43,957 bases of DNA, from assembly GCA_902787365.1 (NCBI GenBank), contig CADAGC010000018.1, forward strand, positions 1-43,957, given 5' to 3'. Below the pieces are notes generated by a model. The model was not told where the DNA came from and did not search any database. It worked only from the letters and a program-made list of their open reading frames with translations. Each line of letters begins with the position of its first letter. Position 1 is the first letter of the stretch. The DNA is from an uncultured Ruminococcus sp. (lineage in GTDB: Bacteria > Bacillota > Clostridia > Oscillospirales > Ruminococcaceae). Shown piece after piece: positions 1 to 43,957 of the stretch. A program made the position numbers and the translations under genes.

Positions 1-1
1 T

Positions 2-139
2 TGGACGGACTACGAACAGGCAAAGGCGTATTTCCTTAAACTCATGATGTCCACAGACGGCGATGAACACGACCGAGCGGAGTGCATTTATATTCAGCTT
101 TTGCACGGACTTTCAGAGTGTTCAGACGAAGACGAATAA
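2..139 (+). CDS. C-terminal end of a small hypothetical protein (partial)
   Basis: An open frame enters from the left edge and ends with TAA at 137-139, giving 45 residues that begin WTDYEQAKAYF and end in the acidic tail SECSDEDE. The stop is followed within a few bases by a rho-independent terminator, which supports a real gene end. I do not recognise a named family. Short acidic proteins of this style are common in accessory regions of gut Clostridia (from memory). The start lies outside the window. Confidence 0.5.
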   Translation, partial: WTDYEQAKAYFLKLMMSTDGDEHDRAECIYIQLLHGLSECSDEDE

Positions 140-143
140 GTAC

Positions 144-178
144 AAGAGCGAGTTGTCGAAAACGGCAGCTCGCTCTTT
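144..178 (+). terminator. Rho-independent terminator, possibly bidirectional
   Basis: A hairpin with arms AAGAGCGAG and CTCGCTCTT (144-152 and 170-178) is followed by a T-rich stretch (tttt, then ttttaat). It sits between the partial plus-strand gene and the 3' end of the convergent minus-strand gene at 190, so it can serve both. Confidence 0.75.
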
Positions 179-189
179 TGGGTTTTAAT

Positions 190-1695
190 CTATATACATC
201 TTCTTGATTCAATACTTTTCATCTTGCTGTAAAATTCAGCTAACACTTTTTTATCATCTATATCTTTAACTAAGTTCCATGTTCGCTTTTGCATTTCATC
301 ACAAAAGTTTTTTCTAAAACTGTTTATGGCTTCACATTCAATATTACAAGGATAATCAATAATGAAATCTGGATTTTCCGCTTTCTTTCGTAAAAAAGAT
401 ATAAGGCTCTGATTAGCAAAAAGAATTCTTTCGAGATCGTACAACGACAATACAAAAATATGTTTCCTTAACCATTCTGTCTCAGATGCATCTAATTTGA
501 GTTTTAGAGCAGCAGAATTGTACATTTCTTCTTCTGGCAGATAGCCATCCTCTTCAATAATAACTACACCAAATATGTCATTTTCAAAGTCTATATACTC
601 TTTCTTCTTTTCAAAATAATAGTATTCCTTTCCTACCCTATTTCTTGTGTGCTTGTATACTTGAACTATTGCTTTTGCAATACGACCAATGTCATCATTA
701 AGAGCCTCCTCTGAAATAAGTCTCAGTTTGGATTTGGGGACATATGACTTTCTGTCCAAAAGAACAATAGTAGCGTTTTTTATTGCCATAACATCTACTG
801 TTTTCTTTTGTCCTCCCTTAAATTCATAATCATGCTCCGGCAAAGCCTGATCAAATTCATTGGAGTCAATAATTATTTTAAGCAAATATGATTCAAATAC
901 TTCTTTTCCTATTGTTCTTCTTAAATCTTCATTATCTTCCGTAAGCCTATACATCATAGAGCCACAAACTGATTGAAAAAGTAAGTGAGGTGTGGGTAAA
1001 TAATAATTATTCTCATACTCTATGAATGGGTAAGAGTATGAAGGGCGAAATGAGTAAAGAAAATCTTCAAATGAACCGCTATAATTATCCATTTGTTTAA
1101 TATACTCGCTTCTACTGATCGCTAACTTACTAATATGATCTCTATAGCAGTCATGAATTAAAGGCATTATCGCTGAAAATACCGTTTCAGGTTCGGACAT
1201 CAATGCAAGCCATAAAGATTGAGCCATCAGTAGATAATCATAGTGTTCATGTTGGAATTTTTTTACGAAAATGTCATTCATATCAATTACATCATTATGG
1301 AATGAAAAATAGTAATTGTACCTATAAAAAAGGAACATATAATTCTGTTGCGAATAAAACTGAGTGCTGGCAGCAGTGATTTTAAACCAAGTTAAAAATT
1401 GTGTTGTCCCCTTATATTTTACTAATTTGGGCGGAATATAATTCCGTATACTGTTCATTATTCTCCAAAAATTCTTACTGCTTATTTTTTCATATTTCCA
1501 TTCTTTTGAGTAGACTGAATATAAAACAAATGCTTCTATTTCCCATGGTAACGGGATTTGGAATCTGTATCCTTGCGCGCCACTATAAATCATCAACTGT
1601 CGAGAGTAAAACTGTGCTGTATTCATTTTGCTTTCAAACGAACAGCGTTTTAAAATAGTAGGTATTCTTTTAAAATCAAGAATTGGGTTATCCAT
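190..1695 (-). CDS. Hypothetical protein, possible PD-(D/E)XK-like nuclease motif
   Basis: 501 aa, aromatic-rich, no signal peptide or membrane segment seen. Around residues 300-316 there is a strand-turn-strand pattern with VD (about 301), nine to twelve residues of hydrophobic strand, then LLDRKSY. This resembles the D...(D/E)xK core of restriction-endonuclease-fold proteins, with Asp in place of the usual Glu. This is only a motif-level suggestion and I do not recognise the whole protein. The start is an ATG at 1693-1695 with an AGGTGATG ribosome site, and a consensus-like promoter lies directly upstream. The gene stands alone, convergent with the gene to its left. The AT-rich composition fits an accessory, horizontally acquired gene. 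It could be a stand-alone defence or restriction-type gene, but context does not prove this. Confidence 0.75.
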   Translation of the reverse strand: MDNPILDFKRIPTILKRCSFESKMNTAQFYSRQLMIYSGAQGYRFQIPLPWEIEAFVLYSVYSKEWKYEKISSKNFWRIMNSIRNYIPPKLVKYKGTTQFLTWFKITAASTQFYSQQNYMFLFYRYNYYFSFHNDVIDMNDIFVKKFQHEHYDYLLMAQSLWLALMSEPETVFSAIMPLIHDCYRDHISKLAISRSEYIKQMDNYSGSFEDFLYSFRPSYSYPFIEYENNYYLPTPHLLFQSVCGSMMYRLTEDNEDLRRTIGKEVFESYLLKIIIDSNEFDQALPEHDYEFKGGQKKTVDVMAIKNATIVLLDRKSYVPKSKLRLISEEALNDDIGRIAKAIVQVYKHTRNRVGKEYYYFEKKKEYIDFENDIFGVVIIEEDGYLPEEEMYNSAALKLKLDASETEWLRKHIFVLSLYDLERILFANQSLISFLRKKAENPDFIIDYPCNIECEAINSFRKNFCDEMQKRTWNLVKDIDDKKVLAEFYSKMKSIESRRCI

Positions 1696-1712
1696 ATATC
1701 ATCACCTACTTA

Positions 1713-1741
1713 ATTATACAGTTATCATTGATATAAGTCAA
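1713..1741 (-). promoter_or_regulatory. Sigma-A-type promoter for the 501-aa gene
   Basis: Read on the minus strand: TTGACT (1736-1741), 17-nt spacer, TATAAT (1713-1718), about 18 bases before the start codon at 1695. Near-consensus boxes and ideal spacing. The transcript would have a very short leader. Confidence 0.75.
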
Positions 1742-1772
1742 TACGAGACAATAAATTCAAGAGGACAAAAGA

Positions 1773-2084
1773 TTACTTTTTCAGTAGTCTATTGATATGA
1801 TTCAGTATCATCAACTGATCCCCGTCATCGAGCTGCTTCATGCCCTCAACAGCTTTTCGTATAAGTTCTGGATTGGAAATGCTGTCATCGAAGAACTCCG
1901 CAGGTGTGATGCCGAAGTAGTCGCATATCGCAAACAGCTCCGACAGCGGAGGCAGGGACTTGCCAGATGAAATATTGTAGATATATCCACGGCTATGACC
2001 GAGATCATAGCTCATCTGGTACTCCGATACACCCTTTTGCAGCCGGAGCTGAGTTATCCTGTTTCTTACAAAATCGTCTGTCAT
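1773..2084 (-). CDS. XRE-family helix-turn-helix regulator
   Basis: 103 aa. Residues about 7-62 match the Cro/CI (XRE) HTH fold, with QLRLQKGVSEYQMSYDLG, a recognition region around HSRGYIYNISSGKSLPP, and the typical helix ELFAICDYFGITPAEFF. A short helical tail (residues 68-103, MKQLDDGDQLMILNHINRLL) is common in Firmicutes regulators of this type. ATG at 2082-2084 follows a good AGAGGTG site. The gene is divergent from the SLOG gene at 2259, and the 174-bp gap holds a promoter overlapping an inverted repeat, so it probably represses itself and/or that neighbour (inference). Confidence 0.9.
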   Translation of the reverse strand: MTDDFVRNRITQLRLQKGVSEYQMSYDLGHSRGYIYNISSGKSLPPLSELFAICDYFGITPAEFFDDSISNPELIRKAVEGMKQLDDGDQLMILNHINRLLKK

Positions 2085-2158
2085 AGCTTAATCACCTCTT
2101 ACTACTATAATACAGCAAAAATAATCAGCCATACTCAAAGGAAATATGTTGTTTTATC

Positions 2159-2207
2159 TTGAATAATCTTCTAATATATGTTACAATCAAGATATATTAG
2201 ATTATTC
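2159..2207 (+). promoter_or_regulatory. Promoter of the SLOG gene overlapped by an inverted repeat (operator)
   Basis: TTGAAT (2159-2164), 17-nt spacer, TACAAT (2182-2187) forms a good promoter reading toward 2259. The same DNA carries an imperfect inverted repeat: GAATAATC plus TTCTAATATAT (2161-2179) against ATATATTAGATTATTC (2192-2207). A dyad over the -35 to +10 region is what a dimeric XRE repressor would bind; the divergent XRE gene at 1773-2084 is the obvious candidate (inference). Confidence 0.65.
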
Positions 2208-2258
2208 TTGCGGTGGTATCATTAGTAATACGAACAACAACATATTTAGGTGTAAGCT

Positions 2259-2732
2259 ATGGACATATACACAGTCAGTTTCTTTGGACATCGTGAAGTA
2301 GAAGGTGCGGCAGAGATAGAAAGCAGGCTGGAACGGCTCCTGCATGATCTCATCACACGAAAACAGTATGCAGAATTTCTGGTCGGTCGGGACGGAGAAT
2401 TTGATCTCCTGGTGGCATCAGCGATCAGGCGAGCTGTCAAGCAATACGGCTGCGGCAACACATCGCTGATTCTTGTGCTGCCGTATATGAAAGCTGAGTA
2501 CCGTGACAACGAGCAGAGCTATCTCAGTTACTATGATGAGGTGGAGATATGCTCGGAATCGTCTGATTCACACTATAAGTCTGCGATACAAGTTCGTAAC
2601 AGGTGTATGGTTGACCGTTCAGACCTGGTCGTGTGCTGTATTCAGCATAAGAGTGGTGGTGCGTATAAAACGGTGCAGTATGCTTTGAAACAGGGAAAGC
2701 AAGTCAGAAATCTATCTGATAGAAACCTTTGA
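2259..2732 (+). CDS. SLOG-family (DUF1273/YpsA-like) nucleotide-binding protein
   Basis: 157 aa. The N-terminal strand and turn TVSFFGHREV and the C-terminal block SGGAYKTVQYALKQGKQVRNL are typical of the Rossmann-like SLOG/YpsA group, proteins thought to bind nucleotide-derived ligands. Internal RNRCMVDRSDLVVCC fits the usual 'R(N)xxMVdxaD' region before the last strand. ATG at 2259 is preceded by a weak site, with the promoter/operator at 2159-2207 upstream. It is divergent from the XRE regulator. In gut Clostridia this XRE-SLOG pairing is often seen on mobile or accessory DNA (from memory). The exact ligand and role are unknown. Confidence 0.85.
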   Translation: MDIYTVSFFGHREVEGAAEIESRLERLLHDLITRKQYAEFLVGRDGEFDLLVASAIRRAVKQYGCGNTSLILVLPYMKAEYRDNEQSYLSYYDEVEICSESSDSHYKSAIQVRNRCMVDRSDLVVCCIQHKSGGAYKTVQYALKQGKQVRNLSDRNL

Positions 2733-2806
2733 TTCCGTTGGGAGTTTAGTTGTTGAAAAAGATCAGTGGAATCCATTTTTATATTGTAGAATTTTGCAGA
2801 AACAGA

Positions 2807-2835
2807 TTGCTTTTTCACCAAATTTGTGGTATAAT
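2807..2835 (+). promoter_or_regulatory. Promoter for the GTPase-ATPase-toxin cluster
   Basis: TTGCTT (2807-2812), 17-nt spacer, TATAAT (2830-2835). It lies about 80 bases upstream of the start at 2914 and is the only clear promoter I see before the four tightly spaced plus-strand genes that end at 10002, so they probably form one operon. Confidence 0.7.
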
Positions 2836-2913
2836 ATAATATGAATAATTGTAAATTGTTACATTTGCAGATTATGAATTGCGCTACTAAACTTATGTGT
2901 TCAGGGGGTAAAT

Positions 2914-5289
2914 ATGGAAAACGCATATAAGATGAGGATCACTTGTAATCCCTATACTAAAGAGATTATCTACGAATGCTATGAAAACGACAGTTTCGTC
3001 AATATCAGCGAGCTTTCCGCTGAATACAGCTCAGAACTGATAAATGATAAATTTACAAAAACATCATTCCAGAATCGTGCATATGAGATTGTCGAGCTTC
3101 TGAACAAGCATTTTAATCCCGGTAACAAAGGTCTTCATATTGATTTCATCGGAAATAAGGACGATTATGATGCTTTAGAAAGTGTCATATCTACATATTT
3201 CGCTGATTGCAATATTGTCAGCGAAAAGAATCAGCAGTATTTCAATGAAGCTCCCTATGTAATGCAGCAGATTGAAACCCGATTTGATGATGTTATCACT
3301 ACTCTTGAAGATAGCGAATACATAAAAGACGAGATTGCTGCGGAGATAAGCAAGTACAGGGATACAATAGATGAATCTATTGCTATCTGCGTTACAGGTC
3401 TTTGCAGCGCAGGCAAATCGGCATTTATCAACAGCCTTATTGGTTATGAGATACTGCCCAGCTCGTCTGATCCGACAACAGCAAAGATGTTCAAGATTAC
3501 TTGCAGCGATACATACTCCATATCGTTTGAGGCATCTGGGCAAGATATAACCGTATCATTCAGCAATGATATGTATACTATTTCCAATAACTGTCCGTCT
3601 GAGGTCAATGAAGAAATCGGAGCAGTTTTCACTGATGAGAAGGCAGATAACGAAGTTAAGAATATGCATCGTTTCCTTGACTGGCTTAACAAGGGCAAAC
3701 TGCTTAAAGAAATAGGCAGGATAGATATAAGCATACCTTTCAGACAGGTGACATACTTTGATAGCCATTATCAGTTTGTTATCTATGATACTCCCGGATC
3801 AAATTCCGACAGTAATAAGAAGCATTTTGATATTCTCAGGGAGTCTCTCAGTAAGCAGACCAATGCCCTGCTCATTCTTCTGACTACTCCTGATACAATG
3901 GATTATACCGATAACAATAATCTGCTTGACCTCATTCAGGAGACAGGCGAATCCTTAGATACATCAAATGCGATCATTGTTGTAAATAAGGGAGATATAC
4001 TTACACCAAGTTCATTGTCTGAAAAACGTGAACGCTATCAGAGCTTAAAGATTACCAAATGGAAGTCTACGAGGATATTCTTCCTCTCATCTGTAATTGC
4101 ACTTGCAAGTAAAAAGGACGATCCCGATGATAAATCATCATGGATAGATGAAGACGCTTTTGACGCTTATGATGACAGGTGCCGTAAATTCGCCCGTGGC
4201 GATAAGGTGCTGTACAAATATAATATCATTGATAAAAGCAAGGAAGTCGCTCCTGTTGTTGAAGAAGGTGCTGTATCCGATACCACTCTTTTCATCAACA
4301 GCGGTCTTGCAAGTATCGAGCATGAAATATCGGATTATGCTCTCAGATATGCACTTTGTAACAAATGCAGCCGTGCTACTGAGTATCTGCAAAGAGCCAT
4401 TCAGCTTTGTGAGGATAACGTCCGTGAAATTGAGCTTAAACGTGACGATGAGCTTATCTCTACACAGACACTATTCGATGAGAAACAGCGCACACTTGCT
4501 GAATCCCTTGACAGCAAGCAGAGTTCCACAGCAAGCAATAAATCAGTAGAATTCAGGCAGAGCATCGGTCAGAGCTTTGATGGTTTTAAGGCTCAGAACG
4601 GTCTTGTATATAAAAACTTCCTGCAAATCCGCAAGCTCAGCATTTATTCAGAGTTTGAGCAGGAATGGAAGAATATTTCTGCATTGAAAGAACAACAGGG
4701 CTTCGATATGGATGAAGCACTTCGCAGAATGGAGAGCAAGGTTAGATACAGATATAACGCACTTCTTAACGCATTTTCGTCTATTGCCAATGCACTTATT
4801 GGATCATTCTGGGAAAAGGCTACCGAGACATTCAAGGCTGATTGTAAGGGGATAATCACCGACAGCGATGTTCTCAATGATGAACAGAAGGCTATTATGA
4901 ACTCTATATTGCTTAACATGGAGAACATGACAAGAGCTGTTGTTGAATTCGATCTGCGCTCTATCCACGCAGTAAAGCGCACATTCTTCGGCAAGGATAA
5001 ATATGATAACGGAACTTGCTGTAAAAACCTGGTTCAGACACTTGATGATGTTGTTATGCAGGAAATCGAGCGTGTAAGCAGTAATAACAGCAGATATTTT
5101 GAAGAATGGAGCAAAGCGCTTGTTGCAAGCATCAAGACAAAGCTCTGTACATTCAATAACGATCTTCACGATTGGGAAGTAAAAATCGGAGAGCTTAACC
5201 AGATCATCGAAGAAAAGAAAAAGCATCTTAAATTACTTGAAGATACGAAAGACTATGTTTGCCGTCTGTTAGAAATACAGGCAGAGTAA
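2914..5289 (+). CDS. Dynamin-like GTPase
   Basis: 791 aa. The G1 P-loop is GLCSAGKSAF at about residues 162-171, G3 is DTPGS at about 292-296, and G4 is NKGD at about 358-361. These are the hallmarks of dynamin/GTPase-family large GTPases. A roughly 150-residue N-terminal region precedes the GTPase domain, and a long helical part follows (about 480-791), ending in a coiled-coil-like stretch KIGELNQIIEEKKKHLKLLE. No membrane segment is obvious. ATG at 2914 follows AGGGGGT. It is 26 bp upstream of the HerA-type ATPase and likely co-transcribed with it. Known bacterial dynamin-like proteins remodel membranes or act in antiviral defence. Here the partnership with an ATPase and a nuclease toxin suggests a membrane-associated role (inference). 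Confidence 0.88.
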   Translation: MENAYKMRITCNPYTKEIIYECYENDSFVNISELSAEYSSELINDKFTKTSFQNRAYEIVELLNKHFNPGNKGLHIDFIGNKDDYDALESVISTYFADCNIVSEKNQQYFNEAPYVMQQIETRFDDVITTLEDSEYIKDEIAAEISKYRDTIDESIAICVTGLCSAGKSAFINSLIGYEILPSSSDPTTAKMFKITCSDTYSISFEASGQDITVSFSNDMYTISNNCPSEVNEEIGAVFTDEKADNEVKNMHRFLDWLNKGKLLKEIGRIDISIPFRQVTYFDSHYQFVIYDTPGSNSDSNKKHFDILRESLSKQTNALLILLTTPDTMDYTDNNNLLDLIQETGESLDTSNAIIVVNKGDILTPSSLSEKRERYQSLKITKWKSTRIFFLSSVIALASKKDDPDDKSSWIDEDAFDAYDDRCRKFARGDKVLYKYNIIDKSKEVAPVVEEGAVSDTTLFINSGLASIEHEISDYALRYALCNKCSRATEYLQRAIQLCEDNVREIELKRDDELISTQTLFDEKQRTLAESLDSKQSSTASNKSVEFRQSIGQSFDGFKAQNGLVYKNFLQIRKLSIYSEFEQEWKNISALKEQQGFDMDEALRRMESKVRYRYNALLNAFSSIANALIGSFWEKATETFKADCKGIITDSDVLNDEQKAIMNSILLNMENMTRAVVEFDLRSIHAVKRTFFGKDKYDNGTCCKNLVQTLDDVVMQEIERVSSNNSRYFEEWSKALVASIKTKLCTFNNDLHDWEVKIGELNQIIEEKKKHLKLLEDTKDYVCRLLEIQAE

Positions 5290-5315
5290 GCGGTTCATAG
5301 AAATGGGGGTACACT

Positions 5316-8300
5316 ATGGCTATATTGGCAACTATCAAAAGCGGAGCAGGTAAAATAGCAGGAAAAGTCGCAAACAAAGGCGGTAATATTGTCGCAAAGG
5401 CTTCGGGACTAAGCTCTGCACAGCTTGAAAAGATAGAGGAAAAGCGTAATGCCTATCTCACGGAAAAGCCTGAGACCGATCCAGAAAGCATCGAAAGGTT
5501 GTTGGGCTCGTATGCCATAGAAGCCTATGAAGCGTATCTTCCACAGCTTTCAGAGCTGTACAGACCGATGTTTATCGGTGATGCTGATGATGAGAGAAGT
5601 CTTGATAACCGTATCCGCTATTTTGAAGTAACAAAGTGGGTCACCGATCCGACCGAGGACAATCTTGATAAGCTGACGAATATGTATCATGTTCTCTCAG
5701 AGGAAAACTGCAATATCGCACTCATCTTTAATCGCCGAGTTAGCGGTACTACGGTTTATTTCGCAGTTGTCAACAATAGCGAAAAGGATACTCCTCATAT
5801 CGCTGATATGTTCGGAAAGCGACTTGAATCGTCCTTGTTGGGTAACTTTCCCGGCGCAGAGATCAAGAAGCTGCCGCATGACAAGCTGAATGCAGGCGTT
5901 ATTCCTGTTTTAAAGGACATAAAAAAGTCCTCAGTTGCTATCGTGTCCAATATAGCGTCCGAGAAGTCAGAAAAGTTTATAAGTCAAAGTATGGAAAAGC
6001 TCATTGACGGTATTGTGCCGAGCAGTGAACTTGAAGAATATACTATTGTTCTGCTTGCAACACCCGTAAAAGAGCAGCTTGAAAGGAAAAATGCTCTCAG
6101 CGAGCTGTATTCAAAGTTAGCTCCTTTCTCAACGTGGTCAACTACATTCACGCTTTCAGAGACCACAGCAGTAGGTTCATCGGCAACATTCGGAGCAAAT
6201 CTCGGCGGTTCAGCAGGCAGACAGATAGGAGATACTACTACTGCTGGTACAAATAGTTCAAGAGGAACGATTGCCAGCGATAGTACAGCACATACGGATT
6301 CATCTACTGATAGCACAACAGACGGTACAAACAGTAGTACCTCGTCTGGTACAAGTGATACCACTAATCAGTCGACAAGTCAAGGAACAAGTACCAACAC
6401 AAGCACTGCAAATATGACAGGAGAAAATTCTTCTGTTACCGATACTGATTCTGCAACAGGAAATGTAAACATTACACCGTTTGGCATCGGCGCTTCGGGA
6501 AGCACGAGCAATAGCACTGCAAATCAAACAGGTACAAGCAGTAGCACTACAAATACGACTGGTTCAGGTACATCGACTACCAATACCAGTGGATCAGGTC
6601 ATACGATAACCCAGACCGCAACACAGGGAATGTCTCATGCTGAAACCGCAGCGAAAGGTCTTGCTGATACGGTCACAAAGGGCAAGTCTATTACCGATAC
6701 GATAGGCAGAATGGCATCTAATGCCCATAGTATAGCCACAAATATAGGTATGAATTTTGGCGTGAACTTCTCACGTTCGTCCAACGTTACCGTTCTTATG
6801 GGCAAGAATGACGCTCTTACACAGAATTTCGTGAATTATGATGTCAAGAACACACTTGAGCTTATAGAAAAGCAGATAAAGCGTGTGGAACAGAGTACAG
6901 CACTCGGTATGTGGGATTTCTCTGCCTACTTTATGTCTGAGAGCCCTATAATTGCCAACAATACTGCTCATATGTATCTTGCCTTAACACAGGGCGAGAA
7001 TTCATATCTGTCGCAGTCTGCTGTTAATCTCTGGGAATACCGTGAGGAACGGAAAGACGATATAGCCAACATCATGGATTTTATCAGGAGATTACAGCAT
7101 CCCGAATTTGAGCTTGATATTACTCCAGACGATCCGTCATTCGATCCGGATTGGCTTATGTATCCGCCTCATGTTAATGCTACAGTATCGCTTACGGGCA
7201 GAGAGCTTGCATATTCGCTGAATCTGCCTAATAAGTCGGTAAGTGGTCTGCCTGTACTTGAAAGCGTTGCATTTGGCAGAGAAGTTCAGAAATTCACTCC
7301 GCCAAGTGAGAAAGCGCCCAAAACTCTCATTGCAGGCAATGTATATCATATGCGTAAAGAGGATAAGAATATCCGTGTCAAGCTCGATATGGACAGCCTT
7401 TGCGCCCATACATTCATAACAGGTTCAACAGGTACAGGTAAATCCAATTTCATATACAATCTGCTCGAACAGATCTATGAGGAGGACAAACATTTTCTCG
7501 TTATCGAGCCTGCAAAGGGCGAATACAAGAATGTTCTCGGTGGATTTGATGATGTCAGCGTATACGGAACAAATCCTATGTATACCGAGCTCCTGCATAT
7601 AAATCCGTTCTCATTCCCGGAGCATATCAATGTTTTGGAGCATATTGACCGCCTTGTTGAGATTTTCAATGCCTGCTGGCCCATGTATGCAGCTATGCCT
7701 GCTGTTCTTAAAGATTCTATAGAGAGAGTATACAAGGATAAAGGCTGGGTATTCTCGAATCCTGCATATTACAGTGATGCTTTTCCGACATTCGCTGATT
7801 TGATAAAAGTGTTGCCTGATATTATGAGCGAGTCTCTGTATTCCTCAGATACCAAGAACGACTATTCTGGCGCTTTGATAACAAGAGTAAAATCCCTGAC
7901 GAACGGTATCAACGGTGAGATATTCTGCTCTACTAAGGAGATAAGCAACGAAGCTCTCTTTGACAAGAATGTCATTGTCGATATAAGCAGAGTAGGCTCT
8001 ATTGAGACCAAATCGCTTATTATGGGCATTTTTATCATGAAGTTGCAGGAATACCGTATGCAGCCCGATAAGATGAATGAAAGCTTACAGCATATTACTG
8101 TATTGGAGGAAGCTCACAATCTCCTCAGACGAACTTCCTTTGCTCAGGCACAGGAATCATCAAATTTACAGGGCAAGTCTGTTGAGATGCTCACAAATGC
8201 GATCGCAGAAATGCGTACATACGGTGAAGGCTTTATCATTGCAGACCAAGCTCCCGATATGCTTGATGAGGCAGTTATCCGCAACACAAATACCAAGATC

Positions 8301-8921
8301 ATTTTCCGTTTGCCTGACGAACACGATTGCGAGCTCGTCGGAAAATCAATAGCACTATCTGATGTTCAGATCAAGGAACTTGCGAAACTGCCTGCATTTG
8401 TTGCAGTTATTCACCAGAACGATTGGATAGAAGCGGTATTATGCAAGTCTGAAAAATACGATAAAGAGCGTAAATATGCTTTCAACAAGAAAGAGAGCAA
8501 TATATCTGCTTATCATCTTATGCTGAATATTTACGGCATTTCCGAAAAAATAGCTTTGTCTGACGAAGAAAAGGCAGAAGTGCTTGATTGGATAAACAGG
8601 CTTGAAAACGGCGATAACACAAAGCGTATCCTCCGTAAAGGACTTGCAGATGAATCACTTACCGAGGAAGAAAAGCTAATTGTTGCTTATAATGTATTCG
8701 GCGGACATAGAACCGCAATGCTTCTCAGAAACGCTGAAAACAACGAAGTCGGTCTCAGCCGTGTACGTCGGTCTATTGGAAGTGTATTCTCGCTTGACAG
8801 CGATGATAAGCTGATAGATACAGTTCAGCAGTATATCTGCATTGCTATTAACCGTGAGGAAACTTGTGCGGATATTGCTCGCAGATACCAATATTTCGGA
8901 ATGAATGGGGGTATCATGTAA
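5316..8921 (+). CDS. HerA/DUF87-type ATPase with long Ser/Thr-rich insert
   Basis: 1201 aa. An N-terminal domain of about 275 residues is followed by an extreme low-complexity Ser/Thr/Gly/Asn segment (about 276-440) and a helical linker. The ATPase domain then carries Walker A GSTGTGKSN at about 702-709 and Walker B ITVLEEAH at about 926-933, plus later RNTNTKIIFRLPDEHD, typical of HerA/VirB4-like ATPases that pump DNA or protein. A further helical domain ends the protein. ATG at 5316 has a GGGGGT site. The stop codon overlaps the toxin start by one base, so the two are translationally coupled. The N-terminus (GKIAGKVANKGG) is basic and amphipathic. The role could be a defence ATPase or a substrate-translocating motor for the toxin next door; the sequence alone does not decide. 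Confidence 0.88.
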   Translation: MAILATIKSGAGKIAGKVANKGGNIVAKASGLSSAQLEKIEEKRNAYLTEKPETDPESIERLLGSYAIEAYEAYLPQLSELYRPMFIGDADDERSLDNRIRYFEVTKWVTDPTEDNLDKLTNMYHVLSEENCNIALIFNRRVSGTTVYFAVVNNSEKDTPHIADMFGKRLESSLLGNFPGAEIKKLPHDKLNAGVIPVLKDIKKSSVAIVSNIASEKSEKFISQSMEKLIDGIVPSSELEEYTIVLLATPVKEQLERKNALSELYSKLAPFSTWSTTFTLSETTAVGSSATFGANLGGSAGRQIGDTTTAGTNSSRGTIASDSTAHTDSSTDSTTDGTNSSTSSGTSDTTNQSTSQGTSTNTSTANMTGENSSVTDTDSATGNVNITPFGIGASGSTSNSTANQTGTSSSTTNTTGSGTSTTNTSGSGHTITQTATQGMSHAETAAKGLADTVTKGKSITDTIGRMASNAHSIATNIGMNFGVNFSRSSNVTVLMGKNDALTQNFVNYDVKNTLELIEKQIKRVEQSTALGMWDFSAYFMSESPIIANNTAHMYLALTQGENSYLSQSAVNLWEYREERKDDIANIMDFIRRLQHPEFELDITPDDPSFDPDWLMYPPHVNATVSLTGRELAYSLNLPNKSVSGLPVLESVAFGREVQKFTPPSEKAPKTLIAGNVYHMRKEDKNIRVKLDMDSLCAHTFITGSTGTGKSNFIYNLLEQIYEEDKHFLVIEPAKGEYKNVLGGFDDVSVYGTNPMYTELLHINPFSFPEHINVLEHIDRLVEIFNACWPMYAAMPAVLKDSIERVYKDKGWVFSNPAYYSDAFPTFADLIKVLPDIMSESLYSSDTKNDYSGALITRVKSLTNGINGEIFCSTKEISNEALFDKNVIVDISRVGSIETKSLIMGIFIMKLQEYRMQPDKMNESLQHITVLEEAHNLLRRTSFAQAQESSNLQGKSVEMLTNAIAEMRTYGEGFIIADQAPDMLDEAVIRNTNTKIIFRLPDEHDCELVGKSIALSDVQIKELAKLPAFVAVIHQNDWIEAVLCKSEKYDKERKYAFNKKESNISAYHLMLNIYGISEKIALSDEEKAEVLDWINRLENGDNTKRILRKGLADESLTEEEKLIVAYNVFGGHRTAMLLRNAENNEVGLSRVRRSIGSVFSLDSDDKLIDTVQQYICIAINREETCADIARRYQYFGMNGGIM

Positions 8922-9625
8922 TGATGAACATGAAAGATGTATCATCTGATGTTACTCCTGCAAAGGTTTCGGAAGTCAAGCCTGTTGAAGCTCCGAAAGA
9001 GATAGGCGAGAATAAGAGCAGCTACTCCGATGCGCCAAAAGAAATCGGTGAAACTTCTGCTAAGGTACAGGACATACCGCAAGAAATCGGAGAAAATGAT
9101 ACTATTCAGCCTAATACTGTTTACGACATTGACGGCGAAAGGCATTATACTGATGACAACGGTGATGTTTATCGTGTAAATAATGATCTTGTCGCAGATA
9201 ACTCTTATGAAATCAACGGATACAAATATGAAACCGATGATCATGGTCGAATAGTTTCCGCCGAAGGCAAGTTACAGCTTAGAAGCAGAGATAGACTTAC
9301 AATTAAGGATAGTATTGAAGATATAGGCAAAGGCGATGAAAAAGAAACCGACAATAAAGGTCATGTGATAGCTGATAGATTTAACGGATCAAATGGCTTA
9401 GAAAACATTGTAGCTCAGGATGCTAACCTTAATTGCGTTGATTATAACAAATTTGAAACTCAACTTGCCAAAGAAGTTAGTGCCGGGAAAGATGTACATA
9501 TGCGTGTCGATTTGGATTATCCCGGCAAGTCGTATCGTCCTGACAGCTTTATTGTAAGTTATTCAATTAACGGAGGAGAGTTCGTAAGGGTGTTCTCCAA
9601 CGATCCGAGAGGTGAATTGAAATGA
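8921..9625 (+). CDS. DNA/RNA non-specific endonuclease toxin (YeeF-type C-terminal nuclease)
   Basis: 234 aa from the ATG at 8921, which overlaps the ATPase stop and follows a GGGGGT site; an upstream in-frame start at 8864 would lie inside the ATPase gene and is less likely. The C-terminal half matches the His-Me finger nuclease family Endonuclea_NS_2: YETDDHGRIVSAEGKL, then DNKGHVIADRFNGSNG (likely catalytic His 148), then NIVAQDANLN (Asn 171). The N-terminal 60 residues carry three copies of (A/I)P(K/Q)EIGE at residues 25-30, 39-44 and 53-58, spaced exactly 14 residues apart. No LXG, PAAR or signal sequence is visible. It overlaps the downstream immunity gene by ATGA. Likely a genotoxic effector deployed by, or kept in check with, the neighbouring proteins. 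Confidence 0.88.
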   Translation: MMNMKDVSSDVTPAKVSEVKPVEAPKEIGENKSSYSDAPKEIGETSAKVQDIPQEIGENDTIQPNTVYDIDGERHYTDDNGDVYRVNNDLVADNSYEINGYKYETDDHGRIVSAEGKLQLRSRDRLTIKDSIEDIGKGDEKETDNKGHVIADRFNGSNGLENIVAQDANLNCVDYNKFETQLAKEVSAGKDVHMRVDLDYPGKSYRPDSFIVSYSINGGEFVRVFSNDPRGELK

Positions 9626-10002
9626 AAGATATTACGTATCAGAGCATATTCAATACATTACAAGATATTCTGCCTGACGCTTGGCATAAGGTAGTATTCT
9701 ATGCACAGTACGGCGAGAGCAGCTACAGCATGAAATACTTTGTAGACTCAGGTGACGGAAAATATACTGAATGTTTCAAGCTCAAAGGCGTAAGTAAGCG
9801 TGATATAATAAAGGCATTTGCTACTATTGACAGTCAGATTATGCCAATCCGTAAGGAATTGAGCATTAAGGATACATGGTCTGTTATGACGCTTGTCGTT
9901 GACGATGAAGGCAATTTCAAGGCTGATTATGAGTATAAGAAGATTTCTGATGATTCTATCGGATATTATCAGCGTTGGAAGGAGAAGTATTTGAATCAAT
10001 GA
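9622..10002 (+). CDS. YezG/DUF600-type immunity protein
   Basis: 126 aa. It has the pattern of the YezG (DUF600) immunity family that neutralises YeeF-type nuclease toxins: an N-terminal helix (YQSIFNTLQDILPD), a strand-rich middle (HKVVFYAQYGESSYSMKYFVD), and a C-terminal YEYKKISDDSIGYYQRWKEKYL. ATG at 9622 overlaps the toxin stop in an ATGA, the usual arrangement for coupled expression of toxin and immunity genes. It is cytoplasmic, with no signal or membrane segment. The match of a YeeF-type nuclease with a YezG-type neighbour makes both calls stronger. Confidence 0.88.
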   Translation: MKDITYQSIFNTLQDILPDAWHKVVFYAQYGESSYSMKYFVDSGDGKYTECFKLKGVSKRDIIKAFATIDSQIMPIRKELSIKDTWSVMTLVVDDEGNFKADYEYKKISDDSIGYYQRWKEKYLNQ

Positions 10003-10037
10003 AGTAACTAATTGAGCCTTTTTAAGAGAGGTGCATT

Positions 10038-10976
10038 ATGAATAAACAAACTGTAATGAAGTTGATTAGCAAGGGCGAATCATCAACGGTAGAGTTCAAA
10101 TCAGGAAAAAGCAAAGAATTCACCAATATATATCGTGTAATGTGTGCTTTTGCTAACTGTAAAGGCGGGTATCTGTTACTTGGTATATACGATAATGGCG
10201 AAATTATAGGTTGTGAAGCCAATTACATTAGTGCTATCAAATCAAGGATTCAAAGGGAAAATGGCAGTTCAAATGCCATCATCCCTAAAATCAGTTTTCA
10301 AATTGAGATAATAAGCATTGATTCGAAAAATGTCCTTTGCATTTCAGTAAATAAAAGTAATCAGATTCATACATAAAAAGGAACTGCATTTTACCGTATT
10401 AATGATATAATTGTTAGCCGTGAAGCAGCTAATGCCTATAAAAGAATCAATAGAAGTGGTGTCTACAATTTTTTAATGCATGATGACAGTTCTCAAATTA
10501 GTAGCTATCAAGCAGCATTTAGAATCTTAGAACCATTTAAAGACTGGGTTGAAAATCACAAAGGATGGCAAACAATTCGCAATTTACCGGACTCTTCTAA
10601 AGAAAAAGATATACAGCGCCTAATCGATCTAAAGGGAAGAGATTATTGTGAAGATAATAATATTGATATGTCATTTGAAGCCAACGAAGGACCTGGAGCG
10701 TTGGATTTAAAGCTAAGTCGAGGAAATGACAAGACAGTAATAGAAATTAAACTTTCTACAAATGATCAATACTTGCATGGATTTGAAGTTCAAATTGAAG
10801 AATACGCAAGAGCTGAAAACACAAAAAATAGAATCTATGTATACATCCAACTTGGCAATCCAACAAGAACAAAAAGAATAAGAGAGTTGTATGAAAAAAA
10901 GAAAGAAGCAGGAGAGAATCCACCTTTTCTCTATATTATTGATTCACAGGTAAGACAATCTGCGAGTAAAAAATAA
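10038..10976 (+). pseudogene. AlbA_2-domain protein with PD-(D/E)XK-like C-terminus, broken by an in-frame TAA
   Basis: One reading frame of 313 codons is interrupted only by TAA at 10374-10376 (codon 113). The first part, STVEFKSGKS...FANCKGGYLLLGIYDNGEIIG, is a typical AlbA_2 (Schlafen-like) DNA-binding domain. Directly after the stop the frame continues KGTAFYRINDIIVSREAA, which is how AlbA_2 domains normally carry on, so the stop lies inside the domain. The C-terminal part (from an ATG at 10476) has GALDLKLS followed by KTVIEIKLS, a D...ExK pattern of restriction-type nucleases. AGAGGTGC precedes the ATG at 10038. Either a recent nonsense mutation, a sequencing error, or two separately translated pieces. 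Confidence 0.75.
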
Positions 10977-10993
10977 TCTATCTATAAATTCAA

Positions 10994-11026
10994 AACAGGC
11001 AGAGCCGATTTTCGACTCTGCCTGTT
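10994..11026. terminator. Bidirectional rho-independent terminator
   Basis: Near-perfect 15-bp stem (10994-11008 with 11012-11026, one mismatch) with a three-base loop; the outer arms read AACAGGCAGAG and CTCTGCCTGTT. On the minus strand it is followed by TTTTGAATTT. It lies between the convergent genes ending at 10976 and 11126 and marks the border between the accessory region and the CIS locus. Confidence 0.8.
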
Positions 11027-11125
11027 CAATTCATAGCCCACTGTATAGGTCTTTCATATTAGTTTTTAGAAAACTTCTATATTAGTACCGACCTAAAGCT
11101 GTACTGTTTTGTTTTATATATGCTT

Positions 11126-11986
11126 TTACTGCTTGACCGATGATGTTTTAAGGGGGCTGTCATCGTCTTTTTCCACTTGCGGGGGATCGGCGTCTGTAAG
11201 CTTGCGTATAAGCAGGCTCTCGGTCATATTTGCCCAGTAATAAGCACTCATATACTCACCGCGGAAGGAATTGACCGCAATCATATCGCCGTCAAAAAAG
11301 CGGTACATATCGCAGGAGAGCTTTTCGGGGATTATGCGCATACAAGCGCTTTTAAGCTCAAAAGTATCTTCGATGCCGTATTCTCTGAGCGTATCACGCA
11401 TAGAGCGGATAAGCGAATCAAGCTTTTTCTGTGCGGGGCGGTCATAGAATGCGTCCTCAAAGAGCACGGCATAGACCTCAGCACGGGTAACGCTGTTCCC
11501 TCTCCTGTCAACAAGAAAAGCAAACAGCTCCTTGCATTTTTTCTGTGCAAACAAAACAAGCCTGCCGTCAACGAATACATCAAAGCCACCGAAGGTCTGC
11601 ACTACTATGCGGCGGCTCAGATCCTTAAAGCTGATGAGCCTTGCATAGCTTATCTCCTCTAACAGCCTTTTTTCATCAAGGGGCTTTAGCATATAGCCCG
11701 TTGCGTGCACCGTAAAGGCGTCTGCGGCATACTGCGGGAAGGTCGTTAAGAATATTATCGCCGTGGAGAGGCTTTTTTGCTTGATCTTTGATGCAAGCTC
11801 TATGCCGCTCATACGGGGCATGGATATATCGAGTATCGCTATATCAACGATATGCTCGTCAAAATATTCAAGCGCCGACACGGGGCTTGTAAAGCTGACC
11901 GCCTCATCGACCTGCGCAATTTTTTGGCAGGCAGCGGCGGTGCGCTTTGCGGTCTGCGCGTCATCATCAACACAGATTATCGTCAT
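11126..11986 (-). CDS. Response regulator with SARP-type winged-helix output domain
   Basis: 286 aa from the ATG at 11984-11986, chosen because GGGGAGGG precedes it and the receiver domain begins there (MTIICVDDD). The receiver domain covers residues 1-120, with the acidic pair at D7/D8, phospho-acceptor D53 in ILDISMP, and K101 in MLKPLDE. Residues about 125-230 form an OmpR/SARP-like winged helix (IVVQTFGGFDVFVDGRLV...KCKELFAFLVDRRGNSVTRAEVYAVLF). No histidine kinase gene is in the window. It has its own promoter and lies just past the terminator of the CIS structural operon, so it is a good candidate regulator of that operon, perhaps at the twin promoter near 16640 (inference). Confidence 0.9.
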   Translation of the reverse strand: MTIICVDDDAQTAKRTAAACQKIAQVDEAVSFTSPVSALEYFDEHIVDIAILDISMPRMSGIELASKIKQKSLSTAIIFLTTFPQYAADAFTVHATGYMLKPLDEKRLLEEISYARLISFKDLSRRIVVQTFGGFDVFVDGRLVLFAQKKCKELFAFLVDRRGNSVTRAEVYAVLFEDAFYDRPAQKKLDSLIRSMRDTLREYGIEDTFELKSACMRIIPEKLSCDMYRFFDGDMIAVNSFRGEYMSAYYWANMTESLLIRKLTDADPPQVEKDDDSPLKTSSVKQ

Positions 11987-12020
11987 TTTTACCCTCCCCT
12001 GCACATATCTCTTGATAACT

Positions 12021-12049
12021 ATTATACCACCTAACGCACCACAATGCAA
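12021..12049 (-). promoter_or_regulatory. Promoter of the response regulator gene
   Basis: Minus-strand TTGCAT (12044-12049), 17-nt spacer, TATAAT (12021-12026), about 35 bases before the start at 11986. Confidence 0.75.
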
Positions 12050-12075
12050 GAGCTTTTTTTCTTACTTCTCACCCT

Positions 12076-12111
12076 AAAAAAAGCGCCTAAGGCATTGGCC
12101 TTAAGCGCTTT
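12076..12111 (-). terminator. Rho-independent terminator of the sheath-tube operon
   Basis: On the minus strand a 14-bp stem (12080-12093 with 12098-12111, one mismatch; arm core AAAGCGC) with a four-base loop is followed by an unbroken run of seven T. It sits just after the stop of the 607-aa gene at 12127. Confidence 0.88.
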
Positions 12112-12126
12112 AAAGATATTCTTTTG

Positions 12127-13950
12127 TCAGTCGCCGCTGAGTGCCGCAACTACCTCCTCGAAAGTCGCATCGGGTTCAAGCCCCAGCGCACCCATCATTT
12201 GGGTCTTTTCCTCCTTTGATGAGTTGAGGATATTTTTGGCACGCTTTTCGGTGAGCTTTTGGAAAGCTTTATCCTTCTGCTCGGCGGTCAGCGGCTCGTA
12301 GGCATTCTCTCCGTCAAGATCGACCTCAACGCCGAGACGCATTACCGCTATCTTTTCGGCCTCCTCGTCGCTAAGCTCTCTGCCGTCATCGCCCAGAGCA
12401 CGTTCCTCGTTGCGTGTGAGCGCCATGCTCTTGGCCTCGTCCTTTATCTTCTTTGTCTTATCCTTAAGATAGTCATTGAGCACGTCTATCTTCACCGACT
12501 GCAAATTGCTCTTATCGGCACCCATACCTTCCTTTACCGTGCCCTTGCCGAAGTTCAAGCCCTTAAGGCCAACGCCTATAATCGAACCGATAGAGCCGAC
12601 CATACCGAGCGCCGCCCCGAGACCGCCTGCGTTGCCCATAAACTTTGACGCACCTGTGAGCAGCGACCCTGCAAAGCCGAAGCCTCCGCCGATAGCGCTC
12701 AAAAGCCCCTTGGTGTTTTCCTTTGCACGCTGGTTATGTATCATCTCGGCCTGCTTCATCGCATAGAGCTGCGCTTTGGCGGTATGGCGGCTCTGACGGG
12801 CGTTTTTAAGATCATTCATCTCAACGCCGCTGAGCTGGCTATGATCCTTGTTCTTGAATGCCTTAAGGCTTTTACGGCTCGAATCCAATGCTGCATTGGC
12901 AGACCTCTTGGTCTTATCCCTTATCTTCATGGCGTCCTTTGCCGTATCCTTATGATGCTGCTTTTCCTTTTTGTTGGCAACATAATCGAGTATATTCGAC
13001 ACAAAGCCCGTAGTGCCCGAAAGAATATCCATAGCGCCGCCTATGCTCTTGCCCGCCGTGCCGTCAACTCTGCCGTTTGAGCCGAACATACCGAGATTAG
13101 CGCCGCTGCTAAGCCCCGAGGTAATGCTCTGACCCATAGCCAAAGCGCCCGCCGCGGCTCTGTATTTTGCGACATCTCTTGTTTTGCGGTTTTTGCTCTT
13201 TTTGGCTCGATAGATATTTGCGCCCATTTTAAGACCGCCCGCGACAGTACCGAGACCCGCTGTGGCAACATTTATATAATCCGCCGCATTAAGCGCGCCC
13301 TCGCCCTCGCTCATAGTCTTAGAATATTCCTCGGAGCCTGCACCGCCTGTCATCGACGCCGCAACGCCGAGACCCTTCGGCACAGAACCTGCCACAGCCG
13401 AAACGACACTTGCGCCCGTAAAACCTGCACTTGCGATATCTATTCTGTTAAGATGCTTAAGGCTGCTCGTATGCCCATTGGCATTTTCACCCACATCGGC
13501 AGCCTTGCTGTTGTCGTCATCTTTTTTCTTTTTATGGTCGGTAACGAGCTTTTTCTTAAGCACGTTTTTTCTTGTTATCTTTATGGTAGTCTCTTCGGGG
13601 TCTACTCTATTGCCGTCATTGTTATCAAGCACCTGCTCGGCTATCTGATCGACGACATTATTATTTTCCTTGCCGCCCTGCTCGGGAGCATCGTCATTCT
13701 TCTGCCCTTGTTGCTCGCCCAGTGCCTCCTTGACTTCCTGATTTTGGGGAGCGTTTTCCGGCTCCTGCGGCACCTCTGCGGGAACATTCGCCTCGGGCAG
13801 CGCAGATGATGCTGCCGCCGGCCTACTGTTTCTGCCCGCAGCAACGTCTATATCGGCATCGCTCACAGACGGGCCGACTGGCTCAGACACGCTGTTTCTG
13901 CCCGATTCGGCCGCTACCTCCACAGAGTCGAGCATAGGTCTTTTCGGCAT
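12127..13950 (-). CDS. Gly/Ala-rich hydrophobic protein; candidate CIS cargo or tape measure
   Basis: 607 aa from the ATG at 13948-13950 (AAGGTGGT site; a TTG two codons earlier is less well placed). Residues 1 to about 165 are disordered-looking, rich in Pro, Glu, Gln, Asn and Ala. The central and later parts hold several Gly/Ala-rich hydrophobic helices (IASAGFTGASVVSAVAG, INVATAGLGTVAGG, AAAGALAMGQSITSGL, GLLSAIGGGFGFAGSLL, LGAALGMVGSIGSIIGVGL) separated by basic linkers. The C-terminus is charged and helical. I recognise no named family. It is the last gene of the sheath-tube operon, a usual place for cargo. A disordered N-terminus is known in several eCIS effectors, and membrane-active helices could insert into a target. 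Phage tape measures are also helical with hydrophobic stretches, so that role is possible. Confidence 0.85.
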   Translation of the reverse strand: MPKRPMLDSVEVAAESGRNSVSEPVGPSVSDADIDVAAGRNSRPAAASSALPEANVPAEVPQEPENAPQNQEVKEALGEQQGQKNDDAPEQGGKENNNVVDQIAEQVLDNNDGNRVDPEETTIKITRKNVLKKKLVTDHKKKKDDDNSKAADVGENANGHTSSLKHLNRIDIASAGFTGASVVSAVAGSVPKGLGVAASMTGGAGSEEYSKTMSEGEGALNAADYINVATAGLGTVAGGLKMGANIYRAKKSKNRKTRDVAKYRAAAGALAMGQSITSGLSSGANLGMFGSNGRVDGTAGKSIGGAMDILSGTTGFVSNILDYVANKKEKQHHKDTAKDAMKIRDKTKRSANAALDSSRKSLKAFKNKDHSQLSGVEMNDLKNARQSRHTAKAQLYAMKQAEMIHNQRAKENTKGLLSAIGGGFGFAGSLLTGASKFMGNAGGLGAALGMVGSIGSIIGVGLKGLNFGKGTVKEGMGADKSNLQSVKIDVLNDYLKDKTKKIKDEAKSMALTRNEERALGDDGRELSDEEAEKIAVMRLGVEVDLDGENAYEPLTAEQKDKAFQKLTEKRAKNILNSSKEEKTQMMGALGLEPDATFEEVVAALSGD

Positions 13951-13983
13951 ATTCAAACACCACCTTTACTAAAGGGAATACGG

Positions 13984-14316
13984 TCAATCACCGAATTTCA
14001 GACCGGTAGCTTTTACAAAGCCCGTCCTTCCCTGATATTCACATTTATACCATACGCCCTTATCGCCCTGCTGCGAGCCTAATACCTTCACGGGCGCACC
14101 CGGCTTAAGCTCTGCTATGACCGCCTTGTTAAAGGAAGCACCCGTCCTGAAATAAACAGCGCCCGACGATGCTATGACCGTACCGTTGCTCGTATCGACA
14201 GTCTGCTCCTGCAGCTGCTCGGCTTCGGGCTGCGCTTCTTCGACAGTTTCCTCTGCCTGCGGCATTACCTCGGTCTCCTGCACGGTCTCCTCGGCCTTTT
14301 TGGCTTTTCTCGGCAT
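13984..14316 (-). CDS. SH3b-domain protein
   Basis: 110 aa starting at ATG 14314-14316, eight bases after AAGGAG; a GTG three codons upstream overlaps the ribosome site. The basic start MPRKAKKAE is followed by an acidic, Gln/Glu-rich disordered stretch (residues 8-40). A bacterial SH3 domain follows (about 46-108: VYFRTGASFNKAVIAELKPGAPVKVLG...WYKCEYQGRTGFVKATGL). Such domains usually bind cell wall or protein partners. No signal peptide is present, so if it meets peptidoglycan it must get there by lysis or by the CIS. It lies between the tube gene and the Gly/Ala-rich gene and could be cargo, an adaptor or a particle-wall anchor (inference). Confidence 0.88.
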   Translation of the reverse strand: MPRKAKKAEETVQETEVMPQAEETVEEAQPEAEQLQEQTVDTSNGTVIASSGAVYFRTGASFNKAVIAELKPGAPVKVLGSQQGDKGVWYKCEYQGRTGFVKATGLKFGD

Positions 14317-14350
14317 ATCTATCACTCCTTATGTGTTATGTCATTACACA

Positions 14351-14378
14351 ATAAGACCGCTCGCGTGAACGGTCTTAT
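14351..14378 (-). terminator. Stem-loop after the tube gene (possible attenuator)
   Basis: Arms ATAAGACCG (14351-14359) and CGGTCTTAT (14370-14378), ten-base loop. On the minus strand it is followed by a poor T-tract (TTATTGTGT), so it may be a partial terminator or a 3' stabilising hairpin that makes tube and sheath mRNA more abundant than that of the two downstream genes. Confidence 0.55.
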
Positions 14379-14393
14379 CGCTTAGCATATAGT

Positions 14394-14816
14394 TTATGAT
14401 ACTCTTGTCATACCCTCGTGAGCAATCTCTATAGCTTCGATAGCAACTTCCGAAGCAGAAGCGTTGAAATCGGGAGCTGTATATCTCATAGGCCAAGCAT
14501 TGATGACCTGCCATGAAGCTGCGGGAGAGCCCTCTTCATCAAGCAGAGTTATTGTAATGGTCTTTCTTTCAACTGCGCCGTTCACGCCTGTTATCATCCA
14601 GTCATAGATAGCAGTTGAATCGACTAAACCCTGTTTGAGGGTGATATTGCCGTATCTCTTAAGGCCGGGTACCTTTGAAGGTGTTGTTTCCATATCGCCT
14701 TCTCTGTACTCTACTACGTCAATAGATGCGTCAAAGCCTGTCGCCTCGGAAAAGCCGCCGGCATCTATACCGTCTATCTCGACCTTATATCTGAACCGTG
14801 TATGTGGATAAATCAT
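14394..14816 (-). CDS. CIS inner tube protein (T4 gp19/Hcp-like)
   Basis: 140 aa, the usual length for Afp1/Pvc1-type tube proteins. The N-terminus RFRYKVEIDGIDAGGFSEATGFDASIDVVEYREG is the signature of the T4_gp19 tail-tube family, and the rest matches (VPGLKRYGNITLKQGLVDSTAIYDWM; ASSWQV-like region PAASWQVINAWPMRYTAPDFNAS; EIAHEGMTRV). It polymerises into the rigid tube pushed out by sheath contraction. ATG at 14816 follows AAGGGGG. It is 18 bp downstream of the sheath gene in the same operon. Only one tube gene is visible in this window. Confidence 0.95.
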   Translation of the reverse strand: MIYPHTRFRYKVEIDGIDAGGFSEATGFDASIDVVEYREGDMETTPSKVPGLKRYGNITLKQGLVDSTAIYDWMITGVNGAVERKTITITLLDEEGSPAASWQVINAWPMRYTAPDFNASASEVAIEAIEIAHEGMTRVS

Positions 14817-14834
14817 GTTTTAAACCCCCTTCAA

Positions 14835-16538
14835 TTATTCCGAATCGCCGGTCTTCTGTGTGATCCTGAAGATCACAAATTCAGCAGGCTTAACAGGTGC
14901 AACACCGATCACGCAGACTAAGCGTCCGTTGTCTATATCGTCCTGGCTCATGGTGCTTCTGCCGATATTTACGAAGAATGCTTCGTCGGCAGTAGATCCG
15001 GCAAGGGAGCCGTTTCTCCACATTCCGTTGAGGAACACGCTGATAGTTCTGTGCACTCTTGTCCACAGAGCCTCATCATTGGGCTCAAATACAGCCCAGT
15101 TGGTGTTTGCCTTGATAGACTCTTCAAGGAAGATGAACAGACGGCGTACATTGACATACTTCCAGCTCGGGTCGCTCGATACAGTTCTTGCGCCCCATAC
15201 CCTTATGCCCTGTCCGGGGAACGGACGGATAAGGTTAACGCCCTTAGGATTGAGGATATCCTGCTCGCCCTTATTGAACTGGATATCAAGGCCTACGCAT
15301 GACCTTACTACCTCGTTTGCGGGAGCCTTATGAACGCCCCTTGCATTGTCGCTTCTTGCAAAGATACCGATTATCGAACCAGACGGCGGGATAGCGATAT
15401 TCTTCTTATCGAGCGGATCGAAAACTGTGAGCCACGGATGATAGAGTGCAGCATAGCTCGAAGAGAATATATCTCTGTGAGCAACTATCTCATCTACCTT
15501 CTTGGCATTCCTCGGAACATCGAGCACTGCAAATCTGCTGCCGAGGTTCTCGCAGTGAGCTACAAGTGTAAGCTGAACGTTGGGATCAGTTATACCCGGA
15601 ACAGCCATGATAGATACTACATCGTTATCAAGGAAGGACTGGATACCCGTTCTGTTGCCTGCACCTTTATCCTCGCCTATGAACGTGCCCGCATCAACAT
15701 CAGAGGCAGAGCCGTTGCTGCCGCCCGAGAATTCAACGGCAACTACCGTCTCGTCCTCCGAGCAGAGAGTGCCGAAGGGGTTAGTTATCTCGTTGGTGCC
15801 ATTATACTGTACTGTTATAAGGTCTGACTTTGCGACCTTCTTGGATATGTAGTTGGGCGACTCGATATTGAACGAGAGATTATCGTAATTCTCTGTCGAA
15901 TCGTCATACTTTACCTCCATAGAGATCTCACAGGTATAGATGACCTTTGTGGGGAGAAGGTTATTATCGGTTATATCGGCAGAGAAATCATTTGCAAATG
16001 TTATAACATTATCCTGATTCTTTTCCACCTTGTTGTATTCGATATTCTCGCCGTCTGTAAACGCAACTATATCACCGGGGATAAAGCCTGCGCCGTTCTT
16101 TACTCTGTACTTTCTGTCGCCGACAGCATCGAAGGCCTGTGTCTTGGCCTTTGAAGAGGGAGTAAGCTTAAGGCTTATGCTGTCGCCCCAAAGACCGGGA
16201 TCCTTTGCTGTGAATTCAAGATCGCCTACCGTGGCTGCTGCGCACTTAGCGCTTGAAGGTGCAACTCTTGAAATGAATGCACGAGTACCGCCGTTGATAA
16301 AGAAATGCTCAACTGCATAAGCTAAGAAGCGGTAATCACCGAACTCGTTCTCGGAAAGGAAACCGCCGTATTTTCTTCTGAAATCCGCAAAATTAGTAAC
16401 AAGCTGCGGAACACCGCCTATCGGGCCTTTTTCGGCAAGACCCACAAAACCTGCCGTACTTGTTCCGACACCCTCCATAGGCTTACCGCCGGACTCAAAC
16501 TCCTCGACATATACACCGGGAGATAAATATTCTGCCAT
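14835..16538 (-). CDS. CIS contractile sheath protein
   Basis: 567 aa. The N-terminus YLSPGVYVEEFESGGKPMEGVGTSTAGFVGLAEKGP is the classic phage tail sheath start. The C-terminal third (GIRVWGARTVSSDPSWKYVNVRRLFIFLEESI...FEPNDEALWTRVHRTISVFLNGMWRNGSL...RLVCVIGVAPVKPAEFVIFRITQ) is the conserved sheath core that holds the subunits together. The middle part (about 110-330) is the variable surface domain. The ATG at 16538 has no ribosome site within 12 bases; an AAGGGGG element lies behind a hairpin (see 16548-16583). The gene is followed by the tube gene. A single sheath gene here contrasts with the three of Afp/PVC. Confidence 0.95.
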   Translation of the reverse strand: MAEYLSPGVYVEEFESGGKPMEGVGTSTAGFVGLAEKGPIGGVPQLVTNFADFRRKYGGFLSENEFGDYRFLAYAVEHFFINGGTRAFISRVAPSSAKCAAATVGDLEFTAKDPGLWGDSISLKLTPSSKAKTQAFDAVGDRKYRVKNGAGFIPGDIVAFTDGENIEYNKVEKNQDNVITFANDFSADITDNNLLPTKVIYTCEISMEVKYDDSTENYDNLSFNIESPNYISKKVAKSDLITVQYNGTNEITNPFGTLCSEDETVVAVEFSGGSNGSASDVDAGTFIGEDKGAGNRTGIQSFLDNDVVSIMAVPGITDPNVQLTLVAHCENLGSRFAVLDVPRNAKKVDEIVAHRDIFSSSYAALYHPWLTVFDPLDKKNIAIPPSGSIIGIFARSDNARGVHKAPANEVVRSCVGLDIQFNKGEQDILNPKGVNLIRPFPGQGIRVWGARTVSSDPSWKYVNVRRLFIFLEESIKANTNWAVFEPNDEALWTRVHRTISVFLNGMWRNGSLAGSTADEAFFVNIGRSTMSQDDIDNGRLVCVIGVAPVKPAEFVIFRITQKTGDSE

Positions 16539-16547
16539 AAAGATCGC

Positions 16548-16583
16548 TTTTACCCGAGCAACGGGTAAAAACCGTTCCCCCTT
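16548..16583 (-). promoter_or_regulatory. Hairpin between ribosome site and sheath start codon
   Basis: On the minus strand the order is AAGGGGG (16577-16583), six bases, a perfect 9-bp stem with five-base loop (arms TTTTACCCG and CGGGTAAAA, 16548-16570), nine bases, then the sheath ATG. The linear gap is 38 bases, but folding would leave about 15, close to working distance. A similar 'hairpin-shortened' ribosome site is known for phage T4 genes 25 and 38. Confidence 0.55.
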
Positions 16584-16628
16584 TCGTTATTTAATCTTGT
16601 TATCACGCTGATTTGTGATTACAACATT

Positions 16629-16650
16629 ATTATAACACCGCATTATAACA
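16629..16650 (-). promoter_or_regulatory. Twin extended -10 promoters for the sheath-tube operon
   Basis: Minus strand: two copies of the extended -10 motif TGTTATAAT at 16642-16650 and 16629-16637, 13 bp apart. No good -35 box is present; direct TATAGTTT-type repeats lie just upstream (about 16651-16672) and could bind an activator, for example one of the SARP regulators. The 128-bp gap is, with the repeat spacer at 31787-31976, one of only two gaps over 100 bp in the whole CIS gene string. Confidence 0.65.
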
Positions 16651-16666
16651 AAAACTATAACTCAAA

Positions 16667-17410
16667 CTATAATTCATTCTCGTTATTTTCATTATTTGCA
16701 TCATCATTTTCATCATCATTGTCTGCGGCGGCAAGTTCTTCTTTGGTCACAGTCTGCTGCTCCTGCTCGGCCTGCTCCTTGGCGTAGGTCTTTCTGCGTG
16801 CCTTGCGCAGCCTTGCCATAAATCTGTCACGGTACTCGGTCTCCTTATGCACCCGCCGCTCAAGCCGCTCACGCTCGGAATAATTATCGTTCTGTGACCC
16901 GCTCATACTGCGAAGCTGAGAAAGCTCAGCCTTATCCTCCTCGAGCCGCAAAAGCGGCATGGCATCGCGCTGTTCCTTTGAGACGCGGCGTTTTGCCATT
17001 ATCTCAAATTCCCTAATCATACGCATTTCGGAAATATTTCTGTCGGCACGGTATGCAAAAGCGCCATGTCTGTCGGCATAGAGGTTGGTATAGAAGTCAC
17101 CGTAAGCACCTATCCTCTTTTTGCGGCGTGTGCCTTTGAGCTTTTTCTTGTCGCTGTCAAGAGTCACCTCGCCCGGCTCCTTCACGGTGTTCACCGATAT
17201 GAGCATCTGCCCGTATTTATCGGCACCCACCGAAACGTTGTCAAATGAGTTTTTGATACCCATGACCTCATAGTATTTCTCGTCCTGCGGGTTAGGCTCA
17301 TAGCCCTCGACCTTTTTCTTGTCCTGCGTCTCGCTCTCGCGCACGTGCTCTGTGCCCTCGGAGAGGTTCAGCTTTTTATCGTAATTATCGTAATCGTCAA
17401 ATACCGACAA
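16667..17410 (-). CDS. Highly charged protein of unknown function in the CIS operon
   Basis: 247 aa. Acidic N-terminus (FDDYDNYDKKLNL), a central part with basic clusters (KKKLKGTRRKKRIG), a long arginine/glutamate-rich helical or coiled-coil stretch (about 125-215) and an extremely acidic Asn/Asp/Glu tail. No recognised domain. Start: TTG at 17408-17410 seven bases after GAGGTG; no ATG or GTG start would fit better. It is 11 bp from the AAA+ ATPase gene upstream and closes that transcription unit before the twin promoters. It may be a scaffold or assembly factor; function not known. Confidence 0.8.
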   Translation of the reverse strand: MSVFDDYDNYDKKLNLSEGTEHVRESETQDKKKVEGYEPNPQDEKYYEVMGIKNSFDNVSVGADKYGQMLISVNTVKEPGEVTLDSDKKKLKGTRRKKRIGAYGDFYTNLYADRHGAFAYRADRNISEMRMIREFEIMAKRRVSKEQRDAMPLLRLEEDKAELSQLRSMSGSQNDNYSERERLERRVHKETEYRDRFMARLRKARRKTYAKEQAEQEQQTVTKEELAAADNDDENDDANNENNENEL

Positions 17411-17421
17411 TCCCCCTCACC

Positions 17422-19332
17422 TCACTCGTCAAGGAAGTAGTAATACTCGCCCGCATCTGCCTTGGTAAATGCCTTGCCGCTCTTTGAATATTCATTTTTG
17501 AGTGAGGCGATGATATGCTTCATACCCACCTCACCGCTGCCCTCGGCAGCCGCAAGGAAAGCGCTGTGCAGGGCAATGTTTTTGATATTGCTGCCCGACA
17601 GCTCGAAATTATCAACAAGATAATCGTAGTCGATACTGCTAAGGGGCAGCCTGTCGGGAAATGCTCTTTTCCACATCTCTCTGCGCCTGTCCGCATCGGG
17701 GAACGGGAAATCTATCATCAGCTTCATGCGGCGCTTGAAGGCCTCATCGAAGTTCTGCACAAGGTTGGTAGCAAGAATGACTATGCCGTGATATTCCTCT
17801 ATCTTCTGCAAAAGGAACGCCGATTCCATATTACTGTATTTATCGTTTGAATCCCTGACCTCGGTGCGCTTTGAAAAGAGCACGTCCGCCTCGTCAAAGA
17901 AGAGTATCACCTTGCTTTTCTTAGCATTATCAAATATCTCGTCAAGGTTTTTCTCGGTCTCGCCGATATATTTGCTGACCACGTTTGCAAGGCTTATTCG
18001 GTATATCTCAAGCCCCAGCTCGTTAGCTATTATCTGTGCTGCCATAGTCTTGCCCGTGCCGGGCGGGCCTGTGAAAATCATAGACACGCTCCTGCCGTAG
18101 GCTATCTTATCGGCAAAGCCCCACTCATCATAGACCTTATGCCGATAGCGCACCTGATCGCAGGCGGTCTTTAAAAGCCTTTTGCTGTGCTCGGGCAGCA
18201 CTATATCCTCCCAGCCGAAAACGCAGTTTATCCTGACCGCCTTGCTGCCCATATCGGAATTTACCGAGCGGGTGCAGCCTGTTTTTATATCGGCAAAGGT
18301 GAGCTTATCGCCCTTTGACAGCATAGCCGCAAAGCGCAGGGCTTTCTTAATGCCGCCGACCGTGAAGGAATACTCGCCCACAAGTTCGGAGATATCGGCG
18401 CTTCCGTCGGTCTGATAAAGGCGCAGCTCATTTCCCCATATCCTGTACTGCTCCTGTGTGGAGGGAGCACCTATGCTTATATTCACCGTCTCGATGAAAG
18501 AGCCTTCAAAAGCCTCGCCGCAAACAGCCAAAACCACACCCGTTTCCTGCGCAAGGGCACAGGCAAAGCGCCAAAAGCTGCCGCTGTCAGAGCTTTCATC
18601 ATCAACTATTACAGCAGCCGCACCGAGCCACATCAGCTTTGTCGAAAGCTCCTTGATACGCCTTATATCACAGCGCTTATCCGGGCGTATGAACACACTG
18701 TCGATGCCCACAGCTTTGAGTGCAAGAGCAGCCGCCGTGCGTCTGCCGCTGCCCTCCTCGCCCGTGACTGCAATTATGCGGGGAATGCCATTTTTATCAG
18801 CCTTTACGGCAGCAGCTATCTCCTGCTCGGCTGCCTTGTTTTGCGATAGGTCTATATAATGCAGCCCCTCGCCGATATCATTTAAAAACAGCTCATCATC
18901 TATCTCGCCGCAGGCTATGAAACGTGCGGCAAAGGGCTTGAGGGTCATAAGGGCATTACAGCACGGCGCTGTGCCGTCAAACACGCAATCAAGAACGGTA
19001 TATTCCGACAGAGATCCGCACACAGGCAAAATATCGCTGACCCCCAAAAACAGCTCACACGCCGCCTCAGGAGTGATGCTGCCCGCCGGCAGGCCGTAAA
19101 GCCTGACGAGTACATCTGATGCAGGCCTACTGAAATTCACAAGTGCGCCGATTATAACTGTCAGGCTCTCAAAGCCGCTGCACCCGTAAAGAATATCGCA
19201 AAGCGGCGTATTATCGGCCTTTGGCAGCATACTTAATATACCCTCTGCCCCCGACTTGTCAAAGCCGTTCTTTTCAAACGCCGCAAGATAAGCGTTCATA
19301 GCGCAAAACACAGGCTCATATTCAGAAAACAA
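17422..19332 (-). CDS. AAA+ ATPase 1 (Afp15/Pvc15-like)
   Basis: 636 aa. The C-terminal AAA+ domain has Walker A TGPPGTGKT (421-429), Walker B VILFFDEAD (475-483), sensor ILATN (519-523) and arginine finger region FKRRM (533-537). This is the Afp15/Pvc15 type of ATPase present in almost every eCIS locus and thought to act in particle assembly. An N-terminal second NTPase-like module has GEEGSGRRT (191-199, Arg where the P-loop Lys should be) and a Walker B-like AVIVDDE. Start: TTG at 19330-19332, five bases after a GGTGAG site and 6 bp from the previous stop; M13 is a weaker alternative. It has a paralogue at 22505-24727. Confidence 0.92.
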   Translation of the reverse strand: MFSEYEPVFCAMNAYLAAFEKNGFDKSGAEGILSMLPKADNTPLCDILYGCSGFESLTVIIGALVNFSRPASDVLVRLYGLPAGSITPEAACELFLGVSDILPVCGSLSEYTVLDCVFDGTAPCCNALMTLKPFAARFIACGEIDDELFLNDIGEGLHYIDLSQNKAAEQEIAAAVKADKNGIPRIIAVTGEEGSGRRTAAALALKAVGIDSVFIRPDKRCDIRRIKELSTKLMWLGAAAVIVDDESSDSGSFWRFACALAQETGVVLAVCGEAFEGSFIETVNISIGAPSTQEQYRIWGNELRLYQTDGSADISELVGEYSFTVGGIKKALRFAAMLSKGDKLTFADIKTGCTRSVNSDMGSKAVRINCVFGWEDIVLPEHSKRLLKTACDQVRYRHKVYDEWGFADKIAYGRSVSMIFTGPPGTGKTMAAQIIANELGLEIYRISLANVVSKYIGETEKNLDEIFDNAKKSKVILFFDEADVLFSKRTEVRDSNDKYSNMESAFLLQKIEEYHGIVILATNLVQNFDEAFKRRMKLMIDFPFPDADRRREMWKRAFPDRLPLSSIDYDYLVDNFELSGSNIKNIALHSAFLAAAEGSGEVGMKHIIASLKNEYSKSGKAFTKADAGEYYYFLDE

Positions 19333-19338
19333 CTTATC

Positions 19339-21468
19339 TCACCCCTCGGTCTCATTTGCAAACCCCGAAAGAAACTCGTTTTTGAGCCACCTGCTGGGGG
19401 CTATGCCAAGCTCCTTATCTATCGTTTTTGCATATTCGTCATATTTTTTCTTGGCTTTATCGGGCATACCGAGCGCAAAGCAGCACTGTATATAGCTGCA
19501 CACTATCTGCTCGGAGAACGGGTCGGCAGCAGATGCGTTTTTAAGGCAGAGCAGCTCCTTTTCCCTGTCGCCGCTTTCCTTATATATATCCGCAAGCATC
19601 TGTGAGGCGCTGACAAAGCACCTGTCGTAATACTCCTTTTTCTCCTGCGAACAAAAGCTCTCGCTGTCGCCTAAATATCTTCCCCAGTAGCTTTCAAGCA
19701 CGCCCGCGCGGGCTGTGAGCTTTTTGCGCTCGCCCTTTTCCACGGCCTCGCATACCTCTATTATCTCGCTGTCGTCCGGAACTATCTTTGACACATCGAG
19801 CATATAGCACTTGCTTTTATAGCTTATGATGTTTTCAAGCCCGTAGGCCGAAAGCTCACGCCGCAGCCCGTAGATTATGTTATGCAGCACAGCCACGGCA
19901 TTTGCGGGTATCTCGTCCTTCCACAGGGCGTTCATTATATCAGACCGTGAGACAGGCCTGCCCTCGCGCTCGAGCATATAGGCTATAAGCTCGGTGCTCC
20001 TGCGGCTCTTGCACTGTATCTCGTTATCGTTCACGGTCAGACGAAGTGTGCCGAACCTATATATATGCAGCTTGCCGCTGTCATCGCCGTCCTGCTCTAT
20101 CAGTGCGAGAGTGTCCTTCTCCTTTTGGTGCAGGAAGGGCAAAGGCAGCGAGTTTTCTTTTAAATACTCGCACGCACTCCTTACATTTTCAGCATACATC
20201 TCACGGTTGCCCTCATATCGAATAAGGCCGTTATATAGCCTGCGGCAGACGCTGTATCTGTTCTCCTTGCCGAAACGGCTGTCGGCCATATTATATGCGG
20301 CCTCCATTTTCGCAAGAGCACCGCTGTAATAATAATACTGCGCGAGTATCCCCAGCACCTCTGGGTCGGTAGTGCGGCGCTCCTTCTCGATGATATTGCC
20401 GCAGTAGCCGATAAGCTCGAACTCATAGTTTTCAAGGAACCTCTCGCCGTGCTCCTTCAGTATGCGCTCCGCAGCAGCGGAGTTGCCGCTCACATCAAAG
20501 AGCTTTATCGCCTCGGCAAAGCGTTTACGGTCTATGTAGTAGGCCGAAGCTCTGTCGGTGACGGTCTTTTTGGTCTGTTTATCGAGCATACCCGCAAGCA
20601 CACAGCGAATGACCTGCGGCAGCACAGCAGCGCCGCTGTCATCACGGCGCAGTATGCCCGCGGTCACTATGCGGTCTTCCCTCACGCCGCTGTCTCTGAT
20701 ACGAAACACCGATGCGGAAAACTCGGGGTCTGAGGAATAGATAAACGACATAAGTTTCAGCTGCTCTGCAAGCCCCTCGTCAAGGTCACTGAGCAGCTCG
20801 CAGGAGATATACCGTTCAAGCAGCGTTTTGCCGATGCATTTTTCTATTTCATCGGCCGAAACTGCGGCCTTTGCGATCTCACGCACCCCCGCACACCAGC
20901 CGTCTGTATAGGAATAAAGCGTGTTTACATACTTATCATCATACGCCCTGTCAAGAAGGCGCAGGCAGCAGGCGGTCTCGCTGCGTGTCAGCCGCATATC
21001 GTCTATGCCGAAAAGGACAGCCCGCCCGTTCATAAGGTAAGAAAGCATATATGCGGGCACGTCACGGCCTGCCGCAAGCAGCCTGAACCTGCCCTGGGCA
21101 GCCGCCTCGCACAAAAGCCCGAGCAGCGCTGACGCCGCCCTGTCGGTGACTTGATCGGCATTGTCTATAAGCAAAAGCCCACCCTGCCCCGAAAGGCTCT
21201 CAATAAAAAGCCTGACTGTCTGACAGTCATCAAGCCCGTGCGTGCTGTCGCTTATATGCTCCGAAAGCAGCTGTGCGACCGAATGTGTGCTGTTATAAAA
21301 GGGCGCAAGCTCTATGTGCACGCTGCCCTCGTTATCTTCGGCAAGCTGCTTAAGGTAAGCACTCTTGCCATAGCCTGCGCAGCAAACGATAACACCGAGC
21401 GTGGCGGTTATCTGCGGCCTTTCACGGCGCACAAGGCGCTCGTTTTTATACTCAAATATCTCACTCAT
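19339..21468 (-). CDS. STAND-type SARP (BTAD) transcriptional regulator
   Basis: 709 aa. An N-terminal MalT-like NTPase has P-loop CAGYGKSAYLK (30-40) and Walker B GGLLLIDNAD (about 95-104). A helical sensor/TPR region follows. A SARP winged helix lies at about 475-580 (YRFGTLRLTVNDNEIQCKSRRSTELIAYMLEREGRPVSRSDIMNALW), then a BTAD domain to about 705 (LESYWGRYLGDSESFCSQEKKEYYDRCF...GIAPSRWLKNEFLSG). Such proteins switch genes on after binding a ligand and nucleotide. Being inside the CIS operon suggests it controls it. ATG at 21468 lies 3 bp past the previous stop with no clear ribosome site, so translation is probably coupled. Confidence 0.9.
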   Translation of the reverse strand: MSEIFEYKNERLVRRERPQITATLGVIVCCAGYGKSAYLKQLAEDNEGSVHIELAPFYNSTHSVAQLLSEHISDSTHGLDDCQTVRLFIESLSGQGGLLLIDNADQVTDRAASALLGLLCEAAAQGRFRLLAAGRDVPAYMLSYLMNGRAVLFGIDDMRLTRSETACCLRLLDRAYDDKYVNTLYSYTDGWCAGVREIAKAAVSADEIEKCIGKTLLERYISCELLSDLDEGLAEQLKLMSFIYSSDPEFSASVFRIRDSGVREDRIVTAGILRRDDSGAAVLPQVIRCVLAGMLDKQTKKTVTDRASAYYIDRKRFAEAIKLFDVSGNSAAAERILKEHGERFLENYEFELIGYCGNIIEKERRTTDPEVLGILAQYYYYSGALAKMEAAYNMADSRFGKENRYSVCRRLYNGLIRYEGNREMYAENVRSACEYLKENSLPLPFLHQKEKDTLALIEQDGDDSGKLHIYRFGTLRLTVNDNEIQCKSRRSTELIAYMLEREGRPVSRSDIMNALWKDEIPANAVAVLHNIIYGLRRELSAYGLENIISYKSKCYMLDVSKIVPDDSEIIEVCEAVEKGERKKLTARAGVLESYWGRYLGDSESFCSQEKKEYYDRCFVSASQMLADIYKESGDREKELLCLKNASAADPFSEQIVCSYIQCCFALGMPDKAKKKYDEYAKTIDKELGIAPSRWLKNEFLSGFANETEG

Positions 21469-21471
21469 AGG

Positions 21472-21981
21472 TCAATCAAGCTGTATTATCGAGGTGTCGT
21501 CATTCAAAAGCTCGGAAAGCTGCACCTCGCCGCCTTTGAGCGACTGCAATATCCCCACGCCCTGCACGGCCGTGTCGGCGGCTATCTGCCATGTCATCAG
21601 AAAGACCTTCATCATATGCTCTGTGGGGGCAGCAGTATCGGCAAGATACGAGCAGCCGAAATAAAAATAGCCGCCCTCTCTTTCAAGCCCGAAGCTGCCA
21701 ATCGTCAGGAACTTATTGAGATACAAAAGCAGCTCGTCTATGCTGTCACACAGCTCACCGTCAAGCTCTGCGCCAAGGGTGAACAGCATATCAACGGCGG
21801 CGGTCTGCTCATCGGTCTCGTTTACCGAGATATTGCAGTCATCAAAGGTATCGCTGCTGTGCGGCTCCAACACCAATATATCCCTGCCGTCGATATCCTC
21901 ATGCAGCACGTTCAGCCCGCGTGAAGAGAAAAACTCCTCGGTCTCGGAAAAAAGGCGTGTCTGAAATTCACTGTTCATCAT
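21472..21981 (-). CDS. Small CIS-operon protein with YbjN/secretion-chaperone-like pattern (copy 2)
   Basis: 169-170 aa. Two adjacent ATGs (21979-21981 and 21976-21978) follow AGGAGG by 4 and 7 bases; longer upstream starts would run deep into the previous gene. The pattern LLLYLNKFLTIGSFGLEREGGYFYFGCSYLAD followed by an amphipathic helix HMMKVFLMTWQIAAD resembles the YbjN / type III secretion chaperone-like alpha-beta fold, a low-level match by eye. The neighbouring gene at 21968 has the same pattern, so they are probably distant paralogues that may form a heterodimer. It lies between the AAA+ gene and the SARP regulator. No family named with certainty. Confidence 0.8.
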   Translation of the reverse strand: MMNSEFQTRLFSETEEFFSSRGLNVLHEDIDGRDILVLEPHSSDTFDDCNISVNETDEQTAAVDMLFTLGAELDGELCDSIDELLLYLNKFLTIGSFGLEREGGYFYFGCSYLADTAAPTEHMMKVFLMTWQIAADTAVQGVGILQSLKGGEVQLSELLNDDTSIIQLD

Positions 21982-22483
21982 TCTGCCTCCTTTTAAGCTC
22001 CTTAAGCAAAGTGTCGTTGCTCTCGCCGTTAAGAGCACGGTAAATAAAGCTGCCGAGGTCTGCGGCTATCGGCTCCATAGCCTCTATCGTTTTTAAAAGC
22101 AGCTCTGTTGCCCTTACGGCGTCCATATCCTCGGGAAAGACCATGCCCTGACAGAACATCACCGAGCCGTTATCATCAAAGAGCCTAAACGACCCGAAAG
22201 CCGAGTAGCCGTTGAGACGGTTTATCAGCCTGCTTATATCACTGTATCTATCGGCGTCTATATCGGTAAAGAGGAATATATTCACCTCAAACACACCGAA
22301 CGTCTCATCTGCCGACTGCACGGCTATCTGATAAGCGACTTCGGCATTCTCGTCAAAGGGCGATGCGACTGTCACGATAAGTACGGGACCGTCATCGCTG
22401 TCGGCTATCTCGGCAGACTTTGCATTTTCGGCAAATGCGTTCATCAAAAGGCCGAGGTATTGTTTTACGGCTTGCGTATCCAT
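21968..22483 (-). CDS. Small CIS-operon protein with YbjN/secretion-chaperone-like pattern (copy 1)
   Basis: 171 aa. ATG at 22483 is eight bases after GGAGGT. A strand-rich N-terminal half (VLIVTVASPFDENAEVAYQIAVQS; FGVFEVNIFLFTDI) is followed by SRLINRLNGYSAFGSFRLFDDNGSVMFCQGMVFPED and a long helix (AVRATELLLKTIEAMEPIAADLG). This order (helix, 'LN..(x)GSF.L...G...F', long helix) is what YbjN-like and type III chaperone-like proteins show. Its 3' end overlaps the next gene's start by about 11-14 bases, so the pair is co-translated. It may hold a cargo or baseplate part in a loading-ready state (inference). Confidence 0.8.
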   Translation of the reverse strand: MDTQAVKQYLGLLMNAFAENAKSAEIADSDDGPVLIVTVASPFDENAEVAYQIAVQSADETFGVFEVNIFLFTDIDADRYSDISRLINRLNGYSAFGSFRLFDDNGSVMFCQGMVFPEDMDAVRATELLLKTIEAMEPIAADLGSFIYRALNGESNDTLLKELKRRQNDEQ

Positions 22484-22504
22484 TGAATATGACCTCCATT
22501 CGGC

Positions 22505-24727
22505 TTACAGGGCAAGATAACCGAAATCAGCGTCGGTAAGTATCTTGCCGTATTTTGAAAAATTGAGCTTTACAGCCTCGATTATATGTGCGTTGCGTAT
22601 ACCCTGCCCCTGCGAGGCGGCAAGAAATGCGGCATTTGTGAGTATCTCCTTTATATTGCTGCCCGACAGCTCAAAATGCTCGGCAAAGAACTCGAAATCT
22701 ATCGGCTCGTCTGTCTTTGCTGCGGCGGGCAGTATCTTCTGCCAAAGCATCAGGCGTATATCGGGTGTGGGGAACACAAAGTTTATCATAAACTTTATCC
22801 TGCGCTTGAAGGCGTCATCTATATTGTTGACATAGTTGGTGGCAAGTATGGTTATGCCCTCGTAGTCCTCGAGCTTTTGCAGAAGGAATGCTGTGTCGGC
22901 ATTGGCGTAGCGGTCATTTGAATCCTTGACCTCCGAGCGCTTTGCAAACATCGAATCTGCCTCGTCAAAGAAGAGCATGGCGTTTATATTCTTGGCCTTA
23001 TTGAAAAGATTTGAGATATTTTTCTGTGTCTCACCTATATACTTGCTCGAAAGCTGCGACAGGTCTATGCGGTAGAGGTCAAGCCCCAGCTCGTTTGCCA
23101 TGACCTGCACGGCCATTGTCTTGCCCGTGCCGGGCGAGCCGTAGAAAAGCGCACACAGCCCTCGCCCATACGGCGATTTTTTGCGAAAGCCCCAGTCCTC
23201 GTTTACAACACTTCGGTATTTGACCTGATCACAGATCATCATCATCTTGCGTTTCTGATCATCGCCTATCACAAGATCGTCCCAGGTGAACACGGCGTTT
23301 ATCTTTGACGCATAGCCACCAAGCTGGTTCGATGACTGCTGGCGCACGCTCTTAGAGAGGATATCGTTTGTTATCCCCGACCCTTCGGCTGCTGCGATAT
23401 GATGCGCACCCCGAGCAGCCTTGATTATGCCGTCGGGTGTGAGTATATAGCTGTTTGCAAGCACTGTCGTCTGCACCCCGTCATCAAGTGATGTGTCCCA
23501 GAATAGCTTGCGCTCGTTGGCTGTCAGCATGGGCAGCTCGGTGCTCACCACCTCTGTGTCGGTACCGATGAAGGTATCGTCCTTTTGGTGGGTGACCCAA
23601 AAGACAAAGTCAAACAGCGTGATGATATACTCGCCCGCTCTTTTGACTGCCAGAGCGGCAGGTGAGCGCTTTACGTTGCCCTCGCTGTCGGTCTCGGTAA
23701 GGGGCGTATCTACGGTAAAACAAGGCACAGCCCCGAGCAGCAGCGTCTCGGTATATATGCGGTCTATAATAAGCCTTATATCGTCTCGCTCACAGCTTAT
23801 GAGCTTGTAAAGATCAATATCCAAAAGCCGCAGACCCTTACGGCTCACGGCATATTCGGCACAGTATCTTCTGCCTATGCCCGCTGGGCCGCAGATGTTC
23901 ATGACAAACGGCGTGCCGCCCTTAAAGGCATTGTCGGCAAAGAGCTTTTCAACAAAGGAAAAGGTCTCGTTCCTTAGCCCGATATGTCTGCCGCTGTCAA
24001 ATGCGGGATATATGCGGCAGTATTCGCTGACTGCTTTATCCATAACGCTCTCACCGAGGATATACGATGCGGCCCTCGTGCTAAGCAAAAGACGCTGAGC
24101 GCTCTCGCCGCGGTCTAAGCGCCTTTTGCCCCTGTCGCACAAAAAGCGGCAAAGGGGCGACTCGCCGTCGAGCAGCCCCGCATACCCATTCTCCTTGCCG
24201 TAAAGGTATGCATACAATTTCTGCGCAAGCCACTTTGAGGGGTATTGATCGGTGCTGTTATTGTGAAGATAGGTAAACACCGCCTCGTATTTTCTGTCAT
24301 ACTCGACCGAGAGAGCAAGCAGCAGGCAGAACCTCTCGAAATCATCAAGGGCGAACTTGCGGCACACTATCTCAAAGCGTGAGATAAAGCCGTTATTAAG
24401 CCCGCGCTTTTTTCTTGCCTCTATATGGTAAAATGCGTTTTCGAGCTGGCTCTTTGCAGCAGCAGACAGGCCGCCCTGTCTGCTCTGCCGCCTGCCCGAC
24501 ATAAGCAGCTCGCCGAGGTCTGAGGAGGACACCGACATACCGAGTGCCGCACCTATCTCATCGCGGGGCGGCATATCGCCCGCTGTCAGACCCTTTGCAC
24601 CCGCTGCAAGTGTCAGGCTCATATCGAGCAGCGAGAACAGGTCGTCAAGCTCCTCTTTATCGCTGCTGTATGGTTTAAGTGTTTGTGCGAAATCAAAAAA
24701 TTCGCCGTAGAGCTTTTCTGTCTGCAT
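22505..24727 (-). CDS. AAA+ ATPase 2 (Afp15/Pvc15-like paralogue)
   Basis: 740 aa from ATG at 24725-24727 (CGGAGG four bases upstream); a longer frame to 24847 would overlap the neighbour by over 100 bases. The C-terminal AAA+ domain has GSPGTGKT (530-537), Walker B AMLFFDEAD (583-591), sensor ILATN and FKRRI. The middle module has GPAGIGRRY (280-288), again with Arg in place of the P-loop Lys, as in ATPase 1. The helical N-terminus (1-250) is longer than in ATPase 1. It is closely similar to ATPase 1 in the AAA+ part (SKYIGETQKN / SKYIGETEKN; SEVKDSNDRY / TEVRDSNDKY). Two such ATPases in one locus may form a mixed ring or serve different steps. Confidence 0.92.
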   Translation of the reverse strand: MQTEKLYGEFFDFAQTLKPYSSDKEELDDLFSLLDMSLTLAAGAKGLTAGDMPPRDEIGAALGMSVSSSDLGELLMSGRRQSRQGGLSAAAKSQLENAFYHIEARKKRGLNNGFISRFEIVCRKFALDDFERFCLLLALSVEYDRKYEAVFTYLHNNSTDQYPSKWLAQKLYAYLYGKENGYAGLLDGESPLCRFLCDRGKRRLDRGESAQRLLLSTRAASYILGESVMDKAVSEYCRIYPAFDSGRHIGLRNETFSFVEKLFADNAFKGGTPFVMNICGPAGIGRRYCAEYAVSRKGLRLLDIDLYKLISCERDDIRLIIDRIYTETLLLGAVPCFTVDTPLTETDSEGNVKRSPAALAVKRAGEYIITLFDFVFWVTHQKDDTFIGTDTEVVSTELPMLTANERKLFWDTSLDDGVQTTVLANSYILTPDGIIKAARGAHHIAAAEGSGITNDILSKSVRQQSSNQLGGYASKINAVFTWDDLVIGDDQKRKMMMICDQVKYRSVVNEDWGFRKKSPYGRGLCALFYGSPGTGKTMAVQVMANELGLDLYRIDLSQLSSKYIGETQKNISNLFNKAKNINAMLFFDEADSMFAKRSEVKDSNDRYANADTAFLLQKLEDYEGITILATNYVNNIDDAFKRRIKFMINFVFPTPDIRLMLWQKILPAAAKTDEPIDFEFFAEHFELSGSNIKEILTNAAFLAASQGQGIRNAHIIEAVKLNFSKYGKILTDADFGYLAL

Positions 24728-24737
24728 AAAGCCTCCG

Positions 24738-26462
24738 TTATCCGAAATATCTGAATGCCACAACTGCGGTGTCCATTGACACCTCGGCGCTGCCGCGGTA
24801 TTTTTCAAGGTCATCCTCCAGCGCCTTAAGGGTATCGTTGAGCGCATACACGCTGCCGGATATGCTGTTCATTCTGCCAACGAGCCTTTCAAGGCCGTAT
24901 TTTTTGCCGTTGTCGTTGCTCATCTCGGTCACACCGTATGAGGTAAACAGCACCGTGCTGCCCTGAGACAGCTGTATGGTCTGCTGTTCAAAGGCTATGC
25001 CTCGCATCTGCCCGAGGCAGAAGGGCTGGCTGGCCTTATCGGGAGCATAGTCCTCACCCGGTTTTTTTATGAGAATAGGGGGCATACCCGCATTCACATA
25101 CCTCATAAGACCTGTGCTCAGGTCGATATCGACTATCACGGCGCCCACAGTCATCTCGCTGTCCTTTTTCTCGTTGCTGCAAAGCTGATTGTTTGTATCA
25201 AAGGCTATCTTGCAGGGCGCAGCGCCCGTCTTTGCAAAGCTCTTGATATACGATACCGAAAGGATAGAGAACACCATAGACGCAAGGCTGCTGCCAAGCG
25301 ACTCTCCGAGCACTATGAACAGATGATCTGTCTTTGTAAAGAAATAGTTGAAAAAGCTGCATTTGTTATACATCGTATGCCCGAGGCTTGCGAACATATC
25401 AAAATCGCTCCGCTCGGGGAATGCGGGGTAGGTTATCTCGCTCGAGACCACGCGGCGCATCTGGTTTGCCACATCAAGGTCTAATTTCAGCCTTTGCTCC
25501 TCCGAGGTCTTTAGCTCTAAATTCTTTGTATAATCAATGACGCTCTGCGCCAGCGAATTGAAATCGTCGGCTATCTGCTCTACCTCGTCATTTGTATGTA
25601 TATCGGTTATAGGCTCAAATTCAAGCATCTCCTTGTTTGAGACAAATTTATTCATATGAGCCGATATGGTGTTTACGGGCTTGACTACCCGAACCTTGAT
25701 GAATATATACGCTACCGCCCAGAAGAAGATATAGTTTATCAGCGTATTGAAGAGGATCACGCTGTAATCTTTGAATACTGCCAGAACTATCCTGAAGGCG
25801 CTGTATTCTATGCCCGCGACAGCACACACCGTGCCATCGCTGTACCTGACAGGCGCATACGCCACGAGCACAAAGCCCGATTCATTTATGGCAGTTCTTT
25901 CAAGGGCGACGGCCTCATTCGTCTCATAGACCTTTTTTACCGTTTCAAAGGCTCTGCTCTTACCGAAATCGTCGCCGAGATCGTATTCCGAATCACCATT
26001 TTTCGTAACATCCATCACTATCACCATATCGTTTTTTATCTCGCCGTTCTCATCAAGCTTGGGTTTATATATGAATATATCATCATATTCATTCTTTTTT
26101 ATCGAGTCGGTAAGTTTATCTTTGACATAATCATAATGATCGTTCTTGCCGTTTTCAAGCCAGTCATCGACAAATTCGCCGTAACTGGTCATCTGATCCA
26201 ACGCTTTATTCATCTCATCAATGGACATATCGGAATAGTCTTTGTCTTCGAGAGGCTTTGTCAGAGCGGCCTGTATCAAAGACGCATTAAAGGTCATGTC
26301 CTCACGGATCTCCTCGACCTTCTCATCATAAAACCCCATAAAGATAGCCGTCATAGTTGAGGTTATGGCGATAACAAATATGATGAGCATGGTCACGAGC
26401 ACCATTCTCTCGAGCTTGCCGCGCTTTTTTATCTTATTTTCCAGTTTTTCCTTATGCTTCAA
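24738..26462 (-). CDS. Membrane sensor with HAMP and degenerate SpoIIE/PP2C phosphatase domain
   Basis: 574 aa. TM1 at 21-43, an extracytoplasmic Cache-like sensor (44-233, ending in YAPVRYSDGTVCAVAGIEYS), TM2 at about 234-257, HAMP at about 258-310, then a SpoIIE-type domain (345-574) recognisable from GMPPILIKKPGEDY and SQGSTVLFTSYGVTEM. Key metal-binding positions look changed: the usual GGDFYD reads NKCSFFN, the usual GDVSGKG reads GESLGSS, the TDG turn reads TSYG. So it is probably a pseudophosphatase (inference). Start is a TTG at 26460-26462, six bases after GAGGTG; the next ATG (M20) would cut off the basic lead before TM1. It lies between the cyclase-like gene and AAA+ 2. Confidence 0.88.
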   Translation of the reverse strand: MKHKEKLENKIKKRGKLERMVLVTMLIIFVIAITSTMTAIFMGFYDEKVEEIREDMTFNASLIQAALTKPLEDKDYSDMSIDEMNKALDQMTSYGEFVDDWLENGKNDHYDYVKDKLTDSIKKNEYDDIFIYKPKLDENGEIKNDMVIVMDVTKNGDSEYDLGDDFGKSRAFETVKKVYETNEAVALERTAINESGFVLVAYAPVRYSDGTVCAVAGIEYSAFRIVLAVFKDYSVILFNTLINYIFFWAVAYIFIKVRVVKPVNTISAHMNKFVSNKEMLEFEPITDIHTNDEVEQIADDFNSLAQSVIDYTKNLELKTSEEQRLKLDLDVANQMRRVVSSEITYPAFPERSDFDMFASLGHTMYNKCSFFNYFFTKTDHLFIVLGESLGSSLASMVFSILSVSYIKSFAKTGAAPCKIAFDTNNQLCSNEKKDSEMTVGAVIVDIDLSTGLMRYVNAGMPPILIKKPGEDYAPDKASQPFCLGQMRGIAFEQQTIQLSQGSTVLFTSYGVTEMSNDNGKKYGLERLVGRMNSISGSVYALNDTLKALEDDLEKYRGSAEVSMDTAVVAFRYFG

Positions 26463-26484
26463 TCAAAACACCTCTGAATCAGCC

Positions 26485-27288
26485 TTACCATATCTCGAGA
26501 TACTTCTTCTCATTATCGTCAGTCTCGTCTGCCATACAGTTATCGCACTTGAAAACATACTGCTTTGCCGCCGCATCGTTCCTGTCCGCCTTAAGTATCT
26601 CTATAAAATACGTTCTTGCCTCGAGATAAGCGCCCTTTAAAAACAGCTTGACGCCTGTCTCGAAAAAAAGCCTGCTGCGCATCTTGCTGTATTTCGTATC
26701 GGCAAGATCGCCGTCATAGACATCATATATCTCATCGGATATGTCTGCAGACTTATGGTATATCATTCCGAGCCTGCGGCTGTTGAACTGCTTGCTGCCC
26801 GAGAGCCGCGCCATAGCATCGCCCGTGACAAGTATGCGGGAGTTATATTTCTGAGCGCTCTCGCTTAAAGCCGTCACGGTATCCATAGTTTCCGACATCA
26901 TAAGCGGCATACACAGATCCTTATAGCCCACAGTCCCCAAGCAAAGGCTGCCGTAGCCTATGCCTATGCCGATACCCTTGAAAAGCTCTCTGCGCTCTCT
27001 GAGTGCTGCGTCCTGACAAAGGGTTATGGCAAACTGCAGGGCATCGTTGCAGTCATGCTCGAACATGGCGGCTATCCCGCGTCTGGTTATACACAAAAGC
27101 CTTCCGTTATACTTTTCAAGGGTATGGCCGACGTCCTCGGTCTGCATATTTATAACGGTGATATGCCCCGCATCGGTGCCTATCTTGATCTTATCTCTGA
27201 AAAAGGCCGTCGAAACATTCACTATAACGGTCTCGACCACCTCGGACTTTCCCGGCGCAAAGGGTATGCCATATTGTTGTTTTTCCAT
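26485..27288 (-). CDS. Degenerate class III nucleotidyl cyclase-like protein with C-terminal TPR-like helices
   Basis: 267 aa. The middle keeps the shape of a class III adenylate/guanylate cyclase homology domain: HTLEKYNGRLLCITRRGIAAMF where cyclases have an IGDGxMA loop, and GIGIGIGYGSLCLGTVGYKDLCMPLMMSETMDTVTALSESAQ where they have 'GxxxGxxxxGNxGxxxRxxYTVIGdtVNxAARL'. Both metal-binding Asp positions and the substrate YTVIGD part appear lost, so it is probably a pseudocyclase. The C-terminal 60 residues (SRLFFETGVKLFLKGAYLEARTYFIEILKADRNDAAAKQYVFKC) look like TPR helices. ATG at 27288 follows AAAGGAAA. It is 22 bp from the SpoIIE-like gene; the two may form a signalling unit. Confidence 0.85.
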   Translation of the reverse strand: MEKQQYGIPFAPGKSEVVETVIVNVSTAFFRDKIKIGTDAGHITVINMQTEDVGHTLEKYNGRLLCITRRGIAAMFEHDCNDALQFAITLCQDAALRERRELFKGIGIGIGYGSLCLGTVGYKDLCMPLMMSETMDTVTALSESAQKYNSRILVTGDAMARLSGSKQFNSRRLGMIYHKSADISDEIYDVYDGDLADTKYSKMRSRLFFETGVKLFLKGAYLEARTYFIEILKADRNDAAAKQYVFKCDNCMADETDDNEKKYLEIW

Positions 27289-27311
27289 TTACAGCGTTTC
27301 CTTTCGTAGTG

Positions 27312-27698
27312 TCACGGCACCATGATATTTGTCGTGCCGGGGTTGGTTATCTGAATGACCCCGCCCCAGTTGCACATGAGCTTGCAGTTATTGTCAAGCG
27401 CAGGCTGCCCGCCTATAAGCACAGTCGGCGCACCCGGCACCCACGGCGCAGTGGTCACAGGCATACAGGGCATAGGTGTGAGCACACCCATAGCCGCTGA
27501 AGTCGCGGCAGCCACCGTAGGGTTTCCAAGGCATGAGCACATACCGAAGGGCATTATATTGACCATAGGCTTATTATCCATGATATTTGCAAGGGGCATC
27601 GAGGTAAGTGTTTTGTTCATCGGCAAAACATTAAAGGTAGAGGGTGCTGCCCCGAATGAGCAGGCAAGCATAGCGCCGCCGCACACTGCAATAGCCAT
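27312..27698 (-). CDS. PAAR-like DUF4280 protein (spike tip)
   Basis: 128 aa. The composition is rich in Pro, Met, Cys, Ala and Gly, with the DUF4280 signature: VCGGAMLACSFGAAPSTFNVLP at the start, then NIMPFGMCSC, ATPMPCMP-like LTPMPCMPVTTAPWVPG, and the end GGQPALDNNCKLMCNWGGVIQI. DUF4280 proteins are PAAR-like tips that sharpen the spike, with Cys/His-type metal binding, and are the usual Afp10 equivalent in many CIS loci. ATG at 27698 follows AAGGAAG. Its position next to the Ig-like and cap genes rather than the spike gene (40377) is unusual but within the same transcription unit. Confidence 0.92.
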   Translation of the reverse strand: MAIAVCGGAMLACSFGAAPSTFNVLPMNKTLTSMPLANIMDNKPMVNIMPFGMCSCLGNPTVAAATSAAMGVLTPMPCMPVTTAPWVPGAPTVLIGGQPALDNNCKLMCNWGGVIQITNPGTTNIMVP

Positions 27699-27721
27699 AT
27701 TATGTTACTTCCTTTCCGTGT

Positions 27722-28492
27722 TCACTTGACAAGCTCTGCTTTCACATAGGTATCATTACCGATGTCGACGATTTTTTGTATCAACTTACCGTCAGCCGGG
27801 CTTTGAGCCTCGCACACAAGTGTTCCGCCGCCTTTTTTGATGAGCAGCATAAAATCCCCGCTGCTGTCTGCCCTGCACTCACACACCTGAATGACTGCCG
27901 TACCTATCTTCGGGTAGTCTGCCGTCAGCTCACTCGAGAGCTTGTATTCGCTTCTTTCCTTATTTACGGCAGCAGTCACCCTTACATACTCGCCCTTATC
28001 ATCGGATGATGCTATCTTTAACAGCCTGCCCTCGATATTTTCATCGGAGCCTGTATATATGCCTATGACGCCGCTGCCTTTTTTCGCATCATGCAAAAGC
28101 TTAAGTGCGCCCGATTTATCGCCGCTCCATACCCTGACTGCTGCATCGGGGAAAGCTTTTCCCTCGATCCTGACCGTACCCAATGACACGGGGTAGAGCT
28201 TGTTCGGCAGCAGCCTTATTATAAGGTCGCCGCAGGTCTTATCATCAGCCGTGAAGGGCACCTGCGTCCTTGCATACTGCCCGCCCTCTGCGATAATGGT
28301 ATGCTCACCCGCAGGCAGGTCGGTAAAAATGCTTATGCCGTCACTTTTCTTTATGGGGGGCTTATGGCCTTCTATCCAGACTCTCGCGTTGCTGCCCTTA
28401 ACGGGCAGGCCTGTCAGGTCGTCTATAAGCTGCACCGCCGCCGAAACACGAGTTAGTATTCGCCTTGAACGCGAGCCAAACCATTCACTCAT
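27722..28492 (-). CDS. Ig-like/carboxypeptidase-regulatory-like domain protein
   Basis: 256 aa from ATG at 28490-28492 (AAGGGTGAG upstream; TTG one codon earlier is out-competed). An N-terminal beta domain (VSAAVQLIDDLTGLPVKGSNARVWIEG...GISIFTDLPAGEHTIIAEGGQY) has the look of carboxypeptidase-regulatory-like or Pvc16-type C-terminal domains that commonly follow DUF4255. The remainder is beta-rich with alternating short strands to the end. No signal peptide or membrane segment. It sits directly after the DUF4255 gene (22-bp gap), so the two are perhaps the split halves of one cap/terminator module (inference). Confidence 0.8.
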   Translation of the reverse strand: MSEWFGSRSRRILTRVSAAVQLIDDLTGLPVKGSNARVWIEGHKPPIKKSDGISIFTDLPAGEHTIIAEGGQYARTQVPFTADDKTCGDLIIRLLPNKLYPVSLGTVRIEGKAFPDAAVRVWSGDKSGALKLLHDAKKGSGVIGIYTGSDENIEGRLLKIASSDDKGEYVRVTAAVNKERSEYKLSSELTADYPKIGTAVIQVCECRADSSGDFMLLIKKGGGTLVCEAQSPADGKLIQKIVDIGNDTYVKAELVK

Positions 28493-28514
28493 CAAAACTC
28501 ACCCTTCTTACTGC

Positions 28515-29102
28515 TCATACACCGTTTCGGTCACCAAGCTGACCGAATACGAAATCGGTCTCCTTAACTCTTGTGATCTCTCTGATCTTCTCTGATTCTA
28601 TCTCTACGGGGTAGACCTTATAGAATACCGACAGCTTATAGGGCTGATCGGGGATATTCCATATACGGTGCTTTTCCTCGTTATCGAGATCGAGCATCTC
28701 TATGCGCGGGAGAAAATGCATATTCTCAAAAACCTTGCCGTAAAGTTCGGGCTTCATAACGGGGTTGCCCTCGAGCAGCTGCATAGCACGCCCTATCATC
28801 TTAGCCTCTTCGAGAGAGCGGAACTTTATATCGCTCGACGAATAGGCGGTTATCATATAATAAAGATCTAGAAAGAACGAAGGAGCCTGCATCTTATCGC
28901 TGCCTATGGGTATCTCCTTAGGGTCGATATCATTATTGCGTTTCATATCGTAAAGGGTAATGCCGAGGCTTATATCTCCCCTGTCGGAGGGGTGGCAGAC
29001 ACCTATCCCCTCGGAATTGGGTATGATATCAGGCACCATGCCTTCACGAAGCAGTCTGACAAGTGCATCGCCTATATCTGAAATGATATTATAATTTGCC
29101 AT
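28515..29102 (-). CDS. DUF4255/Pvc16-like tube-terminator (cap) protein
   Basis: 195 aa from ATG at 29100-29102, six bases after AGAGGTG (a GTG three codons upstream is part of the ribosome site). The DUF4255 (Pvc16_N) features are clear: an N-terminal helix IISDIGDALVRLLREGMVP, then IGVCHPSDRGDISLGITLYDMKRN, then PSFFLDLYYMITAYSSSD and the helix AKMIGRAMQLLEGNPVM. The Afp16/Pvc16 protein caps the tube and sheath at the distal end. It is followed closely by the Ig-like gene and preceded by the MORN gene. Confidence 0.93.
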   Translation of the reverse strand: MANYNIISDIGDALVRLLREGMVPDIIPNSEGIGVCHPSDRGDISLGITLYDMKRNNDIDPKEIPIGSDKMQAPSFFLDLYYMITAYSSSDIKFRSLEEAKMIGRAMQLLEGNPVMKPELYGKVFENMHFLPRIEMLDLDNEEKHRIWNIPDQPYKLSVFYKVYPVEIESEKIREITRVKETDFVFGQLGDRNGV

Positions 29103-29114
29103 ATCAAGCACCTC

Positions 29115-30602
29115 TTACTTTGTTGCTTTGCTTTCGTCTGTCTTGCTGTCTTGCTTGCTGTCATCGGTCTTTTCTTCCTCGGGGGGCTTTGTGGTATCCT
29201 TTATCACATCTCCGTTTTGAGAGTAGAGTATACCCGCATCGTATTTGCCGAGCTTGAAGGTGCCCTCATATTTAAGCTCACCGCTTTGGTAAAACTCACG
29301 CCCCTCGCCGTCATACTTGCCGTTATAGAAGCCGCCGTCATACAAAAGCTCTCCGTTTTGGTCAAACAGCTTGCCGCTGCCCTGATACTTTCCGCCGTAG
29401 GTCTCGCCGTCATATATAAGCGTTCCCTTAGCGTTAAAGAGCTTGCCTGCGCCCTGATACTTGCCCTGATAGAACTCTCCGTCATAGATCAGAGCGCCGC
29501 TTTTATCAAACAGCTTTCCCGCACCCTGATATTTGCCCTGATAAAACTCTCCGTCATAGACGAGCTTACTGTTTTCATACAGCTTGCCCTTGCCGTCATA
29601 TTTTCCGTCGGCAATCTCGCCCTCGTATATCTTCCTGCCCTTATTATTATAAACGATACCCGTGCCGTTCTTTTTGCCGTCAACGAAATTGCCAGCATAC
29701 ACGAGCTTACCGTTTGAATAAAGCTTGCCCTTGCCGTTATACTTTTTACCTGTTATCTCACCGACATACTTTATCTTTCCGTTTTCATCATAAAGCGTCG
29801 TTGTTCCGTCAACCACACTTCCGTTGCCGATAGTGCCGTTTGATAGCACAGCACCCTTTTCGTCATAGAATGTTCCCGTTCCGAGCGGCTTGCCCATAGA
29901 GAAACCGCCGCTGTAATACAGTACACCGTTTTTATAAAGCGAGCCGTTTCCGTTATACTGAGAATCGGTAAACTCACCGCTGTAAACGAGCACGCCGTTA
30001 TCATACTGCTTGCCTTGGCCGTTGAATTTTCCGTCCTCAAACTCTCCCGTATACACAACGCCCTGCTCGTTCATAAGCGTTCCGAGACCGTTATACATAC
30101 CGTTATCGAAGCTGCCGTCATATACGAGGTTATCACCGCTGTAAAGCTTACCGCTGCCCGAGTATACATTTGACTTGAATTCGCCGCTGTAAACAAGCTT
30201 GCCGGTGCTCGTATCGTAAAGCTCGCCCTTGCCGCTGTATTCGTTATTGACAAAGCCGCCGCTGTATTCAACAGCGCCCGACGAGGCAGAATACTTTTTG
30301 CCGCTGCCGTTATATGCGCCGTTTTCAAACACGCCGTCATATATGACCTTGCCGCTCTTTTCGTCATAGAGCCTGCCGTTGCCGTTATACATACCGCTTG
30401 CAATCTGCCCCGAATACTTTATATTGCCGTTTTCATAGAAGAGCGTTCCCTCGCCCTCATACATATTGGCATTGAAGCTGCCTGTATATTCGATACTGCC
30501 GTCGGGGTAATAGAGCTTTCCGTAGCCGGAGTATTCGCCCTTTTTGAACTCACCGACATATACAAGCTCACCGTCATAGTTATAAAGCGTTCCCTCGCCC
30601 TC
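29115..30602 (-). CDS. MORN-repeat domain, C-terminal part of a frameshifted membrane protein
   Basis: The frame encodes about 20 MORN-type repeats of 23-25 residues, for example YDGEFYQGKYQGAGKLFDKSGALI occurring almost unchanged in neighbouring copies (29440-29580). It ends with an acidic, Lys-rich tail (KTDDSKQDSKTDESKATK). The first ATG in frame is at 30462-30464, but repeat sequence (EGEGTLYNYDGELVYVGEF, then GYGKLYYPDGSIEYTGSF) continues unbroken upstream to about 30602 with no start codon, where the frame meets the TM-protein gene at 30580-30924. One base less there would fuse the two. MORN repeats often bind lipids or scaffold membrane complexes. Confidence 0.85.
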   Translation of the reverse strand, partial: EGEGTLYNYDGELVYVGEFKKGEYSGYGKLYYPDGSIEYTGSFNANMYEGEGTLFYENGNIKYSGQIASGMYNGNGRLYDEKSGKVIYDGVFENGAYNGSGKKYSASSGAVEYSGGFVNNEYSGKGELYDTSTGKLVYSGEFKSNVYSGSGKLYSGDNLVYDGSFDNGMYNGLGTLMNEQGVVYTGEFEDGKFNGQGKQYDNGVLVYSGEFTDSQYNGNGSLYKNGVLYYSGGFSMGKPLGTGTFYDEKGAVLSNGTIGNGSVVDGTTTLYDENGKIKYVGEITGKKYNGKGKLYSNGKLVYAGNFVDGKKNGTGIVYNNKGRKIYEGEIADGKYDGKGKLYENSKLVYDGEFYQGKYQGAGKLFDKSGALIYDGEFYQGKYQGAGKLFNAKGTLIYDGETYGGKYQGSGKLFDQNGELLYDGGFYNGKYDGEGREFYQSGELKYEGTFKLGKYDAGILYSQNGDVIKDTTKPPEEEKTDDSKQDSKTDESKATK

Positions 30603-30924
30603 TCGACTTTGTGAAGAACTTACTCACGAGCCACGGCACGCCGAGCTGCACAAACAGCGCAGCACCCAATATCATCAGCAGCAATACTATGTAAACGAGC
30701 TTTTTGGCTACCAGCTTATCGCCGACCACATAATACTGATCTATCGACGTAGGCTTTGAGGTTATGCCCTTTGATTCCTTTTTTACATCGGTGGCAACCT
30801 TTGTGACGATATTCTGCGGATTGAGCTGTCTTAAGACTCTTCGCCCGAACAGCGCGATCGGCGTGATGAATATTCTTTCTATTTTTCTAAGAAATAGCTT
30901 AAAAGCGCTGAACAGGTCAAACAT
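30580..30924 (-). CDS. N-terminal membrane segment of the MORN protein (frame-disrupted)
   Basis: 114 aa as read. A basic amphipathic N-terminus (FDLFSAFKLFLRKIERIFITPIALFGRRVLRQLN) is followed by one transmembrane helix (about residues 76-100, LVYIVLLLMILGAALFVQLGVPWLV). The frame then runs into SRGRGNAL and a stop inside DNA that, shifted by one base, encodes the first MORN repeats. In an intact version this would be a single protein of about 600 aa with one TM helix and a MORN domain. ATG at 30924 is 10 bp from the pseudokinase stop. Mutation, assembly error or programmed frameshift cannot be told apart here. Confidence 0.75.
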   Translation of the reverse strand: MFDLFSAFKLFLRKIERIFITPIALFGRRVLRQLNPQNIVTKVATDVKKESKGITSKPTSIDQYYVVGDKLVAKKLVYIVLLLMILGAALFVQLGVPWLVSKFFTKSRGRGNAL

Positions 30925-30934
30925 AATAAAACAC

Positions 30935-31786
30935 TCACTTGTCCTTATCTATCGTTACGGTGCCTATGCTGTCGAAATTCGGCTCCTCCTTTTCGGAGCT
31001 TTTCGATTTTTTAATAGCAAACACGAGATATGCCACGGCAGCAGCCAAAAGTGCGATTATCAGCACTTTTTTGAGCACCTTCCAAACCTTCTTTATCTTA
31101 TCCCACAGCTTATACCATATCGACTTAGGCTCCTCATTTCCTGCATTCCTCTCGATAAGAGCCGTCATCATCATATAATACCTGCTGTAAAGCTCTATCA
31201 TGCCCGCACCGCCAAGCTCGGGCATCTCCTTATAAAACTCAATAAGCTCATCGGGCACCTTGCGCTCTATCTCACGCGCAAAGACATTTTTGAAAAACTG
31301 CTCAGCCCTTTTTACGGGGGCGCACTCCCTCTGACCTGTTATATCCTCAATGGGATAATTAAAGCTCAGGGTCATATCGGGAGCAACTATGATATTTTTT
31401 TCATAAAAGCATTTATCGAGAAAATAATCGGGTATATCGAGAAGCACCGCCCGCTCGAGTATCTTACGAAACAGCTCGAGCCGTTCTCTTAAGGGTGCGG
31501 CCTCGGTATCGCTCTTATCCGCAAGGGTAAGCCCCTGAGTATACTTCATCACTATACAAAGAGAGTCATCAAACATAAAATGCTCTTTATAATCGGTGAA
31601 CACCTCGGGGTCTACCTGCTCACTCAGCCACGCAACAAGCTCGGGTATCTCCGACTTATCCTTAAGTCTGAGCACTCGGCAAAGCCCGCCGGTCTCTTCA
31701 TCGGAGCATATATATACATCGTATTTGTCGTTGCTTTCGAGAACACTTGTCACGGGGTACTGATGCCCGTAGGTATATATGACCAA
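30935..31786 (-). CDS. Pseudokinase-like protein with C-terminal membrane anchor (EssB/YukC-like layout)
   Basis: 283 aa. A kinase-like lobe pattern: FMFDDSLCIVMKYTQGLTLAD (hinge region), LRERLELFRKILERAVLLDI (helix), then FLDKCFYEKNIIVAPDMTLSFNYPIED, where active kinases have HRDLKPENI...DFG. The HRD and DFG motifs are not kept, so it is probably inactive. One TM helix at about residues 243-262 (VLIIALLAAAVAYLVFAI) after a basic stretch, then a short charged tail. The pseudokinase plus single TM layout is like EssB/YukC of type VII secretion, although I cannot claim homology. Start is a TTG at 31784-31786, eight bases after AAAGGAGG. Adjacent to the MORN membrane gene, so both may anchor the machine. 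Confidence 0.82.
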   Translation of the reverse strand: MVIYTYGHQYPVTSVLESNDKYDVYICSDEETGGLCRVLRLKDKSEIPELVAWLSEQVDPEVFTDYKEHFMFDDSLCIVMKYTQGLTLADKSDTEAAPLRERLELFRKILERAVLLDIPDYFLDKCFYEKNIIVAPDMTLSFNYPIEDITGQRECAPVKRAEQFFKNVFAREIERKVPDELIEFYKEMPELGGAGMIELYSRYYMMMTALIERNAGNEEPKSIWYKLWDKIKKVWKVLKKVLIIALLAAAVAYLVFAIKKSKSSEKEEPNFDSIGTVTIDKDK

Positions 31787-31849
31787 CTGCTTCGCCTCCT
31801 TTGCTTGATGTTTTTTAGTATGTGTTTAGAGAGATAAATCGGAAGTTGT

Positions 31850-31985
31850 GTAACCCCTCCGTCACGGCGGCGGTGGTGGAGGGGGTTCGCTAAGGCAAGG
31901 CTTTCGGGCGGGGGGGCTTTCCGGTCGCCCCCTTAGCCCCCTTCGGATTGCCGCTCACACACCTAACCTCTTACCTCTAACCTCT
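31850..31985 (-). repeat. GC-rich dispersed-repeat-like spacer with stem-loops
   Basis: The 190-bp gap between the fibre-like gene and the pseudokinase gene is by far the most GC-rich piece here. It has a stem with arms AACCCCTCC (31852-31860) and GGAGGGGGTT (31878-31887), then runs such as GGGCGGGGGGGCT paired with AGCCCCC. It ends with a string of AGAGGTTAG/AGAGGTAAG-type direct repeats (minus strand, about 31961-31985) that reaches into and supplies the stop codon of the upstream gene. Elements starting ACCCCTCCGTCACGGC are scattered in many Ruminococcaceae genomes (from memory). No ORF or convincing promoter seen inside. Confidence 0.6.
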
Positions 31986-33680
31986 GACCACTACCATAAT
32001 GGACGCCTTGACGTCGGGGTAAACGGCGCTCTGGGCTATCACCTCGTAAACGCCCTCGACATTAGGCGCGGTATACATACCGTTTGAGTCTATCTCGCCG
32101 CCCGCGGCGGGTGAAACAGACCAGCGCACCGTCTTGTTGGTCATATTGCTGCACACAGCCTCCAGATACTTCGTCTCCCTCGGTCTGATGACAAGTGAGT
32201 TGGGCTTTATGGTGATCTTCATATTTCTCTTTTCGGCGGTCTTTTCGTCAACATCACGGATAGCCGTCCATTTTACATCTATATAGCCCTGAAGGGTCGT
32301 CGATCTTGTCTTGACGCCCACTATGAAGCTGCCGCGTGCGGGGTCGAGCTTTGCGGCAAGCTCATACTGCGTTTCCTCATCGCGGAACACAGAGGGGCTG
32401 CCATAGATAGTACCCGATTCTGTCACTGCCGCAAGTATTATCGTCACGCTGCCAAGCCCGATACCGTGGTATATCTCGTCCGAGAAGAACACACGGTTTT
32501 TAAGGCTGCCCTCGTTGAGATTTATCCTGCAAACGCCGCTTGCGATATCTGTCGGCCTATCTGTGCGGCCGGGCTTATCATCCACAGCAGCAGGAGAATA
32601 GCTGCTCTTTTTGCCGTAGTTTTTGCCGTTCCTGCCCAAAGCGCTCAGAAGCATATTGCTCGTAACATACTGCCCGAAGGGAACATTGACGATACTGTCA
32701 ATTATAGATGTGCCCACCGAGCTTACAAGGTTTATCCTTGCAAGATAGAGCCTCTGCCCAAGGGTTTTTCGCAGCTCGGTATCCATACTGTGATCGAAAC
32801 TCTCCAAGGCTATCGCATCATACAGATCCCTGTCGGTTATCTTAACTGACGAGCCGCCCGATATCTCGCCCTCGACGGGGGTCTTGTCATAAGCTATCTT
32901 AAAGGTCGAGCCGTCGGGGGTGGCCGTTGCGTCGGTGTCGTTAACATTGGCGGCGGTAAGATCATAGGTCAGGGTATATTTGCCCGTCTTTTCAAGCAGC
33001 TTTTCATCGAAATTGACCTTGAGCACCGAGCTGCCGTCAGCTGCACAGTTAAGGCACACAAGCTGTATATCGTAAGAAAATGCAGTGAACTGCCTTGAAT
33101 ACGTCTCTATCTCTACTCTGAACGGGAATGAGGTATCGGGGTTTACAAATCTCGGCATAACATGGCGTATGCGCACGCTGCCGTTCCAGAACACCGTCAC
33201 CGACTGTTCATAGACATTATCGGTGCTGTTTATATCGTCCTCAGGCTCGCTCGTGGTGAGATAAAGGTTATAGCCCTCCTTTATCCTGTCCGAGTTTTCG
33301 CCGCTGCCCGAGACTATATTATGTGCAGCACCCTTTGCGCCCTCGCTGTACTCTATGCACAAATACACATAAGCGCTGCTGCCTGTATTTAACGAAGTAT
33401 CAAAGCCGCTGAGCATACCGAGTTTCTTTGTTACGGGCTTATCGACAACTATCTCGCGCCCCGTGGTATCGAATGCCATGCCGCTCTCTACCGAAATGGT
33501 GGTATCGTCAACTCTGACGACGTTTAGGCCGCAGACTACGCCCACACCGTGTACAAGGCGATTTATCAGCCTTCTCTTATCGTCCATATACTTCTGCTCG
33601 GAATTGAAATCCTCAACGCTTAAAAGCTTTCCGTAAAAATAATTGTTCCTCTCAAATGGATAAAGCTGTGTGTTTTTCAT
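31977..33680 (-). CDS. Putative CIS fibre/baseplate-decorating protein with C-terminal Ig-like domain
   Basis: 567 aa. The N-terminal domain FERNNYFYGKLLSVEDFNSEQKYMDDKRRLINRLVHGVGVVCGLNV, then ESGMAFDTTGREIVV, is of a type I associate with CIS and phage-like tail loci, between tail protein I and the sensor/cap genes (from memory). Beta-rich middle. A C-terminal Big-like Ig fold (about 485-567: KITIKPNSLVIRPRETKYLEAV...VRWSVSPAAGGEIDSNGMYTAP). Its place after the tail protein I matches where Afp13-type fibres sit, so a receptor-binding or fibre role is inferred. ATG at 33680 follows GAGGAG. The final codons and stop (VVVRG then TAG) lie within an AGAGGTTAG repeat, so the original end may have been altered by repeat insertion. 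Confidence 0.82.
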   Translation of the reverse strand: MKNTQLYPFERNNYFYGKLLSVEDFNSEQKYMDDKRRLINRLVHGVGVVCGLNVVRVDDTTISVESGMAFDTTGREIVVDKPVTKKLGMLSGFDTSLNTGSSAYVYLCIEYSEGAKGAAHNIVSGSGENSDRIKEGYNLYLTTSEPEDDINSTDNVYEQSVTVFWNGSVRIRHVMPRFVNPDTSFPFRVEIETYSRQFTAFSYDIQLVCLNCAADGSSVLKVNFDEKLLEKTGKYTLTYDLTAANVNDTDATATPDGSTFKIAYDKTPVEGEISGGSSVKITDRDLYDAIALESFDHSMDTELRKTLGQRLYLARINLVSSVGTSIIDSIVNVPFGQYVTSNMLLSALGRNGKNYGKKSSYSPAAVDDKPGRTDRPTDIASGVCRINLNEGSLKNRVFFSDEIYHGIGLGSVTIILAAVTESGTIYGSPSVFRDEETQYELAAKLDPARGSFIVGVKTRSTTLQGYIDVKWTAIRDVDEKTAEKRNMKITIKPNSLVIRPRETKYLEAVCSNMTNKTVRWSVSPAAGGEIDSNGMYTAPNVEGVYEVIAQSAVYPDVKASIMVVVRG

Positions 33681-33689
33681 ATTATCTCC

Positions 33690-34832
33690 TCATTTTTCCT
33701 GTTCACCGAGAACAGATAGTGTGATGCGGCTCTTTCCGTCAAGCACCGCATTAGTCGGTCTGTTGATAAACGAATTTATACCGAGATAGGAATTTTGCCC
33801 CAGAAAGATATACGGCTCGAGCACGGTTATCTCGGGGTCTACCGTCATTGGCATGAATTCCCTCGCTATACGCCAAAGCGCATCAACGTCATTATCGTTT
33901 TTTATTAGCTCGCCCGGCACAAGTATGAACACCTTATACGGATCCTTGCCGTACAGCGGCACAAGTATCTTTTCATACATCTCGCTGCCCCTGTATTTTT
34001 GCAGCGAGAAGTTTTCGATGATAAACGGCCTTTCGCCTATATACAGCTCGATAGCCCTTGAAAGGCTCTCTCTTGTGCCTCTGCTGCGGTAAAGGCTGAC
34101 TGCCGACATCATAAAGTCTCTTAGCTTATCCTCGCTCCACATCGACCGATCTGCGATATCGAGCCACTCTGCGAGCCATTCGAGAAAGTCGGCATCTGCG
34201 CTCTCGGGATCGAACCTGTCGGCTATACGGTCTATCCTGTATTCGACCTCTTCGTAAAGCGTCTGGAAAATGCCGAGAAATCTCTCCAAAAACCTGCTTT
34301 CCTTATCGCTTTTGCGGTATATATCGGGCAGTCTGTCTATCCATGACTCGGCGGGCAGATAAAGCATAATGTCATTTATAGCCGCAGGCCTGTCGCTCGT
34401 GCCGAGCAGCTCGATATACACCCACAGATACCTTCCGCTGACATCGTGCAGCAATATATCATGCACGCCGCCGATACGCTTTTTCTCAAATTGCGAGAGC
34501 ATCTGCGTTTTTTCGCGCAAACTTATGCTCTTATCATTTATCACCTTATCTGCCGTAAGGGTCTTACCCTTATAGGTGAACTCCTTATCGTTTGCAGCAT
34601 AAACTATGATACGAAGATCGTCATCGGAGCAGTTTTCTGTGTTTATCACCAGCCTGTGCCAGACATTTCCCCGCTCGAGCGAATCGAACACCTTGGTCAT
34701 AAAGCAGCTTATGCCCGAGCGTTTATCCGAGCTATACTTAAGCTTATTGTCAATGACCTCCATATTTTCGTATGCACCGCGCTCAAAGTCATAGGCATTG
34801 TTCAGTATGAAATATTTAAGTCTTCCCTTCAT
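33690..34832 (-). CDS. Tail protein I (P2 gpI / TIGR02242-like) baseplate component
   Basis: 380 aa. An N-terminal beta-rich decoration domain (1 to about 160) is followed by the conserved tail-protein region: SWIDRLPDIYRKSDKESRFLERFLGIFQTLYEEVEYRIDRI (about 163-203), then FLEWLAEWLDIADRSMWSEDKLRDFMMSAVSLYRSRGTRESLSRAIELYIG. This is typical of the phage tail protein I family that attaches fibres to the baseplate in CIS. ATG at 34832 is preceded by AAAGGAGAG. Downstream is the putative fibre gene (9-bp gap). Confidence 0.92.
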   Translation of the reverse strand: MKGRLKYFILNNAYDFERGAYENMEVIDNKLKYSSDKRSGISCFMTKVFDSLERGNVWHRLVINTENCSDDDLRIIVYAANDKEFTYKGKTLTADKVINDKSISLREKTQMLSQFEKKRIGGVHDILLHDVSGRYLWVYIELLGTSDRPAAINDIMLYLPAESWIDRLPDIYRKSDKESRFLERFLGIFQTLYEEVEYRIDRIADRFDPESADADFLEWLAEWLDIADRSMWSEDKLRDFMMSAVSLYRSRGTRESLSRAIELYIGERPFIIENFSLQKYRGSEMYEKILVPLYGKDPYKVFILVPGELIKNDNDVDALWRIAREFMPMTVDPEITVLEPYIFLGQNSYLGINSFINRPTNAVLDGKSRITLSVLGEQEK

Positions 34833-34860
34833 CTCATACAGCTCTCCTTTGCTGCCCTTA

Positions 34861-36915
34861 TCAGGTATTTATCATTACATCTATATCGGTGAGATATGCC
34901 GCCGCATTTTTCATCAGCAGCAGGTCGCCTTCGCCGGTTCTCTCGGCGTTGCTGCCCTCTGTCTGCATAGTGAGCACATTTATTGAGAAAACGCCGTCAA
35001 CGCTGTCGATAAGCTCATAAAGTCTGCTGTAGACTATCCTCGCACCGAAATCGTCCTTAATCTCTTCAAAAAACGAGGCTATGGCGTTTATAACTCTTTG
35101 CCGCAGATCGTGCGTGTTTCTCGCGGCAGTAATATCTGCATACACCATGACCTGTGCATATTCGGGGCGCACTATCCAAAACTGCGCACCGAGCATCCTG
35201 TGAGGCTCGAGGGTGTCAAGAATGTTCTTGACATATTCTTCGCTCGGAATGCCCATGCCGTTCTTGGCATAGGGCTTTACGACTATCGGCGTCACAAAGC
35301 CGTCACGCCTGCTTTCTGACTTTATCACCTTGCATTTTTCTATCCTGAGCCCCTGCGTGCTGCTGACAAAACGCTCACAGTCCTCATCGGTCACGATAGT
35401 ATCGGTAGTTTTCAAAAGTCTCTGCGCTCTGAGAGTACATTCCTCCATAGTCTCCTCATCTGTGCCGCCGTATGACGCACGCTGGTTCTCGACTGTTATC
35501 TGTGACCTGTCAAAGCCCTTAATCTCGTTTATCTTGCCCTTAGTGACATTCCCCTGTGCGCCGCGTGTGAGCGAGCAGGCGATTATCAGTATCTCTCCCT
35601 CGGGCGCCATGCCGTGGATACAGTCACCGAAAGTCACTCTGCCCTTTTGGGTGTCAAGCACATAAACCAAATCATCTGTCCCCGCCGCCGCGAAATCATT
35701 CACCTTTCTGCACTCGGCATATTTGCCGCCGCTGCCGGGCAGCTCGGTCATTATGGCGAAGGTCTCATATTCAACGTCCTTTGTTTCAAGATCGTACTCC
35801 TGGAAGGGCAGCCCCGTGCCATAGCCCACGGCACCCTCTGCCGAAAAGGCAGCTGTCATATTCACAACGCGCACGCCTTTTGACACTCTGCCGCCGGGTA
35901 TATTTAATATGACCTCGCCGCTTTGCCCGTCTATACGCTTTTCAAAGCTTCTTACGGGGGTAAAGCAGCCGTTTTCGTCCTTTAGGAATACTCTCGTCTC
36001 ACCCGTAACTGCAAGCTCGGTATCAAGGCGCAGTTCATCACTCGGGCGAAGATCGGTATACTCTGCCTGCGTGTCTCTCTGAGTTACCGGCAGAAGGTTG
36101 AAGCACGCCCTTTTTATGACAGGCAGTGCATCGTATTCGCCTCCGCAAACACGGAACCTTACATAATATGCCTCATGCCCGCCTACGCTCAGGCTGCCGT
36201 GCTTACCCGCAAGGGTAAACATGATATTTCCCGAAAAAAGAAAACCGTAGGTCTTGTCCTCCCATTTAACGGGGCGCCAGAACAGCCCGTCATAGTATTC
36301 CATACACAGGCTCACAAGAGGCGTAAAGCCTGCGGGGGCGGTGATAGGGTTTCTCTCTATGCCGTCCTCACTTGCTATATCGAGCCACAGTGTATGCAGC
36401 TCTTTCTCGGCAAGGGGCTTGTCAAATCCGATATAAAACGCCCCGCCGCCATTTTCGTCAAAGGGCAGCATATGAAGATCGCCGCCGAAACGCACCTGCT
36501 CGTGCGCCGCGACATTCATTTCTCCGTCGCGGTCGCACACATACACATCTATCGCCGATGACGAGATATATGTGCGCCTGTCAGCCTCAAAGCATATATC
36601 GCCCGCATAAAGCTTTGTGCCCCTTGCAGCCGTTATGTCATCATCAAATATCACCGAAACATCTGTCGATGAGGGGGTCTTTGTGCGTCTTTTAAGACCA
36701 AGCAGCTTAAGATACTTGCTGATGTTATCGGGGCCTATCTTGTTTAAGTAATACTGCTGGCTCTCTTTGAGCCATGCAAACAGTTCAAGCATGGTCATGC
36801 CCGGGTCGTGATAGTTGAAATCAGTCCATTCGGGATAGATGCTTGCTATCGAATTGCGTGCATTGTCAAGTATATCGTCAAAGTATTCGTTATCAAGATT
36901 TATATCTGGCAGCAA
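34861..36915 (-). CDS. Baseplate J-like protein, shorter copy (Afp11/Afp12-like)
   Basis: 684 aa. The N-terminal motif IYPEWTDFNYHDPGMTMLELFAWL (residues about 30-52) and the C-terminal region QRASYGGTDEETMEECTLRAQRLLKTTDTIVTDEDCERFVSSTQGLRIEKCKV are hallmarks of CIS baseplate wedge proteins related to T4 gp6 and P2 gpJ. It builds the baseplate ring around the spike and triggers contraction. Start: TTG at 36913-36915, seven bases after GGGAGGTG. It is the neighbour of the longer copy (32-bp gap); the pair is probably used together in the wedge, as with Afp11 and Afp12. Confidence 0.93.
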   Translation of the reverse strand: MLPDINLDNEYFDDILDNARNSIASIYPEWTDFNYHDPGMTMLELFAWLKESQQYYLNKIGPDNISKYLKLLGLKRRTKTPSSTDVSVIFDDDITAARGTKLYAGDICFEADRRTYISSSAIDVYVCDRDGEMNVAAHEQVRFGGDLHMLPFDENGGGAFYIGFDKPLAEKELHTLWLDIASEDGIERNPITAPAGFTPLVSLCMEYYDGLFWRPVKWEDKTYGFLFSGNIMFTLAGKHGSLSVGGHEAYYVRFRVCGGEYDALPVIKRACFNLLPVTQRDTQAEYTDLRPSDELRLDTELAVTGETRVFLKDENGCFTPVRSFEKRIDGQSGEVILNIPGGRVSKGVRVVNMTAAFSAEGAVGYGTGLPFQEYDLETKDVEYETFAIMTELPGSGGKYAECRKVNDFAAAGTDDLVYVLDTQKGRVTFGDCIHGMAPEGEILIIACSLTRGAQGNVTKGKINEIKGFDRSQITVENQRASYGGTDEETMEECTLRAQRLLKTTDTIVTDEDCERFVSSTQGLRIEKCKVIKSESRRDGFVTPIVVKPYAKNGMGIPSEEYVKNILDTLEPHRMLGAQFWIVRPEYAQVMVYADITAARNTHDLRQRVINAIASFFEEIKDDFGARIVYSRLYELIDSVDGVFSINVLTMQTEGSNAERTGEGDLLLMKNAAAYLTDIDVMINT

Positions 36916-36947
36916 GCTGTCACCTCCCTTTTAATGTCAAACACCGC

Positions 36948-39908
36948 TCACACTACCGTTACCGAGATATCATGCTCGCCGCTTTGGGCAAGAAGGTAGC
37001 TGTAATCGGCTACCGAATCGCTGTCTATCTCCTTCTGGCCGCCTGCGGAAAGCACATACATGGTTATATAAAGCCTGCGTATGAGCACTATATCCTTTAA
37101 GCGCATAAGCGCACTCCTTATCTGCTGCTCGTTGGGTATCATGCCGAGCCGCCAGAGATTGTCGCCCTCGGTGCCCGAGAACGCCGCAAAATAATCCTCC
37201 AAGCATTTCTGCGCGTTTTTTCTGAGCTCGAAAATGCCGTTTATATCCTTTGTCTGTATCTCGGCTCTGACATTTATTTTCACAAATGTCGGCTCGGTGA
37301 TATACAGCCTGTCGTTTGATACTATATTCCCGGGGAGCCTGTCCTTAAGATACTCGGCTATCTCGTTTCGTATCCTGACAAACTCCGAGTTCTCGCGCTT
37401 TAGCACCACAAGCGTAACTGCACCGCTCTCCCTGCTGCCGGAGGCGTTCCTGCCGCTTATGCATCTAAGCTTTTTGATGTTTCTCGACGCATTGAATGTC
37501 AGGCTCTCAAGATCGCGGGCGGTCACGGCCTTGCCCTGTGTGCGAAGCATTACGGCGTTTCTTCTCATCGCCTCGTGTATCGTCTCGGTATCGCTCCCGC
37601 CGTAAAAGCTCTTTGGATTGACTGTCTCGGACACAAAGCCGTAGGAACGTTCAAGCCCCGCTATCTTGCCTGCCGGGATATTTGTGCGCTCGCCGCCGCC
37701 TGTTGTGTATATCACCCTTATATTGTTTATATCCGATACGGGCGGTATCCTGCCCTTGCGGCCGTTGCCGAAGGTTATCCTGCCCGTGCTGCGGTCAAGC
37801 ACATAGCTCCTCGAGGCACTGTTCTCTGCAGCAAATGAGCCTACCTCGTCCCACCTGACCCATATCTCGGAGTCAATGCCGCCGCTGCCGCTCACTCTTA
37901 TTATGCGGCCGAGCTTTTCAAGCTCCGAAAGCTCTGATTCCTTGATCGAGTCTATCTCATTGACATACAGCTCAAGCTCCAGTACTCCCGCAGATGCAAG
38001 AGTGAACACGGCGTCCTCGCTGTATATATTCATCGCAAAGTATTCCTCGTTATGGCTGTCAACATTTATGACTCTGACCGTGTTGAAATATATCCTGTCG
38101 ATCACGGGCATACCCGCTCTTTTGCTGCGGTACATATCCTCCTTGTCGGATACGGCTATCCAGTAAAGCTCCTCGCCGAAGAGAGTTCGCTTTGCAAAGC
38201 CGTGATTATCCAAAAGCACCGTAGAGCCTGCCTTTGAAAAGCCCTCTGTCTCATCAACGATGTTCACAGGACGCCAGCCCTTGTCTGTAAGATATGTCCA
38301 GATAAGCTTTGGACGTGCCGACGCTGTGCCCTCCTCTATATCCCAAAGTATGCGCATAGGTCCCTTGTCGGGCGGCGAGTTAAAGCCGAAAAGCACCGTT
38401 CTGCCGCCAAAGCCGCTGTGTATGAAGGGCGCATAGCCCTCCTCCGCCGCAAAAACAGGGTCATAGCGCTGCTGCGAGATGTTGTTGTATGCCGTTATAT
38501 CGGATATGCGGCAGCCGTGAGCCTCATAATGATACTCAAAGGAAAGATTGCGCACAAGGGGCGAAAGATACCAGCCCTTGTTTTTGTAAAGGTTCTCGGC
38601 TTTGAGTATCCTTGCTCTTATGTAATACCCCGAGCCTGCGCCCACAAAGGTCTCGGCGATGTCATCGGGGCAGGTGAAGGTCATGCTTTTAAAGCAGCTC
38701 GTAACGCCTTCCTTTATGCTGAAAATATCGGCAGCATAGCTGTCTTGGAAAAGCCTGCTCCAGCCTATGCCGTTGAAATACTCCCAGATGACGCTCGTTA
38801 TCGCTATTTTATATGACTCTGCCTCTTTAAAATCCTTTTTGTTGGCGACCCATTTCCAGTTGATGCCGCCGTCATCTATCTGATTTTCTATCGGCACCTC
38901 GACTATACTCATATCAAAGCTCACAGTGATCTTTGCGCCGCACTTAGAAAGCACCTCGGACGAGCCGAGATACACCTCGTCAAAAAGCCCGAATCGCTCA
39001 CCGAAGGGGTGAAACTCATTTATATCGTATTCTACGTTTCCGTTCTGTACGCTGTCGGGAACTATCGCATCACCCGAGGGAAAGGCCTCCATATGCGTAA
39101 AGCTCAGGCTCTGCACCCTTGACATATCCTTAACACTAATGCGTATGCTGATACCTTCCTCGTCGGCGGTCACGGGCGGGCGGTCTGCACCCTTTTGCAG
39201 TATAAGCTCGCCGTTTTCTTCCCGCACGCTGTCAAACGGGGTATACCCCGACCTCTCGCCGCCGTAATACGCTATGCTTGCAGTACTCTCTTCGGTAAGC
39301 GCCCTTATGCTGTCAGTCACCGAAGCGGTGCCGCCCCTGTTAAACAGCCTGAGCGCTATCTGCCCCTTAGAGCTTATGCCGAAGGCATAGGGGTGAGAAA
39401 GGCACATTATATGCTTTTGCAGATTTTCGCGCGGAAGCCCGAAGAGCACTGTTTTCTGCTCACCGAAGCCTTCATACTCGCCGATAAACGAGTCTGCATC
39501 ATCTACGCAGAAGGTCTTGACTATCTTTGCGGGAGAGACGAGGATATCATCGCAGGTCTCAAAGCGCATTGTGTCGCCCTCTGCCGTATATGACGAAAGC
39601 ACAGCGCCCTTTGCGACCTCGGTCTCCCCGACATCGTCGGAGGACAGCGAAAAGCTCACATAGCCCTCTGAGGGCGATGCGGGCAGAAGTGATGCGTTCA
39701 TCATATTGAAAAATGCTATCTTGTTTTTGAGGGGGGTGTTATTGACCTTTTTTATCGTGCCTGCGAGCATCTCGGCATAAACAAGTGCAAGAGCCGCGGC
39801 TATATCGGGGTTTTCCGTGTCTATGCTCCACTCGGGGGTATAGCTTTTGGCACGCTCCCTTATCTGTGCGATAATATCCTCTTTGCTGCGGTCATCTACC
39901 TTTGCCAC
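36948..39908 (-). CDS. Baseplate J-like protein, longer copy
   Basis: 986 aa from the GTG at 39906-39908, six bases after AGAGGTG; the GTG three codons further up (39917) is inside the ribosome site. N-terminal YTPEWSIDTENPDIAAALALVYAEMLAGTIKKVN is the 'baseplate assembly' motif. The C-terminal third has FGNGRKGRIPPVSDINNIRVIYTTGGGERTNIPAG, then SFYGGSDTETIHEAMRRNAVMLRTQGKAVTARDLESLTFNAS, typical of J-like wedge proteins. The large middle (about 150-650) is beta-rich and diverged. Lies between the gp25 gene and the shorter J-like gene, as expected for Afp11-type order. Confidence 0.93.
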   Translation of the reverse strand: MAKVDDRSKEDIIAQIRERAKSYTPEWSIDTENPDIAAALALVYAEMLAGTIKKVNNTPLKNKIAFFNMMNASLLPASPSEGYVSFSLSSDDVGETEVAKGAVLSSYTAEGDTMRFETCDDILVSPAKIVKTFCVDDADSFIGEYEGFGEQKTVLFGLPRENLQKHIMCLSHPYAFGISSKGQIALRLFNRGGTASVTDSIRALTEESTASIAYYGGERSGYTPFDSVREENGELILQKGADRPPVTADEEGISIRISVKDMSRVQSLSFTHMEAFPSGDAIVPDSVQNGNVEYDINEFHPFGERFGLFDEVYLGSSEVLSKCGAKITVSFDMSIVEVPIENQIDDGGINWKWVANKKDFKEAESYKIAITSVIWEYFNGIGWSRLFQDSYAADIFSIKEGVTSCFKSMTFTCPDDIAETFVGAGSGYYIRARILKAENLYKNKGWYLSPLVRNLSFEYHYEAHGCRISDITAYNNISQQRYDPVFAAEEGYAPFIHSGFGGRTVLFGFNSPPDKGPMRILWDIEEGTASARPKLIWTYLTDKGWRPVNIVDETEGFSKAGSTVLLDNHGFAKRTLFGEELYWIAVSDKEDMYRSKRAGMPVIDRIYFNTVRVINVDSHNEEYFAMNIYSEDAVFTLASAGVLELELYVNEIDSIKESELSELEKLGRIIRVSGSGGIDSEIWVRWDEVGSFAAENSASRSYVLDRSTGRITFGNGRKGRIPPVSDINNIRVIYTTGGGERTNIPAGKIAGLERSYGFVSETVNPKSFYGGSDTETIHEAMRRNAVMLRTQGKAVTARDLESLTFNASRNIKKLRCISGRNASGSRESGAVTLVVLKRENSEFVRIRNEIAEYLKDRLPGNIVSNDRLYITEPTFVKINVRAEIQTKDINGIFELRKNAQKCLEDYFAAFSGTEGDNLWRLGMIPNEQQIRSALMRLKDIVLIRRLYITMYVLSAGGQKEIDSDSVADYSYLLAQSGEHDISVTVV

Positions 39909-39942
39909 GTCTCTCACCTCTTTTCACTTCTGTTATATGCTC

Positions 39943-40359
39943 TTATCTTTCCGTATCGCCGTAGCCCTCGTTTATATAGAAGGGATAGACGAGGTTGAAA
40001 GGGTTATTTGTTGACCTTACCACATAGCTTACATTTATTATCAGCTTGCCGTTATCGTCGGGTGCAAAGGCCACCTCGGCGTTTATGTCCTTTATGCGCG
40101 GCTCCCACATTATAAGCGCATTCTCGACCTCGCGTTTCATCATCATAATCGTGGTATAATCCGAGCCGCTGAAAGCGAATGAGTTTATAGCGCACCCAAA
40201 CTCGGGCATCATCGGCCGCTCACCGGGGGCTGTGCCGAGTATCAGGCGCACCGATTCGCTTATATCCTCCTCATTTGAGGATGTGCGCACTCTGCCGGTA
40301 TTCGGGTCTACGCTCACGGGGAACTTAAAGCCCGTTCCGAGAAAGCTCTTATCATACAT
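39943..40359 (-). CDS. GPW/gp25-family baseplate protein (Afp9-like)
   Basis: 138 aa. It matches the gp25 family: FLGTGFKFPVSVDPNTGRVRTSSNEEDISESVRLILGTAPGERPMMPEFGCAINSFAF, with the conserved EFG (PEFGCxI) motif. The C-terminal strand region (NAEVAFAPDDNGKLIINVSYVVRSTNNPFNLVYPFYI) also fits. Gp25 is the wedge part that seeds sheath assembly and is among the most conserved CIS proteins. ATG at 40359 follows GCAGGTG. Between spike and J-like genes, the standard order. Confidence 0.95.
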   Translation of the reverse strand: MYDKSFLGTGFKFPVSVDPNTGRVRTSSNEEDISESVRLILGTAPGERPMMPEFGCAINSFAFSGSDYTTIMMMKREVENALIMWEPRIKDINAEVAFAPDDNGKLIINVSYVVRSTNNPFNLVYPFYINEGYGDTER

Positions 40360-40376
40360 TACGCCGCACCTGCCTT

Positions 40377-41156
40377 TTATCCGTTGATCTTCACGAGCGC
40401 ACCCTTAAGCTCACATACTGCACTCGACTGAGCCTTTATGGTGGCATTTGCCTTTATCTCAATGTTTGCGCCCTCTATCTTGGTGGTGGCGCCGTTTGTT
40501 TTGAGCGTCTGATCTGCCTTCAGCTCAACGGTGCCCCCCTGCATGGAAAGCTTCTTTCCGCTGCCGTCAAAGGTACCCTTAACGCCGCCTGCATCAAGTG
40601 TTATCTTCTTTTCGGCCTTTATAGTTATCTCTCCCGCCTTTGAGTCTATCTTGACAAGGTTTTTCTTATCCTTGTCCTGTATTATCATATTATCGTTTTC
40701 TTCGTCCAAAACTATTGTCTTGCCCTTGGCAGTCTTTATCTCTATCTTCTGCTTGTCGGCAGTATCGTTTATGAGCACCTCGTTACCCGCCTTGGTGACA
40801 AAGCGCTTTATCATGTTCTTTTCCTCGACAGCGCCCTCGGGCTGAGCGTTCTTGCCGCTCCACAGGCTGCCTATGACTATGGGGCAGTTCCTGTCGCCCA
40901 TTCTGAATGCGACAACCACCTCATCGCCTATCTCGGGCAGCGCATAGCCGCCGTATTTATTTCCCGCATAGGGTGTCATCACAGGTATCCAGCCGGTGAC
41001 ATTCGTTCCGTCCTCGCCGAGGAAAAGCTCTACCTTCACCCTGCCGGGGTTGTCCTTATCATAGTTTTCCTTTACCGTGCCGGTAACTACGCCGCTTATT
41101 ATGCCGCTTGACGATGCACCCGGGGCAAAGCCCGCCATATCTCCGAAAAGGCTCAT
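40377..41156 (-). CDS. Spike protein (gpV/gp5, VgrG C-terminal-like)
   Basis: 259 aa from ATG at 41154-41156, one base from the previous stop (a TTG eight codons upstream is less likely). An OB-fold region (about 20-105: GIISGVVTGTVKENYDKDNPGRVKVELF...GWIPVMTPYAGNKYGGYALPEIGDEVVVAFRMGDRNCPIVIGSLWSG) is the phage baseplate assembly protein V domain. After it come repeated short beta strands (IEIKTAKGKTIVLDEENDNMIIQDKDKKNLVKID, ITIKAEKKITLDAGG, ELKADQTLKTNGATTKIEGANIEIKANATIK), forming the beta-helix needle. It would be tipped by the DUF4280 protein. In Afp8/VgrG the gpD-like and gpV-like halves are fused; here they are two genes. Confidence 0.94.
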   Translation of the reverse strand: MSLFGDMAGFAPGASSSGIISGVVTGTVKENYDKDNPGRVKVELFLGEDGTNVTGWIPVMTPYAGNKYGGYALPEIGDEVVVAFRMGDRNCPIVIGSLWSGKNAQPEGAVEEKNMIKRFVTKAGNEVLINDTADKQKIEIKTAKGKTIVLDEENDNMIIQDKDKKNLVKIDSKAGEITIKAEKKITLDAGGVKGTFDGSGKKLSMQGGTVELKADQTLKTNGATTKIEGANIEIKANATIKAQSSAVCELKGALVKING

Positions 41157-41157
41157 T

Positions 41158-42267
41158 TTATTCCCATCCTCTCGCCTCAAATGATGTGATAAAGCCCGAA
41201 CTGTTTATGCGGTGCGTGACCTCGCTAAGATAATACTTGTTATCCGCAAGCTTGTCAACATTCTCCACCTGTAAAAACCGTCCCGGAACTATCTCCGGCA
41301 GGCCTATCAGCTCACCCTCTGCGTAGTAGCTGTTTTGCAGCATTTTCTCGGCTATGGCCGCAGCTCTTATTTTTGCCTTCTCCTCGCTGTCGGCATCGGC
41401 ATCTATAAAAAACTGCTGCTGCGAGGGTGTCATAACCGGGGTGCTGCTCACAGTCGTCTTGGCCTTTGTCTTTGAGGATACGGCCTTACTGTTAACAGGA
41501 TCATAGCCTATCACGTTTATCTCGGTGTCGAGATAATCAGCCATAGTGCTAAGTCTCATAAGCTCCCTGCCGAGGTTCACGGTCATGATGGGCGTCTTGT
41601 TCTTGCAGGGCTTTCTGAAATACGCCTTATCGTAAAGGATAAAAAATTCCCTTTCAGACTTGCCGTGCCCGAGCAGCTCGTTTCTGACAAAGTTATAGTC
41701 ATTTGTGCTTTGTGAAACGGGGGCAGTCAGATTATCAGTCGTTGCCTCGGCCTCTATACTGCAAAGCTTTGAGTACCTGCCCATGACCTTTTTAAATATG
41801 TCCGAATAGTTCTTATCCTCGTAAAGCTGCTTTCTGATGCCGTTTGTCATCATCAGTTTCCTTGCGTCCATAAGCTTTACCACAAGCACCGGCTCATCGT
41901 ATATCTCGCAGCCTATGCCCGCCACATAGCCCTTGAACACGGGCGTTGTAGCCGAAAGGTAGCCAAGCTCTATCTCTATGACAGTTCCGAGCTTGAAAAG
42001 CCCCTTTACCTTGCTGTCAAAGCTGTGCTTCTCAATGTCATAAACGTCTGCTATCTTTATTATTACCATTCCCGCACACTCGAGCGACAGAGTGACCGTA
42101 AGCTCGGTGACGGTCAGCTTGTTTTTTGCGATAAGATCGCTGCCGCTTGATTTTATCTTGAAGGCGGGAACTATGAAATTGCCGTACTTGTTTTCACTCT
42201 GAGCATCTCGCCCACGGGTATGTCGAGAGGGTTCATTATGCCGTTTGCGTCTGCTATCCTGCGCCAC
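41158..42267 (-). CDS. Phage late control D / gp27-like hub protein
   Basis: Up to 369 aa. From about residue 30 (NKYGNFIVPAFKIKSSGSDL) the protein matches the gpD/gp27 hub family: ELTVTLSLECAGMVIIKI, LFKLGTVIEIELGYLSATTPVFKGYVAGIG, LVVKLMDARKLMMTNGIRKQLYEDKNYSDIFKKVMGRYS, and the end GLPEIVPGRFLQVENVDKLADNKYYLSEVTHRINSSGFITSFEARGW. It forms the trimeric collar under the spike. The start is unclear: the only usual start codon before the conserved part is GTG at 42265-42267, which has no ribosome site and overlaps the LysM gene by 97 bases. Conserved sequence begins near 42180, so an unusual start or coupling is possible. Confidence 0.9.
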   Translation of the reverse strand: MAQDSRRKRHNEPSRHTRGRDAQSENKYGNFIVPAFKIKSSGSDLIAKNKLTVTELTVTLSLECAGMVIIKIADVYDIEKHSFDSKVKGLFKLGTVIEIELGYLSATTPVFKGYVAGIGCEIYDEPVLVVKLMDARKLMMTNGIRKQLYEDKNYSDIFKKVMGRYSKLCSIEAEATTDNLTAPVSQSTNDYNFVRNELLGHGKSEREFFILYDKAYFRKPCKNKTPIMTVNLGRELMRLSTMADYLDTEINVIGYDPVNSKAVSSKTKAKTTVSSTPVMTPSQQQFFIDADADSEEKAKIRAAAIAEKMLQNSYYAEGELIGLPEIVPGRFLQVENVDKLADNKYYLSEVTHRINSSGFITSFEARGWE

Positions 42268-42905
42268 TCGCGCACATCGCCGTATTCGTTTTTGGATATA
42301 TTCCAGATATTGTTATCTTCCGACATCACCCTTGCCTTTGTACGGTCGGGTGACATCAGGGGGCTTTTCTTCTGTGATGCATTGCCGCTTGTGCCCCTCA
42401 TCGTCAGATCAACGACTGCACGCAGCGGCTTACCCGTTTTGTCAAACATAGTGTATGACACCACTACGCTTTCGGCAAACCCGACAAACTGTGTAGTGCC
42501 CCACACGAACGCCGCATTCGGGGGCTTATGCTTATCGCCGTCTATCTCGGTGAGCGAGGTTATCTTATTTATCGTCTTGGTGATATCCTTATCCTCGCCG
42601 CCCATTATAGCACTCACAGCTCCCGTTAACATAGACGAGACCGATGTTGGCTCGTCGCAGTCAAAATAGAGCTTAACATTGAGCGTATCAAAGGGTTTGC
42701 CCTTGAACACACTGGTCGGCTCGTTTTCTTGTCGGCGTTCTTTTTCGGTAAAGTTGCTCCTGTTGGTTATCCTGTAATCCGAGGGGTTGAACTGAACAGG
42801 TATCTGCTCGACATTCCCGCCCGCTATGACTATCACCGCCTTAGCGCTTGCGAACTTGCCCGCTATCTTGCTGCCGATATTTGAAAGTGTGCTGGTAAGA
42901 CCCAT
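42171..42905 (-). CDS. CIS tube/LysM-domain protein (Afp7/Pvc7-like)
   Basis: 244 aa. The N-terminal CIS-tube-type domain has AVIVIAGGNVEQIPVQFNPSDYRITNRSNFTEKERR, then LNVKLYFDCDEPTSV and FVWGTTQFVGFAESVVVSYTMFDKTGKPLRAVVDLTMRG. A C-terminal LysM motif follows (about 195-240: NIWNISKNEYGDVREWRRIADANGIMNPLDIPVGEMLRV). This is the Afp7/gp53-like protein that joins tube or hub to baseplate; in CIS the LysM domain is structural and need not bind cell wall. ATG at 42905 follows AAAGGGG. Its end overlaps the annotated hub start. Confidence 0.94.
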   Translation of the reverse strand: MGLTSTLSNIGSKIAGKFASAKAVIVIAGGNVEQIPVQFNPSDYRITNRSNFTEKERRQENEPTSVFKGKPFDTLNVKLYFDCDEPTSVSSMLTGAVSAIMGGEDKDITKTINKITSLTEIDGDKHKPPNAAFVWGTTQFVGFAESVVVSYTMFDKTGKPLRAVVDLTMRGTSGNASQKKSPLMSPDRTKARVMSEDNNIWNISKNEYGDVREWRRIADANGIMNPLDIPVGEMLRVKTSTAIS

Positions 42906-42920
42906 TACGATACCCCTTTC

Positions 42921-43957
42921 TTACTGCGAGAACCTCGATCTGTCAAAGCGAAGCCTGCTGCGCAGTTTTCTTATCATTTCCTCGGATATGCTGTCCATAT
43001 CTGACGATCTGAGTGTCTGTGTTTCCATTACACGCTGCTTTTCGAGCAGCTGCTCTATCATTTTGGTGTTTTGCTGCACCTTTTCCTCGGTGCGCTCTAT
43101 GGCCGCCATAGCATCGCCTATCCCGCGTGTGCCCATATCAAAGCTCGGTGTCAGTCCTGCGCTTGCACCCTCTATGAGGTTGCCGAACTGCCTCTCAAGC
43201 TCAGCCTGAGTGGGCTGATGAGGCGGGGCTGTGCTTATGTCGGGGGCATTTGCCGCCGCAGGCTCACGGTAATGCAGCGTGACCGTATCGTGTACGGCAA
43301 CAGGCTTTATCATATCCACCCTTCCCTCATCTGTGCGGGGCGCTGTCAGCGTTTTGCCGTTAAGTATGCTTATGCTTTTGCGCCCGATGATATTCTTTGC
43401 TGCGGGCACAAGACCCATGCTTTCTATCAGCGTCTGATAGGTCGGTTGGGTGTAGGCCGTCAGAGTATTATTTGATGTGTTGTATACATCGCCCGACTGC
43501 GCCGACTTTTGCTCGGTGATTCTTTCAAGCAGTTCATTTAGTATGACCCTTTCGCCCGCTTCTCGCATTTGCATTTCGGGTGCGGGCAGTGCTTTATCTT
43601 CGCTCTGTGAAGTCAGGTGATTTTTGCCGTTTAACAGGCTGATGCTAAGGTTGTTTAAAATGCTCCTGCTCGGCGGCACAAGACCCATGCTTTCTATCAG
43701 CGTCTGATAGGTCGGTCGGGTGTAGGCCGTCAGAGTATTATTTGATGTGTTGTATACATCGCCCGACTGCGCCGACTTTTGCTCGGTCATTCTTTCAAGC
43801 AGCTCGTTTAGTATGACCCTTTCGCCCGCTTCTCGCATTTGCATTTCGGGCGCGGGCAGAACTTTTTCTTCACTCTGTGAAGTCAGGTGATTTTTTCCGT
43901 TTAACAGGCTGATGCTAAGGTTGTTTAAAATGCTCCTGCTCGGCGGCACAAGACCCA
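42921..43957 (-). CDS. Repeat-containing protein, 5' end beyond window (candidate tape measure or cargo)
   Basis: At least 345 residues; the frame is open to the right edge and the apparent start at 43949 is only a GTG inside a repeat. It contains 90-residue near-identical repeats (PPSRSILNNLSISLLNGKNH...QTLIESMGLV), of which two full DNA copies are visible and a third begins at the edge. Each copy carries an acidic helix (EAGERVILNELLERMTEQ) and an Asn/Thr-rich linker. After a diverged copy (PAAKNIIGRKSISILNGKTL) come a Pro/Ala linker and a C-terminal coiled coil (IERTEEKVQQNTKMIEQLLEKQRVMETQ) with a basic end. I do not recognise a family. Its position just before the LysM gene fits a structural part. 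Confidence 0.85.
   Translation of the reverse strand, partial: GLVPPSRSILNNLSISLLNGKNHLTSQSEEKVLPAPEMQMREAGERVILNELLERMTEQKSAQSGDVYNTSNNTLTAYTRPTYQTLIESMGLVPPSRSILNNLSISLLNGKNHLTSQSEDKALPAPEMQMREAGERVILNELLERITEQKSAQSGDVYNTSNNTLTAYTQPTYQTLIESMGLVPAAKNIIGRKSISILNGKTLTAPRTDEGRVDMIKPVAVHDTVTLHYREPAAANAPDISTAPPHQPTQAELERQFGNLIEGASAGLTPSFDMGTRGIGDAMAAIERTEEKVQQNTKMIEQLLEKQRVMETQTLRSSDMDSISEEMIRKLRSRLRFDRSRFSQ
43406..43957 (-). repeat. Tandem 270-bp in-frame coding repeat
   Basis: Copies at 43406-43675 and 43676-43945 differ at only a handful of positions, and a third copy starts at 43946 and runs off the edge. Each begins GCACAAGACCCATG on the plus strand. 270 is a multiple of three, so copy number can change without breaking the frame. 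The near-identity implies recent duplication or ongoing homogenisation. Confidence 0.92.

Follow-up and report, generated by a model that had tools for sequence, protein, structure and literature searches.

Degenerate kinase, cyclase and phosphatase folds in the operon of a Clostridia contractile injection system suggest non-catalytic anchors and switches

Why would the operon of a contractile injection system (CIS) carry three signaling enzymes whose active sites have been lost? The window analyzed here, a stretch of 43,957 nucleotides from an uncultured Ruminococcus sp., encodes a membrane pseudokinase, a class III pseudocyclase and a HAMP-SpoIIE sensor, whose positions on the minus strand within one CIS operon we verified (Table 1). 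The genes that define such a machine (sheath and tube, baseplate wedge and spike, cap-type and AAA+) lie in a single cluster, which comprises a sheath, a gp19-type tube, gp25, a VgrG-like spike, two Baseplate_J proteins and Tail_P2_I, together with Pvc16_N, DUF4280 and two AAA+ proteins. From the coordinates, 22 nt separate the pseudocyclase and SpoIIE genes and 10 nt separate the pseudokinase gene from the next ORF. Our analysis indicates that selection has kept the three proteins despite the loss of their active sites, which suggests that they serve the injection machine as non-catalytic anchors and switches.

Table 1. Features of the CIS locus, in coordinates of the window.
Feature	Position	Strand	Remarks
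Tail tube	14394-14816	-	
Contractile sheath	14835-16538	-	
Second AAA+	17422-19332	-	
ATPase-BTAD/Trans_reg_C regulator	19339-21468	-	
AAA+ ATPase with WHD variant domain	22505..24847	-	Longest-ORF start, overlapping the SpoIIE gene, is probably too far upstream
HAMP-SpoIIE sensor	24738..26462	-	TM - extracytoplasmic region - TM - HAMP - pseudo-SpoIIE; 574 aa
Class III pseudocyclase with C-terminal TPR-like helices	26485..27288	-	267 aa
DUF4280 protein	27312..27698	-	PAAR-like tip candidate
CIS-locus protein	27722..28495	-	Conserved, no assigned family
Pvc16_N protein	28515..29111	-	CIS cap/sheath-end family; search handle for relatives
MORN membrane gene, MORN-repeat part	29115..30464	-	
MORN membrane gene, N-terminal part	30580..30924	-	TM at 66-101
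Membrane pseudokinase	30935..31786	-	283 aa
CIS13-like protein	31977..33680	-	Immediately precedes the pseudokinase gene (upstream); NCBIfam match under curated cut-off
Baseplate and spike block	33690..41180	-	Tail_P2_I, two Baseplate_J, gp25, VgrG-like

When queried as single sequences against Pfam, NCBIfam and PDB sequences, the kinase-like and cyclase-like proteins gave chance matches only, and family profiles were required for both. The family profile and an AlphaFold model predict that the pseudokinase adopts a two-lobed kinase fold (residues ~1-213), followed by a transmembrane helix (~233-261) and a short tail with a conserved IGTV at 274-277. C126 and N143-Y144 stand at the sites of the HRD and DFG aspartates, a departure from active Ser/Thr kinases that the first-pass annotation had described correctly. 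The HRD aspartate is present in 0/42 pseudokinases, the catalytic-loop Asn is retained in 22/42, and varied, often hydrophobic residues replace the usual nucleotide and metal ligands; the 13 comparison kinases in the profile test were chosen for the presence of HRD and DFG and do not form a fair non-CIS control. On sequence and predicted structure, the protein with its one transmembrane helix and tail always adjoins a MORN-repeat membrane protein, and the two are fused in two loci (L116 and L127). The MORN gene of the window is broken as assembled, with the transmembrane part split from the repeats that form one ORF with it in the near-identical genome G001. One pseudokinase homologue carries a LysM-like tail (20.4 bits, cut-off 20.9), which would make that tail extracellular.

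For the pseudocyclase, the family profile and AlphaFold model point to a class III cyclase homology domain (~14-195), followed by C-terminal TPR-like helices and with no transmembrane segment; PF00211 is matched by 18 of 30 members at E<=1. The columns of the two metal-binding aspartates and the Asn/Arg pair, all of which an active class III cyclase would carry, read S26, R70, D and A in the window. After removal of two duplicates (L080 of G067 and L104 of G262), both metal aspartates are kept in none of the 72 copies and one is kept in 8, which bears out the first-pass view of a cyclase-like protein without them, and here too the places of the usual ligands are taken by residues that vary and are often hydrophobic. 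Both aspartates are present in all nine readable non-CIS class III cyclases (11 found), a control biased to intact cyclases because it was drawn by PF00211, a model that rewards catalytic motifs. The intact comparators include a receptor of ~960 aa elsewhere in the window's genome (G000:C46, L163:9445-12333), which shares with the CIS receptors the layout of HAMP and class III cyclase but retains both metal aspartates and the Asn/Arg pair and has no CIS genes found around it. Within CIS loci a larger HAMP receptor, with two or more transmembrane helices and an extracytoplasmic part, usually carries the pseudocyclase-TPR module as its output domain, and in the window's clade the module is free. 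CACHE and beta-propeller labels for the outside regions came from by-eye sequence reading with no family match and were set aside.

Active SpoIIE/PP2C phosphatases use the aspartates of four conserved motifs in catalysis. The sensor protein is a clear member of this family (Pfam SpoIIE, 88.1 bits, cut-off 25; its HAMP domain scores 21.8 bits, under the cut-off of 25) with the transmembrane, outside, transmembrane, HAMP and SpoIIE order of RsbU-type phosphatases, but unlike these its aspartates are replaced and its gene lies in a CIS operon beside a free pseudocyclase. To the changes already recognized, from GGDFYD to KCSFFN (S369, N372) and from GDVSGKG to GESLGSS (E387), we add TDG to SYG (Y509) and DD to MD (M563). 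The four aspartate columns thus read S, E, Y and M, and the sole remaining aspartate is the second of the DD pair, a constellation that does not correspond to an active phosphatase. The window's genome has four other SpoIIE genes, and the three that are readable are all intact.

Each of the three genes recurs in other CIS loci, although they do not recur as a single trio. In all 41 loci drawn from the window's family and from other Clostridia listings the pseudokinase follows cis13, twice in fused form, and its profile matches 18 of 24 Pvc16-positive genomes (G162, a weak match, was not fetched) versus 0 of the other 273. It was absent from 11/11 fetched stretches of Paenibacillaceae, Tumebacillus and Heliobacterium and, unless the gene lies beyond the 20 kb retrieved, is thus not required by every CIS of the wider kind. 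Among the loci examined the pseudocyclase has the widest range of the three, occurring both in the Clostridia-type subset, to which the pseudokinase belongs, and in this second group. The pseudophosphatase is confined to clades in which the pseudocyclase receptor is reduced to a free domain: a HAMP-SpoIIE gene lies beside the free pseudocyclase in 14/15 loci and within 5 kb of the larger receptor in 0/39, several of which have less than 5 kb of sequence after the cyclase gene. L127 has the split form of the pseudocyclase but no SpoIIE gene in the stretch seen. The split pseudocyclases fall in two clusters of a tree built without L080, L104, G283 and the partial copy of G179, so these counts do not represent independent events. 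The first-pass annotation had named otherwise complete loci lacking these genes as evidence against its reading, and otherwise well-equipped loci that lack the gene exist for both the SpoIIE and the kinase gene. Judged by this distribution, the pseudokinase, pseudocyclase and pseudophosphatase are not one ancient set.

Loss of three active sites could also mark decaying relics, ancestral signaling enzymes drifting to loss, and the stepwise erosion of the SpoIIE site (milder in L116, intermediate in L094 and L105, complete in the window) and the broken MORN gene would fit such a course. The SpoIIE dN/dS of 0.83 between G000 and G001 would as well, but it derives from 6 synonymous and 19 nonsynonymous changes, and this nearest pair differs too little to be an informative test. 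Against decay, the best-conditioned pair (L072/L073, dS above 1) gives dN/dS values of 0.065 for the kinase, 0.060 for the cyclase and 0.138 for SpoIIE, with 0.061 for CIS13 as a comparison, and L073/L074 gives 0.08 for both kinase and cyclase. Reading frames stay open among relatives at 48-70% identity, and the substitutes at the altered SpoIIE sites are in turn conserved among the eroded-type rows, with S and E at the first and second aspartate columns in 11/11 and N closing the first motif in 10/11. As judged from these substitution rates all three genes are under purifying selection, with room for relaxed constraint in the SpoIIE gene, which evolves faster than its neighbors. Drift is unlikely as the cause of the lost active sites because of the dN/dS values of 0.06-0.14, the conservation of the altered motif and the comparison with non-CIS paralogues, and the relic reading, which we consider very improbable, is already largely refuted. 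Degeneracy, recurrence and purifying selection together indicate that what is used is probably the folds and not the ancestral chemistry, and the earlier interpretation as a whole is to that extent partly supported; the ligand-binding switches that it proposed would be one such use.

Contractile machines with kinase and phosphatase control are familiar from the type VI secretion system, where the active enzymes PpkA and PppA govern threonine phosphorylation; the CIS locus likewise pairs membrane kinase-like and phosphatase-like proteins, but neither fold is active there and a pseudocyclase accompanies them. The closest precedents are EssB/YukC and TraF, pseudokinases that serve Gram-positive secretion systems as hubs. 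Two sources describe EssB/YukC of type VIIb secretion as an interaction hub with an N-terminal cytosolic pseudokinase domain, a transmembrane helix and an extracytoplasmic C-terminal part (PMC9600267, PMC12599244). On that description the CIS pseudokinase resembles it in its N-terminal cytosolic pseudokinase domain, transmembrane helix, extracytoplasmic C-terminal part and place in a Gram-positive secretion locus. It differs in being part of a CIS and in ending in the short IGTV tail, where EssB/YukC has a large extracellular domain. Neither the window pseudokinase nor 23 members matched Pfam YukC (PF10140) among the 25 families listed at E<=1, no protein of the 148 family genomes scored above its cut-off, and 81 phylum genomes gave no match at 1e-10; EssB/YukC was also absent from the 50 structural matches listed for the pseudokinase model, where absence excludes nothing. 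TraF of pIP501 type IV secretion is reported to have a pseudokinase-fold N-terminal domain, a transmembrane helix and a YukC-like structure (PMC13037476), and the CIS pseudokinase is like it in the first two features by description, though TraF serves a conjugation machine. A membrane-held CIS has a counterpart in the thylakoid-anchored CIS of Anabaena, whose anchor is an extension of baseplate and fiber proteins (PMC8894136), parts that differ from the proposed pseudokinase-MORN pair; the word kinase has 0 occurrences in that paper's text.

Other readings accept that the genes are maintained and assign them different work. The dead SpoIIE domain might bind and sequester an anti-sigma antagonist of the STAS type, or a protein like it, and so tune how the CIS operon is transcribed instead of gating the particle. 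Among intact relatives, the closest that we found are HAMP-SpoIIE proteins (G297, 174 bits, and G290, 138 bits, with the sensor profile), the neighborhoods of G024 and G297 contain ORFs that by eye look STAS-like and RsbW/HATPase-like, and a BTAD-type regulator lies within the window's operon. Nevertheless, we hold transcriptional control to be rather unlikely, as a Pfam scan of CIS-operon ORFs of the window showed no STAS or HATPase domain, and it leaves unexplained both the pseudokinase and the presence of SpoIIE with the split pseudocyclase. A purely structural role, with the particle anchored by the pseudokinase and MORN protein and the remaining two proteins acting as scaffolds without sensing, draws on the EssB/YukC precedent (PMC9600267, PMC13037476) and on the fixed gene position after cis13, yet two or more transmembrane helices, an extracytoplasmic part and HAMP form the layout of a signal transducer, and we judge this role unlikely. 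Altered chemistry, in which one or more of the proteins would catalyze another reaction or have a new mode of nucleotide or metal binding, would follow SidJ and SelO, precedents among kinase folds (PMC12599244). The catalytic-loop Asn of about half of the pseudokinases, the single metal aspartate of a few pseudocyclases and the exchange of the SpoIIE motif for a new conserved one are compatible with it, whereas the varied, often hydrophobic ligand columns of pseudokinase and pseudocyclase are unlike a conserved new active site and make it quite unlikely.

The reading that we prefer, for which we see about an even chance, is that the three proteins form a membrane-side control apparatus of Bacillota CIS, a non-catalytic anchor and receptor that position and gate the machine. 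The pseudokinase and MORN protein would act as an anchor or hub keeping baseplate-side parts at the membrane, in the manner of EssB/YukC. The HAMP receptor would convert an outside signal into a conformational change in its dead output domain. Within the window's clade that domain is the dead SpoIIE domain, and it would signal to the free pseudocyclase-TPR protein, which may bind a CIS part such as the adjoining AAA+ ATPase and thereby permit assembly or firing. Neither phosphate nor cyclic nucleotide production would be needed. More tentatively, and with less than even confidence, these loci could represent a third class of Bacillota CIS, membrane-held and with an all-pseudoenzyme receptor trigger composed of a dead kinase-MORN anchor, a HAMP receptor and dead outputs. 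The injection machine would then read the dead cyclase, or the dead phosphatase with a free dead cyclase, by mechanical means, and neither a second messenger nor phosphorylation would be involved.

The first-pass annotation knew of no described CIS with such a set, and the open-licence literature that we searched likewise yielded no CIS paper describing one. A Streptomyces study finds firing through the thick wall difficult to envisage (PMC10066040); for the question of how CIS of Gram-positive bacteria are positioned and fired, a conserved, CIS-linked membrane pseudokinase and a dead-cyclase receptor provide named, testable genes. With dead class III cyclase outputs, and one dead output replacing another, receptor folds would carry signals without chemistry. 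CIS would be added to the machines that use a membrane pseudokinase, alongside those of EssB/YukC and TraF, and, if the third-class reading is true, Gram-positive type IV and type VII systems and CIS would share membrane pseudokinases as hubs.

In the window, the kinase-like, cyclase-like and HAMP-SpoIIE genes form part of a contractile injection system (CIS) cluster and lie on one strand. From upstream to downstream, this cluster runs from a VgrG-like spike, gp25, two Baseplate_J genes, Tail_P2_I, a CIS13-like gene (its protein matches under the curated cut-off) and the kinase-like gene through a MORN gene in two pieces, Pvc16_N, a conserved unknown, DUF4280, the cyclase-like gene and HAMP-SpoIIE to an AAA+ gene, two small genes, an ATPase-BTAD regulator, a second AAA+ gene, one further gene, sheath and tube. 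A response regulator with a receiver domain lies at the downstream end, and a Dynamin-family GTPase adjoining a HerA/DUF87-type ATPase on the strand opposite to the CIS is possibly a separate system. With Pvc16 as query, CIS loci were detected in 24 of the family's 297 genomes (G-numbers), and 22 relatives besides the window were fetched; a DUF4280 search gave at least 80 named loci, many non-CIS; both sets were annotated with profiles made from the window's genes. The locus table covers 60 loci; L-numbers denote fetched stretches, and counts cover fetched loci, among the DUF4280 matches listed.

Coordinates of the genes discussed, in the window or in fetched loci
Feature	Sequence	Position	Strand
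HAMP-SpoIIE	window	24738-26462	-
Pseudocyclase	window	26485-27288	-
MORN membrane gene	window	29115-30924	
Pseudokinase	window	30935-31786	-
CIS13-like	window	31977-33680	-
Response regulator	window	11126-12049	
Dynamin-family GTPase, HerA/DUF87-type ATPase	window	2914-5289, 5316-8921	+
Pseudokinase-MORN fusion	L116	6504-8579	
Pseudokinase-MORN fusion	L127	6441-8543	
Intact HAMP cyclase receptor	L163 (G000:C46)	9445-12333	
Sensor-like half joined to MFS	L089	11567-14212	
Sensor-like half joined to MFS	L103	13068-16004	
Sensor-like half joined to MFS	L105	13458-15665	

Among loci with a CIS13-like gene in view, the pseudokinase directly followed it in 19/19 from the family and, among the matches listed, in 22/22 loci of other Clostridia, two of which fuse it with the MORN protein in one chain. 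Its whole-genome profile matched 18 of 24 Pvc16-positive genomes versus 0 of 273 others (Fisher p 4.5e-24), both counts being assumed, from an identical request, to cover the same 297 genomes; of the six without a match, G074, G179, G229 and G290 are positive by locus profile, the G297 locus is cut, and G162 lay outside the fetched set. In the protein, a single hydrophobic segment (233-261) precedes a tail in which an IGTV motif is conserved. Both features are absent from three relatives, and another carries a LysM-like tail scoring just under the cut-off. As IGT(V/L), this extracytoplasmic motif is kept in most homologues. The neighbouring MORN gene is one 639-aa ORF in the near-identical genome G001 versus two in the window, where some sequence after the TM segment is absent and the reading frame shifts, close to a short motif that is repeated, reflecting either a true deletion or an assembly collapse of repeats.

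The first-pass annotation had proposed three degenerate signalling enzymes in one CIS operon, with folds used rather than catalysis. For the cyclase, loss of catalytic residues was borne out: among the matches listed, 0/72 copies have both metal aspartates and 8/72 have one. Non-CIS controls have both in 9/9 readable cases, a set biased to intact enzymes because the search model rewards catalytic motifs. One of these nine is a HAMP class III cyclase receptor encoded elsewhere in the window's own genome and laid out like the CIS receptors, with intact active-site residues and no CIS genes around it. Pseudocyclases occur as HAMP proteins of ~700-980 aa or ~560-580 aa, or alone (258-373 aa). In a 76-row tree with a partly unresolved backbone, the short form is one group, and the free form makes two clusters and, apart from them, a single distant row (L095), at whose locus no other CIS genes were found. 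In some CIS loci, the gene beside that for the pseudocyclase encodes a sensor-like N-terminal half fused with an MFS transporter domain, a further unexpected output domain.

A HAMP-SpoIIE gene is found no more than 5 kb from the cyclase gene in 14/15 free-pseudocyclase loci versus 0/39 larger-receptor loci (Fisher p 4.6e-12), although these loci are non-independent and in several of the 39 the sequence ends soon after the cyclase gene; in G024 and G290 the SpoIIE genes lie 7.5-8.6 kb away. Recurrence of the trio stood for each gene singly, and failed for the set in those 39 loci and in CIS13-like stretches of Paenibacillaceae (9), Tumebacillus and Heliobacterium, where the pseudokinase appeared in 0/11, each limited to 10 kb around DUF4280. 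The SpoIIE active site shows stepwise erosion: both of the first two aspartates survive in L116, a mixed state is seen in L094 and L105, and neither aspartate remains in the 11 rows of the window's type, where S and E are invariant (11/11) and N occurs in 10/11. G290 and G297 each have one degenerate SpoIIE and one with intact motifs where readable. The sensor half scores 174 and 138 bits against active HAMP-SpoIIE proteins and 101-122 bits against short cyclase receptors; by this sequence likeness, a recruited phosphatase is therefore a likelier origin than replacement of a domain within the receptor itself. Near CIS loci in G024 (L034/L035) and G297 (L059), STAS-like and HATPase-like ORFs, named by eye, accompany HAMP-SpoIIE, a set that looks like a partner-switching module.

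In the least-saturated pair, L072/L073, dN/dS is 0.065 for the kinase, 0.060 for the cyclase and 0.138 for SpoIIE, with CIS13 at 0.061; in G037/G269 the kinase (0.21) and cyclase (0.23) stand beside 0.18. These values therefore establish purifying selection on the three genes in relatives, with the weakest constraint on SpoIIE. The G000/G001 values (kinase 0.45, cyclase 0.53, SpoIIE 0.83) rest on a handful of changes.

Open-licence papers yielded none on CIS with a pseudokinase, with a cyclase and SpoIIE, or with MORN repeats, and the open-licence CIS papers examined by term make no mention of a cyclase. An eCIS survey describes BTAD regulators, and occasionally histidine kinases, in the vicinity of eCIS loci. 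EssB/YukC is reported to contact every T7SSb component (PMC9600267), and its fold is shared by TraF, which belongs to a Gram-positive type IV system (PMC13037476); the CIS pseudokinase has its parts in the order seen in these proteins. The facts point to a non-catalytic role at the membrane for the pseudokinase, pseudocyclase and pseudo-SpoIIE, in which the pseudokinase and MORN protein would anchor or recruit and the HAMP receptor would gate through its dead domain. Judged by gene neighbourhood, the split into HAMP-pseudo-SpoIIE and free pseudocyclase suggests that this pair may jointly have taken over the former job of the single receptor.
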